Source: Artemia franciscana
Lineage: Eukaryota; Arthropoda; Branchiopoda; Anostraca; Artemiidae
Direction: 5' to 3'
NCBI RefSeq assembly: GCF_032884065.1
Contig: NC_088865.1
Location: 42,411,051-42,475,050 of the forward strand
DNA length: 64,000 nt
Positions 1 to 64,000 of this stretch are shown piece after piece. A program made the position numbers and the translations under genes. The stretch's first letter is position 1, and the number at the start of each line of letters is the position of its first letter. A model generated the notes under the pieces. That model saw nothing but the letters and a program-made list of their open reading frames with translations. It was not told the DNA's origin and made no database searches.

Positions 1-320
1 TGGTTAAGTTGTATTAAGAAAATACAAAAATGAGGGTGTTTTCAAAGTCTAGGGGAGAGGGGTAATTGAAATCCCTGCCTAGTAATCCAATTGGTGCCCC
101 TGAATGTAATTGCGAGGTGAGTGCTTTGAAGGTTCCGGTTTCAACATAACGAATTCTGTAGATAATAAGCATTAGGTAATTAATTCATGATTAGTGGGAA
201 AATTTTTGTTTTTGGAGCTTTTTCATCTTAGTAAGGCTTGTTGGCTACAAATCCTTCCAGTAAAAACATCTAATTGTTTGTGTTGTGGAAAATTCCCTCC
301 TGAACAACAGAGCAGATCGT

Positions 321-378
<58 letters not shown>

Positions 379-721
379 AGTCACGAAAATTTGGAAATCA
401 ATTTGGTTTTTCAGCAGGGTGTATTTTTTTATTTTGCTTCAGAAAACGGGGCCTATTGCAATAAAGCCCAAACGTTATTGTAGCTAGATAATATTTAAGG
501 ACGAATTATCCAGTCACAAGGAACAAGCATTTTGAAGAGAAAAAAAGATTTAGCAGCTGTTAGTATAAATGCTATTTAGGTATTGTTTTAGATATTAGGT
601 AGGTAGGCTACTATTTTGGTGGAAATACTGGTAAACTTACTAGAATGGGCTTAAATTGACAGGCATTTGATATATAAACGTTAGACATTATGATTTTCTA
701 CTTGTTTTAGTCGGTTTTTTA
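1..721. other. No gene seen; AT-rich sequence
   Basis: I see no convincing coding potential here. The stretch contains a long poly-T run (listed separately) and ends at the TA dinucleotide that flanks the tandem-repeat element beginning at 722. Confidence 0.5.
323..375. repeat. Poly-T homopolymer run
   Basis: About 53 consecutive T residues. This could be the poly-A tail of a minus-strand retroposed copy, but I see no recognisable retroposed gene beside it. The exact length is likely to be unreliable in the assembly. Confidence 0.8.
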
Positions 722-2904
722 TGGCACTTGGTATTAACCAAGTGACATATAGCAATCGCCAATTCTGTCGGTCTGTCTGTCTGTCGGTCTGTCGGTCCCG
801 GTTTTGCTACTTTAGGCACTTCCAGGTAAGCTAGGACGATGAAATTTGGCAGGCGTATCAGGGACGGGACCAGCTTAAATTAGAAATAGTCGTTTTCCCA
901 ATGTGACCATCTGGGGGGGAGTAGGGGGCCGGTGAATTCGGAAAAATAGAAAAAATGAAGTATTTTTAACTTATGAATGGGTGATGGGATCTTAATGAAA
1001 TTTGATGTTTGGAATGATATTGTGTCTCAGAGCTCTTATTTTAAATCCCGACCGGATCTGATGACATTGGGGGGAGTTGGAGGGGGGGAACCTAAAATCT
1101 TGGAAAACGCTTAGAGTGGAGGGATCGGGATGAAACTTGATGGGAAAAATAAGCACAAGTCCCAGATACATGATTGACATAATCGGAACGGATCCGCTAT
1201 CTTTGGGGTAGTTGGGGGGGGGGGGGGGGGTAATTCTGAAAATTAGAAAAAATGAGGTATTTTTAACTTACGAACGGGTGATCGGATCTCAATGAAATTT
1301 GAGGTTTAGAAGGATATCGTGTTTTAGAGCTCTTATATTAAATCCCGACTGGATCTGGTGACATTGGGGGGAGTTGGGAGGGGGAAACCTAAAACTTGGA
1401 AAACACTTGGAGTGGAGGGATCGAGATGAAACTTGGTGGGAAAAATAAACACAAGTGCTAAATACATGATTGACATAAACGAAACGGATCCGCTCTCTTT
1501 GGGATAGTGGGGGGGGGGGGGTATTTCTGAAAAATTAGAAAAAATGAGGTATTTTTAACTTACGAACGGGTTATCGGATCTCAATGAAATTTGATATTTA
1601 GAAGGATATCGTGTCTCAAAGCTCTTATTTTAAATCCTGACTGGATCTGTTGACGTTGGGGGATGTTTGGGGTGGGGAAACCTAAAATCATGGCAAACGC
1701 TTAGATTGGAGGGATCGGGATGAAACTTGGTTGGAAAAATAAGTAGAAGTATTACATACGTGATTTACATAATTGGAACGGATCCGATCTATTGGGGGGG
1801 GGGGGGGTAATTCTGAAAAGTAAGAAAAAAATGACGTATTTTTAACTTACGAAGGAGTGATCGGATCTTCATGAAACTTCATATTTAGAAGGACCTCGTA
1901 ACTCAGATCTCTTATTTTAAATCTCAACCGGATCAAGCGTAATTGGGGGGGACCGGAAATCTTAGTAATTACTTAAAGCGTTGAGATCAGGATGAAACTG
2001 GATGGGAAGAATAAAAACCTGTCTAAGATACGTGACTGGCATAACCGGACCGGATCTGCTCTCTTTGGTGGAATTGGAGGGGGGTAATTTTGAAAATTGA
2101 GGTATTTGTAACTTAAGAAAGGGTGACCAGATCTTAATGAAATTTGATATTTAGAAGGACCTTGTGCTTTAAAGTTCTTATTTAAATTCCGACCAGATCC
2201 TTTGACGTTGGGGGAGTTGGAGGGGGAAACCGGAATTCTTGGAAAACATGAAAATTGGGGTATTTTTATCTTACGAATATATGATCGGATCTTGTATATA
2301 TATGATATATATATGATGAAATTTGATTTTTAGAAAGAATTCATGTCTCAGAGCTCTTATTTCAAATTCCGACCAGATCGTTTGACATTGGGGGGAGCTG
2401 GAGGGGGAAATCTTGGAAAAACACTTGGAGTGTAGGAATCGGGATGAAGCTTGGTGGATAGAATAAACAAATGTCCTTGATACGTGATTGACAGAATCGT
2501 ACTGGATTCGCTCTCTTTGGGGGAGTTGGGGGGAGGGGTTCAATGATTTGGCGAGTTTGGTGCTTCTGGACGTGCTAGGACGATGAAAATTGATAGGCGT
2601 GTCAGGGAGCTGCACAATTTGACTTGATAAAGTCGTTTTCCCAGATTCGACCATCTGGGGGGCTAAAGGGAGAGGAAAAATTAGAAAAAACGAGGTTTTA
2701 TAACTTACGAGTGGGTGATCGGATCTTAATGAATTTTGATATTTAGAAGGACATCGTGACTCAGAGCTCTTATTTTAAATCCTGACCGGCATTAAGCCTC
2801 TTATTTTCCTTTTTAAATCAATCTATTGATTCATAGAATTTTGTTAGAGCTCATACCATATGATCTCTTGGCTCTTAGCTCTTCTCGCCTCGTCACAAGT
2901 GCCA
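722..2904. mobile_element. TA-flanked element with internal ~290-bp tandem repeats
   Basis: The left end reads TGGCACTTG and the right end CAAGTGCCA, a perfect 9-bp inverted terminus. Each is flanked by TA, which is the target duplication expected of Tc1/mariner-type elements. Inside the left end is a small hairpin (CACTTGG and CCAAGTG around a 6-base loop) and a GTCTGTCG-type microsatellite. The body is a degenerate tandem array with units starting near 960, 1258, 1549, 1838, 2101, 2260 and 2690. Each unit carries a line like 'acttacgaacgggtgatcgg', a G-run, and the block 'agagctcttattttaaat'. Two units are truncated or rearranged, and part of the pre-array leader (about 785-930) recurs near 2545-2660. 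Open frames on either strand are shadows of the repeat; no transposase is visible, so it would be non-autonomous. The class assignment is inferred from the TA flank only. Confidence 0.55.
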
Positions 2905-4287
2905 TATGAGCTCTTAGCTCTTGTTTTTTTTTTTTTTCATACCTCGGAAACACAAGTTCTGCTTATGGTTCCTATTTAGTTTTCTTTTCTCTCCTCTTGA
3001 TGGCTAAACTTTGTATAGCCAAATTTATGAAATATAAGTGGTGATTCTTGGTTTCTCGGAAGAAAAAAAACCCACTCATTTCTTGAAATTCCAAGTGCCG
3101 ATTAAGATGAATCGGTATTCACGATTGGTATTTACCAAGGTATTTACCATATTGATATTTACTAAGGGTGATGAATCTGGTTGTTTGAATTTATGAAGTA
3201 GAAACTTACTCAATCACATATGTCTGAAAAGATTAGAAAAAATTACGAACTCAGTTTTTAATGAAATTGACCTCGAAATGCTTGGCACGAGCAGGCACCA
3301 AAAAAAAAAAGAAAAAAAAGTGAAATATCAATAAGAAATAAATTAAAAATGTGGCATCAAACAGCTTACGAAGGTGTAGCTCTCTTTAGGAAATTTAGCT
3401 GTCTTATTTACTGTCCATTGTCATATTCTTAAGGCAGGACGGACTCTCAAGGAATCTTCCTATACCTCCCATGTTAAACGTATGGAGTTTGCCTGGCGTT
3501 CCTGAATTAGTGATTTCGGTGGTATTTATGTCAATAGAAATAAAAAAATCTGGTAAATATTTTGATCTAATCAAATCTTAAAGCCGACAATCATTTTTTT
3601 TACAATTCCAAAATAATTATAAAACCTGTTTCGGGTTTGCATTCTAGATTGCTATATTCGACGCTGTTGTTGTGGTGTATCAAAAAATAAAGCAAAAAAT
3701 GTTCTATTCAACAATCAGGAACTTATTTCTATAATATATACTTCCTGGCTGCAGTCCCTTCAAATACTTTACATATTTGTGTTCCGAAGTCAAAAATTCC
3801 CCTCAAAAGACTATATTCAGCTGTAATCGGAGCGTGTGAGAATGCATAAATTACACCAAGGGACTAACCACTCGGATTGTTCAGGAGCGACTCATTCAAG
3901 TATTAGTTAGTTGTAACCTTTTTAAACTGAGTCTAAAGAATAAGTAGCGTGCAGACACCAAACTGCTGGTTAATAAATACATTAAGAAATTATATTGTAT
4001 AAAATAATTACAAGAATAATTGCTAAGGATAACCTGCCCCTTAGCGTATTTTTGAGTGAGAAACCCCTTAAGTTCGACCCTCTTATGTTTGTTTAGTTGA
4101 AGCGACGAAGAAAACTGATACCTTTGTATTTGACCGACTTGCCGACTAAGAAAAAGAATTGACACGGAAGTTATATTTTTGGACTTTTGCTAGGCCTTAA
4201 GCGTTTAATAACTCTTTTTCTTTCTCTTCTTTGCACTTACTCTTTTTATTAATTTAGAAAGTTAGAAAGTCTTTGGGAGCCAACAGA
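2905..4287. other. No gene seen
   Basis: AT-rich sequence with short homopolymer runs (A-run near 3300). The one longer open frame on the minus strand (4165-3896) has no recognisable domain or splice context, and I take it as chance. Confidence 0.45.
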
Positions 4288-4470
4288 GTGTTGATGTTTG
4301 AATTTTTACGGACAAAAACCATTGTCAAATGTAACTAATGAATTTTGCTTATTTGTTTTCACGGTTCAACGTCCCTAAAACTTTTTGAAGCAACTGAAAG
4401 AAAATCTTAGAAAGTTGCAATTTTCGGGGATGAAGAGACCAGAATGGGCCTAGGAGGGAAGGAATGTTCT
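4288..4470 (+). repeat. Dispersed repeat, copy 1 of 2
   Basis: This stretch resembles 16548-16760 over its full length. Shared landmarks are 'tttgaatttttacggacaaa' versus 'gagtttttacggacgaa', 'aaaatcttagaaa.ttgca', and 'taggagggaa' versus 'taggagagca'. The family is not recognised and no termini are obvious. Confidence 0.5.
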
Positions 4471-5621
4471 CATTTTCATGTGCTTGGTACTTTGGCAGTA
4501 AATACCAAACGATTAGTCAGTAAAAAGTATCAAACGGTTGTCATTAAATAGAGGCTCATCATTGCTTGCTGATTTTGCCGGCATTTGTTTTCCTGATTAT
4601 GCAAGCTAAAGTGTAAAAAACTGTGAATAAGCAAGCAAGAAATGTTAACAAATTGTCAAACAACCGTTAGTAAAAAAAAAGTCAAAAAGTCAAACAATTT
4701 GAAGCAAAATCAGCTGTTGGTCTATCAATGTTTGATTATTTCTCCAGTTTGATTACTCTTGTGATTATGCACATTCAGAGCTAATTTTTATTATTTGAGT
4801 TAGTAAAACGATTCAATTCTATGATTTACCCCTAATTTTGTTATTTTTTTTTTTGTTATCTCTCTCTCCTTTCTTCATTTTTCTGTGTTAGATTGTTTGG
4901 CATTAGTACATTGTTAATATAATTTAGAATTAGAGATGTTTTTTTCCTATAACTACACTGGTTTGTTGCTGTAATGAGTTCTTAGCAATAGTAATCTTGT
5001 ATAAGAGAAAATAAATAAATAGAATATATTTTTTAGCTGTTACATCAGAGTGAAATAATGGAAGAATCGGTTTTAGGATATTTGACTGTATTTAAAGACT
5101 TATCTTTTGCACAGAGGGGGGGGGGGAGTTATTTTAGGTATACAAAGTATAGTAAAACTATCCTCAACTCAAAACCATACTTTCTAACAGTGTGTATTCG
5201 TGAAAGAAAGGATAATGGCTATTGAAAAATAGGAACTTGTATACTACATCAGAACCAAATATTGTGTTGGACCAATCATTACAGCTCTCTTATATAGAGG
5301 GAATGAGGTATAAGTTTTGACAAAAGGTGTGTCGCATTCGCCTTTTGAATGACCGTGGCTGATTTGACATTAGTTTATGTTTTAGATTAGACAAATATTT
5401 ATCTCAACCATACGATCAATAACAGTATGTGGCACGAAATTTTGCGATGGATTTTTTTTAGTAGGATTCCAATAACCTAAAAACAATCTCAAAAGTTGAC
5501 CTCAGGTAGTTCGGGGCTCTGTATTCATTACCATCTTGTAAAGAAAATAGGTATTAACCTTAAAAAATATAATAAGTGACTGAATCTTATAGTAGCCGAC
5601 TCACAAAAAACTTTTAATTTA
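4471..5621. other. No gene seen
   Basis: AT-rich sequence. A partly palindromic patch around 4520-4690 has AACGGTTG and CAACCGTT blocks on either side of an A-run. Nothing coding was recognised. Confidence 0.4.
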
Positions 5622-6011
5622 ATGAATGACAATGCATTGGTAGAAAAGCTGTTCAATGCATTTCAAATTGATTTCTATTTCCTTAGAATAATTGTATGTT
5701 TTTCCATTAGAGCACAAGTAGTTAAATGCCTAAATGTATTTTCCAATCCTTGCCCAACGTTCCGTGATGTGCCCAAGGAATTTATTGATAATCCAACTGT
5801 CGTAGACCGTTGGAAAATTTTAAAAAGTAGCCGAATGGATATGCAGGAACCGATAATAAATGAAGCTGATGCTAAGGATATGACATTCAGTTCTCTAAAA
5901 TCAACAATTTTACAGGAATTAATTTCGTTAAAACTTCTTCTTCTTTCGGTCTTTTCCCCCTTGAAATGTGGGTTAATGCTATTAAGTGTTGGGTGTTACC
6001 GTCCCGAGTAA
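5622..6011 (+). CDS. Unrecognised open frame of 129 codons (doubtful)
   Basis: An uninterrupted frame starting ATGAATGACAATGC. The N-terminal third is hydrophobic. The middle (about residues 40-85, around NPCPTFRDVPKEF and DRWKILKSSRMDMQEP) has a mixed, protein-like composition, unlike the surrounding AT-rich sequence. A possible splice acceptor (ttccattag) lies just before the codons for AQVVKCL, so the genuine part might be an internal exon starting there rather than the whole frame. I recognise no family and see no partner exon in the window, and a 100-base gap follows at 6288. It may be a real exon of an unseen gene, a fragment of a mobile element, or chance. It is included because it is one of few frames here that does not lie in a repeat. 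Confidence 0.2.
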   Translation: MNDNALVEKLFNAFQIDFYFLRIIVCFSIRAQVVKCLNVFSNPCPTFRDVPKEFIDNPTVVDRWKILKSSRMDMQEPIINEADAKDMTFSSLKSTILQELISLKLLLLSVFSPLKCGLMLLSVGCYRPE

Positions 6012-6287
6012 TCTAAAGTGAGATTGTCATATTAATGATATTGTACAGTTTGTAAGTGCCATATTCTCCATCCTTAAGATCCGTAAAAAATGTAAATGTC
6101 ATGAATCGCACTGTGAGGATTTTCCTCGTATTTTTACGCCCGATCTTTGAGTGATCACCTTTCGAACCCAATGAGAAATCCCCTGACGAATGCCCTAACG
6201 AGGACAGGCGAGGTTTAAAATCTAGTGCTTTTCCGGTGCCATGAGAGGACTTGGCGTCTCTTCTTCGTCATAAGCTCCTTTCTCATC

Positions 6288-6387
6288 NNNNNNNNNNNNN
6301 NNNNNNNNNNNNNNNNNNNNNNNNNNNNNNNNNNNNNNNNNNNNNNNNNNNNNNNNNNNNNNNNNNNNNNNNNNNNNNNNNNNNNNN
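6288..6387. other. Assembly gap of 100 N
   Basis: Exactly 100 N bases, the conventional size for a scaffold gap of unknown length. The open frame that spans it is meaningless. Confidence 0.98.
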
Positions 6388-7444
6388 TTTTTTAGCTTTT
6401 AATTACAAACTTTCTCTTATTTACTATCTACTATCATATTCTTATTCATTTAATCACTCCTTTTCTCTCTGTTCTTTGCACTTCCTCTTTTTTTATTAAT
6501 GGTTCATTTAAGCACCAAGCAATAATTTGCTTCCAGCTTTTTAATCTCAGAGTCTTTAATTTGTCAGAGTTCTCTCATATAAATATTTGTATTTACTTTT
6601 CTCTTATAGGGGAAAAACTACAGTGCAAGATAAACTGTCATCGCTCTAAAGGTTTGAGAGGCCTTGACATAAAATTGTGTGTCGGTAGCTTAACAGATCT
6701 GTTGTACTATATAGATTGATTAAACTTTTTTTTCAATCGATTTATTTTGTTATTTGGAACTAATTATTTTTTTAGGGTTCAAAGATTCAATTTAGAAATA
6801 TTGAAAAAAAATGCGTTTAATATTTTATTTGTGAAAATTTCTCCCTCCATAGTTGAAGAAATTTTATTTTATGTGAGAACTTCAATTTTGACTGCACTCA
6901 CTTCCATAATGATGAACCTTGCAAAAATTATTAGCGGTAAAACTGACGCCCTTAGGCAAAAAATATTTTATTTAAATGAAAGCACTTGGCACGTCACTAA
7001 AGGTTTTTTTTAGTTTTCGGTACTTGAATTCAACCACCTTCTGCTTTTAATTAAGTGACTTCGTTAGTAGTTTTGTAATTTATCATAATCTAAGCAGTTC
7101 AAAGATGTAAATCTACGTAATTATACAAAATTAAGCCAAAATTGTTTCAAAAAATTGCAATAATGCAGTTGGATCTTTTGAAGTGTATTGAGTTTAAAGT
7201 TAACGAAAGATAATTAATACACATAGAATAAATGGCATCCTGGAAAAATTTTATGATATAGATATTTTAGCAAGAAATTAGACGATGTTTTTTCTTAAAT
7301 TTAGCTGCCATTTAGCAAGATAAATGAAACTGAAGAATCATATGGATGCTATAGTATCATCGTAGGTTTGGTCCTTGGCCAAAATATGTGCTGTATTTGT
7401 TCGTGCAGATAATGGTAGTTGGTCGTGTTAATTGAAATGATCGA
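6388..7444. other. No gene seen
   Basis: AT-rich sequence. Open frames are short and of biased composition. No repeat family was recognised apart from pyrimidine-rich stretches close to the gap. Confidence 0.4.
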
Positions 7445-7870
7445 CTAGTTTTTGTCTACCTCAAAAAGTTCTTGGTAGCGAACTGTAAGTAAGGAGCGAC
7501 TGGTGCTAATAGTTACCGAAGCTCTGAACTAGATTTCTCATAACAACATTCAGTTCAAAAGAACTGGCGTTTTATCGTCATCCTAAATATATAAAATTCA
7601 TTAAATTTAAAACAAGCCACCGAAAGTCGTGACACTGAAAAAATTTGCCTGATTTTTGAAAACGGGCTAATAATCTTTTTGAAAAGGGGCCATCAAAAAG
7701 GCTAATGATCCTTTTGGAAATTAAACCGTCAGATTCAGCCAAAGGACCATATTGCAGAAGTCTACCTGTAAAAATGCGAAATTTTGCCATTTTTCCGAGA
7801 AGAATGATCACAGAGCCGTGTTTATCTGCTTGTTTGTTTGCTGTTGATGTTCTTGTTTTATTTTTTGTGG
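7445..7870 (-). repeat. Family A repeat, divergent copy
   Basis: Starts with a decayed terminal hairpin (gttcttggtagcgaactg) followed by 'gtaaggagcgac', the hallmark end of family A. It continues through the family's internal blocks: 'gtcagattcagcc', 'cagaagtctacctgtaaaaa' and 'gtgtttatctgcttgtttg'. It is much more diverged than the copies at 8845, 19616, 60320 and 61760. Strand is given relative to the copy at 8845-10460. Confidence 0.65.
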
Positions 7871-7879
7871 GCTAATACA

Positions 7880-8830
7880 TCGAAGTCTAAGAGCTCAGAG
7901 TTTCTGCCCTGATTCTCTCTGATCCTGAAGACGATGATCCTTTAAAAGCACTCATAGTACGAGCTCCCTCAAACTCAGAAACAGAGTTCAATACAATTGA
8001 ATTGAAACATGAGGTCTGAAATAGGATCTGAAATCACCGCTAGATGTTGCAGAGGAAGCAGTCGTCTTCCCTATATTAGCAAAATAAGAGATAATTTCCA
8101 GCTTAACATCTTCTTCTTCTTGGACAGTTTTATTAATGACTATCAGCGTTGTTGGAACTGAAGACAGAGGGGGAGTAGGTATAAGAACCGAATTAATTCT
8201 ATACCCTGTATTCCTAACATCCTTTCCAACAATCAGAAAATTTCCTATGATAATGCTGAGACTTGGCCTTCCGACACGAAGAATTAAATATACTTCTATA
8301 GGCCTTGGACTGTTGATGGTGAGTTGCTGATGATAAAGCCTTGGAAAGCTTTTAAAAATAATTTTACCTTCATAAGCTTTAATTAAGACCTGGAATCATC
8401 CACGAATTCAGCGGCGTCATTCACGGATTCCTTTTCGAAGTATGGGGCCCTGGTTTCTGATGGCAAACTTCTAGGATACCTTCTTTCACTAAATCATAAA
8501 AGAAATCAAAAGAGTCGTTAAAATCTGATTCAGAAACCAATCTATCCCATGGCTGATCAGTCAGACGAGAATTAAGTAGACTCAGCTCAGTATCACCAAA
8601 ACGGAAAAATGAGAGATTAGATGGCGAGGCTATTCGCTGCGCTTAATCAGCGTTCTTATATCGGGAAATAGTAAGGAAATGGACAGAAATATCACTAACC
8701 ATCACCGAATTATCTAAGACATCTAGTGACGAAAAAATATTATCAAAAAAAGACTCGTGTGTCTCAGTAACTTGCGTTGGTATACAAACTGAAGGTAGAG
8801 TTCCCAAAAAGTGCATCATCGACAAAAAAA
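7880..8830 (-). pseudogene. Decayed non-LTR retrotransposon, endonuclease end to RT start
   Basis: Read on the minus strand from 8825, the first frame has the pattern of the C-terminal part of an apurinic-type endonuclease of jockey/CR1-like LINEs: PSVCIPTQVTET, then a DNIFSSLDVL stretch, then SDISVHFLTIS, corresponding to the conserved S-D-H region with the His position shifted. After a stop, fragments in other frames continue into the linker and the start of the reverse transcriptase: LVKEGILEV, then FANIGKTTASS, then a region equivalent to the 'SPGxDGI' block with SSSGSERIRAET-like spelling. Several stops and frameshifts make it non-functional. The upstream part of the endonuclease is cut off close to the palindromic family A element at 8845. 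The clade assignment is from motif recognition only. Confidence 0.6.
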
Positions 8831-8844
8831 AATTATAGCTGAAG

Positions 8845-10460
8845 CGGAATTTTGATCCAGCAGGGGTTGTTCCCTCCTCAACGTCCCGCTCTTTACGCTA
8901 AAGTTTGACTCTTTCTCTCAATTCTACTTTGTAAAACAGTAAATAACTTTAGCGTAAAGAGCGGGACGTTGAGGAGGAAACAGCCTCTTTCATGCACGGA
9001 GCAATTTCTGTTCGTTTTAAGTTTTAATGTCGCTCCTACTTTCAGTTAAAAAAAACTTGTTTTTTTTTATTTATTTTCTGAACGTTTTTGAATCAATGCA
9101 TGTTTTGATTTTAGCCCTCCGCAGAGGAATAATTAAAACGAAATTTGTATATATATTTTTTTTGGCTAAATGGCTTTCTCATAGTTTGATCGAATGATAT
9201 TGAGAAAAAAAGGAGCGGGGTAGGAAGCCTAGTTGCCCTTCGATCTTTTGGTTACTTAAAAAGACAACTAGAACTTTTAATTTTTTACGAATGTTTTTAT
9301 TAGTAAAAGATATACGTAACTTATAAATTAGCTTACGTAACGAAATTTGTATCCTCATGTTTTTATTACATAAATGAGGGGGTTCACCCCCTCATCAGTA
9401 CCTCGCTCTTTACACTAAAGGTTAAATTTGTCCCAATTCATTAAGAATGACCCGTGAATCACAAAGGCTGTAGAATAAATAATTGAAATTACAAAAAATA
9501 CTTTAGCGGAAATAGCGAGGTATTTAGGAAGAGATGAATTTAGGATATGCGTAGCAATCTCTTTTTGTTTTTAGTTTTAATGCTGGTCAATTACTTTCAG
9601 TGGAAAAAACTTTTACGTTTTCATTGTTCCTTAAAAAATAATACTTGAAAATCCAGCGCTATCTTATTAGAATTTCTCTTCTCCCATGACAAGTTCCTCC
9701 AAGGAAAGATCTTCCCACGTAGCCGCCTCCCCTCAACCCCCACCCTCCCCAACCAAAACATCCTTCTGAAAAGTTATGTACACTTCCAAATAACCATTAC
9801 TGTATGTAAAGGCTGGTCAAAGTTTGTAACTTGCAGCCGCTCCCTCTGGGGACTGTGGGGGAGTAAGTCAGCAAAAAGACAAGGTTACCATGTTTTTCGA
9901 CTATGTTAAACAAAATGGCTATTTAAAAATTTTGATCCGTTGACTTTGGAAAAAAATGAGCAAGGAAGGGGTCCTAGGTGCCCTCCAATTTTTTTGTGTC
10001 GCTTAAAAAGGGCACTAGAACTTTTAATTTCCGTTAGAATGAGCCCTCTCGAGACACTCTAGGACCACTTGGTCGAAACGATCACCCCTGGGGAAAAAAC
10101 GCGCACCAACAAATAAACACGCACCCGTGACCGGTCTTCTGGCCAAAAACACTAAGTTCCACATTTTTGTAGATCGGAGCTTGAAACTTCTACAGTAGGA
10201 TCCTCTGATACGCTGAATCTGATGGTGTGATTTTCGTTAAGATTCAATGACTTTTAGGTGGTGTTTCCCCCTATTTTCCAAAACAAGGCAAATTTTCTCA
10301 GGCTCGTAACTTTTGATAAGCAAGACTAAATTTAATGAAACTTGTATATTTAAAATCAGCATGAAGATTCGATTCTTTTGATGTATCTATTAGTATCAAA
10401 TTTTCGTTTTTTTGAACTTCGTTTACTATTGAGCCGGGTTACTCCTTACCCTTGTTTGAT
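8845..10460 (+). mobile_element. Family A palindromic element, near full length
   Basis: Three parts can be read. (1) A palindrome (about 8868-8981) built of 'ctcctcaacgtcccgctc' plus 'tttacgctaaagttt' and their complements around a 35-bp loop; its right flank ends in 'gtcgctcctactttcagtt'. (2) A second, more diverged palindrome (about 9380-9610) with 'cctcgctctttacactaaag' and a decayed partner. (3) A G/C-block-rich body (about 9660-10400) ending 'actattgagccgggttactcctta'. The same order, inverted, occurs at 19616-21315. No transposase is encoded, so it is non-autonomous; the mobility class is unknown. This copy has lost the terminal hairpin present in others. Confidence 0.7.
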
Positions 10461-11184
10461 ATGATCTATTGCTAGTCAATTTTCCCAATAAGATCAATTT
10501 CATTAGTTAAAATTAATAACAGATTTTTAGTGTCAGGCCCAAAAATTTGAATTTCGTAAAAATAAAATATGTATACTTTTTCCTATGATAAATTATTGTG
10601 TACCGTTTGTGACATTCACATTACACCCTTTGTTGGTATGGGTATTTGAACCTTTGCATGCTGTTTCAAATAGTACAAATAGTGATTATAGTTTAATACT
10701 CTGTTTATCTATGACAAATAATGAAATAGCGGAGCTGTGTAAGTCCAACACAACAGTCACCGCAACATCTAAATATATCTATGACGATTATTGATAGTTA
10801 AATACTAAAGCATGCACAGGAAAAAGAAAACGTTTTTCTTTTGGTAATTGGTACAGTTAAACCGAGATTTTTTTTATGAGCCGATTATCAAGTTTTCTTA
10901 GCAGGGTAGGGATTTCCCCTGAAATAAAGAATTAGTACCTCAACCGATGAAAAAATGTCAACCATTAAATAATAAACTAATTTTTGACTTTTTAAGTTTT
11001 ACAAAATAATGACCAAGTACAAACTAAATATATTTGCATATAGGAAACAAAACTTTAATCATCTTTATCACTATATGAAAACGTTGAGATATAATCCAGA
11101 TTTAAAATGAATTATGCTTGTTATCTCGGTTGAGTTTACCAAACTGGAATTTTACACTTAATTGTAAACCTTAGGACCTTATCT
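10461..11184 (-). other. Probable 3' flank of the ionotropic receptor gene
   Basis: No independent gene was recognised. The part adjoining the stop codon at 11185 would be 3' untranslated sequence of the IR gene. An ATTAAA on the minus strand at 11059-11054, about 130 bases beyond the stop, is a plausible but unproven poly-A signal. The remainder is AT-rich intergenic sequence. Confidence 0.35.
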
Positions 11185-12215
11185 TTATCCAAGATCATAA
11201 TCAGGATAGCATCTTTCAAAGATAAAAACCGTAATGGAGACCACTAACATAAAAAGCCAGGCTATAAACGGCGCTTGAAAACTTTTCAAATTAAACTTCT
11301 TTTCCTCATAAAGATCAGGTTGGAAGCTTTCATACTTTTTCTTAGCTATAAGGACAGCCTCTTTAGTCCAGAACTGATGTAGGCCACTTCCAAAAAGACG
11401 AATAGAGATATTTGAGAACGCGTCTGTGTAAATTGAGTTCTTTGGGGCCAGTGCCACGTTTTGTGCCATTGCTATATCTTGTTTCACAATATGAATTGTC
11501 GGGTTATTAAATCTGTCTTTGTAGATTACTTGAGTATAGTAGCTTAGTATTCTTTCACTGTCTATACAAGCCCCTAGCCTTGCATTTACATAGGCGAACT
11601 GGTCGAAATTTTCGTCTGTTTTGTTGTATCTTTGCAAACTTTGGACCATGTAAGGATCAACAGAGTTTATATACAGATCATAATAGTCTGGAATTCCAGA
11701 AATTGTTAAATCTGACTCAGCAACTCGTTTGATTGAATCTATTGGGTCTTCTGGTATCGGTACAGACAAGTAGCTAATTATAGAAGATGTGAATGCGGCA
11801 GTTATGAAAAAGTAGGCTAGAATTCTTGATAGGTTAAATAACCTTGCTGGAGCAGGAGAATGATCGGTTGGCATGGTTCTTGCAACTAAAGCTCCAAAAT
11901 TATATGTTGCTGAGAACCATATGTCTTTCCAGGGATTAGTTTTATTATTTATCGGAAGAAAACACAGCTTGGCAATGATCCAATTAACCAAACCGCCAAA
12001 AATTATGCATAATCCAATAGCTATCCACGCTGCGTATCGAAACGGTAATACAAACGCATACCAATAAGGCTTTCTAGTTGGAGGGGGCACGGCAAATTTA
12101 ACTCCATCCACTAAGTGAGGATAGATAAAATCTCTATACTCTTCTGCAATATCGGTTGCCCAATTTCCAGCTGATCCAAGGTGAACTTCCCCTCTTGCAA
12201 CCAATCCCTTTTGAC
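11185..12215 (-). CDS. Ionotropic receptor, exon 2 (channel and S2 domain)
   Basis: This exon encodes the membrane channel of a variant ionotropic glutamate receptor, the protostome chemosensory IR family. The acceptor is 'tatttcag' followed by GTCAAAAGG at 12215. Joined to the phase-1 donor at 15180 it gives a complete 588-residue protein. Residue numbers for that form: the end of S1 with GLVARGEVHLG (248-258); M1 about 306-331 (IAIGLCIIFGG); pore loop about 344-361 with NFGALVART; M3 about 374-398 (RLFNLSRILAYFF, then FTSSIISYLSVP, the counterpart of the iGluR SYTANLAAF gate); S2 about 400-555; M4 about 557-579; short tail ERCYPDYDLG and TAA stop. The frame is intact. Ligand unknown. The same exon could also be joined to the first exon at 25604-24860, which has the same phase. 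Confidence 0.92.
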
Positions 12216-15179
12216 CTGAAATATAAAATATTTTCTTAATCCTTTCATTTCTTGATCGTAATTCTATGATAAAGCGCCTGATATGAATTTGAATACAGAA
12301 AAGAACAAGTTGTTTCTTAACATAAGGAAAAAGTGGCGTTAATACTTTAAAGGGACATATATTGTCCTATATATGAAGGTGACGGCCATTGCATAAACCA
12401 CTCACTTTTTGCTCAAACTTGTTTAATCAAACTTAAAGTAGCCTCAGAATTAATTTATCAACCCCCCCCCCCAATTTATGAATCTCTTTTATTTCTACCT
12501 GAATCTTCACAGAAAGTTAGAGGATTTTGGAATAAAAATGCACTTTTTTAAGGCATTAGGAAACCCTCCCACCTAAATAATGACCCAATGGTTAAGCTCC
12601 ATAATAGCTGATGCGAATTAACATCTCTGCACATTGTTTTATCAAACATCATGTGAATCACCTTGGTAAAATGTAGATCTGAAATAAATGTCTATATTAA
12701 CCGTTTATTTTATATGGACTCTTTGACTCTTCAGAAACTAATGCGCAACTGTGTGGCATTACTGCGTCGAAAAGTGGGAAATCAAATATAGTTTTTTCAA
12801 GAATTTTAAATCGGGCTATCTCAAATTTTTCAAGTGGTAGCAGCTTTGCCCTATTTTAGTCAAAATTGTAGTTCGCTGTCGTTAAACGGCAGAAAACGTG
12901 GTTCTGCTCTGGCACTGTCTAATGATTAATAAAAAAAAGGGCACTAAAACTCGTTATATCCGTTGGAATGACCAGTATTTCGAGTTTTTAGTGCCGTTGA
13001 TTCTACAGGATAACCCCTGAGGAAAAAAAACAAACAGCTTAACACGCATCTGTGATCTTTCTTCTAAAAGGAAAGGCGAAATTCCATATTTTTGTATATT
13101 TTAGCTTGAAACCTTTTAGCTGGCTAATCTCCTCATACACAAGGTGTTTCCTGTTAGTATTTAGCTATAACGTTAGTCTTTGTTCTTTTTGTTTTAAAAT
13201 AATTTTTAAGTTTATTTTCTCTTCATTTTTAATATCATGCTTAGAGTATTTCTGAGTCTTTTTTTTTGTACATTTCATGCTTCTATCCACCTTTAATTCC
13301 ATCCATTTAGGGTGTCTTAGGTTTTGTTTTTTTCATCCATCTCATGCTTCTATCCATCCGCTTTCGTCAAAAAAACACGGATGAGACAGAAAAGGAATTT
13401 ATTGGTATTCAGTTAGTCAAATTTTGGCTTTGGAACCTTACAATTAAGGGTTTATTGTAATCCAGTAAGGGACTTTTGTTTCGTCACGTAACTGTAACTC
13501 TCTGGAATAGCCTTTTTGACACCATTTTTGGGGCTATAAAACAGATTTATCGTTTAGGTCAAAGGTCAAAAAGTTTTTCCTTAGTCGAGAGTCAGGGTAA
13601 GAATGGGTTTCTTGTGAGCATCATCGTTTAGTGTTTTTTTTCCTTTTTCTCCTTCATTGCTGTCTTCATTTTTATGTTGTTGATTTTGTGAATTAATTAT
13701 TTAATTGAACCACTTTGCACAAGTTATTTGACCTTGTAGCAGTGGCCATGTATTTAACTTTCTGTTGTGGATTGATGAAAAAAAGGAGTCAACCTCTCTC
13801 AAATAAGAGGTAAACAATTACTGGCTCAACATCCTGCTCCACACTGGCCCCAAGTGTTTTCGCACGAATGCTGGAACGTCGAAGCTCTACAGCCGGAACA
13901 AATAACTGAAAATGGCCAAGAAGCAAATTACTGTAAAAATAAGTTGACGAAGTCCAGAAAATAAGTATTGAAGATACACTAAAGTTCAGTGGCCAAAGTT
14001 GAATCCTTAATTTAAATTGCAAATTTAGTTTATTTTAAAATAAAAATCCATATATGACGACCAGCTTAGTGTCAACGTGGAAGCCTGAAGAAACGGTGTA
14101 GGGGACCCAAAAGTCATCAACACATGTTAAACGAAACTAAGATAGTCATTTTTACTATATTTAATCGCATTGTTGAAAATTATTGAGGTTCTAATTGCAT
14201 CATTTTGAGCTTCTCCGGCCTTCTGCTAGGAACTTCCCGAGCCACAATAAGCATATTCTTTAGCAAGTTTTTAGAAAACGCTCATTTAGCTGCGCTGGGG
14301 AGGACTGATTTATGCTAACTACAGTTTTTAGTATACTTGCTCTGTTTTATTAAAGTAAAGATTTAATATTATTCCTTTTTTGAGAAAGTTCCTCTAGCCA
14401 GCTTCTAGCATTTGACTTAAATTTTGACTAAAACCTATCGGTTTTAAAATGATTGGTACAGCTGGTTAACGAAAGTGCTGCTCTTTTTTAATATAAAGTG
14501 CATAACTTATTCTAGCATCAAAGCCATTTACTTTTTACATCAAGTACAAGAAATTCTTACGCCTAGGAAAACACTCCCCTCTCGTGAATTTTGAATTATT
14601 TTTTTTTGTTTCTTTGCTTTTTTTCCGCAATTTAAATATAATTTTTATGATTTTTTTTCAACTTAACAAAATTATCTTGTATGTTCAACAACATTGAAAT
14701 AGATAATTTGCCTTTGAAAAATTGTTGTGACTCAAAAGCTTTTCTTTCTTTTTCATTTCATAAAATATAATATTAGAATATAATAAAAATAATAATACGA
14801 ATATGCAATAACATATAATAATGCGAATAATAATAATAAGAATATAATAATGAGAATATATAACAATACGAATAAAAATTCGCAATAAAGAAGCAATTAG
14901 TATTTGAATATTGCACGCTCATCCTTTGAAATAGTTTCCAAATTTAATATTTTTCTTAAAACCAATGAAGCTTTAAGAAGATTATTTATGTGTCCATTAA
15001 TGAGGAACAATTGTATTAGCTTATAAAAATGCGTCACAGAAATGAACCAATGGAGTAAAAGCACACTTTTTAGCATGGATGTACATGGCTGTAGTCTTTT
15101 TCCCTGCCTTTAATTCACTAATTGGCTTAGATAATAACTGTCTTTCACCTGGTTAAATTTTGCTAGCGTGGCATCTCAC
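12216..15179 (-). other. Intron of the IR gene, with a family A fragment
   Basis: Spliced between 'CAG/GTGAGA' at 15180 and 'tatttcag' at 12216. I see no exon inside. The part 12770-13150 is a diverged family A fragment (shared blocks 'gggcactaaaact', 'taacccctgaggaaaaaa' and 'cacgcatctgtgat'). The part 14750-14880 is an (AAT)-rich simple repeat. The part 15008-15179 is duplicated next to the other first exon, at 24683-24859. Confidence 0.7.
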
Positions 15180-15915
15180 CTGAGTAAATCCTGCTGTCAT
15201 TTGTATAAGTTCCCCACTTTGCTCCGTCATTTAGCGGTGGCACATATTTGACAGTAAAGTTGTATTTTTCAGCATATACTAGAATTGTGTGTTGATCAGG
15301 GCCATAGTATTTGATCCTATCATTCTCCTTCTTTGTTACAACAAATGATGGGAGCTCCCACGTTGATACCAAAACATCTGAACCTTTTAGGTTGTTCAAA
15401 CGTGTTTCAAATATTCTCTCTGAAATAGGGCCAATATGTTCTTTTAAGGTAACATTTCCTGACAGATCAAAAAATTCTTGCTGAAATATTGTCAAGCCCC
15501 TCTTTTTTAATTTGATTGCAATAATTGTATTAAACTTGGGGAGAATTTTTAGTTTAGCAATTCGTTCGGTAAATCTTCGTTTACCATCATAGAGAAATAT
15601 CACTATACAATTCACATTAATATGCTTCTGTTTGAGCTTGTATTGTAGAACCTCCGATGCAAGGTCAAGATTAGAAGTGTGAAATAGTTGCACATTGCAG
15701 TTGGTATATTTTTCTTTCTGTTGTCTGAAATCAAGCAAACTGTGAGGAATCTTTAAGTTAAATAAAGGTGGATTCCAACTTGTATAGTAATCAATGCAAT
15801 ATCTTGGGTGTAGATATCCAAAGAGTCTGTCTAGAGGTTTAAGAGGTCCAAATCTTGGAGAAGTAAAACTGATATAAGTTGGAATCAATAAAAGAGAATA
15901 CCCAATCTTTGTCAT
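15180..15915 (-). CDS. Ionotropic receptor, first exon a (N-terminus and S1)
   Basis: Starts ATG at 15915 with a hydrophobic leader (residues about 4-18, YSLLLIPTYISFTS), read as a signal peptide. A short, divergent N-terminal region follows (about 20-178), as in antennal/divergent IRs that lack a full amino-terminal domain. Then comes the first half of the ligand-binding S1 lobe: VLVSTWELPSFVV (181-193), YYGPDQHTILVYAEKYNF (203-220) and KYVPP. The exon ends after 245 codons plus one base at 15180, where TCAG/GTGAGA forms a strong donor. Without splicing the frame would stop 5 codons later. The split glycine codon is completed exactly by exon 2 at 12215. It is roughly two-thirds identical by eye to the other first exon at 25604-24860, and the homology continues into both flanks. 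Confidence 0.9.
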
Positions 15916-16170
15916 ATTTTATGTAATGACAATTTCACGCCTATAAGGACTCTAGGTATCACGGGTTTTTAGTTCTAAACTGAGTTCTAATACCACGCAT
16001 AGGAAAATATGTCCTTCCCTAAAAACATGGCGTGACCCTTTTGTTTTCCATGCTCATTTATAGCATAAATTTTTTATTACTAGATGATAAACGGTATTTC
16101 ATAATTTATAGGAGGCTAACCACTTCTATCATATGAAATGTTTCTGTTGAGAACGATTGCTCATTGGTAA
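15916..16170 (-). repeat. Duplicated 5' flank of IR first exon a
   Basis: Alignable by eye with 25605-25870, the flank of the other first exon. Shared landmarks on the minus strand are 'gtggtt', 'gaaataccgttta', 'aaatttatgctata', 'gggtcacgccatg' and 'tattagaactcagtt'. The duplication therefore carried a promoter along with the exon. Confidence 0.6.
15978..16010 (-). promoter_or_regulatory. Core promoter of IR first exon a
   Basis: On the minus strand an ATATTTT box (16010-16004) precedes a TCAGTT initiator (15983-15978; predicted +1 A at 15981) by the canonical 30 bases. The ATG follows 66 bases downstream. The first exon at 25604 has the same arrangement with the same spacing, and both also share upstream blocks such as GGTCACGCCATG and AAATACCGTTTA. 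TCAGT is the common arthropod initiator. This is inferred from sequence only. Confidence 0.5.
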
Positions 16171-16547
16171 TAAATACAAATGTTAAGTTTAAAAATTAAC
16201 CTTATATAGCATTGTTCATATCGATTATGTGTTTTAATAAATATTTATTAAATGTTGTATTACCAAGGACAATTAAATTAAATTTTAATTGCTTGAAGTG
16301 TTTAAGGAGAATCTAATGCAACCGTATTTATCATAAGAAAGAAAGAACAATCTAGAATTCCATTTTTGATCTAAGACCTCAATATACAATTATGTAGTCT
16401 TGGGTTTTAGTAAATGGCACATTTAAACTAGGAAACGTGGGTGAAACACAAGCCCAAAATCTAGTTATACGTATATTCCACCAAACAGCACAAGAATGTT
16501 TAGCTTTCTTCTGAAGGAGTAAGGAGTGTCTAAACGTCATGTATTAT

Positions 16548-16760
16548 TAACGTTTGAGTTTTTACGGACGAAAGACCTTGTCAAATTCAACAAATTAGTT
16601 TCCTTATTTATTTTTACGGTCCATGTGGCAAAACGGACAAAAACTTGATGCTACACAAAAAAATTCATAATTTTGAAACAAATAAAAAAAAATCTTAGAA
16701 AATTGCATTTATCAGGCATGTATACACCTAGGATGGCTTTAGGAGAGCAAAAAATGTTAA
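16548..16760 (+). repeat. Dispersed repeat, copy 2 of 2
   Basis: Partner of 4288-4470; see there for shared blocks. This copy lies between the two IR first exons. The family is unrecognised. Confidence 0.5.
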
Positions 16761-16929
16761 TTCGTTCGGTTATTAGAAATTTTATCAACCTGCCCAAATT
16801 TGAACTAACATTCCTTAGTGTTTTTGCGGAATAAACTTACTTTTACTTACATTTTTCTTCAAGTTGTTTACAGTTTTCACCCCCTTGAAGCTTTATTCTT
16901 AAAAAGTGTATCAGTGATGGTGTTATATG

Positions 16930-17398
16930 CCCCTGTTGGACCGACTGATGGGGCTAGTAGTGACTCAGATTAATTTTCCTTACAGTTACAGGAACAAATA
17001 GAAGGGAGGCCGGACCGAAATTTGTTATTTTCTTAAGGGGACAATATGCCCAGTCTCGTAAAAATATGAGGTCGTATTTGTAGATGGAAGAATCAATATG
17101 ACCCCTTTTTTGGAGAATGTGGGGATGACCTGGAACATTTTATGGGTAATTGCCAAAGTCTTAATAGTTTTTTCTGGTGGGAGGATGCACCATGACTCCC
17201 AGATATCTTCTAAGCCTCTTCTAGGGAGATAATTAGCGCGGTGGGTCAGATATCAGTATCTGAGAAGATACTGGTAGACTCCAGGATAAGAATTTAAGAG
17301 AAATATTCCAGTAACAGTTGAATATGAAGCTACATTTACTACTACTATTGCTACTATTACTGTTACTCCAACTACTACTTCTATTGCAACTACTTCTT
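16930..17398 (+). pseudogene. LINE 3' end fragment with (TAC)n tail
   Basis: Plus-strand frames encode a C-terminal LINE segment with a Cys/His cluster (GECGDDLEHFMGNCQSLNS), typical of the nucleic-acid-binding end of CR1/jockey-like ORF2 proteins. Stops lie upstream and downstream of it. It ends in 'tttactactactattgctac', a degenerate TAC microsatellite (about 17335-17398) that I read as the 3' tail. The 5' part is missing, as expected of truncated insertions. It abuts an opposite-strand LINE fragment at 17399. Confidence 0.55.
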
Positions 17399-18227
17399 AG
17401 TTTAAGAGGGTTAAGATGACAATTTCAAGAAGTATATGAATATACAGATTATCAAAAGAACATCTATATGTTCTTTTATACATATAGATATACATATACA
17501 TATACAAAACTTTGTCTAAAGCATTTCTCAGTCTAAAAACTATCATATTACTAAGTAATTTGGTACCTACAGAGACCAGTTTAATGCCTCGATAATTACC
17601 ACACTCTCTCTTATCACCTTTCTTGTACAATGGTTTAATTAAGGTTTTCATAAAGTCGTTTGGTACTTTACCTTTTTTAATAAATCCAATTCATAGTCTC
17701 CAGGAGCTTATTTCTAACCTCAGAAGCACCATATGTATGAAACTCATTTACCACACTATCAGCACCTGGAGCCTTATTGTTTTTTAGTTCTATCGCCAAT
17801 TCATCCTCACAAAACAATCCTCCTTCACATCCAAGGTATCACAAACCTTTTCATTTTCCTCTATAGCTTTTCCTACAACTCTATCTCGATTTCCCACATT
17901 CTTAAAATGTTCATCCCATCTCTTTAACTCTTTCCTTATCACTAATAGTGGTCCCGTTCCTATCTTTAACTGGAACAAGTCCAAATTGACTACTACCTCT
18001 CAATTTATTAACATGCCAGTACAATATTTTACTATTTTGCCGTCTAGCTGCATCTTCCAGATCCTCGGCAATTTTATCCATGGCCTCCAATTAACACCTC
18101 TTTAGTTCATATTTTAATGCTTTCTCCACTTTCTTTACGTTCCTTTTGTTTTCATATGATTTATCACTCAGATAATTCCTATACAAGCCCCTTCTCCTCT
18201 CTATTAAACCTAAAACTTTCTCACTAA
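17399..18227 (-). pseudogene. LINE-A fragment, linker to early RT domain
   Basis: Read on the minus strand from about 18227: a basic linker (ENKRNVKKVEKALKYELKR), then RRQNSKILYWHVNKLRGSS, PVKDRNGTTISDKERVKERW, a frameshift, then NNKAPGADSV, the RT finger block, and after another frameshift PLYKKGDKRECGNYRGIKL (RT motif 1-2 region) and a GTKLLSNMIVFRLR stretch. The RT palm with the catalytic aspartates is absent. Frameshifts and stops mark it as dead. It belongs to the same family as 35228-35783 and 47723-47895, which hold the later parts of the same protein. Confidence 0.7.
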
Positions 18228-18592
18228 TATTCCTAGCCCCCCCCCCAGAAAATACCCCCCAGAAAATATACTACCGCAGAAAATACCCCCCGCAGAAAAT
18301 TCAAACCACTGAAAAATAGCCCCCTCCCCTCGTAAAATACCCCCCTAAGGAACCTCCCCCCTCTCAAATAAACTACCTTCCACGGGAGGGTATTTTCCGG
18401 GAGGTATTTTCCGCGCTGGATGGGTATTTTCCTCGGTTTTTTTTTTCCTCGGGGGAGTTTTTTCCAAGAGGGATATTTTCCGGGGCGTATTTTCTGTGGA
18501 GAGGGGCTTTTCCCGCAGAGGTATTTTCCGGGGTGATATTTTCCGTGGATATTTTCTGGGGAGGTAGTTGCCGGGGGGGGGGGGGAGGTAAA
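18228..18592. repeat. Inverted GC-rich minisatellite (GGAAAATACCCCC)
   Basis: The left block (18228-about 18370) repeats 'cagaaaataccccc' and the right block (about 18376-18592) repeats the complement 'gggtattttccgg', so the array reverses orientation around 18372. Units are roughly 15-25 bases with C-runs or G-runs between them. The minus-strand open frames of 94 and 120 codons across it are low-complexity shadows. It ends in a run of about 13 G. Confidence 0.75.
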
Positions 18593-18900
18593 CGCCTAGA
18601 GTCGATACACCCAAGATCCCTTGAAACATAGTTACTGGACCGTTCTTCTATGCTGAACAAAATGGTTGTCTCAAAATTTTGATTGGATGTGTTTGGAAAA
18701 TCAATGGGTTTGGGAGGAGGGCTGCTTGTCTCCAATCACTTTTTACTCTTAAAAGAGCACTAGAACTTTTAATTGCGAACCGAATTAGCTTCTCTAAAAG
18801 CTTAAATGATATTACTAGCTATTATAGAGCTTTGCTGCTTTTAATATTGCTTATATATCCTTTTGGAAACCTGCATGGATATAATTTTTCTATCAATTGA
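18593..18900 (+). repeat. Family B repeat copy
   Basis: Contains the family B line 'tgaacaaaatgg.tgtctcaaaattttgattgga', then 'gtctccaatcact' and 'gagcactagaacttttaatt'. These are shared with 21820-22120 and with both units at 57766-58475. It is related in part to the body of family A. Confidence 0.55.
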
Positions 18901-19615
18901 AACTCCCGTAAAACTTTCCCTTAAAGCATCCTCTTCATACCCTTAAAGTCATAAGTTAGAGTAAATCTAATCGTAGTATTAATATTATACACATAGTGCC
19001 TTCTGGCTGGTTCAAAATCCGCCACAACTTAACCTAAAAGGTCAACCTAATAATGTAAGCCGTTCTAGAAATATTATTTCGTCACCTTTTTCAAAATCTA
19101 CATACTCTTAGTTCGTTTTGATTTAGTTCAACATTCTGCTAAATATTCCTTGAAAGTTTCACCTTAATACCCTTAGCTTGTATAGTTGCAACAATTGTAG
19201 TAGCAGTTGTAGCATTAGTAGCAGCATTCTCAATGCACATTTAGTTTCTTCGACATCCCCTCTAACACGTGCCAAAAGTCTGAACTTAATACCATCAACC
19301 GTTCCAGAAGCTATGCCGATAAGTACCCTTGACAACTTGTGTGGCCTTGGTGAGTTCTGATTAACGTCAATAAAGTTTCAATAGTCCCAACATATTTGCC
19401 TTAGCACCCATAGATTTAGCAGCAGTAGTAGTAATAGTAGCAGTACTAACAGTAATAGTGGTAGTAGCATTCAAATTAATTGTGGTAGCCTTATATTTAG
19501 TGTCAGTAGTAGTACTAGAAGTAGTAATAATAGTAGCAGTATTAGTAGCAATAGCAGAGCATGAGTAGAAGCAGTGGCAATATGATGCAAATGTTGTCTT
19601 TTGGTTAGTTCAATA
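18901..19615. repeat. TAG/AGC-rich degenerate repeat region
   Basis: Two lines of the type 'ttcaccttaatacccttag' followed by (TAG)n-like microsatellite (19180-19230 and 19420-19575), and ending 'ttttggttagttcaatatc' just before the family A terminus. A related unit lies at 21420-21670. Open frames here are microsatellite shadows. Confidence 0.5.
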
Positions 19616-21315
19616 TCAAACAGTTCGTGGTAACGAACTGTAGTAAGGAGCGACCTGGCTCAATAGTAACCAAAACTCTAAAAACGGAATTTTTGTAACA
19701 ATAGTTACATCAAAAGAATCGTATTTTCATGCTGATTTTAAATATATAAGTGTCATTACGTTTGGACTTACCCATCAAAGGTTACAAGCTTGCGAAAATT
19801 TGCCTTATTTTAGAAAATAGGAGAAAACACCCCCTAAAAGTCGTAGAATCTTAACGATCACACCATCACACCATCATATTCAGCGTATCAAAGAACCCTA
19901 CTGTAGAAGTTTCAAGCTCCTATCTACAAAAATGTGGAATTTTGTATTTTTTGGCAGAAGGCAGATCACGGATGCGTGTTTATTTGTTTTTTTTTTTCCC
20001 AGGGGTGATCATATCGACCCAGTGGTCCTAGAATCTTGCGAGAGGGCTCATTCTAACGGAAATGAAAAGTTCTAGTGCCCTTTTTCAGTGACCAAAAAAA
20101 TTGGAGGGCGCCTAGGCCCCCTCCCACGCTCATTTTTTCCCAAAGTCTTCCGGATCAAAATTCTGAGATAGCCGTTCTATTCAGCGTAGTCGAAAAACCT
20201 TATAACTATGTCTTTGGGGACGACTTACTCCCCCACAGTCCCCGTGGGAGACGCTACAAGTTACAAACTTTGACCAGTGCTTACATACAGTAATGGTTAT
20301 TTGTAAGTGTACAGACGTTTTCAGGGGGATTTTTTGGTTTGGGTGGGGTTGAAAAGAGGGGGATATGTTAGGGGAACTTTCTTTGGAGGAATTTATCATG
20401 GGGGAAGAAAATTTCCATGAAGGGAGCGCAGGATTTTCTAGCATTATTTAAAAAAAAACAATGAAAAAATAAATATGAAAAGTTTTTTTCTACTGAAAGT
20501 GAGGATCAGCATTAAAATTTAAAACGAGCAGAAATTATTGCGGATATGAGGGATTTACCTCCTCTTAATACCTCGCTCTTCACGCTAAAGTATATTTAGT
20601 AATTTCAACTATTTATTCTATGGCCTTTGTTGTTCAAGGGTCATTCTTATGGAATTGGGACAGAATTTAAGCTTTAGTGTAAAGAGCGAGGTATTGACGA
20701 TGGGTGAACTCCCTCATATACGCAATAAAACATACGAATATAGAAGTTTGTTACGTAAGTTAATTCATAAATTACGTATATTTTTTACTAATGAAAATGT
20801 TCGTAAAAAAATTAAAAGTTCTAGTTGCCATTTTAAGTAATCAAAAAATTGGAGGGCAACTAGACTTCCTCCTTCTCTCCTTTTTTCTCAAAATCTTCCG
20901 ATTAAAACTATGAGAAAGCCATTTAGCCAAAACAAAAAAAAATTAATATGCAAATTTCGTTTTAATTATTTATGTGTGGAGAGCCAAGATCAAAACATGC
21001 ATCAATAAAAAACGCCCAGAAATTAAATAAAAAAAAAAATAAGTTTTTTAAATGAAAGTAAGAAGCGACATCAAAACTTAAAACGAACAGAAATTAATCC
21101 GTATATGAAAGGGGCTTTTCCTCCTCAACGGCCCGCTCTTTACGCTATAGTTTTTTACCGTTTTAAGAAGTAGAGTTAAGAGAAAGAGTCAAACTTTAGC
21201 GTAAAGAGCGGGCCGTTGAGGAGGAAAAGCCCCTTTCATATACGGATTAATATCTGTTCGTTTTAAGTTTTGATGTCGCTTCTTACTTTCATTTAAAAAA
21301 CTTGTTTTTTTATTT
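19616..21315 (-). mobile_element. Family A palindromic element, full length, inverted
   Basis: The mirror image of 8845-10460. It opens with the intact terminal hairpin 'cagttcgtggtaacgaactg' (19620-19639) followed at once by 'tagtaaggagcgac', runs through the body to about 20440, then palindrome B (about 20480-20720) and the intervening sequence with 'gatcaaaacatgcat'. It ends with palindrome A (about 21040-21310), whose arms contain 'aaactttagcgtaaagagcg' and its complement. GTAAGGAGCGAC thus occurs inverted at both ends and could act as a terminal recognition site. No protein is encoded. Confidence 0.75.
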
Positions 21316-21419
21316 AATCCCTCACAATAAGCCCGGTAAGTTACAACTTGGGACACAAAACTTATTCCTAAGACATTTTGCATACGCCATCTTGACAACC
21401 TGAATACAGACGGCATGTT

Positions 21420-21670
21420 GTTATTCAACTCTCCTTCCCCTCTTAAAATTCCCTGAAAATTTTAGCTTCATACCCTTAGGCATAGTCGTAATAGTAGTCA
21501 CAGTAGTAGTATTAGTATTAATAATTATTGCACTAGCTCTAGTAGCAGCAGTAGTATTAATGTATGTACTTTTCGTCAGTTGAATATCCTTCTCATCAAG
21601 TCCTGAAAGTGTCAACTTAAATACAATTAACCGCTGCTATGACATTGCTGATATGTCCTTTTGATAGCCT
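21420..21670. repeat. TAG-rich repeat unit
   Basis: Shares 'ttagcttcatacccttaggc' followed by TAGTAG-type microsatellite, and 'ttttcgtcagttgaatatcc', with the region 19150-19615. Non-coding. Confidence 0.4.
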
Positions 21671-21819
21671 TGATCCCTTTACTTAGACTGCGTTATTAGG
21701 CATCCTATGCCCCCCCCCATCCCGATAGCAATACCTTTATGTAAACAATGGGCAACTTGCATTACTTACAGCCTTTGCATCAAGGGAGGTTGGGAGTCAA
21801 TCAAGGGAGGCCTCATCCC

Positions 21820-22440
21820 TGAAGTGACAGTTATTGAACCTTTCAACGATTTTAAATAAAATAGCTATTTAAAATTTGGATTGGACGTCTTTGGAGGGAG
21901 GGTAGCAAAAAGGGATGGGAAATGGAGCTTGTTTACCCTCTAATCACTTAATTCTTAAAAAGGGCACTAGAACTTCCAATTTTCGATCGAATTATCTCCG
22001 TCATTAATTTTAAAACAATTTCTACGATACGAAATGGCCTAGGGGAAGAATTAATTAAATAACCCACTAAAAGTTTATACTCTTCACTTAGGCAGTCCTT
22101 TTGCACTCCCAATGAAAACTATGAATGATTGGTACTAAAAAACGTTGTACCAATAACTAGAACTAAAAGCTAGTGTTAATGGGGCCATAGTTCTGATGTT
22201 GATTCCAGAGGAACATATATTAGACTTCTCATTGTTTTTGAACAAAACGGTCAAACCCGAATATTTATGCTATAACATTGAGAGCGGGGGTTAATGGGGG
22301 ACTGGCTGTAGAAAAGGCAGTAGAGGGGATGGATACCATCTAATCACTTTCAAACTCACAAAGTCAAATGAGCCTTTCCCAAGTTTGCTCTTCCACACCC
22401 TCCATACGAAGTGGTAAGGGGAAAGAAAAAGATTTTTGGC
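21820..22440 (+). repeat. Family B repeat, two diverged copies
   Basis: The first copy (about 21820-22120) has 'aaagggcactagaactt', 'acgatacgaaatggcctagg' and 'cttcacttaggcagt'. The second (about 22200-22440) retains 'gaacaaaacgg', 'accatctaatcact' and 'catacgaagtgg'. The open frames that follow (22411-22787, both strands) have no recognisable product. Confidence 0.45.
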
Positions 22441-22788
22441 ACTTCACCTTTGGTCTGGCCCTGTTTCTGGGGGAGTAATTATTTTTCTGTTATTCTCTTA
22501 CATTGGGTTTTTATTAGCCTAAGAACTTTAATATGTAAATTTAAACTCATCAAAAAGAAATTAACATCTTTTAAACTTCATTTTAGGGAAGAATACCCTC
22601 AAACAGTATTTGTGCTCGAGTTTTCTCTTGGCCCAAGGACTGACGGCTTTAGGTTCCGACCAGACCAAGGACAAACTTTTGTAAACCATTTTTGGGGTTT
22701 TTTTTCCCGCCCTTCTCCTACAAAGAAATGAGTAGCCCACTTGATCCAGAAGAAAATATCTGGAAATTTTAAGCCAATAACTGACAAT

Positions 22789-23218
22789 GGTACTTATCGG
22801 TTATATAATAGATACTCGTGAAGTGAAGTTCGATTAATGCTAATGGAATGAAACAAAATGTTATGAATATATAATAGTTTAGAAACAAATTTGGGCTATA
22901 TATTTGCACATTAGGGGGGGGGGATGGGGGTAAAGCATAGCATATATTTAAAGCGTAAACTAACCATTGGTGTATTTAATACATGCTATGCTTTACCCCC
23001 ATCCCCCTAATGTGCAAATATATAGCCCAAATTTGTTTGCATAAACCAAACCAATATACAAACTAAATACTTAAATAAAATATAGCTAGAATTTATTTTT
23101 CAACCTAACCAAAGCTAATTGTGTGGTATAAAGAAGTTGCTTGACCTGTTTCTTGTGTCATGCTCGCATCATTCGTGATTGAAATTGTATAGTGTCTATT
23201 ATATAACCGATAAGTACC
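22789..23218. mobile_element. 430-bp MITE with 8-bp target duplication
   Basis: Terminal inverted repeats GGTACTTATCGG...TAATAGATAC at the left (22789-22815) and the near-exact complement ending CCGATAAGTACC at the right (to 23218). They are flanked by CTGACAAT (22781-22788) and CTGACATT (23219-23226), an 8-bp target duplication with one mismatch. Inside is a second, about 58-bp near-perfect inverted repeat (22883-22943 and 22983-23038) including a G-run/C-run pair. An 8-bp duplication fits hAT, P or Merlin-like transposition; the termini alone do not decide. Confidence 0.8.
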
Positions 23219-23226
23219 CTGACATT

Positions 23227-23510
23227 TTGCATTAGATATTTGCATTATAAAGGACCTTTGCCCCATGGACTGAGGAGTCTATCTCCAAACGCTAACCGGA
23301 AACCTCTTTTGAGTATTCTGAAGAAAAGGGTAATCTGAAAAATGTTACCGGATGTCTTCCCGGTTGTGGAATCCATTTCCAAATGAATGAACCCCTTGGA
23401 AGTTCTTAGGACAACCCTTCATACGAAATGGATAGGGAAAGAAGAAAAAACGAAGGAATAGTACTTGGAAGACACATTGCTCTTTACTTAGGCAGCGCTA
23501 TAGCATTGCT
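23227..23510 (+). repeat. Family B-like 3' end
   Basis: Ends 'catacgaaatggatagggaa' and then 'cattgctctttacttaggcag', the characteristic end also seen near 22050-22110 and 58390-58460. The sequence may be the continuation of the family B copy split by the MITE at 22789. Confidence 0.4.
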
Positions 23511-24682
23511 TATAATATTCTTGACTACAAGTAGGCATAATATATTTAAGAGATGTAAAAACTCCAACATGGTATTTTGAAATAAAAGACCTCACTAATT
23601 GTTTCTACCAGAAATCTCTGCTGATTCAACTTCTTTCTTGGTATCTTTGGCTTTCTAGAACAATTCAACTTCTTTCCAACAGATCCCTATTTTTAATTGG
23701 CTATCAAGAACCGTTAGTGTCAGATAAATACAAATTGAGACACAAAATTCACACTGAGTCATTTGAAATTATCAGTATAATTGTTATGATTATATCATTT
23801 ATTGTTAATATATAATTATTTTATAATCAGTGTAAATATTATACAATTATTAAAAAGTAGATACACCCAGTTGAAAAGCAAATAATTGCATTCTAGGTTA
23901 TCTTTTAAAATTTTTGTTGGTTTGTCCATGTCAGGGTTATCTCCTGTTTACTCCTTACCCAGAATTTCTTTTCTTGCCCAGTTTTCTTTTTTTCTTATTT
24001 TGTAGTTTTGTCTTTTATTTATTCTATTATTTGTTTGTTTGTGTTGAAGTCAATTCTTATATTCTTTTAATCCAGCAATTATAAGCTCATTACTTTGTTT
24101 AGGAGGGGGGGGGGTATATTATTTTTTCACAACCTTATGTTGTACTGAGTTGAGTCAATACATTCATTCATTCTTTACTGAAGTTTTTTAATAATAAATG
24201 AAATTAACCCGTGGTTAAGCTAAGCGGGAGGAAACCTGTTTCGACATCGACTTGGTAGTCTTGCTCTTACACAAGGAAAGTTGGAGCAATCAGATCAGGC
24301 TTTGCTGTCTTCACTGGCTATTTGTAATCACCCTTTGCCGTAATTGTTTATGACTGTCGATAGCACGGTTTTGTAACCCTCATGTGCCAGTCTCCTGACG
24401 TCGAATTCCTGTTTTTGTTGAAAATAAAGGTTTATCATCTTCTTGAGACATCGTGAGCACACCATTTACCACATTTTGGGATAAGCAGACGTAATTATGA
24501 CTTATAAGGTGCATTTTTAATAGGAAAACCTTTTTTTGTGCTAACCTGATGCATGAAAATTAAAGCATCAATAACATAACCTTTTTTTAATCATATCTAT
24601 AACACAATAATCGAATTTGTAATAGGATCTTATTCATCGTGGCACTCTGGGGCTATGTAAAATGGGACTATTTGTTTCTCCA
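23511..24682. other. No gene seen; part of the spacer between IR first exons
   Basis: AT-rich sequence with a G-run near 24100. No exon resembling the channel exon at 12215-11185 is present here or anywhere between 15916 and 24859. Confidence 0.55.
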
Positions 24683-24859
24683 GAAATGAGGAACAGTTGT
24701 ATTGGCTTATGAAAATGTGTCATCAAAATGAACCAATGGAATAAAAGCCACTGTTCAGCATGGAAGTACATGGCAGTAGTCTTTCCTCTGCCTTAAATTC
24801 TCTAATTGGCTTATATAATGGCTCTAACCTGATTAAATTTTGCTACCATGGCATCTTAC
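24683..24859 (-). repeat. Duplicated intron start beside IR first exon b
   Basis: Matches 15008-15179 closely: shared 'aatgaggaaca', 'attggctta', 'aatgaaccaatgga', 'ggtacatggc'-type and 'gattaaattttgcta' blocks. The exon duplication therefore extended about 170-180 bases into the intron. Confidence 0.7.
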
Positions 24860-25604
24860 CTGAGTATATTCTGCTGTCATTTGTATATGTTCCCTGTTTA
24901 ATTCCGCTTTTTAACGGGGGCACATACTTGATAGTAAAGTTGAATTTTTCAGCGTATGCTAGAATTGTCTGTTGATCAGGACCGTAGTATCGGATTGCAC
25001 CGTTCTCTTCCTTCGTTACAACAAATGGTGGCCGCTCCCATGTTGATACAAAAACATTTGAACCTTTTAAGTTTTTTAGACGTGTCTCAAATATCTTTTT
25101 TGAATCCTTGCCAGTAAATTTTCTTAATGTAACATTTCCTGACAAGTCAAAGAATTTTTGCTGAAAAATTTCAAAGCCTTTTTTGACCCATTTAATCACA
25201 AGGACTCTATTGAACTTTGATAAAATATTTGAATTTACGATTCTTTCTATAAAATTTGGTTCACCGTCATCCAGAAAAATTAGTAGATAACTCACTTTAA
25301 TTTTCTTCAGTTTGAGTTTTTTTTGGAGAACCTCGGATACGAGCTCAAGGTTCGAGGTGTGAAATAGTTGCACATTGCAGTTATTGTAATCTTCATTTTT
25401 GTTCAAGTCCTGCCGAAAATTAAGCAAACTGTGAGGAGTTTTTAAGATAACCAAAGGTGGATTCCAACTTGTAAAGTAATCAATGCAATATCCTGGATGT
25501 AGAAATTCAAAGAGTCTATCCAGAGATTTAAGAAGTTCCGATCTTGGAGAAGCTGAACTAACACAAAATGAAATTAATATAAAAGAATAACCAGTCTTCT
25601 TCAT
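24860..25604 (-). CDS. Ionotropic receptor, first exon b (N-terminus and S1)
   Basis: A paralogue of the exon at 15915-15180. ATG at 25604 begins a hydrophobic leader (YSFILISFCVSSAS, about residues 6-19), then the same short N-terminal region with conserved YCIDYFTSWNPPL, NCNVQLFHTSNLEL and FFDLSGNVTLR. The S1 half follows with NVFVSTWERPPFVV, YYGPDQQTILAYAEKFNF and KYVPP. It ends after 248 codons plus one base at TCAG/GTAAGA, the same phase-1 donor position as exon a. The frame is intact with conservative differences. No second exon of its own lies downstream before exon a, so the only compatible acceptor in the window is 12215. That splice would skip 12.6 kb and give a 591-residue receptor with an identical channel. 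It could instead be an orphaned duplicate. Confidence 0.85.
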
Positions 25605-25870
25605 TTGTTGTATAATGACAAATGAGATAGATCTGAGACCCCAGAGGGCAATAGCATCAAGAATTTTCAGCTTTTAACTGATTCCTAATAGTACGCATCG
25701 TGAAATATATGATTCTCCTGACACATGGCGTGACCTTTCTATTTCGCTGATCAGGTATACCATAAATTTTATATTGATAAACGGTAAATGGTATTTCGTA
25801 AATTGCGAGAATGCAACCACTTTTATTATTCCGAAAAGTTTTTGTTGCGAAAGGCAACTATTTATTAGAA
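25605..25870 (-). repeat. Duplicated 5' flank of IR first exon b
   Basis: Counterpart of 15916-16170. Both retain GTCACGCCATG, 'aaatttatggtata' and 'accgtttatca' in the same order. The homology fades beyond about 25870. Confidence 0.6.
25676..25709 (-). promoter_or_regulatory. Core promoter of IR first exon b
   Basis: Minus-strand TATATTT (25709-25703) lies 30 bases upstream of the predicted +1 A (25679) within TCAGTT (25681-25676). The ATG follows 75 bases downstream. Spacing and flanking blocks match those at 16010-15978, including ACGATGCGT/CTATGCGT between box and initiator. Confidence 0.5.
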
Positions 25871-26780
25871 ATTGAGTCAAATATTAATCTGAAACATTTG
25901 TCCAAAACAACGTAGCTCATCTCAATCATATTCATAATAAATATTAACTGACTATTAAAAGATAATTAAATGCATGTTTGGGTGTAAAAATTACTATTTA
26001 ATAGTTTTACTATTACTATTTACCAGGAACTATTTTACAATCCTAATGGAAAGCAAAACAAGAGTTAAGGTTTTCAGTTGAAAAGTTTGGCTGAAAATAT
26101 AAATTAGAAATTACCGTATATGTAAAAATTAATATTTGTTTTGATTAATGTCGTCCAGTAATGGAGAATCAAAATAATTATAATAGCACTTAAACTTTTG
26201 ATAATAGTGTAATTAAGATAACTGGTTAAATTATCTCAAGTTCAAGGCAACTACGAGATTTTCTTCGTGGAATAGGATTCATAATGACGCAGAGTCTGAT
26301 CCTGACCTGCTACTTGCTGTTTTCGGTTGCGCCCGCCTGTTTTTGAATAGTTTTTGTGCTTTTTTTTGTATAAGTTGGCTCCTTCAGTCTTCTTTGTGAT
26401 AGAATCAAGTTTTAACATATTTGGTTTCCATATCATTTTGGGTTTCTGTGCAAGCATAACGTTTGGTCTCTATACTTTCTGGATCGTATTTTCTTTACAT
26501 GAACTTTAAAAATAATGTTAACGTCTTCAAATAGCTGTTTTTTTATAACTGTTTTTGCCATACAAGTAAATGTTTCAGTGAACGAACGGAGGTAAATTTT
26601 GTGACACCCATTGGGATTTAATGATTCTAACAAGGAATAATTCAACAGCAGGAGTCCAAGAGTCTTATATGCTCAGCAGTAAAAAGTAGCAGTAAAAAAG
26701 CTCAGTAGTAATGTATGGAACAACATTGCTAGTAACCCTGAACATCACTTCGGCTGTCCTATGACCAAACCTAGTATCTA

Positions 26781-26851
<71 letters not shown>

Positions 26852-28640
26852 AATTCTAATTATGAGTGGTTACCACCTAAAAAGACCATGAGGAGCCCAA
26901 TGGTGCAAATGAAATAATTCTATTTAATAATTTTATAAATTCTATTAATAATTTTATTAAATTCTATAAAATAATTAGTTTAATTGATCTCCACCGAGTG
27001 TCTACACAGTACCTCATATTGGTTTTAGTGTCATACCTAGTATGACACTAAAGTTTGACACTAGTATGACACGTACATACCAGCATGTACGTGCTGGAAA
27101 TCGACATTTTCGCCAAAACCCAGTATGTGATAAATTACGCTTTACCAGCGACAAACCACCAGCATCAGCATCATCTCTTTATTGTTTAAATAAGGACTGT
27201 AAAAATACAGAGAGTGACATTTATGGTAGCTCTTGCTGAAAGGAAATCAAAAGGACATCAAGAGTTGGAACATAAAAGGTGAGACTATTTTATCAGTTTT
27301 ATTACCAGTCAATCATAAGTAAGTGTAGGCAGAATAGGCCTAGATTGGTCTGTTTCTCTAGATAGCAGCCATAAAAACTGGCGAGAGATAGATACAGCCT
27401 AGGTGCACTTTTGGGTATATTATGTTGTTTCAGTAGAAAGCCAAAAAAACAACTTCACTGAAAGTAAAATTTAAGATGAGGAATATTTCGGAGTCAATAT
27501 TATGCTGTGCATTTCGTTATCTATTTGCCATCTTTTCGTTTTACAGATTAGTAGCACTACAATCCTTATGAGTCAAAGTAAAAAGCAAAAAAAGTGAGAC
27601 ATTGAAATGGATTTCCTCCATGTTAGGAGTTCCGTTAGTTATCGTGACGGGGGAATGTAAGCCCCAGGTCAAGGGTCTTGGTCTTGGGGGTTTCGATGGT
27701 ATAAATTTTATTTCAGTCTGACGCCATTTTTAAGGGCAATCAAAAAACCGCTAAATTTGTTTTTGCAACAAAAAATAACTTCTGAGTATTTATCTTGAAG
27801 GTGTATAGACACTGTTTCTGTTTGCTGTTTCTGTTCTGTTTTCAATGTACCTGTTTCTGTTCAGTTCATAAGGGAAACAGCAACAGAACAGAAAGATGAC
27901 TTGTTATTTACCTGTTCTGTTCTGTATCTGTTTTTATGATAGCCATTTTGTCCTGTTTCTATTTTTTCTTTCCCTTCCTGTTTTCCTTCTGTTCTCAATT
28001 TTATTTTAGTGATACGAGATTAAGGTATTTGGGATTTCAAAATTACAAAATAGTGTTTTAAATCATATTTAGAAATTGTAAAGAAGCGTGCTTTTACGTC
28101 ATACCCACTACAATTTTTGGAATGGGTGTGCCAATTTAAACTAGAGGTAGTAGTTAGTCAAAATGTGGTTTAACCTCCAACAAATTGCTATACAAATGAT
28201 TCTTTCACTATCCGACTAAAGAGTATGCGTTGAAACTGAAGGCACTCAGTGTGTCTTTAGTGTTGCTAAATTGTTTCGTCTAGGCAAAATCAGGGTCTAG
28301 AAATCCCAGGAGAGTAGGTATGTGCGTAAATGGAAGAGTGGCAAAGGTACAGTTAGCTTTCACTAACTCAACTTATTTCTTGCTCTATATTGTTCAGTCA
28401 CTTGAGCAGCAAAGTTGCACAGATACTGTGCAGGAGAAGCAGGATATAAAAGATTACTTATTCCCATTTATCCTGGTACTATTCAGTAATCATGATCAAT
28501 CAGAAAACAAAGTTGCAGCACATAGCTATCCAAAGACACGTTACACTTGCTCAAATATTGGTAAAACTGCAAAAATTACTGAGAAAACTGAACTATTCCC
28601 TTACAAATTTTTCCAATGTAAAACGTAGGGAACATGTATT
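25871..28640. other. No gene seen; simple repeats
   Basis: AT-rich sequence. It contains a poly-A run of 66 (26783-26848), a perfect 13-bp-arm palindrome (27024-27052, TTTAGTGTCATAC around CTA), and a degenerate CTGTTT-type repeat (about 27800-27970). No recognisable exon. Confidence 0.5.
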
Positions 28641-29096
28641 TTTTTTACCTACGATAAATGCAATGATTCCATTAGGAGTCTCTTACTTATATCTAATGAA
28701 TAGACTGTGCTAGAAGTTGCTATTACCGAACTTGTTCCCACATGCAATGCCACCGCCCTGAGGAGCACTTTTTCATATCCAACTGGCAGTTGAGCTCACA
28801 TAGTCTTAGAAGAGTTTGAGGTCCTTTGCAATGCCGGAGCCATTGATGACCCCATTGTTGCACCCTTCAAAGAACCCCAGTCGTGAATTTAAAAAAGTTT
28901 TTTATGACAAGCCAACCTTTTGAAATTACTCTTTCCCTAAAGGTGGCCTATCTGGATCCTTCAACATTTGAAATGCTGTCACTTGTGGATCGTTCTCTGG
29001 CCTTCAATCTCAGATGCCAATACTGTTGGATACGTTTATTACGGAAACTGCAAGAGCGCTTACTCCGTCTTGTCCTTGTACCGGTAGTACAGGCAC

Positions 29097-29282
29097 ACTT
29101 AGTAGATTTATTGGGAATGATGCAATCTTGCGCGACATACCCGTTGGAAAATCAGGGGCCCGTTGGAAAACGTCCGCTTTTAACTGGGGAGGGCACACAC
29201 GTGGCTGTTGCGTAATGACGGTGACCACATGGGTGTTAAGTAATGACAGCGCAAACGTGGGTGTTGTGTATTGGCACATATC
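29097..29282 (+). repeat. Fragment of the foldback element's subterminal region
   Basis: Begins 'acttagtagatttattggga', identical to the start of the subterminal block at 35996, continues through 'aggggcccgt' and 'ctggggaggg', and then has three diverged units of the CACGTGGGTGTTACGTAATGACGG type. Homology starts and stops abruptly, with no terminal AGTAGTGA, so it is a fragment. Its right edge abuts the TTAA-flanked element at 29287. Confidence 0.7.
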
Positions 29283-29286
29283 TTAA

Positions 29287-29857
29287 GGCTGTGATTAAGT
29301 GAACTTGAAAACTTCGAGCTTCAAAATTGAAGTTAGGGTTGCCTTCTGTCTCTAAATTCTCTAGAGACCGTCGATTGTCAAAAACCCTTCAAATAACACT
29401 TATTCATTTGCAGATATAGCAGGTTAATTATACCAGCTTGTCAATGTGGTCTTTAGGCTGATCTGAAACGATTATTTCTGGCAAAAAACTTGTAAAAATT
29501 TCAGGTAGCTGAAAATATTCTATGGGACTGTTCGAAAACAGGAAAATATATCGAAAAATGGTTGCAATCATCTTACAGGCTATTGTCTTCTGCTCATGAT
29601 AGTACCGACTTCGTTCTAAAAGCAATATTCTTCATAGAGTACACTTGTGAAAAAGAGCTAGATTTTTTCTAAGATTTCTAAGCAATTAGAGGAAAAAGAG
29701 CAAAATCCTAGCAAACATTTTGTAGCATCTTCAAGAAGCTACGGCCTGATATTAAAAGTGGTATCTTCCGCCAATTAACACTTGAGTACTTTTTAAATAT
29801 AAATTTTTAATTTTAGCATGGGATTTTCGAGTTCTATCAGTTCACTTAATCACGGCC
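29287..29857. mobile_element. 571-bp MITE flanked by TTAA
   Basis: The left terminus is GGCTGTGATTAAGTGAACT and the right terminus is its complement with one difference, ending AGTTCACTTAATCACGGCC. Beyond 19 bases the similarity continues loosely (AACTTCGAG versus AACTCGAA). Each end is flanked by TTAA (29283-29286 and 29858-29861), the target duplication of piggyBac and Kolobok-type elements. No coding capacity is seen. Confidence 0.65.
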
Positions 29858-30004
29858 TTAAGCAAAATGATTTTCCCCAACACTTAACTTTCAAATTTGG
29901 CTTGCTCTGTGAGTAGTATTGCTTTTTACCAGGTAGTTGTCTACCTAAGTACTTATTCACGGACCGAAAATTATAATAAGTATGCTCAGTAGCGTCATAC
30001 CATT

Positions 30005-30500
30005 ATTAAACAAAAAAAAAATTTTCAACTGAAAGTAAAAAGCAACATTAAAACTTAAAACGAACAGAAATTATTGCGTATAAGAGGGGGTTGCACCTTC
30101 TCAACACCTCACTCCCTGCGCTAAAGTTTCTTAGTACTTTTAAAAAAAGGTTTTTAATGTTCTAATTAAATTAACCTTGTGCTTTAGGAGTCGTTCTTAA
30201 AGAACTGGGATAAGTTCAAAATTAAAATTAAATTCAAAAAAGGGGGTGTCTCCCTCTTTATCTGAAAATCAGGTAAATTTTCTTGGGCTCGTAGCCTGTG
30301 ATGGTAAGGCCAAACTTAATGAAATTTAAATATTTGAAATCAGCACATAAGCCAATTCTTTTGATGTATCTATTGGCATCAATATTCTGTGTTTTAGAGT
30401 TTCGGTTACTATTCAGCTGGGTCGCTCCTTATTTACAGTTCATTACCATGAACTGTTTGATTAAGCCTTTGGATAAGAATGTCAGATTTAGGGTATGAGG
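30005..30500 (+). repeat. Family A deletion derivative
   Basis: Starts with the left half of palindrome A ('ttttcaactgaaagtaaaaa', 'acttaaaacgaacagaaatt'), loses most of the body, and resumes at 'gtaaattttcttgggctcgta'. It runs to the family terminus 'gggtcgctccttatttacag' and the hairpin 'cagttcattaccatgaactg'. Confidence 0.65.
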
Positions 30501-33500
30501 CTTGAAATATAAAAACAGAAACACGAGAATAACTATAACAATTTATTTATACTATGCAGTACATCTAAACACAAAATTATAATCTTCAGATTTTTGAATT
30601 ATCTGAACAAAGTTATTATGGTTTAAACTAAGACTGGTTTAGTAACTAAATTGCTAATACATTGATATGCTTAACTATTTTGATAACAATTCATATTTAT
30701 AGTACTATGCTTAGTATATAATTATCAATTTCGAAACAAAAAATGTGAAGTAGATGAGAAAATCATGGGTCTATTTCATTTTTTTTTCCTGAAATTTTAA
30801 AACGAAGAAAAAGAAGAAAAAGGCAGTGATAAATTTTATTGTTTCCGGATTTCGTCTGACCAGTCACACAAAAAAAAAGGAAAAAAGACCACTACCCACA
30901 AAAAAAGCTTCAAAAAACAAAGAAAAACTTGAAGAGGATAGAGAAACGAGAATAAAAACCATTTATCTATATATACTCAAACGAAGATTCCCCTCCTAAA
31001 GCTTAAAAAAAATCTATATATAAATTAAAGCCTATTTTGTGCAGCGCTTCAAGTGATCAATAATTTGCTAAATTAAATTGTCAAATGAACGATTCAAAGA
31101 AAAAACAATAGAATTTGGGAGTAGAATAAAAGCCAGTATTATGTTGGTTGTTTTAGTATTTTGTGACTAGAACTGAAATAAGATTTAAATTAAGCTAGAT
31201 TAATAATTTTTAAAGGAGGTAATATTGCATCAGAAGTGGGTGGAGTGCAACATAATCTCTAATGGTGACAAATCGGTTCACTATCGACTGTATAAGCTTA
31301 GCCTCCACCTGAAGTCATTTTCAATTACAAATTTATTTATTTTTTGAAAATCAGCATTTTTTTTGGCTATTTTTTAAGAACAAGGTTGATATTAAATAAT
31401 ATCTAAAAGAAAAAAACATGAAAAACTAATATCGGTGACAAGGGTACCAAGATGTGACCCTATTTGGGCGATTCATTTTACATAGTTTACTGTCTAGATT
31501 AAATGTTAACCCTTGCTTATATATCAGTAGCATAAAGTTCATATTATGAAAATTTTGAGCTATGTAGTATCGTTGTGAGAATAGGTTCCAAAAGGCACTA
31601 GGTAATAACTGACTTGTATCCAAGTGTTTGTCTAAAAAAAAAGAGAATACTGGACTAATCAGAAAGGAAATCCTTGATCTAATCAGCCGTGATTGCAAGT
31701 CATTGTTATTTGAAATGTTTAGTGATAGGGGCTACCAAAATCGGAAAGTGGTATTGAAATCGAGTGCATAAGCAAATAGGAATTTCCATAATTCCTATTG
31801 AATGTTTTTCATAAACCTTTTTGGGCATTTTGATGGCATTATGTAAACCAGTGAAACAGACTATTTATTGACAAAAAGTAAATTGTAATTGTAAAAAGTA
31901 AATTGGGGGTGGTAAATTTTATCAAAATCAATTTTATCGAAAAGTGGTAAATTAATCATTTCAGTATCTAGGAATTATAGACTTTTTGACGTCCTTAAAA
32001 AATAAATTAAGACTGCTTATTAGTAATAAATGTGTTTCTACTAGCCTATAGAAAGTCTCTTATAATAACTGTTGGGGGATCCTACAAAAATAAATGCTAC
32101 TGCTGAGCATGACGAGTGGATTTTAAATGAGGAATTTATGAATTTCTAAGTAGGTATTGAAAATTGTTCGTTTGAAAAAACAAACGAAATTTATTTATTT
32201 GAAAAATAATTGTGGAAAGTAAATTAATTCTTAACGAATTAATATCCGAAACATTTTAAAAAGCTAAAGTACCGGGAAAAAGCAGTAGGAAAGAAGTAAT
32301 TAATTTATTTATTTGAAAAATAATTTATTTATAAACAATTTAATCTTTTTTAAAGCTGCACGATACAATCTTGCAATTTTAAGTGTGTCAATACCTGAAA
32401 ATTGTAGGTTTTTTCTGACATTCTAAAAAATAAAAATAAAACAAAACAATTTTTAGCATCGAATTTGGTTCTCCAAACAAATAAAAAATTTCGTACGATT
32501 CTTGGTAATTGCTATAAGAAAATAAAAATCTATTTCATGAAAACTGGTGCGAGATTTTGCGTAGAAAATCTTTAGAAGCATACTTTGAACTAGTTTTCAA
32601 CCTTTTATCCTGATTCAATTCTGTGTTTTAGATTTGTGCTGGGTTTCCCAATCTTGAAATTTATATTGACAAATTTTTGGCAGCGAATGCTTTGGGGCGA
32701 TATTTATGATTCTGCACATCAATGAGAAAATGTTGCTAACGATGGGGGTGCCTATAAAACGCCCACATTTTCTAGTTCCCTGATCACTTGAAGGGTTGCT
32801 ACTACGTGTCTATAAAACTGACACTAAATATCACCTCAAGTCATACATAAACGTATGCATTACATTCAAAAATATGCTTAATTCCGATATTTTGAATAAA
32901 AATACCGGGTTATATAACGTTACTTTTCAAAAATAGCAGTATATATTCTCTAAATGATTATGCTATTTAATACACGCGAAACAAAAACTTTGAGCATTGT
33001 CGAATCCACATACTAATACATGTAAACTACACATTATATAATCTAAATATACAATCTTAAATACACACTCTTCAGTGCACGTCCTACGTAGTCTAAAAAC
33101 TGAAATACAAAAATATTTTTAAAGTACGAATACAAATCTAAAGTCTAAAGGATGTAACTCGTTATACATGCTCTAAAAAAAGAGGAAAAATCAGATTTAA
33201 CATGAAATTCCAAGGCTTGAAATTTTGAAAAACAAAATGGAAAGCCTAATGCGAACTATTTTTCATGCGTGAATAACTCTTTTGTTGATTAGGTTGTCTC
33301 ACCTTAATCAAATTATTTAGTCGAGTAAAATACTAGCAAACCTACCATTAGTTTTAGCAAAACTGCCAACAATTTTTTCAGCAAATGTAGGTTTAAGTAA
33401 TTAGCACGAGTTTGTATTTAAAAAAAAAAAAACTATAAACTCAAACTACAATCACTTTTTGCTGTAAAATTTAGCTTAGCTATAAATGTAACCGATTTTA

Positions 33501-34559
33501 TATGATTAGTAGAGCATGGACAAGTCACTTGAATATTATTTTCCACTTGTTTTGCGGTTTAGATGTTTTCGGCCGTTTTTACGTGATCCGTTAAATTTCG
33601 TCCGTCATTTTACTGCAAGTTTCTGCATTATAACAGTTCAACGGCTGTGTTGAAATATTTCTACTGATCCGTTGAAAATTGTATCTGTTATCTTAAATTG
33701 AATGCTTTCTAGAACCATAAATTCCAAATAAGTTAGAAACTAAACATGTTTGTCAAAAGTTTTCCATTAATACTTGACAAACAACATGAGGGTCCTGTCC
33801 TGTTCATACAAATTTTAATAGGCAGGCTCTGGGGAAATATTTACAGGGAAATGAGCCAAGGAGATAAGACTTATATTTTTATTAGGCATAGTTAGATAGG
33901 CTGTTATAGGTTATCTCTTTGAATATTTTACTTGCCTTCTAGAATTTGATTTAGCATATTCGTGTGCTTATGCTTTTTCTAAGTATCTTATCGTATCTTT
34001 GCGCTTGGACGACTGTAGTGAACCGTTTCTTTGTGAACATTTTTGCGATTTTCCTGCATCCGCTATCCGTTAGCCGTTTTGCGTTAAATAAAAACGCACT
34101 AGTGGGAACCAAAGGTTAATACGCTCGTTCATAGACAGTTATTTCTATTTTGAATAAAATAAGGAAGTATTACTGTTAAATAGTGTGTAATAAAAGTTTT
34201 CCGAGGCTAGATGATGGATTATTGAGAAAAAAAAATCGATAAATGTTGTTCTAAATAGGGAGTAAAAGTTTATATTTTTTGGTGACAGTAAAAATAAATC
34301 AGTAAAAAAAATTAATGCATTTCCTTAAAAAAAGAAAATTCTGTTAAAATTCTTGTCAAAATTTTTTCAGTTGAACATAATTTCGTACATGTCAATTTAG
34401 ATTTTTTTCTGTTTTTCTTTGTAATTTAGCTAGAAAATGAATGTTTTTTATGCTAAAGATTTTGAAATGTAATAAAAAGAATTTGTTTGGACATAAGAAA
34501 ATTAACCGTTTACAAATAGAGATAAAACCCTTAGATTACGCATAAAATCGTGTAAAGCT
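30501..34559. other. No gene seen; AT-rich intergenic sequence
   Basis: Lies between the 5' side of the IR locus and the 3' end of the transporter gene. The sequence next to 34559 should be transporter 3' untranslated sequence. Open frames are short and of biased composition, and I recognise no repeat family. Confidence 0.5.
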
Positions 34560-34731
34560 TCATATAGCAGTCGAATTATCGGTAATCATAAAAGGTTGCA
34601 AATAGCAGGGTACGTCCATTCCGCTATCTTGTGTAATTGAAATCACAGCGCTCACAGTAGATGCAACCCCTCCTAATGTTCCGACAGCAATCATTACCCA
34701 ACAGATGATTCTCTCGATGATTGAAATTCGC
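34560..34731 (-). CDS. Amino acid transporter, last exon
   Basis: Acceptor 'ctttttag' precedes G at 34731. That base completes the arginine codon left open (phase 2) by the exon at 51641-51449. The exon encodes 56 residues, RISIIERIICWVM..., a final membrane helix with IAVGTLGGVASTVSAV (the GGxAST motif common at the C-terminus of Aa_trans proteins), then DVPCYLQP and a hydrophilic tail ending at TGA (34562-34560). It is too short to stand out as an open frame by itself; the splice phase and the family motif support it. Transporters of this family move neutral amino acids with protons or sodium across plasma or lysosomal membranes; substrate unknown here. Confidence 0.85.
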
Positions 34732-34892
34732 CTAAAAAGTAATTATAGTTTAATATTTGTTTCTAGCAGTGTCTGACAGCGAAAATAAGGAAACTAAATA
34801 CATATTAGTTTAAAGTGTGCCAAAATTTAATTGTGTGTTCTATCCGAAGAAACAAAATACTAGCTGAGTCCTGAGTAGTAGATACAATTGTT

Positions 34893-34990
34893 GCTACTAT
34901 TGACAGCTTATCACAGCACCAGGCCAGTGGGGGTCAACACAGCTGTGCATGTTAACCCTGTACCCCATTCAAGGGCATCCCCATTTGTCA
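34893..34990 (-). repeat. LINE-A 3' end fragment
   Basis: On the minus strand it carries the block 'gtgttgacccccactggcct', the counterpart of the LINE-A 3' end (GTGTTGGCCTCAGGCGGC), followed by a short TAG-type tail. It is a separate, more diverged copy than the one at 35228. Confidence 0.45.
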
Positions 34991-35227
34991 CGCATTCAAG
35001 GGTGTCCTGATTTTTTTGCCCTATTTGAATTGCCGAAAGTCAGATTTACTAAATATAATTTTGTTTATTTCATGAAACAAACTTCGGTAAAATTGAAAAT
35101 CAAGTAATATGAATTATCCGCTCCTTCAAACAGAAGAAATATCAAGATTTTCCCTATTTCTTGGATTGATGTGCTTTGCAATATCAAATTCTTTTATTAG
35201 CTGCCGTGATAAATTCTAAACTATGCC

Positions 35228-35783
35228 TATTACTTCTACTATTGCTAAAAACTCACTGTAGCACCGAGCCGCCTGAGGCCAACACAGCTATACACGCACA
35301 TATTTTATCCCAAATTCAATACCTTCCTCCTTAACCCCCCACCCCGAAAGAAATACCTTTTTCCTTAAATGTTACTTTACAATATCCTCCCACCACAATC
35401 GGGAACGACCTGCTTTTTGTTTAGCCCTGGACAGTTGGCCAAAAAGGAAAAATATTTGGCAATTTGTCAAAAGAACATATCCTACATATCTCAACCATTC
35501 TCTCACTATAGCCCTAGCAAGCGGGATTAAACAATCATTCAGGTTCTCAAAACAATCTGTAGGCAATTTCTCTGGAAAACACCTAGCAAGTCTTCCTTTG
35601 TTTCCTTGTTTTGGAGCGCACACACTTTAGAACCATGTTTGACCACTATCATCACTCTAGTTTCCTATATTCAAGTCTTGGGTTGCAGTCTTAACTTCCT
35701 ATTCTTCCAAAAAATGTGAACAATGAAAAAAGATTCTGGTCGCTGGCTATTCTACTTTCAACATTAACACTTCATCCCCCGTC
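35228..35783 (-). pseudogene. LINE-A, 3' part (downstream of the foldback insertion)
   Basis: Starting at the target site and reading leftwards: VESRIA-like codons, a WKNRK-type stretch, then VMIVVKHGS (post-palm region), and IPLARAIVREWLRYVGYVL, SRAKQKAGRSRLWWEDIVK, a typical LINE ORF2 C-terminus. The 3' end follows with 'gtgttggcctcaggcggctc' and a short TAG-type tail (about 35228-35250). It is full of stops. The preceding part of the same protein lies at 47895-47723, so this copy was split by the 11.9-kb element. Confidence 0.8.
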
Positions 35784-35995
35784 AGTAGTGACCGCCCTTC
35801 AGGCCCCATGACAGAATTATCTCTTCATTCCATGCCACTCCTAATTTTAAACGCATTCCTGTCCGACTATTTTTCGACAGCCAGGAAGTGCATGTTACGT
35901 AATAGGGGGTGTGTCTACTTTGGTCTTTACCTAATAGGACTTGGTTGTTACGGAATAGGGTGTTATTTACTTTTGAGGGTGAAATAATATTAAAT

Positions 35996-36310
35996 GACTT
36001 AGTAGATTTATTGGGAATGGCACGATCTCACATGACATGCTAGGGGCCCGTGGGGAAATCCCCGCTAGTAACTGAGGAGGGAAAGACACGTGGGTATTAC
36101 GTAATGACGGTTCACGCGTGTGTTTGACGTAATGACGGTGCATACGTGGGCGTTGCGTAAAGACAGGCACACGTGGTATGTAATGACAGCGCACACGCTG
36201 GATACTACGTAACGACGGCACGCACGTGGATATTACGTAATGGTCGTGCGCACGTCAGATGCTATGTAATGGCAGCGCATACATAAGGTTTTACATAATG
36301 ATGATGTACG
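35996..36310. repeat. Subterminal ACGTAATGACG/CACGTG array, left arm
   Basis: After 'acttagtagatttattggga' and the GGGGCCCGTGGGGAAA region come about eight units of roughly 30 bp, each with a variant of 'tacgtaatgacggtgcacac' followed by 'cacgtgg'. TGACGTAA-like and CACGTG cores recur. The complementary array is at 47160-47400. Confidence 0.8.
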
Positions 36311-36311
36311 T

Positions 36312-37690
36312 AGTAGTAGTAATAGTAGACAGATTTAGTAGCAAAAACTTGACAGCTATCGCTGATTTGTGTTTCTTTACAGCATATACAAAATCAAACT
36401 ACACTTGTAGATATAAATCAAACTATAAATATTAACTCTTATATTAACTCTAACCAGGACGAAAGAATTACCATATCGGTTTGTTCTTGCTTTAACGGGA
36501 ACTAACTTATCTTGCTTTATGGTTCTTGATGGTAGAGGTTGATCAGGTAGAATGTCACGGTGCTGAGATTTAGAAAGCAAGTACTTTCCAAAACTCATTA
36601 TCAGAGTTTCGTACCGGTTTTGGAGTGACGGCAGTCCTAGCACTTCCAGAGCCTTTTCGTAGGGGATGTAACGGCGGCCCAAGATGATCGATACCGCTCG
36701 CTTCTGAACCGATTCAAGCTCCTGACAAAGATACACTGTCCTAAGTGCTGAGGGCACCCAAACAGGGCACGCATATTCCAGAATGGGGTGGGCATACGCT
36801 ATGTATGCATACTTAATACTCTCTGTGTTTGCACTGAACCTACGCATACCGTTTAAAGTCTGTAGACTAGCGTTTGCACTTTTAACCACGTTTTCAATAT
36901 GTGCGGCAAAGCTGAAGTCATTGGAGAAAGTAACTCCAAGGATCTTGATACTGTTTGTTAGAAGGAATGGAACATTTGGCTCCATAACATCACTTTTTAG
37001 CCAGTTAAAGCGCACTATCTTTGACTTGTTCACATTAATCTCAAGATTTAGCTCCGCGCACTCTTTTGTGGAAACACTGAAAAAATTTGAACGGAATTGT
37101 GGCGCCAAAACTCCGTTTTGTACTAAATATTTCAGGATAAATGACAGGTCATCCACGAACTTGTAGCGGTCGTTATAGTCAGCTATGAGGAAGTTAATTA
37201 CAGACAAGAATACAATAGCTGCAAGCTTAGTGTCCTGAGTGGCTCCACAGGTGGATGAGGACCATTCGGAATTACTAGCACCTTCGTAGAGAGCAAACAA
37301 ACGATGCATCCTCTGACTGAGAAAGTCCAACACGAGCGTAAGAGTCTTTCTTAGCCCCCATTAGCTTGAGATTAAGGGCAGCTACAATGTGATTGATTAA
37401 ATCAAATGCCTTTCGGAAATCTATGGCACCAAGGTCTACAAAAATGTGACCTTTTTCGACCCACTTGAGGAGACTATCGTACATCCGCACTAGGTACACT
37501 GAGGTATTACAGTCTTTCAGTCCGCCGTATTGTCTCTGGTCGATAGATCCCTTGATTTGATCAAGTAAGACCCTAATGATAAAGGTCTCGGCCACTTTCG
37601 CCAGGCATGGTGTTTGCGAAATAGGTTTAAGTTCGTCACAGCTCTTAGGGTTGGTAACCTTCGGAATTATTCTAACGTAAGCTTTATATA
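36312..37690 (-). pseudogene. CR1/jockey-like LINE RT fragment inside the left arm
   Basis: Two overlapping minus-strand frames (37709-37275 and 37333-36377) encode a reverse transcriptase. RIIPKVTNPKSCDELKPIS and KVAETFIIRVLLDQI are the early motifs; FRKAFDLINH is the motif with the first catalytic Asp. After a deletion and frameshift come TKLAAIVFLSVINFLI and FVDDLS (the Y/F-x-D-D active site), then LNLEINVNKSKIV, ILGVTFSNDFSF, and the thumb and C-terminal region (EYACPVWVPSALRT, ESVQKRAVSIILGRR). The 3' end has a short TAC/TAG tail at 36312-36325. The right arm lacks it, so it inserted after the foldback element formed. It is non-functional, with no endonuclease and a frameshift. Confidence 0.85.
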
Positions 37691-38180
37691 ATACTTTAAA
37701 AGATTTCATTTTCTTTGGGATTTTTTTTAAAAGAGTTTTTTCTTCAGGATTTCATTTTCTTTCAAGGTATTTTTTTTCATTCCAGACGTCTTTCTCAGTG
37801 AACCTTTTTATTTCAACGAATTTTTCTCCAAATTAGGATTTAAAATCGATTCCTCCTCAATGGAACTATGCCTTGGATATCTGGATTATGAAAGTCTTTC
37901 TAACAATTCGACTCATCTAATACATTTTAGATGATAATTTATTGTATGCAAGGGGAATTCCCTTTTCGCACATTCTAGAATTATTAAGCTATTGATTGCA
38001 TATTCCCATGTGGCTGCAATTCTTGACATGCAGAGGAGAAAATCGGTTACTAGAAATTTCTTAAATTCGGTGTGCACCTGCAAGTTATGTAATGCTCTAA
38101 AGAGTGCTATCAGATAATATTGTGGGTTGTTCATATCGTATTTCTTCCCAATAGAATATTTTTTAAGCATTTAACGTTTT
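37690..38180 (-). repeat. Conserved block of the foldback element, left arm
   Basis: The complement aligns with 46640-47160 over its whole length at perhaps 75-80% identity by eye. On the minus strand 38170-37913 has an 85-codon open frame (YYLIALFRALHNLQV, LCMSRIAATWEYAINSL). The right-arm counterpart reads on the plus strand as FMSIIAAIWEHAINSL with one stop. No known protein is recognised. Confidence 0.6.
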
Positions 38181-38770
38181 TTGGTGTTTCCCTGCAAAAA
38201 TATTTGTTTAAAATAGAACCGATCATTTAAACTTAATGAAAATATCCCAATTAGAGTTTTTCTGATTCTTCCTAGCAATTGAGTTCAGTGTGACAGAAAC
38301 TACCAGCCTCTAATGAGACCCTTTTGACACATTTAAAACACTTAAGTCTTTTCAACCTCTTTTTCCCTCAAAAACAAAATTAGAAACTAAGAAATGCCCA
38401 TTATTTTGTTTGAACAGCGTAAACTTGTCATTTCAACTTGTCAAGCTAGACTGCAACATCCAAGACAATTCAAAGCCTATGACAGTCAATGGCTGACACA
38501 AGGCACCCTCTAGTAAGCATTTTCAAATATAAGACATTATTTGGGCATTTTCCTGCAAAATAATTATTTACACTAGAATCGAGCGTTTACAATTAATGTA
38601 AAATCCCCATTAGTGTTTCTTCTGATAGCTCCTGGCAGTTGAGGCCAGCGTGGCACAACTTACCAGCCCCCTGATGACACACTTCTGTCGCAAATTATCA
38701 TACCAAAGAGTTTTTCAACATTTCCCCCTCAAAAAACAAAATTATAAACTGGAAAATGACCTTTGTTTTT
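38180..38770. repeat. Two direct repeats of ~0.3 kb, left arm
   Basis: Unit 1 (about 38180-38440) and unit 2 (about 38525-38770) share 'ttt.cctgcaaaa.aatt', 'ttctgat..ctcctggca', and 'ccctcaaaaaacaaaatta'. The inverted counterparts are at 46080-46660 in the right arm. Confidence 0.65.
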
Positions 38771-41110
38771 ATTTGAACTTGTTGCGTGCTGATTTTTGTT
38801 CGTGAAACTTGTTGCATGTTGTAATTTCTCTTCGTGAAACTTGCATAGTGATGTTTCTCTTCGTGAAACTTATTTTGTTCATGTAATTTGTCACATGCAG
38901 ATTTTGTTTAAGGAACTTGTTGCATTTTGATTTTTTTTCATGGAGCTTGTTGCGTGCTGATTTTTCTTTGTGAAACTTTTTGCATGTTTTTTTTTCGTGA
39001 AACTTGTACATCGACGTTTTTCCTTACGAAACTGATTTTATTTAAGGAACTTGTTACGTATTGATTTTATATTCATGGAACGAGTTGCGTGTTGTTTTTG
39101 TTCCTGAAACTGATAAATTGATTTTCTCTTCATTAAATTGATTTTGCTCATGGACTTTGTTCAATGCTGATTTTTGCTCGTGGAACTTATTTCTTGGTCA
39201 TTTTATTGTTCGTAAAACTTGTTTTATACTGATTTTCTCTTCGTGCAACTTATACAGTGATTTTTGTTCTTGTGAAACTGATTTTGTTCATGGGACTTGT
39301 TGCGTGCTGAGTTTTGTTCGTGGAACTTGTTGTATGCTGATTTTCGTTCTTGAAATATTTTACATATTGCTTTTTCTCTTCGCGAAACTTGTAAATTGAT
39401 TTTTCTCCTCGAGAGACTGATTTTTTTCATAAAACTTGTGGCGTGCTCTTTTTGCTCGTGAAACTTGTTGTATCTAGATTTTTCTCTTCTTGAAACTTCA
39501 ACATTGATATTTTTCTTCGTAAAACAGGTTTTGATAATTGAACTTGTTGCGTGTAGATTTTGTTCTTGGAACTTATTGCGTGCTGATTTTTGTTTTTCAA
39601 ACTTTTGCATGCTGATATTTTTCTTTGTGAAACATTTACATCGATTTTTCTCCCCTTTAAACTGTTTTTGTTCATGGAACTTGTTCTGTGCTGATTTTTG
39701 TTCCTATAACTGGATGAGTGCTGATATTTGTTCGTTCAAATTGTTGCACATGGATATTTCTCTTCGGAAAATTTGTACATTGATTTTTCCCCTCGTGAAA
39801 CTGATTTTGTTCATAGAACTTGTTGAGAGCTTATTTTTTATTCGTAGAGCTTGCTGCGTGCTTGTTTTTTGTTTGTGAAACTTGTTACGTCTTGATTTTT
39901 CTCTTCATGAAACTTGTAAAATGATGTTTCTCCTCGTGAAACTACGTTGTTCAATGATCTTGTTGCGTGCTGATTTTCGTTCGTAGAGCCTATTGCTCGC
40001 TGATTTTATTTTTGTTCGTAGAGCCAGTTGCGTGCTGAGTTTTGTTCGTGAAACTGGTTGCATGTAGATTTTTATCTTCGTTAAACTTGTACATTGAGTT
40101 TTCTCCTAATGAAACTTATTTTTTTCATGGAACTTTTTGTCTGCTGAATTTTTGCTCCTGGAACTTGCTGCGTGCTGATTTTTCTTCGTGAAATTTTGAA
40201 TATCTTGATTTTTCTTTTCGTGATACTTGTACATTGATGTTTATCCTCACAAAACTGATTTTTTTCATAGAAATGTTTTATCAGTTCCTGGAACATAAAG
40301 CGTGCTGATTGTTGTTCGTGGAACTTGTTCCGTATTGATTTTCGTTTGCAAAACTTGTTGCACGTTGATTTTTCTCTTCATGGAACTTGTAATTTTTTTT
40401 CCCCGTGAAACTAATTTCTTTTCATGGAACTTGTTTTGGGTTAAGTTTTCTTGGAACTTGTTGCGTACTGATGTTTGTTTCTGGATGTTGTTACATGTTG
40501 GTGTCTCTCTTTATGAAATTTTTACATTGATATTTCTTCTCGTCAAACTAATTTTGTTCATGAAACTTCTTGCCTGATGATTTTTTGTTTATGGAACTTG
40601 CTGCTTGCTGATTTTTGTTCTTAAAACTTGTTTTTCTCCTCACGAAAGTGATTTTGTCCATAGAAATTGTTGAATGCTGATTTTTTTTGTGAAAATTGTT
40701 GTTTGCTGATTTTCGTTCTTAAAACCTGTTGATTTTTCTCTTCTTGAAGCTTATAAATTGATTTTTCTCCTTGTGAAACTGATTTTGTTCCTGCAACTTA
40801 TTGATGGCTGATATTTGTTTGTGGAACTTTTATTTGTGCTGATATTTGCTCATGAAACTTGTTGCATGTTTACTTCTCTCCTCATAAAAGTGATTTAATT
40901 CATGGAACTTTTCACGTGCCTATTTTGTTTGTGGAACTTATTGCCTGCTTATTTTGTTTACATCACTTGCTGTATGTTGAATTTTCCTTCTTGAAACGTG
41001 TACATTGATTTTCTTATCATGAAACTGATTTTGTTGATGGAAGTTTTTGCATTCTGATTTTTATGTGTAAAACTTGTTGCATTTTTTTCTTAGTGAAACT
41101 TGTACATTCT
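38770..41110. repeat. Satellite array, left arm (2.3 kb)
   Basis: Tandem monomers of about 33-36 bp built on 'gaaacttgttgcgtgctgat' plus 'ttttgttcgtg'. They alternate with variants 'cttgtacattgatttttctc' and 'gaaactgattttgttcatgg', giving a loose higher-order unit of about four monomers. All open frames here (rich in K, N, S or F, L, C) are shadows of the repeat. Confidence 0.9.
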
Positions 41111-41190
41111 ACTCCTAACCTAAATATTGTAGATCAGGTGTTGGTTCTGCCAAGCTTGGTACATTCCCCAGAACCTAAACTAACAAACTA
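41111..41190. other. Central spacer of the foldback element
   Basis: About 80 bases unlike the monomers ('taaatattgtagatcaggtg', 'ctgccaagcttggtacattc') at the point where the satellite changes orientation. It contains a small palindrome, CCAAGCTTGG. It would be the loop of an intrastrand foldback. Confidence 0.8.
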
Positions 41191-44100
41191 AAAGTTCCAT
41201 GAACAAAATCAGTTTCACGAGGAGAAAAAAATGAATGTACAAGTTACACGATGAGAATAACAAACATACAACAATTTCCACTAACAATAAATCAGACAAC
41301 ACCAAGTTTCACGAACAAAAATTCGCATTCAACAAGTTCCATGAGCAAATTTAGTCTTACTAGGAGAAAAATAAATGTACAAGGTTCACGCACGGAGAAA
41401 TGAACATGCAACAAGTTTCACGAACAAGATCAGCTTCCCGAGGACAAAAATCAATGTACAGGTGTGACGAAAAGAAAAATCAACATGCAATAAGTTTCAC
41501 AAACAGAATCAGCATGCAACTAGTTTACGAACAAAAATCAGCACGCAACAAGCTCTATGACAAAATTAGTATCACGGGGAGAGAAAATCAATGCACAAGT
41601 TTCAAGGAGAGAAAAATCAACATGCAACAAGTATCGCGAACAAAAAACAGCGTGCAACGAGTTCCATGAACAAAAATCAGCACCCAATAATTTCCAGGAC
41701 TAAATCAGTTTAACGAGGAGAAAAATCAATTTACAAGCTGAACAAACAAAAATCAGCACGCAGTAATTTCCAGGAACAAAATCAATTTCACGAGGACGAA
41801 ACCAGTGTAAAAGTTCCACGAAGAGAATAATCAACACGCAATAAATTTCAAAAACAAAAATCAACACGCAACAAAATCCAAGAACAAAAATCAGCAAGCA
41901 TCAAGCTCTATGAACAAATCATTATTACAATGAGAGAAAATCAATGTACAAGTGTCAAAAGAAAAATCAACATGCAACAAATGTTGCGAACAAAAATAAG
42001 GACGCAAAAAGTTCCATTAACGAAAATCAGCACGCAATAAGTTACAAGAACAAAGTCAGTTTCACGAGAAGAAAAATCAATGTACAAGTTCAACGAATAA
42101 AAATAAGCACAAAACAAATTCCATCAGCAAAATCAGCTTTACGAGGACAAAAATCAATATAAAGGTTTAATAAAGAGAATCATTAACGTGAAATAAGTTT
42201 CGCGAAATAAAATCAGCACGTAACAAGTTCCAGATTGCAACAAGCTCAATGAAAAAAATCCGTTTCACTAGAAAAAAATCAGTATAGATCATTTACAAAG
42301 AGAAAAATTAACAAATAACAAGTTCTGCGATTAAAATCAGCAAAAAACAAGTTCCACAAACAAAAATCAGCATACATTAAGTTCCAGGAACAAATGAGTT
42401 TGACGAGGAGAAAAATCAATGTACATGTTTCAAGAAGACAAAAATCAACATGGAACAAGTTCTACGAAAAAAATAGCACGTAACAAGTTCCACGAGTAAA
42501 AATAAGCACGCACTAAGTTCCATAAATAGGATTAGTTTCACGAGGAGAAAATCAATGTACAAGTCTTAAGAAGAGAAAAATCAACATACAATAAGTTTCA
42601 CAAACAAAATCAGCGCGCAACAAGTTTCACGAACAAAAACCAGCACGTAACCAGTTCTATGAACCAAATCAGTTTCACGAGGCAAAAAATCAGTGTACTA
42701 ATTTCACGAAGAGAAAAATCAAATGCAGCAAGTTTCGTGAACAAGAATTGGCACGCAACAAGTTCCTCGAAAAACAATCAAGAAGCGACGAGTTCCAAGA
42801 ACAAAATCATTTACATGGTTCTAAAAATCAATGCACAAGTTTCACGAAAAGAAAAATCAACATACACCAAGTTTTTCAAACAAAAATCAATAATAAACAA
42901 GTTCCACGAACAATAATCAGCACGCAACAAGTTCTGTAAACACAATCAGTTATACGCGGAAAAAATCAGCGTACAAGTTTAATGAAGAAGAAAAATCAAC
43001 ATGCAACAAGTTCTGCGAAAAAAAGTTTCAGGAGAAGAAAAATCAATTTACACAATTAGTTTCACGATGAGAAAAATCCATGCATAAGTATAAAGAAGAG
43101 AAAAATCAACATAGACCAAGTTTAAAAAAAGTAAGCATGCAACAAGTTCTACGAACAAAAATTAGCGATCAACAAGTTCCATGAGCAAAATCAGTTTCAC
43201 GAGGAGAAAAAAACAATCAATAAGATTCACAAAGAGAAACATCAACATGCAACATGTTTCATGAACAGAAATCATAAAGCAAAAAGCTCCATGAACAAAA
43301 ATCAGGAAGCAACAAGTTCCATGAATAAGATCGGTTTAACGGGGACAAAAATCAAGGCACAAGTTTTGCGAAGAGGCAAATGAACATACAACAAGTTTTA
43401 CGAACAAAAATCAGAATGCAACAAGTTCTACAAACAAAAAATCAAAATGCAGTAAGTTCTATGAACAAAATCAGTTTCACGGGGAGAAACATCAATGTAT
43501 AAGTTTCACGAAGAGAAAAATCAAGATGTAACAAGTTTTAAGAACAGAAATTAGCACGCAGGAAGTTTCACAAACAAGAAAAAAGCACACAAGAAGTTCC
43601 ATGAACAAAAACAGTTTCACAAGGAGAAAAATTGGATTACAAGTTTCACGGAGAAAAATCATCGTGCAACCAGTTTTGCGAACAAAATCCGCACTTAACA
43701 TGTTCCATGAAAAAACAATCCATATGCAACAATTTCCTTGGATTAAATCAGTTTCAAGAAGAGAAAAATCAATGTACAAGTTATGAAGAAAAAAATCAAC
43801 ATACAATAAGTTTCACAAACAAAATCAGCGCGCAACAAGTTTCACGAACAAAAACCAGCACGTAACCAGTTCTATGAACCAAATCAGTTTCACGAGGCAA
43901 AAAATCAATGTACTAATTTCACGAAGAGAAAAATCAAAAGCAGCAAGTTTCGTGAACAAGAATTGGCACGCAACAAGTTCCTCGAAAAACAATCAAGAAG
44001 CGACGAGTTCCAAGAACAAAATCATTTACATGGTTCTAAAATGTAGCAACTTTCACAAATAAAAATCATCACGCAATAAGTTCCACGAGCAAAATCAAAC

Positions 44101-46070
44101 CGTAGCAAGCTCCAAGAACAAAATCAGTTTCATGAGGAGAAAAATCAATGTACAAAATGCAACAAGTTCTACGAACAAAGATCAGCAAGCAACAAGCCCC
44201 ACGATACAAATCAGCACGCAACAAGTTCCGTGAATAAAATCAGTTTCACGATGAGAAGAATCAATTTACAAGTTTCATGAAGAGGAAAATCAACAAGCAA
44301 CAAGTTTCACGAACAAAATTCAGCACACAACAAGTTCTACAAACAAAAAACCCGCATGCAAAAGTCCCATGAACAAAATCAGTTTCATGATGAGAACAAT
44401 GAATGTACAAGTTTCAAGAAGGGAGAAATCAAGATACCACAAGTTTCATTAATGAAAATCAGCGCGCAACAAGCTCAAGAAACGAAAAATCAGCATGCAA
44501 TGAGTCAAATGAATAAAATCAGTTTCGTGAAGAGAAACATCAATGTACAAGTTTCATGAAAAGAAAAATCAAGATGCAGCAAAGTCCACAAATAAAAATC
44601 AGCACGAAACAAGTCTCATTATTAAAATCAGTTTCACAAGGGGAAAAATTAATGTACAGGATTAACGAAGAGAAAAATGATGATACAACAAGTTTCAAGA
44701 AAAAAGAAAATCACGATCTAAGTTCCACGACCAAAAATTTAGCACGCAACAAGTCTTATGAGCAAAATCAATTTCATAAGGAGAAATATCAAACCACAAG
44801 TTTCACGAACTGAAAAATCAAAATGTAACAAGTTTCACGAACAAAATCAGCACACAACGAGTTCCACGAACAAAAAACAGCAAGCATGAAATTCTATGAA
44901 AAATCAGTTCCACAAGTAGAAAAATCAATTTACAACTTTCAGGAAAAGAAAAATTCAACGTGCAACAGATTTCATGAAAAAATCAACAACACACAGAATA
45001 AAATCAGTTGCAAGAGAAGAAAAATCAATGTACAAGCTTCACAAAGAATAAAATCAACATGAACAACTTTCACAAACAAAAATCGGCATGCAACAAGTTC
45101 CACGAAAAAGTCATCCCATTAACAAGTTCCATAAACAAAATCAGTTTCACGAGGAGAAAATCAGTGTGAAAGGTATACAAAGGGAAATATCAAGGTGCAA
45201 CAGTTATCACGAACAGACATCAGCACGCAACAAGCTTCACGAAAAAATTAACACGCAACGCGTTTCATGAGTAAAACTGTTTTCACGAGGAAGAAATCAG
45301 TGTTTGAGTTTTACGCAGAGAAAAATCAATGTACAATAAGTTTCACGTGCAAAAATAAGTACAATGCAAGTTCTACGAACAAAACCAGCTCGCAACAGTT
45401 TCCATGAAAGAGCCAGTTTCATGAGGAGAAAATTCAATACACATGTTTCACGAAGAGAATAATCAATAGGCAACAAGTTTCACGATCAAAAGAATTGCCA
45501 AGCAATGTTCCATGAACAAAAAATCAATACGCAACAAGCTCTATGAACAAAAATAGTTTCATCTGGAGAAACATCAATTTACAAGTTTTATGAAGATAAC
45601 AATCGATATGCAACAAGTCTCGTGGAAAAAAATCAGCACGCGACAAGTTCTAAGAACAGCAATCCTCACACAGGGAGTTCCATGAACAAAATCGGTTTCA
45701 CATGAGAAAAATCAATGCACAAGTTTCACGAAGAAAAAATGAATATGCAGCAAATTTCATATACAAAAATCAGCATGCAACAAGTTCCACGAACAAAAAT
45801 CGGCATGCAGCAAGTTCCATGAATAAAATCAGTCTTATGAAGAGAAAAAATCAAGATACATCTTTCACGAATAGAAATGATACTTCAACAAGTATCATGA
45901 ACAGAAATCATCACACAACAAGTTCCAGGAACAAAAATCAGCTGGTGATGAGTTCCATGAACAAAATCAGTCTCATGAGGATTAAAATCGAAGTACAAGT
46001 TTTACGAAGAGAAAAAACAATATACAACAAGATTTATGAACAAGAATCAGCACACAACTAGTTCAAATAA
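41191..46070. repeat. Satellite array, right arm (4.9 kb)
   Basis: The same monomers in the opposite orientation ('caacaagttccacgaacaaa', 'aatcagcacg', 'gaggagaaaaatcaatgtac', 'aagtttcacgaagagaaaaa'). It is twice as long as the left array, so the arms have expanded or contracted independently since they became inverted. The many K/N/S/Q-rich open frames are not genes. Confidence 0.9.
42577..44040 (+). repeat. Recent 248-bp duplication inside the satellite
   Basis: Segments 42577-42824 and 43792-44040 are nearly identical base for base, including irregular landmarks such as 'aagaattggcacgcaacaag' and 'caagaagcgacgagttccaa', while neighbouring monomers are much more diverged. The offset is about 1215 bp. 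Confidence 0.85.
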
Positions 46071-46079
46071 AAGTAATGG

Positions 46080-46660
46080 TCAGTTTTTAGTTCATAAATT
46101 TATTATTGAGAGAAAAATCTTGAAAATACCTTAGGTGTGATAATATCTGCCAGAAAGATGTCATCGTGGGCCTATTACATTGTGCCACGCTGGCCTCAAT
46201 CACTAGAAGTCATCAGATAAAACGCTGGTGAGGATTTCTCGTTAAGTTTAAATGATCGATTATAGTGTAAATAAATATTTTTGTAGGAAAATGCCTGAAA
46301 AATGATATACGGGTGATAATGCTTGCTAGAGGGTGCTATGTCTCAGCCGTTGAGTGTCACAGGCTTGAAATTGTCATGGAATATCGCATTCTAGCAATGA
46401 AATGACAATTTTCTACTGTTCAAATAAAGACAAGGGTCATTTTTTACTTTACAAATTTATCTTTTGGGAAAAAAAGATTGAAAAACCCCTAGTTGTGATA
46501 ATATGCACTGAAGAAGAGTGTCATCGGTTGAGGGAAATTGTGCCATGCTGACCATAATTATTGGGAGTCATCAGAACAAATAATAATTAGGATATATTTA
46601 TTAAGTTTATATAATCGTTTATATTTTAACCGAAAATTTTTGCAGGAAAATGCCCGGAAA
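46080..46660. repeat. Two direct repeats of ~0.3 kb, right arm
   Basis: Units near 46080-46310 and 46420-46650, each with 'ggtcattttt..ac/gtt...aaattta', 'gtgataatatgc', 'catcag' and 'tttt.gcaggaaaatgcc'. These are inverted counterparts of 38180-38770. Confidence 0.65.
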
Positions 46661-47160
46661 ACGCCGTCTTTGTCAAAAAGACTCTAGTAGTAAAAATACG
46701 ATATAAGCAGCCTGCAATATTACCTGATAACGATCTCTAAAGCATTACTAAATATGTAAGTGCATGCCAAATTTAAGCCAGTTCTAGTAATCGAATTTCC
46801 CCTCTTCATGTCAATTATTGCTGCCATATGGGAACACGCAATCAATAGCTTAGTCATTCTAGTATGCGCGAATAGGAGATTCTTCTTTCTAACAATAGAT
46901 TATCATGTAAAATCTCTTAACCGAATCAAAATGTTTGAAGGACCTTCATAGTCCAGATGTCCAAGGTAGAATTCCATTGAGTGGCAATTCCTTGTGAATC
47001 CTAACATAGACATAAATCTTGGGCTTATAATTATTTCCTGAGAAAAACGTATTAAAAGAAAAAAAATCCCTGAAAGATAATGAAATCTTGAACCAAAAAA
47101 GCTTTGAAAAAAAGGAATCCTGAAGAAAATAAAATCTTTTAAGGCTTTATGTAACATCCC
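46660..47160 (+). repeat. Conserved block of the foldback element, right arm
   Basis: Complement of 37690-38180. It ends 'ttttaaggctttatgtaaca', where the left arm instead has the LINE junction near 37690. Confidence 0.6.
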
Positions 47161-47465
47161 ACGTATACATCGTCAATACGTAACACCCTACGTGTGCGTT
47201 TCTATTACGTAGTATCTTACGTGTGCACCTGCATTAGGTAGCATCCAAGTGTGCGCCTTCATTACGTAACGTCCAACTTTTGCGCTGGCACTACCTAATA
47301 CCTGACATGTGCGCTGCCACTACGTAACACCTAGGTTTGCATCGTTATTACGTAACACCCACGCGTGTGCCCTCCTCAGTTACAAGCGTGGACTTCTTCA
47401 TGGGCCCCTTAAGTCTAGCGTATCACGCGAGACAGTGTCATTCCCAATTAATCTACTAAGTCACG
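47160..47465. repeat. Subterminal ACGTAAC/CACGTG-type array, right arm
   Basis: About eight units of 'attacgtaacacccacgtgtg' type, then the gggcccc block and 'cccaattaatctactaagt'. Complementary to 35996-36310 and more diverged than that array. Confidence 0.8.
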
Positions 47466-47722
47466 TAAAATTACATCACCCTCAAAAGCTAACAATATCC
47501 TATTATGCAACAACCAAACCCTATTTGGTAACAACCAAAGTAAACAAACCCCCCCTATGACGTAACATGCACCTACGACTAATAGAAAACATTCCCTATT
47601 ATATGACGCAACTTGCATATGCTGGTTGTCATGGAGTGGTAGGATAGGAATGCATTTAAAACTAGAAATGTCATGGAATGGAGGGATAGGGCTGTCATGG
47701 GATCTTAAGGGTGATCACTACT

Positions 47723-47895
47723 CCTGTCTTTGTTAATAGTACTATCTAGGTTAGTGAAGCAGTCAAATTGATCGATCTTCTCATTCCTTAATATCAACTT
47801 TTCACCTTCACTTATTCCTAGTCTTCGCGATTTAGTCTTTTTAACACTAATTTTCAAACTTATTCTTGCACCATGAACTCAAAAAACCTCTAAAA
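47723..47895 (-). pseudogene. LINE-A, part upstream of the foldback insertion
   Basis: The minus-strand frame from 47895 reads ARISLKISVKKTKSRRLGI, then EKIDQF and STINKDR, the segment just after the RT active site in this LINE family. It breaks at the foldback terminus (47722), and the next codons of the family are found at 35783 on the other side of the element. The RT palm itself is not seen upstream of 47895. Confidence 0.75.
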
Positions 47896-49569
47896 ATATA
47901 TTTATTTTGAGCAAAATCTAACTTGAAGAGAGCTATACTTCCAAGTTGATTCTGTATTTTTCCATTGCCTTTGCTGTGCTCCTCAGAACAATGTACAACA
48001 AAATGATCCGAATAAATGGGAACAGGACGCAACTAATAAAGTTTAGTGAAAATATGTAATCGCATGTGTTAAAAAATTTACTTAAAAAGTTTTAAAAGTG
48101 CCTAAATCACAATTTTAATACTAATAAACCTTATTTTTGTAGACTTCATGAAATTACTTTCTTACCATTTGACTTAATCTTGCTCAAATTGGCATACTAA
48201 AAAGATTTTATAACACCTTTGCCAAATATAGTAAATCAATCCTTATATTGGTCTGAAACCTACTAGGATTGAATACAAAAAGTTTTGAGTCCTCCGAATT
48301 TCAGAATTTTCCACACACGCCTTCCTTGTTTAGTGGGGTAGAGAAAAAACTGGTATAATACGCTCGTATAGACTGTTGCTACTGCTGATGTCGGCTTGAC
48401 TCATTATCTTTATCTTATGCTACTATTTCCTTTTACTCATTTTAACTTTAGTGCGATTTTTCAAATACCATGGGAGAACCCAATCTCGCGGGTAGTGTTG
48501 GCAGCCGAATATGAATGCTCATTTTGAGAAAGGAGTTTGCAATTACAGTAAAATTGCTACGGTATTATTTATGGTGATATTAACTACTTGGTGATAAAGA
48601 GCTATTGCAGAGCTACCAACTGTATGGATGATAGCTTATCGTGGCTGCTACAATAGCTGTAAGATAGTAAACACAGAAATGTAGTGGAAGGTAACCGGAA
48701 GTTTTGAAGTTACCGATTTGGTTAAAACTGTCTAGTAAGAAAAATGTGTCATTTAAATTTAGTTAAGGCATAACAACTGTAATATAGTAATAGTAAAATG
48801 TTTACTGCAGAGATGAATTTTCCGGAATTTGAAAAGAGCTTGAAAATTCTTAAAAATTGCGCGGATCGAAATACAAGCTGCAAAATTGGAATCGTTAAGG
48901 ACAAAAGCCTTTCATAGAATGCATTGAACCCCCATTAAATAAAGCAAGGAAAATAATTTCTTTGCATGATACGCGTCTCCTTTTTCGCCAGCGCTAGCAG
49001 GCTATCACAAGATTGTATACAGATATGTAATGGCTAATTCAAAACTCATAGTTATATCTACAGGTTTTTTCGTAAGTTCTTCCTGGTAACACCATCACCA
49101 TATGACACCGGCAATGGTACATATCAGAGTCATTTCTGAAGTTGGGAGGTTGGGAAGCATAACAAGGGTACCACTATTATATGTATAGTTGAAAATCTTT
49201 AGTCGAAGGCCCCCCCTCCTCCCTTTAGCCTATACTCCCTTCCTGTTCTCTTTAATAACCCTTAGAGAGACTTTGACATTTTTTAATTTTATCAAGAGGA
49301 ATCCACCTGAAAAAAAAAATTACACTATAAGGTGCTTCAGTGATAACAGTTCCAATCTAGAAAAGTTGCCTCTGAGCAGCTATTAACCTCCAGCTCCGTG
49401 GATGATTTCACCGACCAATGCATAGCTTGAGATAATTGAGAGATAACTTGAGATAACTGAGATAACTTGAGATAATTGAAGTAAGTAAATCTGAGATAAC
49501 TAAGATAACTTAATAATTGAGATAATCGAAGTAAGTAAATCATAATGCTAATCTTTTATCTCCATCAAA
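47896..49569. other. No gene seen (transporter intron)
   Basis: AT-rich intronic sequence. A (GATAACT)-type short repeat lies at 49428-49540. No recognised coding exon. Confidence 0.5.
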
Positions 49570-49723
49570 GGTCATATCCAGAATTTTTGTTCGGGGGGGG
49601 GGGGTCCTGTTTTTTAACTTTAAAAAACCATCAATTTTTTTAATTTGCATGGTGTTATGTTTTTACGAGTGGGACAAACAATTTGCAGGGGTTCAAAGTC
49701 CTTACTTCCCCCTGGATACGGCC
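49570..49723. mobile_element. 154-bp MITE, GGYCRTATCC termini, copy 1
   Basis: The left end is GGTCATATCCAGAATTTTT and the right end CCCCCTGGATACGGCC, giving a ~12-bp inverted terminus. It aligns with 53273-53424 throughout, with shared 'ttatgtttttacgagt.ggacaaaca' and 'tcaaagtcc'/'tcaaatcc' blocks. Contains a run of 10 G. Confidence 0.65.
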
Positions 49724-50274
49724 TTGTCCTCAGATAATACCATCTATGCGTGATCAAAATCCCACGACCTACTTTGGGATTCCTGAAAATATTTGCAATC
49801 TCTGGATTGAAATTATCTATATACGGCGTCTGATTTATTTTTCTTTGTGTATGTTCTCATTACTGTATTGTCTTGTCGTCAAAGGGAATCATTCGATATG
49901 GTTGAGAAATCAGCTAATGCAATTCATCTTCCGTTTGTTGGGCAAGTTTGTCAAATACATACAGATACAACATTAGAGAAAGGAGCAAAGAAATTAAAGA
50001 AAGGAGTAAATTAGCCTATTATTTTCAAGCGCCTTATTCGTTACTGAATTAAGCTAAAAAAGGTTTTACAAAATATGATTGTCAAAGAAAAGGGATAAAC
50101 GATAGAAAAACATAAAACTAGTAAAAATTAAATGCATATTTTCTGTTATACGTATACCAGTATTTAAAATATATTTTTAAGTCGTTTACTCGTGGATTAT
50201 GTAAAAGGATACCTAAATTGGCTCTGAAACACTTTGTTATCCCTGCTGTTGTAATAAGCGAGGCTTTTATCAAC
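49724..50274. other. No gene seen (transporter intron)
   Basis: A 97-codon plus-strand frame (49683-49976) starts inside the MITE and has no recognisable domain, so I do not call it. The remainder is AT-rich. Confidence 0.45.
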
Positions 50275-50545
50275 ACACACGCAATCCTCAGCGCCCCGCT
50301 CTTTACGCTAACGCCCCGTTACGCTAAACACGTCTACGTTGCGTCTTTTCCTCCTCAACGCCCCGCTCTTTACGCTAGAGTTTATTAGTGTTTTAAAAAG
50401 TAGAGTTAAGAGAAAGAGCAAAACTTTAGTGCAAAGAGCGAGGTGTTGAGGAGGAAAAGCCCCTCTCATATACGGAGTAATTTCTGTTCGTTTTAAATTT
50501 TAATGTTGCTCCTTACTTTCATTTAAAAAACCTTGTTTTTTTATT
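50275..50545 (+). repeat. Family A palindrome
   Basis: Palindrome A with 'ctcctcaacgccccgctctt' and 'tacgctagagttt' against 'aactttagtgcaaagagcga' and 'ggtgttgaggagg'. A partial extra copy of the left arm (50280-50330) makes it asymmetric. The right flank reads 'ttgctccttactttcattt'. The matching family A terminus lies beyond an inserted LINE at 51085-51150. Confidence 0.7.
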
Positions 50546-50995
50546 TAATTCATAATCAGGGCCTTCCAGATTGTTTCGCAGGTATATTTAGTGAGAGGTC
50601 AGATGTTTACCAGAACGAAACTCGGATGCGAGGAAATATTGAAGTTCCTCGACTTGCTTTTAGTAGGTCTTTATTTTCTCTTGTTTATAGAGCTTCCAAG
50701 CTTTGGAATAAACTTAGTAAAGATAGTAAGGATAATGGTAATTTCAACAAGGTTAAATCTGACTTACGTGTGGAGTTGCTCGGTAGATGGGGTATTTTTC
50801 CTTATTATTTGTGTGTTATTTTGGGGTTTTATAACGTTGTGTTTCGTTGTTTATTTTTCATGTTGGTTTCTTTGAATGGTCTCATGCTCCATACTCTTTC
50901 TCTTTTTTTCTTTCTTTTTTATGTTAGCACATCCTCGCAAACTCCACTTTTGTTGTGCTATTATATAAAAAATGATTATTTTCAATAAAATTGTT

Positions 50996-51073
<78 letters not shown>

Positions 51074-51090
51074 TTACTACTACTGCTACT
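50546..51090 (+). pseudogene. LINE C-terminal fragment with long (TAC)n tail
   Basis: The frame from 50551 encodes GLPDCFAGIFSERSDVYQNE, TRMRGNIEVPRLAFSRSLFS and RASKLWNKLSKDSKDNGNF, the pattern of the extreme C-terminus of CR1/jockey-like ORF2 proteins (a 'TR..' block followed by 'xxWNxLP/S'). It runs on into a hydrophobic non-conserved tail. It is 5' truncated and ends 'ttcaataaaattgt' followed by about 25 TAC repeats (50997-51085). The serine-rich minus-strand frame opposite the tail is a shadow. Confidence 0.65.
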
Positions 51091-51150
51091 ACTATTGAGT
51101 CGTGTCACTCCTTACAACGGTTTGTTACCACGAACTGTTTGAACCGCTGT
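51085..51150 (+). repeat. Family A terminal end with hairpin
   Basis: 'tactattgagtcgtgtcact' then 'ccttacaacggtttgttacc' and 'acgaactgtttg', the 3' end of family A directly after the LINE's TAC tail. Together with 50275-50545 it brackets the LINE fragment. Confidence 0.6.
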
Positions 51151-51448
51151 TATCCTCTTGGAAATGTATCTACAACATCTATTAGTCCTAGAAGTATCAT
51201 CATACATAGCAATTTGCTTGCAACAGAACCCAAGATGATTTCTCTGCAATTACCACACCCACCGTTATTAGTTTTTTTCTACAGAGGGTTTAATTGAAGC
51301 TTTATTAAAATGACTTGGTACTTTCTCTTCTTAAAAATCTATTATTTCGAATCCCTTTTCTATGCTTGATTTAGCACTAAAGAAGGTTTCATAGGATCAG
51401 TTTATGACCATTATTTTTTAAGCTTGTAAGTAAAGACTTTTCGCGTAC
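51151..51448. other. No gene seen (transporter intron)
   Basis: Short intronic stretch leading to the donor site of the exon at 51449. Confidence 0.5.
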
Positions 51449-51641
51449 CTCTCTATCCACTCGGGTTTCCTCTGGTCAACAATCCTCATATAGAAAAGAG
51501 GCGGTAAAATAAATGTAAGTAGACTGATAGTTGATCCCCCAACAAGGTCAAGAATTTTTCCAAATCGTGGCACCGTTTCTGCGATGAACAAAGCCAAAAG
51601 CATTAGCAATGTACGAGTTACTATTCTCTTCCATGTCATTT
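51449..51641 (-). CDS. Amino acid transporter, penultimate exon
   Basis: Acceptor 'tttttttcacag' ends at 51642 and donor GAGAG/GTACGC follows 51449. Phase 1 in, phase 2 out; both match the neighbouring exons (62902 and 34731). It encodes MTWKRIVTRTLLMLLALFIA, ETVPRFGKILDLVGGSTISL, LTFILPPLFYMRI and KPEWIER. The LxxVP.F..IL.L.GG(S/T) and FILPPLFYM motifs are those of transmembrane segments 8-10 of Aa_trans/SLC32-36-AVT transporters. The Met at the start is not an initiator: the reading frame enters from the previous exon with a Glu codon. The frame is intact. Confidence 0.9.
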
Positions 51642-51875
51642 CTGTGAAAAAAATCAGATTAAAAAAAAAATGGTGTGAAAGTTTAGAGGTGTGAAAGAAA
51701 TATTCCAAAGACTATCAGATGTTAATAATTTCTTGTTCCAGAATACTTTTCTGTCAAAAGGAAATGAAAGTTACAAATAAAGGGTAAAACTCACCAAAAG
51801 TTAAGAATTTTAGAAAATTTTCTTGGTTTTCGGAAAAGGGTAAAACACACCTAAAATGACGAGTGATCTTGATGA

Positions 51876-51985
51876 TAATTACTACTATTACTGCTGTTAT
51901 AGTCAATGCATCAACTCAATGCATCACCCCACCGCCTGAGATCAACCTAGTTCCGCACATTCCACACTCACCCCGATCTATTTCA
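51876..51985 (-). repeat. LINE-A 3' end fragment
   Basis: Minus strand 'ggttgatctcaggcggtggg' corresponds to the LINE-A 3' end (GTGTTGGCCTCAGGCGGC), followed by a short TAG-type tail ('agtaatagtagtaat'). The plus-strand open frame here is a shadow. Confidence 0.45.
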
Positions 51986-53272
51986 AGCATTTCCATCATC
52001 AAATTCAAGATATCAGATAATCCTACTGCAGAGATTGCAAACTCCATAAATGTAAAGTTCTGCATTTTTAGAAAAGAAGGCTCACGCATGCGTGCTTCTT
52101 TCTTTACTTCTTATATTTTGTTTTTCCCAAGTGGTGACCTGAAATTGTTGTTAGTTGACTAAAATTTATCGAAAATTACATATAGAGCTTCCCAGTTTCA
52201 GAGGCAGTAACGGAACATGGTGAAGTATTCGATCCAAAAGATGCTCGTAGTAAGAACAATAAAAAACAAAGAAAACGTATGGAAATATTTGTTTTAAAGC
52301 ATCATGTATCTAAGTCGATTGATTTGAATCTTGATAAAAAAATTTAAAATCATATATAACAGCAAACCAGCAATCTGGGGGAAGGGTGGACCATGAACAC
52401 GGCCTGGAAATCTCCCAGGAAAGGGGACAATTGCAACCAAGATCTGTGTTCTTGTCGAATTTCTCTTATTTAGTATTTTTAGACTTTTTTTTTATGTTTT
52501 CTAGTTTCCCCAGGAGTATTGACCCACGGTTCAAAGTTGACATACATAGGAAACGTCACTGCAAAAACTATTTGTTCGAAGAACCCAACTTTCAAACCGT
52601 TGAAATGATGACACTATAATCTACTTTTGATGTTTTAATCTCACCCCTTCCTAATAAATATTCGGAGGTCCTACTTTTCAGGAATAACTACCATTCTCGT
52701 AGCACTATTGAATCATTATTAAACTGAGATGCATAAACAGGGGCTGAAGATGAGAGCCGGAGCCACCATCACAGTTAATAAAGTTTTGAAGCAAACGATT
52801 CGCAGCTACAATTTGCACAACTACAAAAGGACTACCCTTATCGCCCCAACCCTAGTGTCCACCAGTGAGTTTCTCTTGAAATACTCGCAGCAACAAAATC
52901 TAATACTTATGTCGAATTTAAATGTGTAAAACGTATTGATCATAAAGTTGCACGTCAAGGGCTATTAGCACATGAAAGTCTGCATAATTTATAAATGGCG
53001 AATTATGCAAAAATTAATTGTGGTTTTGATGAAGATTATGCAAAAAAAGTCAACATTTATGAAAGCCACTGTCAAGTACAATTTCAATTTGTCTATTGGG
53101 GTCTTGGCAAAATTATTCTCTTGCGGAGAGAGGATACCCAAGCTCCAAAAAACGTACTAGGTCAATGGTTTCATATCACATGATACGTGTTTCACATGAA
53201 TTGAATGAATATTCAGACTAAAAGTAACTCCTCTGATCTAGTTTCATTACGAATAATTTGTATACCAGTCAG
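51986..53272. other. No gene seen (transporter intron)
   Basis: Several 60-77-codon open frames on the plus strand without recognisable domains, plausible splice context or repeat match. Confidence 0.4.
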
Positions 53273-53424
53273 GGTCGTATGCAGGATTTTTTTCCGGTGA
53301 GTTTTTAGAAAAAAAAACTTCAAACACCCATAAAAATATGCTTATGATCATTTTGTTATATTTTTACAAGTCGGACAAACATGTCAGGGAGCGAGTCAAA
53401 TCCCTAACTCCCCTAGATACGGCC
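53273..53424. mobile_element. 152-bp MITE, GGYCRTATCC termini, copy 2
   Basis: Left GGTCGTATGCAGG, right CCCCTAGATACGGCC. Same family and length as 49570-49723. It directly precedes the long CTA microsatellite. Confidence 0.65.
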
Positions 53425-54085
53425 TTGGTATAACCACTACTACCACTTCTATTATCACTACTACAACTGCGTCTACTGCTACTGGTACTACTACTAAAAC
53501 TGCTACTACTACTATTACTAGTTCTAGTGCTACTACTACTAATGCTGCTGGTGCTTCTATTACTACTACAACTGCGACTATACTACTACTACTTCTTCTA
53601 TCACTACTACAACTGTGTCTACTGATACTGGTACTACTACTAAAACTGCTACTACTACTACTACTACTAGTTCTAATTCTACTACTACTAATGCTACTGG
53701 TACTTCTATTACTACTACAACAACTACTATTACTACTACCATTACTAGTTTTACTACTACTATTACTACTACCACTACTACTACCTCTATTATTACTGCA
53801 ACTGCTACTACTGTAACGATAACTGCTACTACTACTACGATTACTACTAGTTCTATTACTACTACTGCTTCTATCACTCCTTCATCTGCAACTAATGCTA
53901 CCACCATACTAGAACAACTGCTACTACTACCACCAATATCACTAGTTCTACTAGCTCTAATACTACCACTGCTACTAACACTACTATTATTTCTATTACT
54001 CCTACAATTGCGACTATGCTGCTACTGCTACTACTACAACAACTACTACTAATGCTACCATTACTGTTTCTTTTGCTACTACTAT

Positions 54086-54124
<39 letters not shown>

Positions 54125-54235
54125 AAAAACTACTACTGCTAATACTTCTAAGCTACTGCCACAACTAGTACTACTACTACAATCGCTACTACTAATGCTA
54201 CTACCATTACTACTACTGCTATTACTACTACTAAA
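53425..54235. repeat. 0.8-kb degenerate (CTA)n array, LINE-A tail
   Basis: Trinucleotide array with many ACTACTACT runs interrupted by ACTGCTACT, TTCTATTACT and similar variants, including a direct repeat of about 150 bp (53440-53585 versus 53590-53735). It adjoins a LINE-A 3' end at 54236 on the minus strand, so it reads as an expanded 3' tail (TAG)n. The Thr-rich and Val-rich frames on the two strands are artefacts. Confidence 0.8.
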
Positions 54236-54315
54236 AACTCACTGTATTACAAAGCCGCTTGAGGCCAACATAGTTGTGTACTCTCCACCTCCACGCATTC
54301 AAAGCTGCACTTGAC
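54236..54315 (-). repeat. LINE-A 3' end
   Basis: Minus strand 'tatgttggcctcaagcggct' then 'acagtgagttttt' leads directly into the TAG array. Only the last 80 or so bases of the LINE are present. Confidence 0.6.
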
Positions 54316-54317
54316 AT

Positions 54318-54402
<85 letters not shown>
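54318..54402. repeat. (TA)n microsatellite
   Basis: About 41 TA units, followed by a short GA-rich stretch. Confidence 0.95.
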
Positions 54403-54407
<5 letters not shown>

Positions 54408-56480
54408 GAGTGAGAGAGAGTGGAAATGCTAGCACTATGCAGTGGCTGAGGGGTGAGAGCTTCCCTCTTATGTAAGAGACAAAAGTTCATTTTGTTCAAT
54501 TATACTTTACTTCAAAATGCAAGTACTTCATATATATATATGCCAAATGACTTCACAAGAAGAGTGAATTGCCTGGAAAGTGATTTGGTAATACTGCGGT
54601 GTCGGAGTATAACATACAAAGCTGATAAGGTTTTACGATGTAATTGTAAAAAGTAACACTCGTTGTTTAATTTTGCAACTCTTTATGAGCTAAGTGACAT
54701 TGCCCATATCGTTAGCAGATTTATCATATGTTTTGGTAATGTTTGGATATTTTAAGAACTAACGATACGTGCTTCCAAACACCTAGGAGAGTTTAAAGTT
54801 TATACGACGGGTCGTCCACTCTCTACCAACTCATGTTCATCTTGAAGCATCACTTGTTTCACCACACTTGGAACAGTTCCGCTGTATTGTGCGGTGCACT
54901 ATACCTGGTGTGCATAATTTTGAATTTGAGTTCTTTCAAAATCAATTTAAAGCTATTCCTGCAGCGCTGCTACCGCAGTGCAATTGTGCCGTTTTGGTAA
55001 CATCTAAAATTTTGGGTAGGTCTACCCCTACAACCGGAATATTTTGGCGGAACAGATTTTCTGATACATTTGGGGGTACTTACGTATTATAGTAACCACA
55101 ATGCTGCTCGTGATCGATTGTAAGGCTGGATTCTCTGCGTGCACTCGGAGATAATTAGCTAGGCTTGAGTGAGTTAAACTACTAAGCGTATATATTTGAT
55201 TCAAAATTTAATGTGTAGAGTTGGTTAGGTATTTAATATAATGCGCTCTGGGCGGCCTGCTTTCCAGAGCTCTGTTGTAGTTTCTGTAATCGTGTTACTA
55301 AAGTATTATATTTTCATTTTATTCTGGTATATTTCGTTATGATTAACCTAACCTCGCTTCTTGAGTATGGTCGCTGTAATACGTACGTACCCCTTTGAGC
55401 TTTACTTGATCTTTTCTGACACAAACATCTGTTCAAGTTTTATTTAACCGAAAATTATCTTCTTGCTATGACAAATTGTTAAACTGCTGTTGAAATAGTA
55501 AAAATTAATCTTTCGTGGTACAATATTAGCTAGAAAACTGGTACATTTTTTTTTCAAAGCGTTGGCAGTGTTGGTTTCCCAAATATTCTCCAGTGCTAGT
55601 CTGTGTTTCTTGCAATCAGGAGTTTGTTTCTTTTATTTTCACTACGTATTTTTCATTTGTTGACTATCATTTCTAAGATGTAAAATTTTATCCCTGTTTA
55701 CTCTTATTTACATGATACCCATAACACCATAAGACATATGGCCCTGATAATGTCACTGATAATACCACTGCCTAACAGTTTTTTTTGCAAAGAACTATAC
55801 AGTTTTCAATCCATTTATTATAATAGTTTTCCCCTCGTCCATCCAAAGTTTAAGTAAACAAATTATTAAAAACAAAAAACATACAGATATTGCTTTAATT
55901 AGCTAACAAAAAATGCTGGTAATTGAAATCGAAAAGAAATTAATTTAATTTATTTCTAAGAAAATAAGATTTTTTCAAACAAAGTAAACAGCTAAGCTAA
56001 ATCAAAGGCGAGTGGAATAATCTAAAATAATAATGTGTTTTTAAAATGAACAACAATCAATATTAATAAATAAATCAGACCAAAAACCAACAAAAATTAC
56101 GTCAAACTTAAAACGAACAGAAATAACGAAATAGGGAAATAGAGCTAATCCATTAAGCCTCCTTAAGTCTAGGTCGTCATTTTCGCTTCACTTAAAACAG
56201 AATATAGTTTAAATATTCCTCTTATATCAGTTTATCATATGTAAAAGTTGTTATGTCGTCCAGAAATTGATATCATGACATCAAACAGTCAGCCTAGATT
56301 TATTAGTCACTTTCAGTACTATAGGTTAATTAGGCAATTGTCTTCCTTTTTTCATTACTATCGTTGTTTTGACTAATAAAAACCACATTCTTCAAAATAA
56401 ATATCGCTTTCAATGGCATACAAATAGAATCCAATCTGTTTTTGGTTTTTTGTTAGGAAGGGAAGAGGACAGATGTCACC
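54403..56480. other. No gene seen (transporter intron)
   Basis: AT-rich sequence. A stretch around 56060-56200 ('aaacttaaaacgaacagaaa') resembles one arm of the palindromic element at 57470-57765. No coding exon recognised. Confidence 0.45.
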
Positions 56481-56595
56481 ACTCTATTCTGTCGGACTTG
56501 TCGGTCAGACTTGTCTGTCAGACTCTGTCAGACTTGTCTGTCAGACTTGTCTGTAACTCTATTCTGTCAGACTTCTGTCAAGTCTATCAGACTTG
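56481..56595. repeat. Minisatellite (GACTTGTCTGTCA)n
   Basis: About eight irregular units of 'gtcagacttgtct', with a duplicated 'actctattctgtc' block. The open frame through it is low complexity. Confidence 0.75.
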
Positions 56596-57189
56596 AGATA
56601 CGAATTTTGTGTCATGTTGTGTTTGATGATATGACGAATTAAAATCAGTACTCGAATTACAAATTGTTTTCAAAAATTACAAATGACGTTTTGGTCTTTA
56701 AGAAACTTAGGTGCTAACTTCACACCTGTTTACGGTAATTTCTGTTCGTTTCGAGTCTACTTTATTTATTGACATTGATTTCTGTTCATCTTCTGTTTGA
56801 ATTGTTATTTGACTTTATTTCTGATCCTCTTTGTTCTAACGTAGCTCTTAACTTTTCTTTGAAAAACTCTGTTTTGGAAAAAGTTTTTATTTAAGTATTT
56901 TAAAAATGGCAGCTTGAATATTGTTGAGGTTTTACCTTTTCTCTCCAAGTTTCTTAAAGTAAGAAAAGACAAACAAAAACACTTGTTATTTTAATTTAAG
57001 AAATCATTGAAACTTTTACCACTCTCGAACTCAACGTGCCTGTTTCCTTGGGATTAACCTTTTTTCAAAATCCCTGAACTCTGAGTGGGGACTAAATGGA
57101 TTATTTCTTTCTTTAGTTTTTGAGAAGGAATTGTAATAATACTATACTTTAGAATTACGATGAATGATTTTCGATGAATGATTTACGAT

Positions 57190-57383
57190 GACTTTTTATG
57201 AGATTAAGTAAAAAAAAAACTTTTCCACAAAATTAATTTTTCAAAGAAAATTAAAGAACTCTCACTTTTCGATGAATCATTTACGATGAATGATATTGTT
57301 TGAAATAGCAGACTTTTTATGATATTAAGTAAAAAAAAAACTTTTCCGCAAAATTAGTTTTTCAAAGAAAATTAAAGAACTCT
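57190..57383. repeat. 73-bp direct duplication, spacing 121 bp
   Basis: Units 57190-57262 and 57311-57383 are near-identical ('gactttttatgagattaagt', A-run, 'cttttcc.caaaatta'). GATGAATGATTTACGATG-like short repeats lie between and before them. Confidence 0.8.
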
Positions 57384-57469
57384 ATTAAACCAAAAATAAG
57401 CAAAAATAAAATCAAATAATCTACCAAGCGTAAAACTACCGCAACCCGGCATCGATAAATAAATTAAAC

Positions 57470-57765
57470 CAAAAACGAACAGGAATTACAATAAGTAACT
57501 GAGTCAAAGTCAAAACGAGCACTAATTAGCATGAGTAGGGCTCAAAACCCCTATGCCTTCCCAAGGCCAGAACATAATCGGCAGTTTTCTGAAAAAAGTA
57601 AAAAAAATTAGATTTATTTCTATTAATAACATTTTTCAGTAAAGTACAAACTATGTTCTGGCCTTGGGAAGGCATAGGGGTTATGAGCATTACTGATATT
57701 AATTTCTACTCTTTTTGAGTTTGACTTGTTAATTTATTGTAATTTATGTTCGTTTTGGACGCTTG
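57470..57765. mobile_element. ~295-bp palindromic element
   Basis: Inner arms 'cccctatgccttcccaaggc'+'cagaacata' (about 57550-57578) and their exact complement (about 57649-57682). The outer arms are less exact: 'caaaaacgaacaggaattac' against 'gtaatttatgttcgttttgg' (complement). The loop is about 70 bp. The outer arm resembles the outer arm of family A ('aaacgaacagaaatt'). Confidence 0.65.
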
Positions 57766-58475
57766 CCCTCCGATCACTTTTGACTAATAAAAAGGGCACT
57801 AGCCCTCTCGATTTGCAATCGAATAAGCCCTTTTTGAAGTCTCTACGACAACACTTTCCATAAAACCTTATATGCCCCCAGAGCATACCTTACAACTCTT
57901 GCCCTGATGGCTGTTAGACAGGGGCTGTCATCCTCAGAGACATAATTTCCGGACCCTTCAAACACGCTGAACAAAATGGCTATCTCAAAATTTTGATTTG
58001 AAATGTTTGAAAAAATGATGATCATGGGGGCATTTGCCCTTCAATCACTTTCGACCATTAAAAATGGCAGTTGCCCTCTTAATTTCCAATCTAATGAGCC
58101 CTTTTTGGAGTTTGTATGACAATACTTTCTATAAAACCTTATATATACCCTTGCCCTGAGGGCTTTGAGCGGAGGGGTGTCATCCTCAAAGACATAATTT
58201 CTGGACTTGCAACTACGTTGAACAAAATGGCTATGTCAAAATTTTTATTGAATATGTTTGGGGAAATAGTTGGCGAGGGAGGGGGATTAATTGCCTTCCA
58301 ATCCCTTTAGACTATAAAAGGTGCACTAGCTAATTCAAGTTCCAATCATATGAGCTCTTTTCAGAGTTTTTACGACAAGTTTTTCGATACGAAGTACCCT
58401 GGAAAAAAAAAACCATTGTGCCAACATTGTTCTTTACTTAGGTGGCACTATTGCGCAGCTTCTGACTAATCTATT
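57766..58475 (+). repeat. Family B, two tandem copies
   Basis: Copy 1 (about 57766-58015) and copy 2 (about 58016-58475) both have 'aaaacct-tatat', 'ttgccctga.ggct', 'gtcatcctcaaagacataat', 'tgaacaaaatggctat', 'tcaaaattttgatt' and 'tccaatc.ctttt'. The second ends with the family line 'cgatacgaagtaccctgg' and 'ttctttacttaggtggcac'. Confidence 0.65.
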
Positions 58476-58639
58476 AATTAATAACTATGCACGGTAATGT
58501 TATAATAGCATGATAAGTAGCTTGCAAATGTATGTAGTGCAAGCATAAATTCACATGGAAGGAATTTTCCCCAGGAGCAATGTTGACAGTTCACAAAATT
58601 TAGGGAGGAAGAAACTTTACATCCAACAAATGGATAAAT

Positions 58640-58865
58640 CGTAAGAAAAGCCAAAGAATTTACAGTAAAAAGAAGAATTTATCTAAGATGAGGGAAAACT
58701 TTGTAAAAAAAAACACAATAAAGGGAGAAATCGTGAGAAAAGCACAAGAATCCATAGTAGAAAGGAGAATTTGTCCAGGAGGCAATACAATTTTGTAAAA
58801 AAAAAACGAATACGAATGGAGAAACTGTTAGAAAAGGCCAAGGATTTATCATAAGAATCTCCAAA
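58640..58865. repeat. Degenerate ~100-bp tandem repeat
   Basis: Recurring 'gaaa..gt.agaaaagcc/ac', 'aagaatttac/ccat' and 'agaatttatc/gtcc'. About two and a half units. Minus-strand frames of 60-68 codons are shadows. Confidence 0.55.
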
Positions 58866-59466
58866 TTTTAACATAGATAAGGTAAACAACCCCTCCTACC
58901 TTATACATAAGTACTTGCATAAAGATTAGCGTCAATAGTGGGCTAAAATCACTTTTTAGAATGTAAAATAATCACAAGAAGGATAAAGGGCAAGGCCAAG
59001 ATATAATACGATGTACTAAATAAAGTTGGAATCGTTTTAAACAGATGGCGAAAAGGTATGTTTTTTAGGTGATGAAAATTACCCGAAAAAACATAAAATG
59101 ATTGTTATAAAAATTTTAAGAAAATTGGAGAAGCTATTAGGCTAAATTTTTGCCGTTTTGGTCATCGTGGTACTTTCAATGTCCTCAGTTCCTAATTAAT
59201 CAGAAGAGCCCGATAAACATAAAATTTTATCCTGCTTTGCCAGAACTATATTCTCAACTAATTTTAAATACTTTGAATTGCTTAAAGTCATCTCATGGAG
59301 CCAATTACACCACGCTATGAAAGCTATAAAAATATGATGAAATAAGTGATAATGCTTTTAGCAGATTGGATTCAATCTTGACTTTATATCTGTTCAATTA
59401 GTTTATTTGAGATTTTTTGTTCTAATATTTGGAATTAATATTCCCTTTCCAAAGTTTTCAACTTCC

Positions 59467-59628
59467 TAGCAATGTAGATACTACCCTGACTGTCCATATT
59501 ATGTTTTTTAATTTTTTATTTAGCAATGAAGATGCTAACCTGACTGTCTATATATGTTTTTTATTTTTTATTTAGCAATGAAGATAATACCCTTACTGTC
59601 CATATAATGTTTTAAATTTTTTATTTAC
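59467..59628. repeat. ~53-bp tandem repeat, three units
   Basis: Units start with TAGCAATGAAGATA or TAGCAATGTAGATA near 59467, 59521 and 59573. Each runs through 'cctgactgtccatat' and 'atgttttttaattttttatt'. Confidence 0.85.
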
Positions 59629-60319
59629 AAAATCAAATGGTCAAGGAGGCAGGGATATAAGCAGGGAGAAGTTTATAAGGTCACTGAAATCTTTTTATTT
59701 TTTGTCACCTGTATAAAAATTTACAAGTGTTTCAAAACTAGTCGAAAGTTCAACATTTCCCAGTGCAAATACACAAAATATTTTTACAGATTTTTAGGAC
59801 TTCTTGTTGTGTTTCAAAACCTAATTTGAAACAAAATTATAGAGCAATGGCCCTGAAGGTCGGCGTATATTTCTGAAATCGTCAATGTTTTCGCTACGGA
59901 GACTGCTCCTGTGGGTTGTTTACGATGCATCGAAAAAGTAGTCACATCACCCATCATATCAAACACAATAAAATTTATTTCACATGCCTGCTTAATTTAT
60001 GCTACTTTTTGTAACCATTGAATATCTCTGCACCAAGGATGGGTCATCGTTGCACAAACTTTGGATTTATCGCTGAATTGTGGAATATATGTCATCACGT
60101 CCTATATGAAAAATACATCCTAGGATTTCATAATATTACACTTGAGCAAAAAATAAGGATTTTTAGCTTTCCGCAGCATCAGTTTTCATTCAAGGATTAA
60201 AACAAAAAAAAGTTTTATCCTTATTTCACTATTTTTCTCAAATTTGGTATATACAGTAAAAAATTATGTTTAGTAGTCGTTATACTAGAGGCACGTCTCT
60301 TCTACTTGCTATAAATAAA
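59629..60319. other. No gene seen (transporter intron)
   Basis: A 60-codon plus-strand frame (60018-60200) has no recognisable domain. Otherwise AT-rich. Confidence 0.45.
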
Positions 60320-61418
60320 AAAAACTAGTTTTTTTAACTGAAAGTAAGGAGCGACATTAAAACTTAAAACGAACAGAAATTACTTCGTATATGAAAGAGG
60401 CTGCTTCCTCATCAACGCCCCGCTGTTTACGCTAAAGTTTGACTCTTTCTCTCAACTCTTCTTTTTAAAACAGTAAAAAACTTTAGCGTAAAGAGCGGGG
60501 CGTTGATGAGGAAGCAGCCTCTTTCATATACGAAGTAATTTCTGTTCGTTTTAAGTTTTAATATCGCTCCTTACTTTCAGTTAAAAAAACTAGTTTTTTT
60601 TATTTATTTCTGAACGTTTTTGAATTAATGCATGTTTGATTTTGGCTCTCCGCACATAAATTATTGAAATGAAATTAGTATATTAATTTTTTTTGGCTAA
60701 AACGTCTGTACACTTCCCCATAACCATTACTATATGTAAACACTGGTCAAAGTTTGTAACTTGCAGCCCCTCCCCCAGGAATTGTGGGGGAGTAAGTCAT
60801 TCCCAAAGACATAGTTATTATGGTTTTCGACTATGCGGAACAAAATGGCTATCTTAAAATTTTAATCTGTTGACTTTTGGAAAAAAATTAGCGTGGGAGG
60901 GGGCCTATTTGCCCTCCAATTTTTTTATCACTTAAAAAGGGCACTAGAACTTTTCATTTCCGTAAGAATGAGCCCTCTTGCGACACTCTAAGACCACTTG
61001 GTCGATACGATGACCCCTGGGGAAAAGAAAAAAACAACAACAAACAAACAAATAAACACGCGCCCGTGATTTGTCTTCTGGCAAAAAATATGAAATTCCA
61101 CATTTTTTTAGATAGGAGCTTGAAATTTTCGCTATAGAGTTCTCTGATATGCCGAATGCGATAGTGTGATTTTCGTTAAGATTCTATGACTTTTAGGGGA
61201 TGTTTCCCCCTTTTTTCCAAAATAGGGCAAATTTTCTCAGGCTCGTAACTTTTGATGACAAAGACTAAATTAATTGGAACTTATATATTTAGAATCAGCG
61301 TGAAAATTCGATTCTTTTGATGTATCTTTTAGCATCAAAATTCCGTTTTTTAGAGTTCCGATTACTATTGAGCCGGGTCGCCCCTTACTACAGTTCTTTA
61401 CCACGAACTGTTTGAAAA
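60320..61418 (+). mobile_element. Family A element, internal deletion of palindrome B
   Basis: An excellent palindrome A (about 60327-60598): 'aactgaaagtaaggagcgac' on the left is answered by 'tcgctccttactttcagtt' on the right, with 'aactttagcgtaaagagcgg' arms. The palindrome B region is missing. The body resumes at 'acgtctgtacacttcc' and reaches the terminus 'gagccgggtcgccccttact' and hairpin 'cagttctttaccacgaactg' at about 61418. Confidence 0.75.
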
Positions 61419-61759
61419 GAAAATAATTCGGTATTTCGGGGCTTCTGACATTATTAATCCTTTGCGGAAGTTAGGCTCAAAATTGAAAAAGGATTATATT
61501 TTTTCTCTGGGCCCCTTCCACCTCTTAGTTCGTTTATTTTCCCGTTAGTTTTCACCTGTTTTCGCTTTATAGTTGTGTTATCTCTTAGCAGTTCTTTCGT
61601 TAGTTGAGTTATGGTTGTGGTATATATGTTTTATCGCTCGTATAGTTATGTTATTTTCAAATTATACTCCATAATAGAGAGGCTCCGAACATCCAGTATT
61701 GTATATTAAGCTCTGAATTTGACGTTTTTTTCTAACGTGACCAGATTCGTCCTGCGCCC
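61419..61759. other. No gene seen between two family A copies
   Basis: Unique-looking sequence with pyrimidine-rich stretches ('gttagtt' repeats around 61555-61610). Confidence 0.4.
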
Positions 61760-62578
61760 TTTTCATTGAATTTTTTCCCCCATGGCGTATTTCTCCAAGG
61801 AAAGATCCTCCCACATAGCCCCCTCCCTCAACCCTACCCCCAAAACCAAAAAAATCCCCCTGAAAACGTCTGTACACTTCCCAATAACCATTATTATATG
61901 TAAAAACTGGTTGAAGTTTTTAACTTGCAGCCCCTCCCCCAGGAACTGTGGGTGAGTAAGTCACCCCCAAATACATAGTTATTATGATTTTCGACTATGT
62001 TGAACAAAATGGCCATCTCAAAATTTTGATCCGTTGACTTTTGGAAAAAAATGAGCGTGGGAGGGGGCCTAGATGCCCTCCAATTTTTTTGGTCACTTAA
62101 AAAGGGCACTAGAACTTTTCATTTCCGTTAGAATGAGCCCTCTTGCGACATTCTAGGACCACTTGGTCGATACGATGACCCCTGGGAAAAAAAAAAAAAA
62201 AAAAAAACAAACAAATAAACACGCACCCGTGATTTGTCTTCTGGCAAAAAATGCAAAATTCCACATTTTTGTAGATAGGAGCTTGAAACTTCTTCAGTAG
62301 GGTTCTCTGATACGCTGAATCTGATGGTGTCATTTTCGTTAAGATCCTACGACTTTTAGGGGGTGTTTCCCCCTATTTTCCTAAATAAGGCAAATTTTCC
62401 CAGGCTCGTAACTTTTGATGGGTAAGACTAAACTTGATGAAACTTATATATTTAAAATCAGCATTAAAATGCGATTCTTTTGATGTAGCTATTGATATCA
62501 AAATTCAATTTTTTAGAGTTTTGGTTACTATTGAGCCGGATCGCTCCTTACTACAGTTCGTTACCACGAACTGTTTGA
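61760..62578 (+). mobile_element. Family A element, 5'-truncated
   Basis: Starts within the body ('ctccaaggaaagatcctccc') and is otherwise close to the copies at 60700-61418 and 9690-10450. It ends with the perfect hairpin 'cagttcgttaccacgaactg'. It contains an A-run of about 20 at 62189-62208. Confidence 0.75.
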
Positions 62579-62901
62579 TGAAGCAACATGCTTCTATAAA
62601 TAAAATGGTGGATAAAATGGTGGTATCCAAATGGAAATTTTCTCACTTTTTGATAATACTGAGATATTTGAAACATATTTCAATTTTTTTTTTAGATGAA
62701 ACTTTTATTTTTATAAAGTAATGTAAAAGACCTTCATTTTTTATCCAATGGATTTGCAAACCATTGAAGTGATAAGTAGCTTTGTGTTTTTGTCCCTCAA
62801 CTAAGTAAGAAGTACCACAAGGACTAAGACTAGTATATCAAAATGTGTCCTTACTCACTCCTAAGGTAGTAAAAGTTATAAGTCAAAGCATTAAGGAATA
62901 C
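62579..62901. other. No gene seen; intron start
   Basis: Short AT-rich stretch that ends at the donor site of the exon at 62902. Confidence 0.5.
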
Positions 62902-63108
62902 CTGATGGAACCTTCAAGGCTTTCTCTAGTTCTTGGCAAACTGGGTTGAATATTATGATGAATGCACTGAAGACATGAGCTCCGATTAAGACCTGAGCAG
63001 CCACTGTCATCGGTCCTTGACTTAAATTGTTCAGGATGTTTGAATCGACACTGTCACCATATACATAATAGCCAGTTGTAGCCATTGGGAAATATATAAG
63101 CATCAGCC
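62902..63108 (-). CDS. Amino acid transporter, internal exon (5' exons off window)
   Basis: Acceptor 'gattatatttccag' precedes GGCTGATGC at 63108; donor ATCAG/GTATTC follows 62902. Phase 1 at both ends, so the exon enters as xGG-CTG. It encodes LMLIYFPMATTGYYVYGDSV, NILNNLSQGPMTVAAQVLIG and AHVFSAFIIIFNPVCQELEK. The TGY.VYGDS and NP..QELE motifs are typical of the Aa_trans family (SLC32/36/AVT-like), around transmembrane segments 6-8. An upstream ATG at 63130 is intronic, not an initiator, because the acceptor follows it. The N-terminal half must lie beyond 64000. Joined to 51641-51449 and 34731-34560 it gives a continuous C-terminal half of about 188 residues. Confidence 0.9.
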
Positions 63109-63179
63109 CTGGAAATATAATCCTCTTCATAACTTTCGAACAAACCTTTCATGTTTTTACACTTAATCTATATAGATAT

Positions 63180-63575
63180 TAAATAAAAAAAAACAATTTT
63201 TTTAACTGAAAGTAAGGAGCGACATTAAAACTTAAAACGAACTGAAATTACTCCGTGTATGAAAGGGGATGGTCCTCCCTCAACGTCCCGCTCTTTACGC
63301 AAAAGTTTTACTTTTTCTCTCAATTCTACTTTATTAAACAGTAAATAACTTTAGCGTAAAGAGCAAGACGTTGACGGAGGAACAGCCCCTTTCATACACG
63401 GAGTAGTTTCTGTTCGTTTTAAGTTTTAATGTTTAAGTTTTTTATATTTAAAATTAGCATAAAAATCCGATTTTTTTTATATATCTCTTGGTATCAAAAT
63501 TCCGTTTTTTAGAGTTTTGTTTACTATTGAGCCGGGTCGCTCATTACTACGGTTCATTACCACGAACTGTTTGAT
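63180..63575 (+). mobile_element. Family A deletion derivative
   Basis: Palindrome A (about 63192-63430, 'aactgaaagtaaggagcgac' to 'gttttaagttttaatgttt') joined directly to the family's last 140 bases ('tattgagccgggtcgctcat', hairpin 'ggttcattaccacgaactg'). Lies 72 bases upstream of the transporter exon's acceptor. Confidence 0.7.
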
Positions 63576-63620
63576 GAGATTATCTGATGGTTATCAATTG
63601 AAAAAAAATCAAGGCCATTA

Positions 63621-63624
<4 letters not shown>

Positions 63625-63671
<47 letters not shown>
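63625..63671. repeat. (TA)n microsatellite
   Basis: About 23 TA units. Confidence 0.9.
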
Positions 63672-63673
<2 letters not shown>

Positions 63674-64000
63674 CAAAGAAGGGGGTGTAAAAAAGTATAT
63701 AGAGTGGTAACAGGTGAGCTGCTGGGGTTTGGAATATCAAGAATCCTCAAACCAAAACATTAGAAACTAATTGCATATTTACTTTTTGGACCTTCATAAA
63801 TTAATTATAAATAATATGCAAGCCATTTTATTCACACGAATAATTCATACCCAAGCCATTTTATTACTTTTTTTATACTTATCGCTACCAGACATACTGA
63901 ATGAGCTTTTAATGATACCTAGTCATTTAGTGGATTATGTCTGTTCCACTTTTACTTTAAGTCCCCCATCCCACCAAAAAAGTGTCTGCTTACAGTAACC
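63672..64000. other. No gene seen
   Basis: AT-rich sequence, probably the preceding intron of the transporter gene. A 75-codon plus-strand frame has no recognisable domain. Confidence 0.4.

Follow-up and report, generated by a model that had tools for sequence, protein, structure and literature searches.

We confirm a foldback element at positions 35784-47722 of a 64,000-nucleotide stretch of Artemia franciscana DNA (hereafter, the window), in which an outer zone (T), a middle zone (M) and a satellite zone (S) are mirrored about a short centre, and which is one member of a large, old, genome-wide foldback family. The element runs from 5'-AGTAGTGA to TCACTACT-3', and the class to which such ends belong, (AGT)2 combined with a 6-bp target-site duplication (TSD), is the Maverick signature, which the earlier note on this DNA had missed. 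In our reading, the element is probably a dead, non-autonomous foldback transposon copy whose ends a Polinton/Maverick-type integrase, working in trans, once recognised and inserted. Satellite-armed foldbacks are already known (Tetris), and the novelty lies in the Polinton-type ends; no description of the family was found in the portions of the literature surveyed.

The foldback structure proposed in the earlier note is upheld by self-BLAST, which returns an inverted repeat between 37684-41101 and 47154-43808 (E=0; 68.6% when the satellite is counted in), and the AT skew of the window changes sign at ~41.1 kb. The left T zone (35784-36310, forward strand), a member of the genome family, starts with AGTAGTGA and contains in its inner part a ~28-bp tandem array detected by TRF (36086-36242); in global alignment it is 78.3% identical over 506 columns to the right T zone (47157-47722, reverse strand), which terminates in TCACTACT. 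The left (37684-38770, forward) and right (46078-47154, reverse, inverted) M zones are 77.2% identical over 1046 columns, also by global alignment, and the inner ~600 bp of M are matched more than once in three other copies (L032, L036 and L041). A central spacer (41109-41190) separates the satellite arms and resembles the centre of L041 by eye, a likeness that stays a matter of inspection because L041 was not among the matches listed when the spacer was compared by BLAST with the fetched loci. Long inverted arms with internal tandem repeats thus make up most of the element, as they do in other copies, which is the structural class of foldbacks.

The left satellite arm (38771-41108, forward) and its inverted counterpart on the right (41191-46077, reverse, supported by self-BLAST) measure 2338 and 4887 bp, in agreement with the 2.3 and 4.9 kb in opposite orientation previously described. 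The repeat unit, put at ~35 bp in that description, is instead 29-30 bp with a higher-order period of 137-140 bp by TRF and autocorrelation; both methods give a ~30-bp unit and a ~140-bp higher-order period in the left arm, and the autocorrelation of the right arm peaks at 30, 29 and 137 bp. The further idea that the family is a source of satellite DNA is no more than suggestive, with three satellite matches that share one orientation, lie at intervals of 11.3 kb and look like a tandemly duplicated unit. Derivation of the satellite from a 140-bp terminal unit of Polintons was considered and rejected, since the lengths agree and the sequences do not.

Mirroring, claimed earlier for every zone, holds for T, M and S and fails for a LINE fragment of ~1.4 kb in the left arm (36311-37683, reverse strand, boundaries approximate), which is missing from the right arm. 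Neither of two ORFs in this fragment (36377-37333 and 37275-37709, both reverse) matches Pfam by itself; for the first there are 18 protein matches, more than half of them with PF00078 (RVT_1), the best being an A. franciscana protein with a reverse-transcriptase domain at 56% identity. All ORFs of at least 100 aa in the element belong to the LINE, its antisense or satellite frames (the Pfam scan covered the two LINE ORFs), and no ORF for a protein-primed DNA polymerase B (PolB) is present in it. The window copy is old and probably dead.

The element sits inside a 16.7-kb intron (34732-51448) of an A. franciscana amino-acid-transporter gene, as the earlier note had supposed from the sequence, with Aa_trans exons on either side of it. 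The preceding exon (51449-51641, reverse strand) matches PF01490 (E=7.8e-16) and has splice sites; the last coding exon, on the 3' side of the intron (34561-34731, reverse), has the acceptor TTTTTAG and alone lacks a Pfam match. Joined, the two exons align with PF01490 from position 241 to 408 of its 410 (E=6.9e-32). An ionotropic-receptor protein has an Artemia match at 68%.

The element is flanked by CCCGTC (35778-35783) and CCTGTC (47723-47728), identical at 5/6 positions. Summed over seven paired copies, in three of which (L033, C18 and C2A) one decayed end was positioned by eye, flank match is 76% at a duplication length of 6 bp and 10-39% at lengths of 3-5 and 7-10 bp. Six of these seven pairs match at no fewer than 4/6 positions, and one shows no TSD (1/6). 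Where AGTAGTGA is exact at both ends (the window element, L045 and C19), the TSD match is 5/6, 4/6 and 5/6. Among 36 family ends inspected, 12 carry AGTAGTGA exactly and 14 an exact AGTAGT, the remainder being decayed or unrecognisable. These counts bear out the expectation that further copies would share ends and 6-bp duplications.

Genome-wide, the 14-mer AGTAGTGATGCCNC has 179 matches against one for a reversed control, giving a set of 179 AGTAGTGATGCC ends. Among the 100 of these 179 that were listed, all four neighbouring pairs within 20 kb are convergent, and three more at 42-48 kb lack that orientation. Convergent end pairs of 12-25 kb include C8:1831266-1847561 and C2:39847387-39860397. 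The 22-base start of the window element, used as a fuzzy query against the fetched loci, recovered its own ends, the left end of L042 and scattered unconvincing matches; the ends have therefore diverged past the tip. Other copies, lying at independent sites and with different flanks, show the order T-M-S again, and this recurrence together with the E=0 match of the arms exceeds what chance would give. A ~14.9-kb pair of ends (C19) was discarded as a candidate autonomous partner, the middle one of two 1.5-kb samples from it having LINE-like ORFs by eye, and a terminal query taken from L041 was abandoned after it matched a different repeat inside the query. Helitron and LTR readings were set aside from the ends and TSD alone.

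In vertebrate Mavericks/Polintons, the commonest end motif is (AGT)2//(ACT)2 and the TSD is 6 bp, according to the section of PMC8097293 consulted. The window element has (AGT)2/(ACT)2 at both ends, and the 6-bp duplication is found in the paired copies except for the one noted; terminal inverted repeats are a further shared feature, and PolB elements reside in the same genome, where PF03175 has 44 matches. The PolB-side regions of two of these (L051 and L052) show 90.9% homology that ceases no more than 3 bases from ACTACT, and a third (L073) terminates at the same ACTACT; in the fourth Polinton region read (L074) the end is lost. A candidate end, AGTAGTGATACCC at position 3426 of L051, was not used because its orientation is away from PolB and it continues into a LINE-like ORF. 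The terminal inverted repeat of this first Polinton family (family 1) lies within 30 kb of 17/44 PolB matches, forms nine convergent pairs and contains ~140-bp tandem arrays in some copies. Of the other 27 PolB matches, C583 also belongs to family 1.

The window element differs from Polintons in consisting almost entirely of arms, and no PolB, integrase or capsid ORF was seen among its ORFs of at least 100 aa. PolB (PF03175) was absent within 100 kb of 40 family-end and 40 T-zone places and of the 100/179 listed end motifs; we therefore do not class the family as Polinton, and regard it as at most a non-autonomous dependant. Past AGTAGT, the end sampled from one Polinton family does not resemble any foldback zone (best E 0.18), the subterminal sequences of the two being unrelated.

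FB and Galileo of Drosophila share with the window element the foldback shape and tandem repeats within the arms, and differ in end sequence and in TSD length, which is 9 bp in FB and 7 bp in Galileo. Foldbacks have mostly been assigned to Mutator, although some, among them Galileo (P superfamily), fall elsewhere, and the Tetris element of Drosophila virilis, as the part of its description used here presents it, is likewise non-autonomous, with long terminal inverted repeats built of flanking and tandem-repeat domains around an inner part, no conserved ORFs, and repeats that also form longer arrays (PMC4079207). This likeness favours an ordinary foldback (of the Mutator or P superfamily, in the manner of FB, Tetris and Galileo, or of another DNA-transposon class) with ends that are Polinton-like by chance, as does the lack of any coding Polinton attached to the family among the 100/179 end motifs listed. 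We nonetheless think such an origin unlikely. Tetris, for which its authors suggest Mutator, has a TSD of 8-10 bp and repeats of 220 bp (PMC4079207, same part), against 6 bp, (AGT)2 ends, 30/140-bp repeats and arms of ~4-6.5 kb here; flank match is 27%, 27% and 34% at the 8, 9 and 10 bp of Mutator-type foldbacks (Tetris, FB) and 27% at the 7 bp of Galileo and the P superfamily. AGTAGT is, moreover, common to PolB elements of the same genome, a coincidence with a chance of ~1 in 4096 per given hexamer. Ginger2, whose integrase is of the retroviral type, also prefers a 6-bp target, but the passage of PMC2836005 drawn upon gives it TGTNR ends and an AT-rich RTATAY preference, in contrast to the family described here, which has AGTAGTGA ends and targets that vary in composition (CCCGTC/CCTGTC in the window, for example).

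Alternatively, the palindrome could have arisen by snapback during replication of a linear, protein-primed Polinton genome, as a defective, folded-back product that later integrated and spread. Defective snapback genomes are known in AAV (PMC8235507, in the portion consulted), and two PolB-side halves converge within 14.3 kb at C14:18488410-18502695, with a family-1 end on both outer sides, and again at C3:51993349-52001981. Yet no sequence links the foldback arms to a Polinton half, no family-1 end is among the matches listed at C3, and clustered separate insertions can also explain convergence, because, of the four pairs of PolB regions less than 15 kb apart, two are convergent, the pair on C103 is divergent and the pair on C21 lies in tandem; we judge this origin quite improbable. 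A fuller form of the idea is rather improbable as well: the foldbacks of this family would be integrated palindromic defective genomes of a linear, protein-primed replicon of Polinton type, one end of which was mirrored by snapback replication; the integrase would have inserted them with 6-bp duplications, their terminal repeats would then have expanded into satellite DNA, and C14 and C3 would be fresh examples. An assembly artefact, in which chimeric reads or mis-joined arms produced the fold, is highly implausible. The assembly has a contig N50 of 383 kb and reference-guided scaffolding, and palindromes are difficult to assemble, but the T and M arms are 22-23% divergent, the satellite arms are unequal in length and the zones follow the same order at independent sites whose flanks differ; with arms 77-78% identical in T and M, the fold is therefore not a recent product of assembly.

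Under the preferred reading of a non-autonomous foldback mobilized in trans, a Polinton integrase would have been the inserting enzyme. The arms may have expanded through several scales of tandem duplication, from units of 25 bp, 28 bp and 30/140 bp to a duplication within M, and the copies may have spread in a single old burst. A large family with Polinton-type ends would suggest that virus-like integrases may also drive non-coding, satellite-bearing parasites. A Polinton-type foldback family would tie Polinton biology to satellite DNA and provide a system in which to study the formation of palindromic derivatives.

Self-comparison of the window returns an inverted repeat (37684-41101 against 47154-43808, E=0) within the foldback element at 35784-47722, and alignment identifies its outer parts, 35784-36310 and 47157-47722, as mirror images. 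Each arm consists of an outermost zone T, which has AGTAGTGA as its tip and contains a ~28-bp array, followed inward by a middle zone M of ~1.1 kb and by a satellite zone S with 29-30-bp units and a 137-140-bp higher-order period, and a centre of ~80 bp lies between the arms. Left and right arms are 78.3% identical across 506 columns in T and 77.2% across 1046 columns in M, and their satellites are unequal in length (2338 vs 4887 bp). Only the left arm carries a LINE fragment (~36311-37683). By itself the main ORF of this fragment matches no Pfam family, but it has 18 protein hits, over half of which include a reverse-transcriptase domain; the top hit is an Artemia franciscana protein at 56% identity. 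The window copy is old, and no transposition gene was seen in it.

The element sits inside a host-gene intron (34732-51448), because the flanking exons, when joined, match the Aa_trans domain (PF01490). The three minus-strand exons (34561-34731, 51449-51641 and 62902-63108) together cover positions 241-408 of 410 (E=6.9e-32); exon 34561-34731 on its own has no Pfam match. Elsewhere in the window, three minus-strand segments are probable ionotropic-receptor genes: 11185-12204 has a Lig_chan match slightly below the cut-off (E=7e-7) and an Artemia franciscana homologue at 68%, while 15163-15915 and 24843-25604 appear alike by eye and gave no match in the Pfam search. The window also holds a separate dispersed repeat family in both orientations (8862-10449, 19615-21318 and 60312-62579; 81-89% identity), an imperfect ACT trinucleotide repeat of ~800 bp (53436-54233) and a tandem repeat of 3.4 copies of a 297-bp unit (935-1934).

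Searching the genome (1,270,528,402 bases in 6468 contigs) with zone T returned 41 matches, with 40 of 685 candidates scored, and the 20 stretches fetched around T matches represent 18 separate places. Facing T zones on both strands occur at 7 of 19 places including the window (the others being L033, L035, L037, L038, L042 and L045), some of the remainder being incomplete at the stretch edge. The T-M-S order is clear in six of these seven copies; in L038 the satellite is reduced to scraps, and L037 lacks inverted S. Among the hits compared, convergent end pairs no more than 40 kb apart were found at 9 distinct loci and divergent pairs at none. The satellite switches orientation with little or no spacer in L045, L033, L035, L042 and L032, and the centres of L041 and the window show apparent homology by eye. 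Arm identity ranges from 0.725 to 0.906 within copies (7 pairs, L038 being the closest) and from 0.693 to 0.975 between copies (203 pairs, mean 0.758); since arms of one copy are overall no nearer each other than arms of different copies, the sequences fit a family that spread in one old burst. A satellite search, with 40 of 1496 candidates scored, also located three matches in the same orientation at 11.3-kb spacing (C3:47591669, 47602976 and 47614272), probably a tandemly duplicated unit that includes the satellite.

The exact tip AGTAGTGA is present at 12 of 36 family ends inspected and AGTAGT is kept at 14, the remaining ends being decayed variants or unrecognisable. Across the genome, AGTAGTGATGCCNC has 179 matches against 1 for its backwards control; among 100 of these 179 places, all four neighbouring pairs within 20 kb are convergent, and three more, 42-48 kb apart, are tandem or divergent. 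Comparing the two flanks of each of the seven copies in which both were read gives 76% agreement over positions if the duplication is taken as 6 bp, and 10-39% for lengths of 3-5 and 7-10 bp. By copy, the 6-bp match is 6/6 in L033 and C2A, 5/6 in the window, C18 and C19, 4/6 in L045 (where a 4-bp comparison also matches, 4/4) and 1/6 in C2B, the left end of which is AGTAATGA. L033, C18 and C2A each have one decayed end placed by eye, which could bias the result toward agreement. In the three copies whose two tips are both exact AGTAGTGA, the values are 5/6, 4/6 and 5/6.

These features recall Polintons (Mavericks): according to PMC8097293, (AGT)2//(ACT)2 is the commonest end motif of vertebrate Mavericks, and intact ones have 6-bp duplications. 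The genome contains 44 matches to DNA polymerase B (PolB; PF03175, DNA_pol_B_2) among 91 of 154 candidates scored. Four regions lying upstream of PolB were read. Two of them, L051 and L052, share 90.9% identity up to a point within 3 bases of ACTACT, where their similarity ends; L073 has the same end, preceded by an array of ~140-bp units, and L074 loses similarity just short of the end. With 40 of 139 candidates scored, the terminal inverted repeat (TIR) of the sampled Polinton family lies within 30 kb of 17 of the 44 PolB matches and forms nine convergent pairs spanning 9.5-35.6 kb, the one divergent neighbour falling between two such elements on contig C12. Given these shared ACTACT ends and the proximity of TIR and PolB, PolB elements with (AGT)2 ends, some with tandem-repeat TIRs, coexist in the foldback's genome. 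Arrays of ~140-bp units occur in Polinton terminal repeats at L073:822-1385, C1:51565041-51565592 and C103:2079731-2080469; the ~140-bp period common to foldback and Polinton is, as far as sequence goes, coincidence. The TIR pairs at C1:51191394-51201977 and C15:14281149-14290626, spaced 9.5-10.6 kb, enclose no listed PolB match and are possibly internally deleted Polintons.

Two further loci look, from their arrangement, like palindromic Polintons, as from a snapback replication product. On C14, a TIR of the sampled family (+, 18488410), PolB (+, 18491209), PolB (-, 18498725) and an ACTACT end (18502695) are arranged convergently over 14.3 kb; at C3:51993349-52001981, two PolB halves converge within ~8.6 kb. 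A 501-bp PolB-side probe (40 of 57 candidates scored) matches both halves at C14:18488410-18502695 and at C3:51993349 and 52001981. Neighbouring separate insertions could possibly produce the same convergence, because the four probe pairs under 15 kb among the matches scored include a divergent one on C103 and a tandem one on C21.

Some results speak against a link between the foldback and Polintons: no PolB match lies within 100 kb of 40 family-end places, of 40 T-zone places or of the end motifs at 100 of 179 places compared, and the foldback has only AGTAGT in common with the one Polinton family sampled (best other match, E 0.18). Ginger2 has a 6-bp target, as the foldback does, but different ends. 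Foldbacks with satellite-seeding tandem-repeat arms are already known; Tetris, as described in PMC4079207, is one that seeds satellites and for which a Mutator affiliation has been suggested, but its duplications are of 8-10 bp, against 6 bp here. At the level of titles and abstract openings, the literature searched contains no foldback assigned to Polintons. We propose that the (AGT)2GA ends were once recognised by a Polinton-type integrase acting in trans, which would have inserted the element through 6-bp staggered cuts. The arms would have grown by tandem duplication within the TIR, and palindrome instability may later have trimmed or deleted the centres and left the arms unequal.
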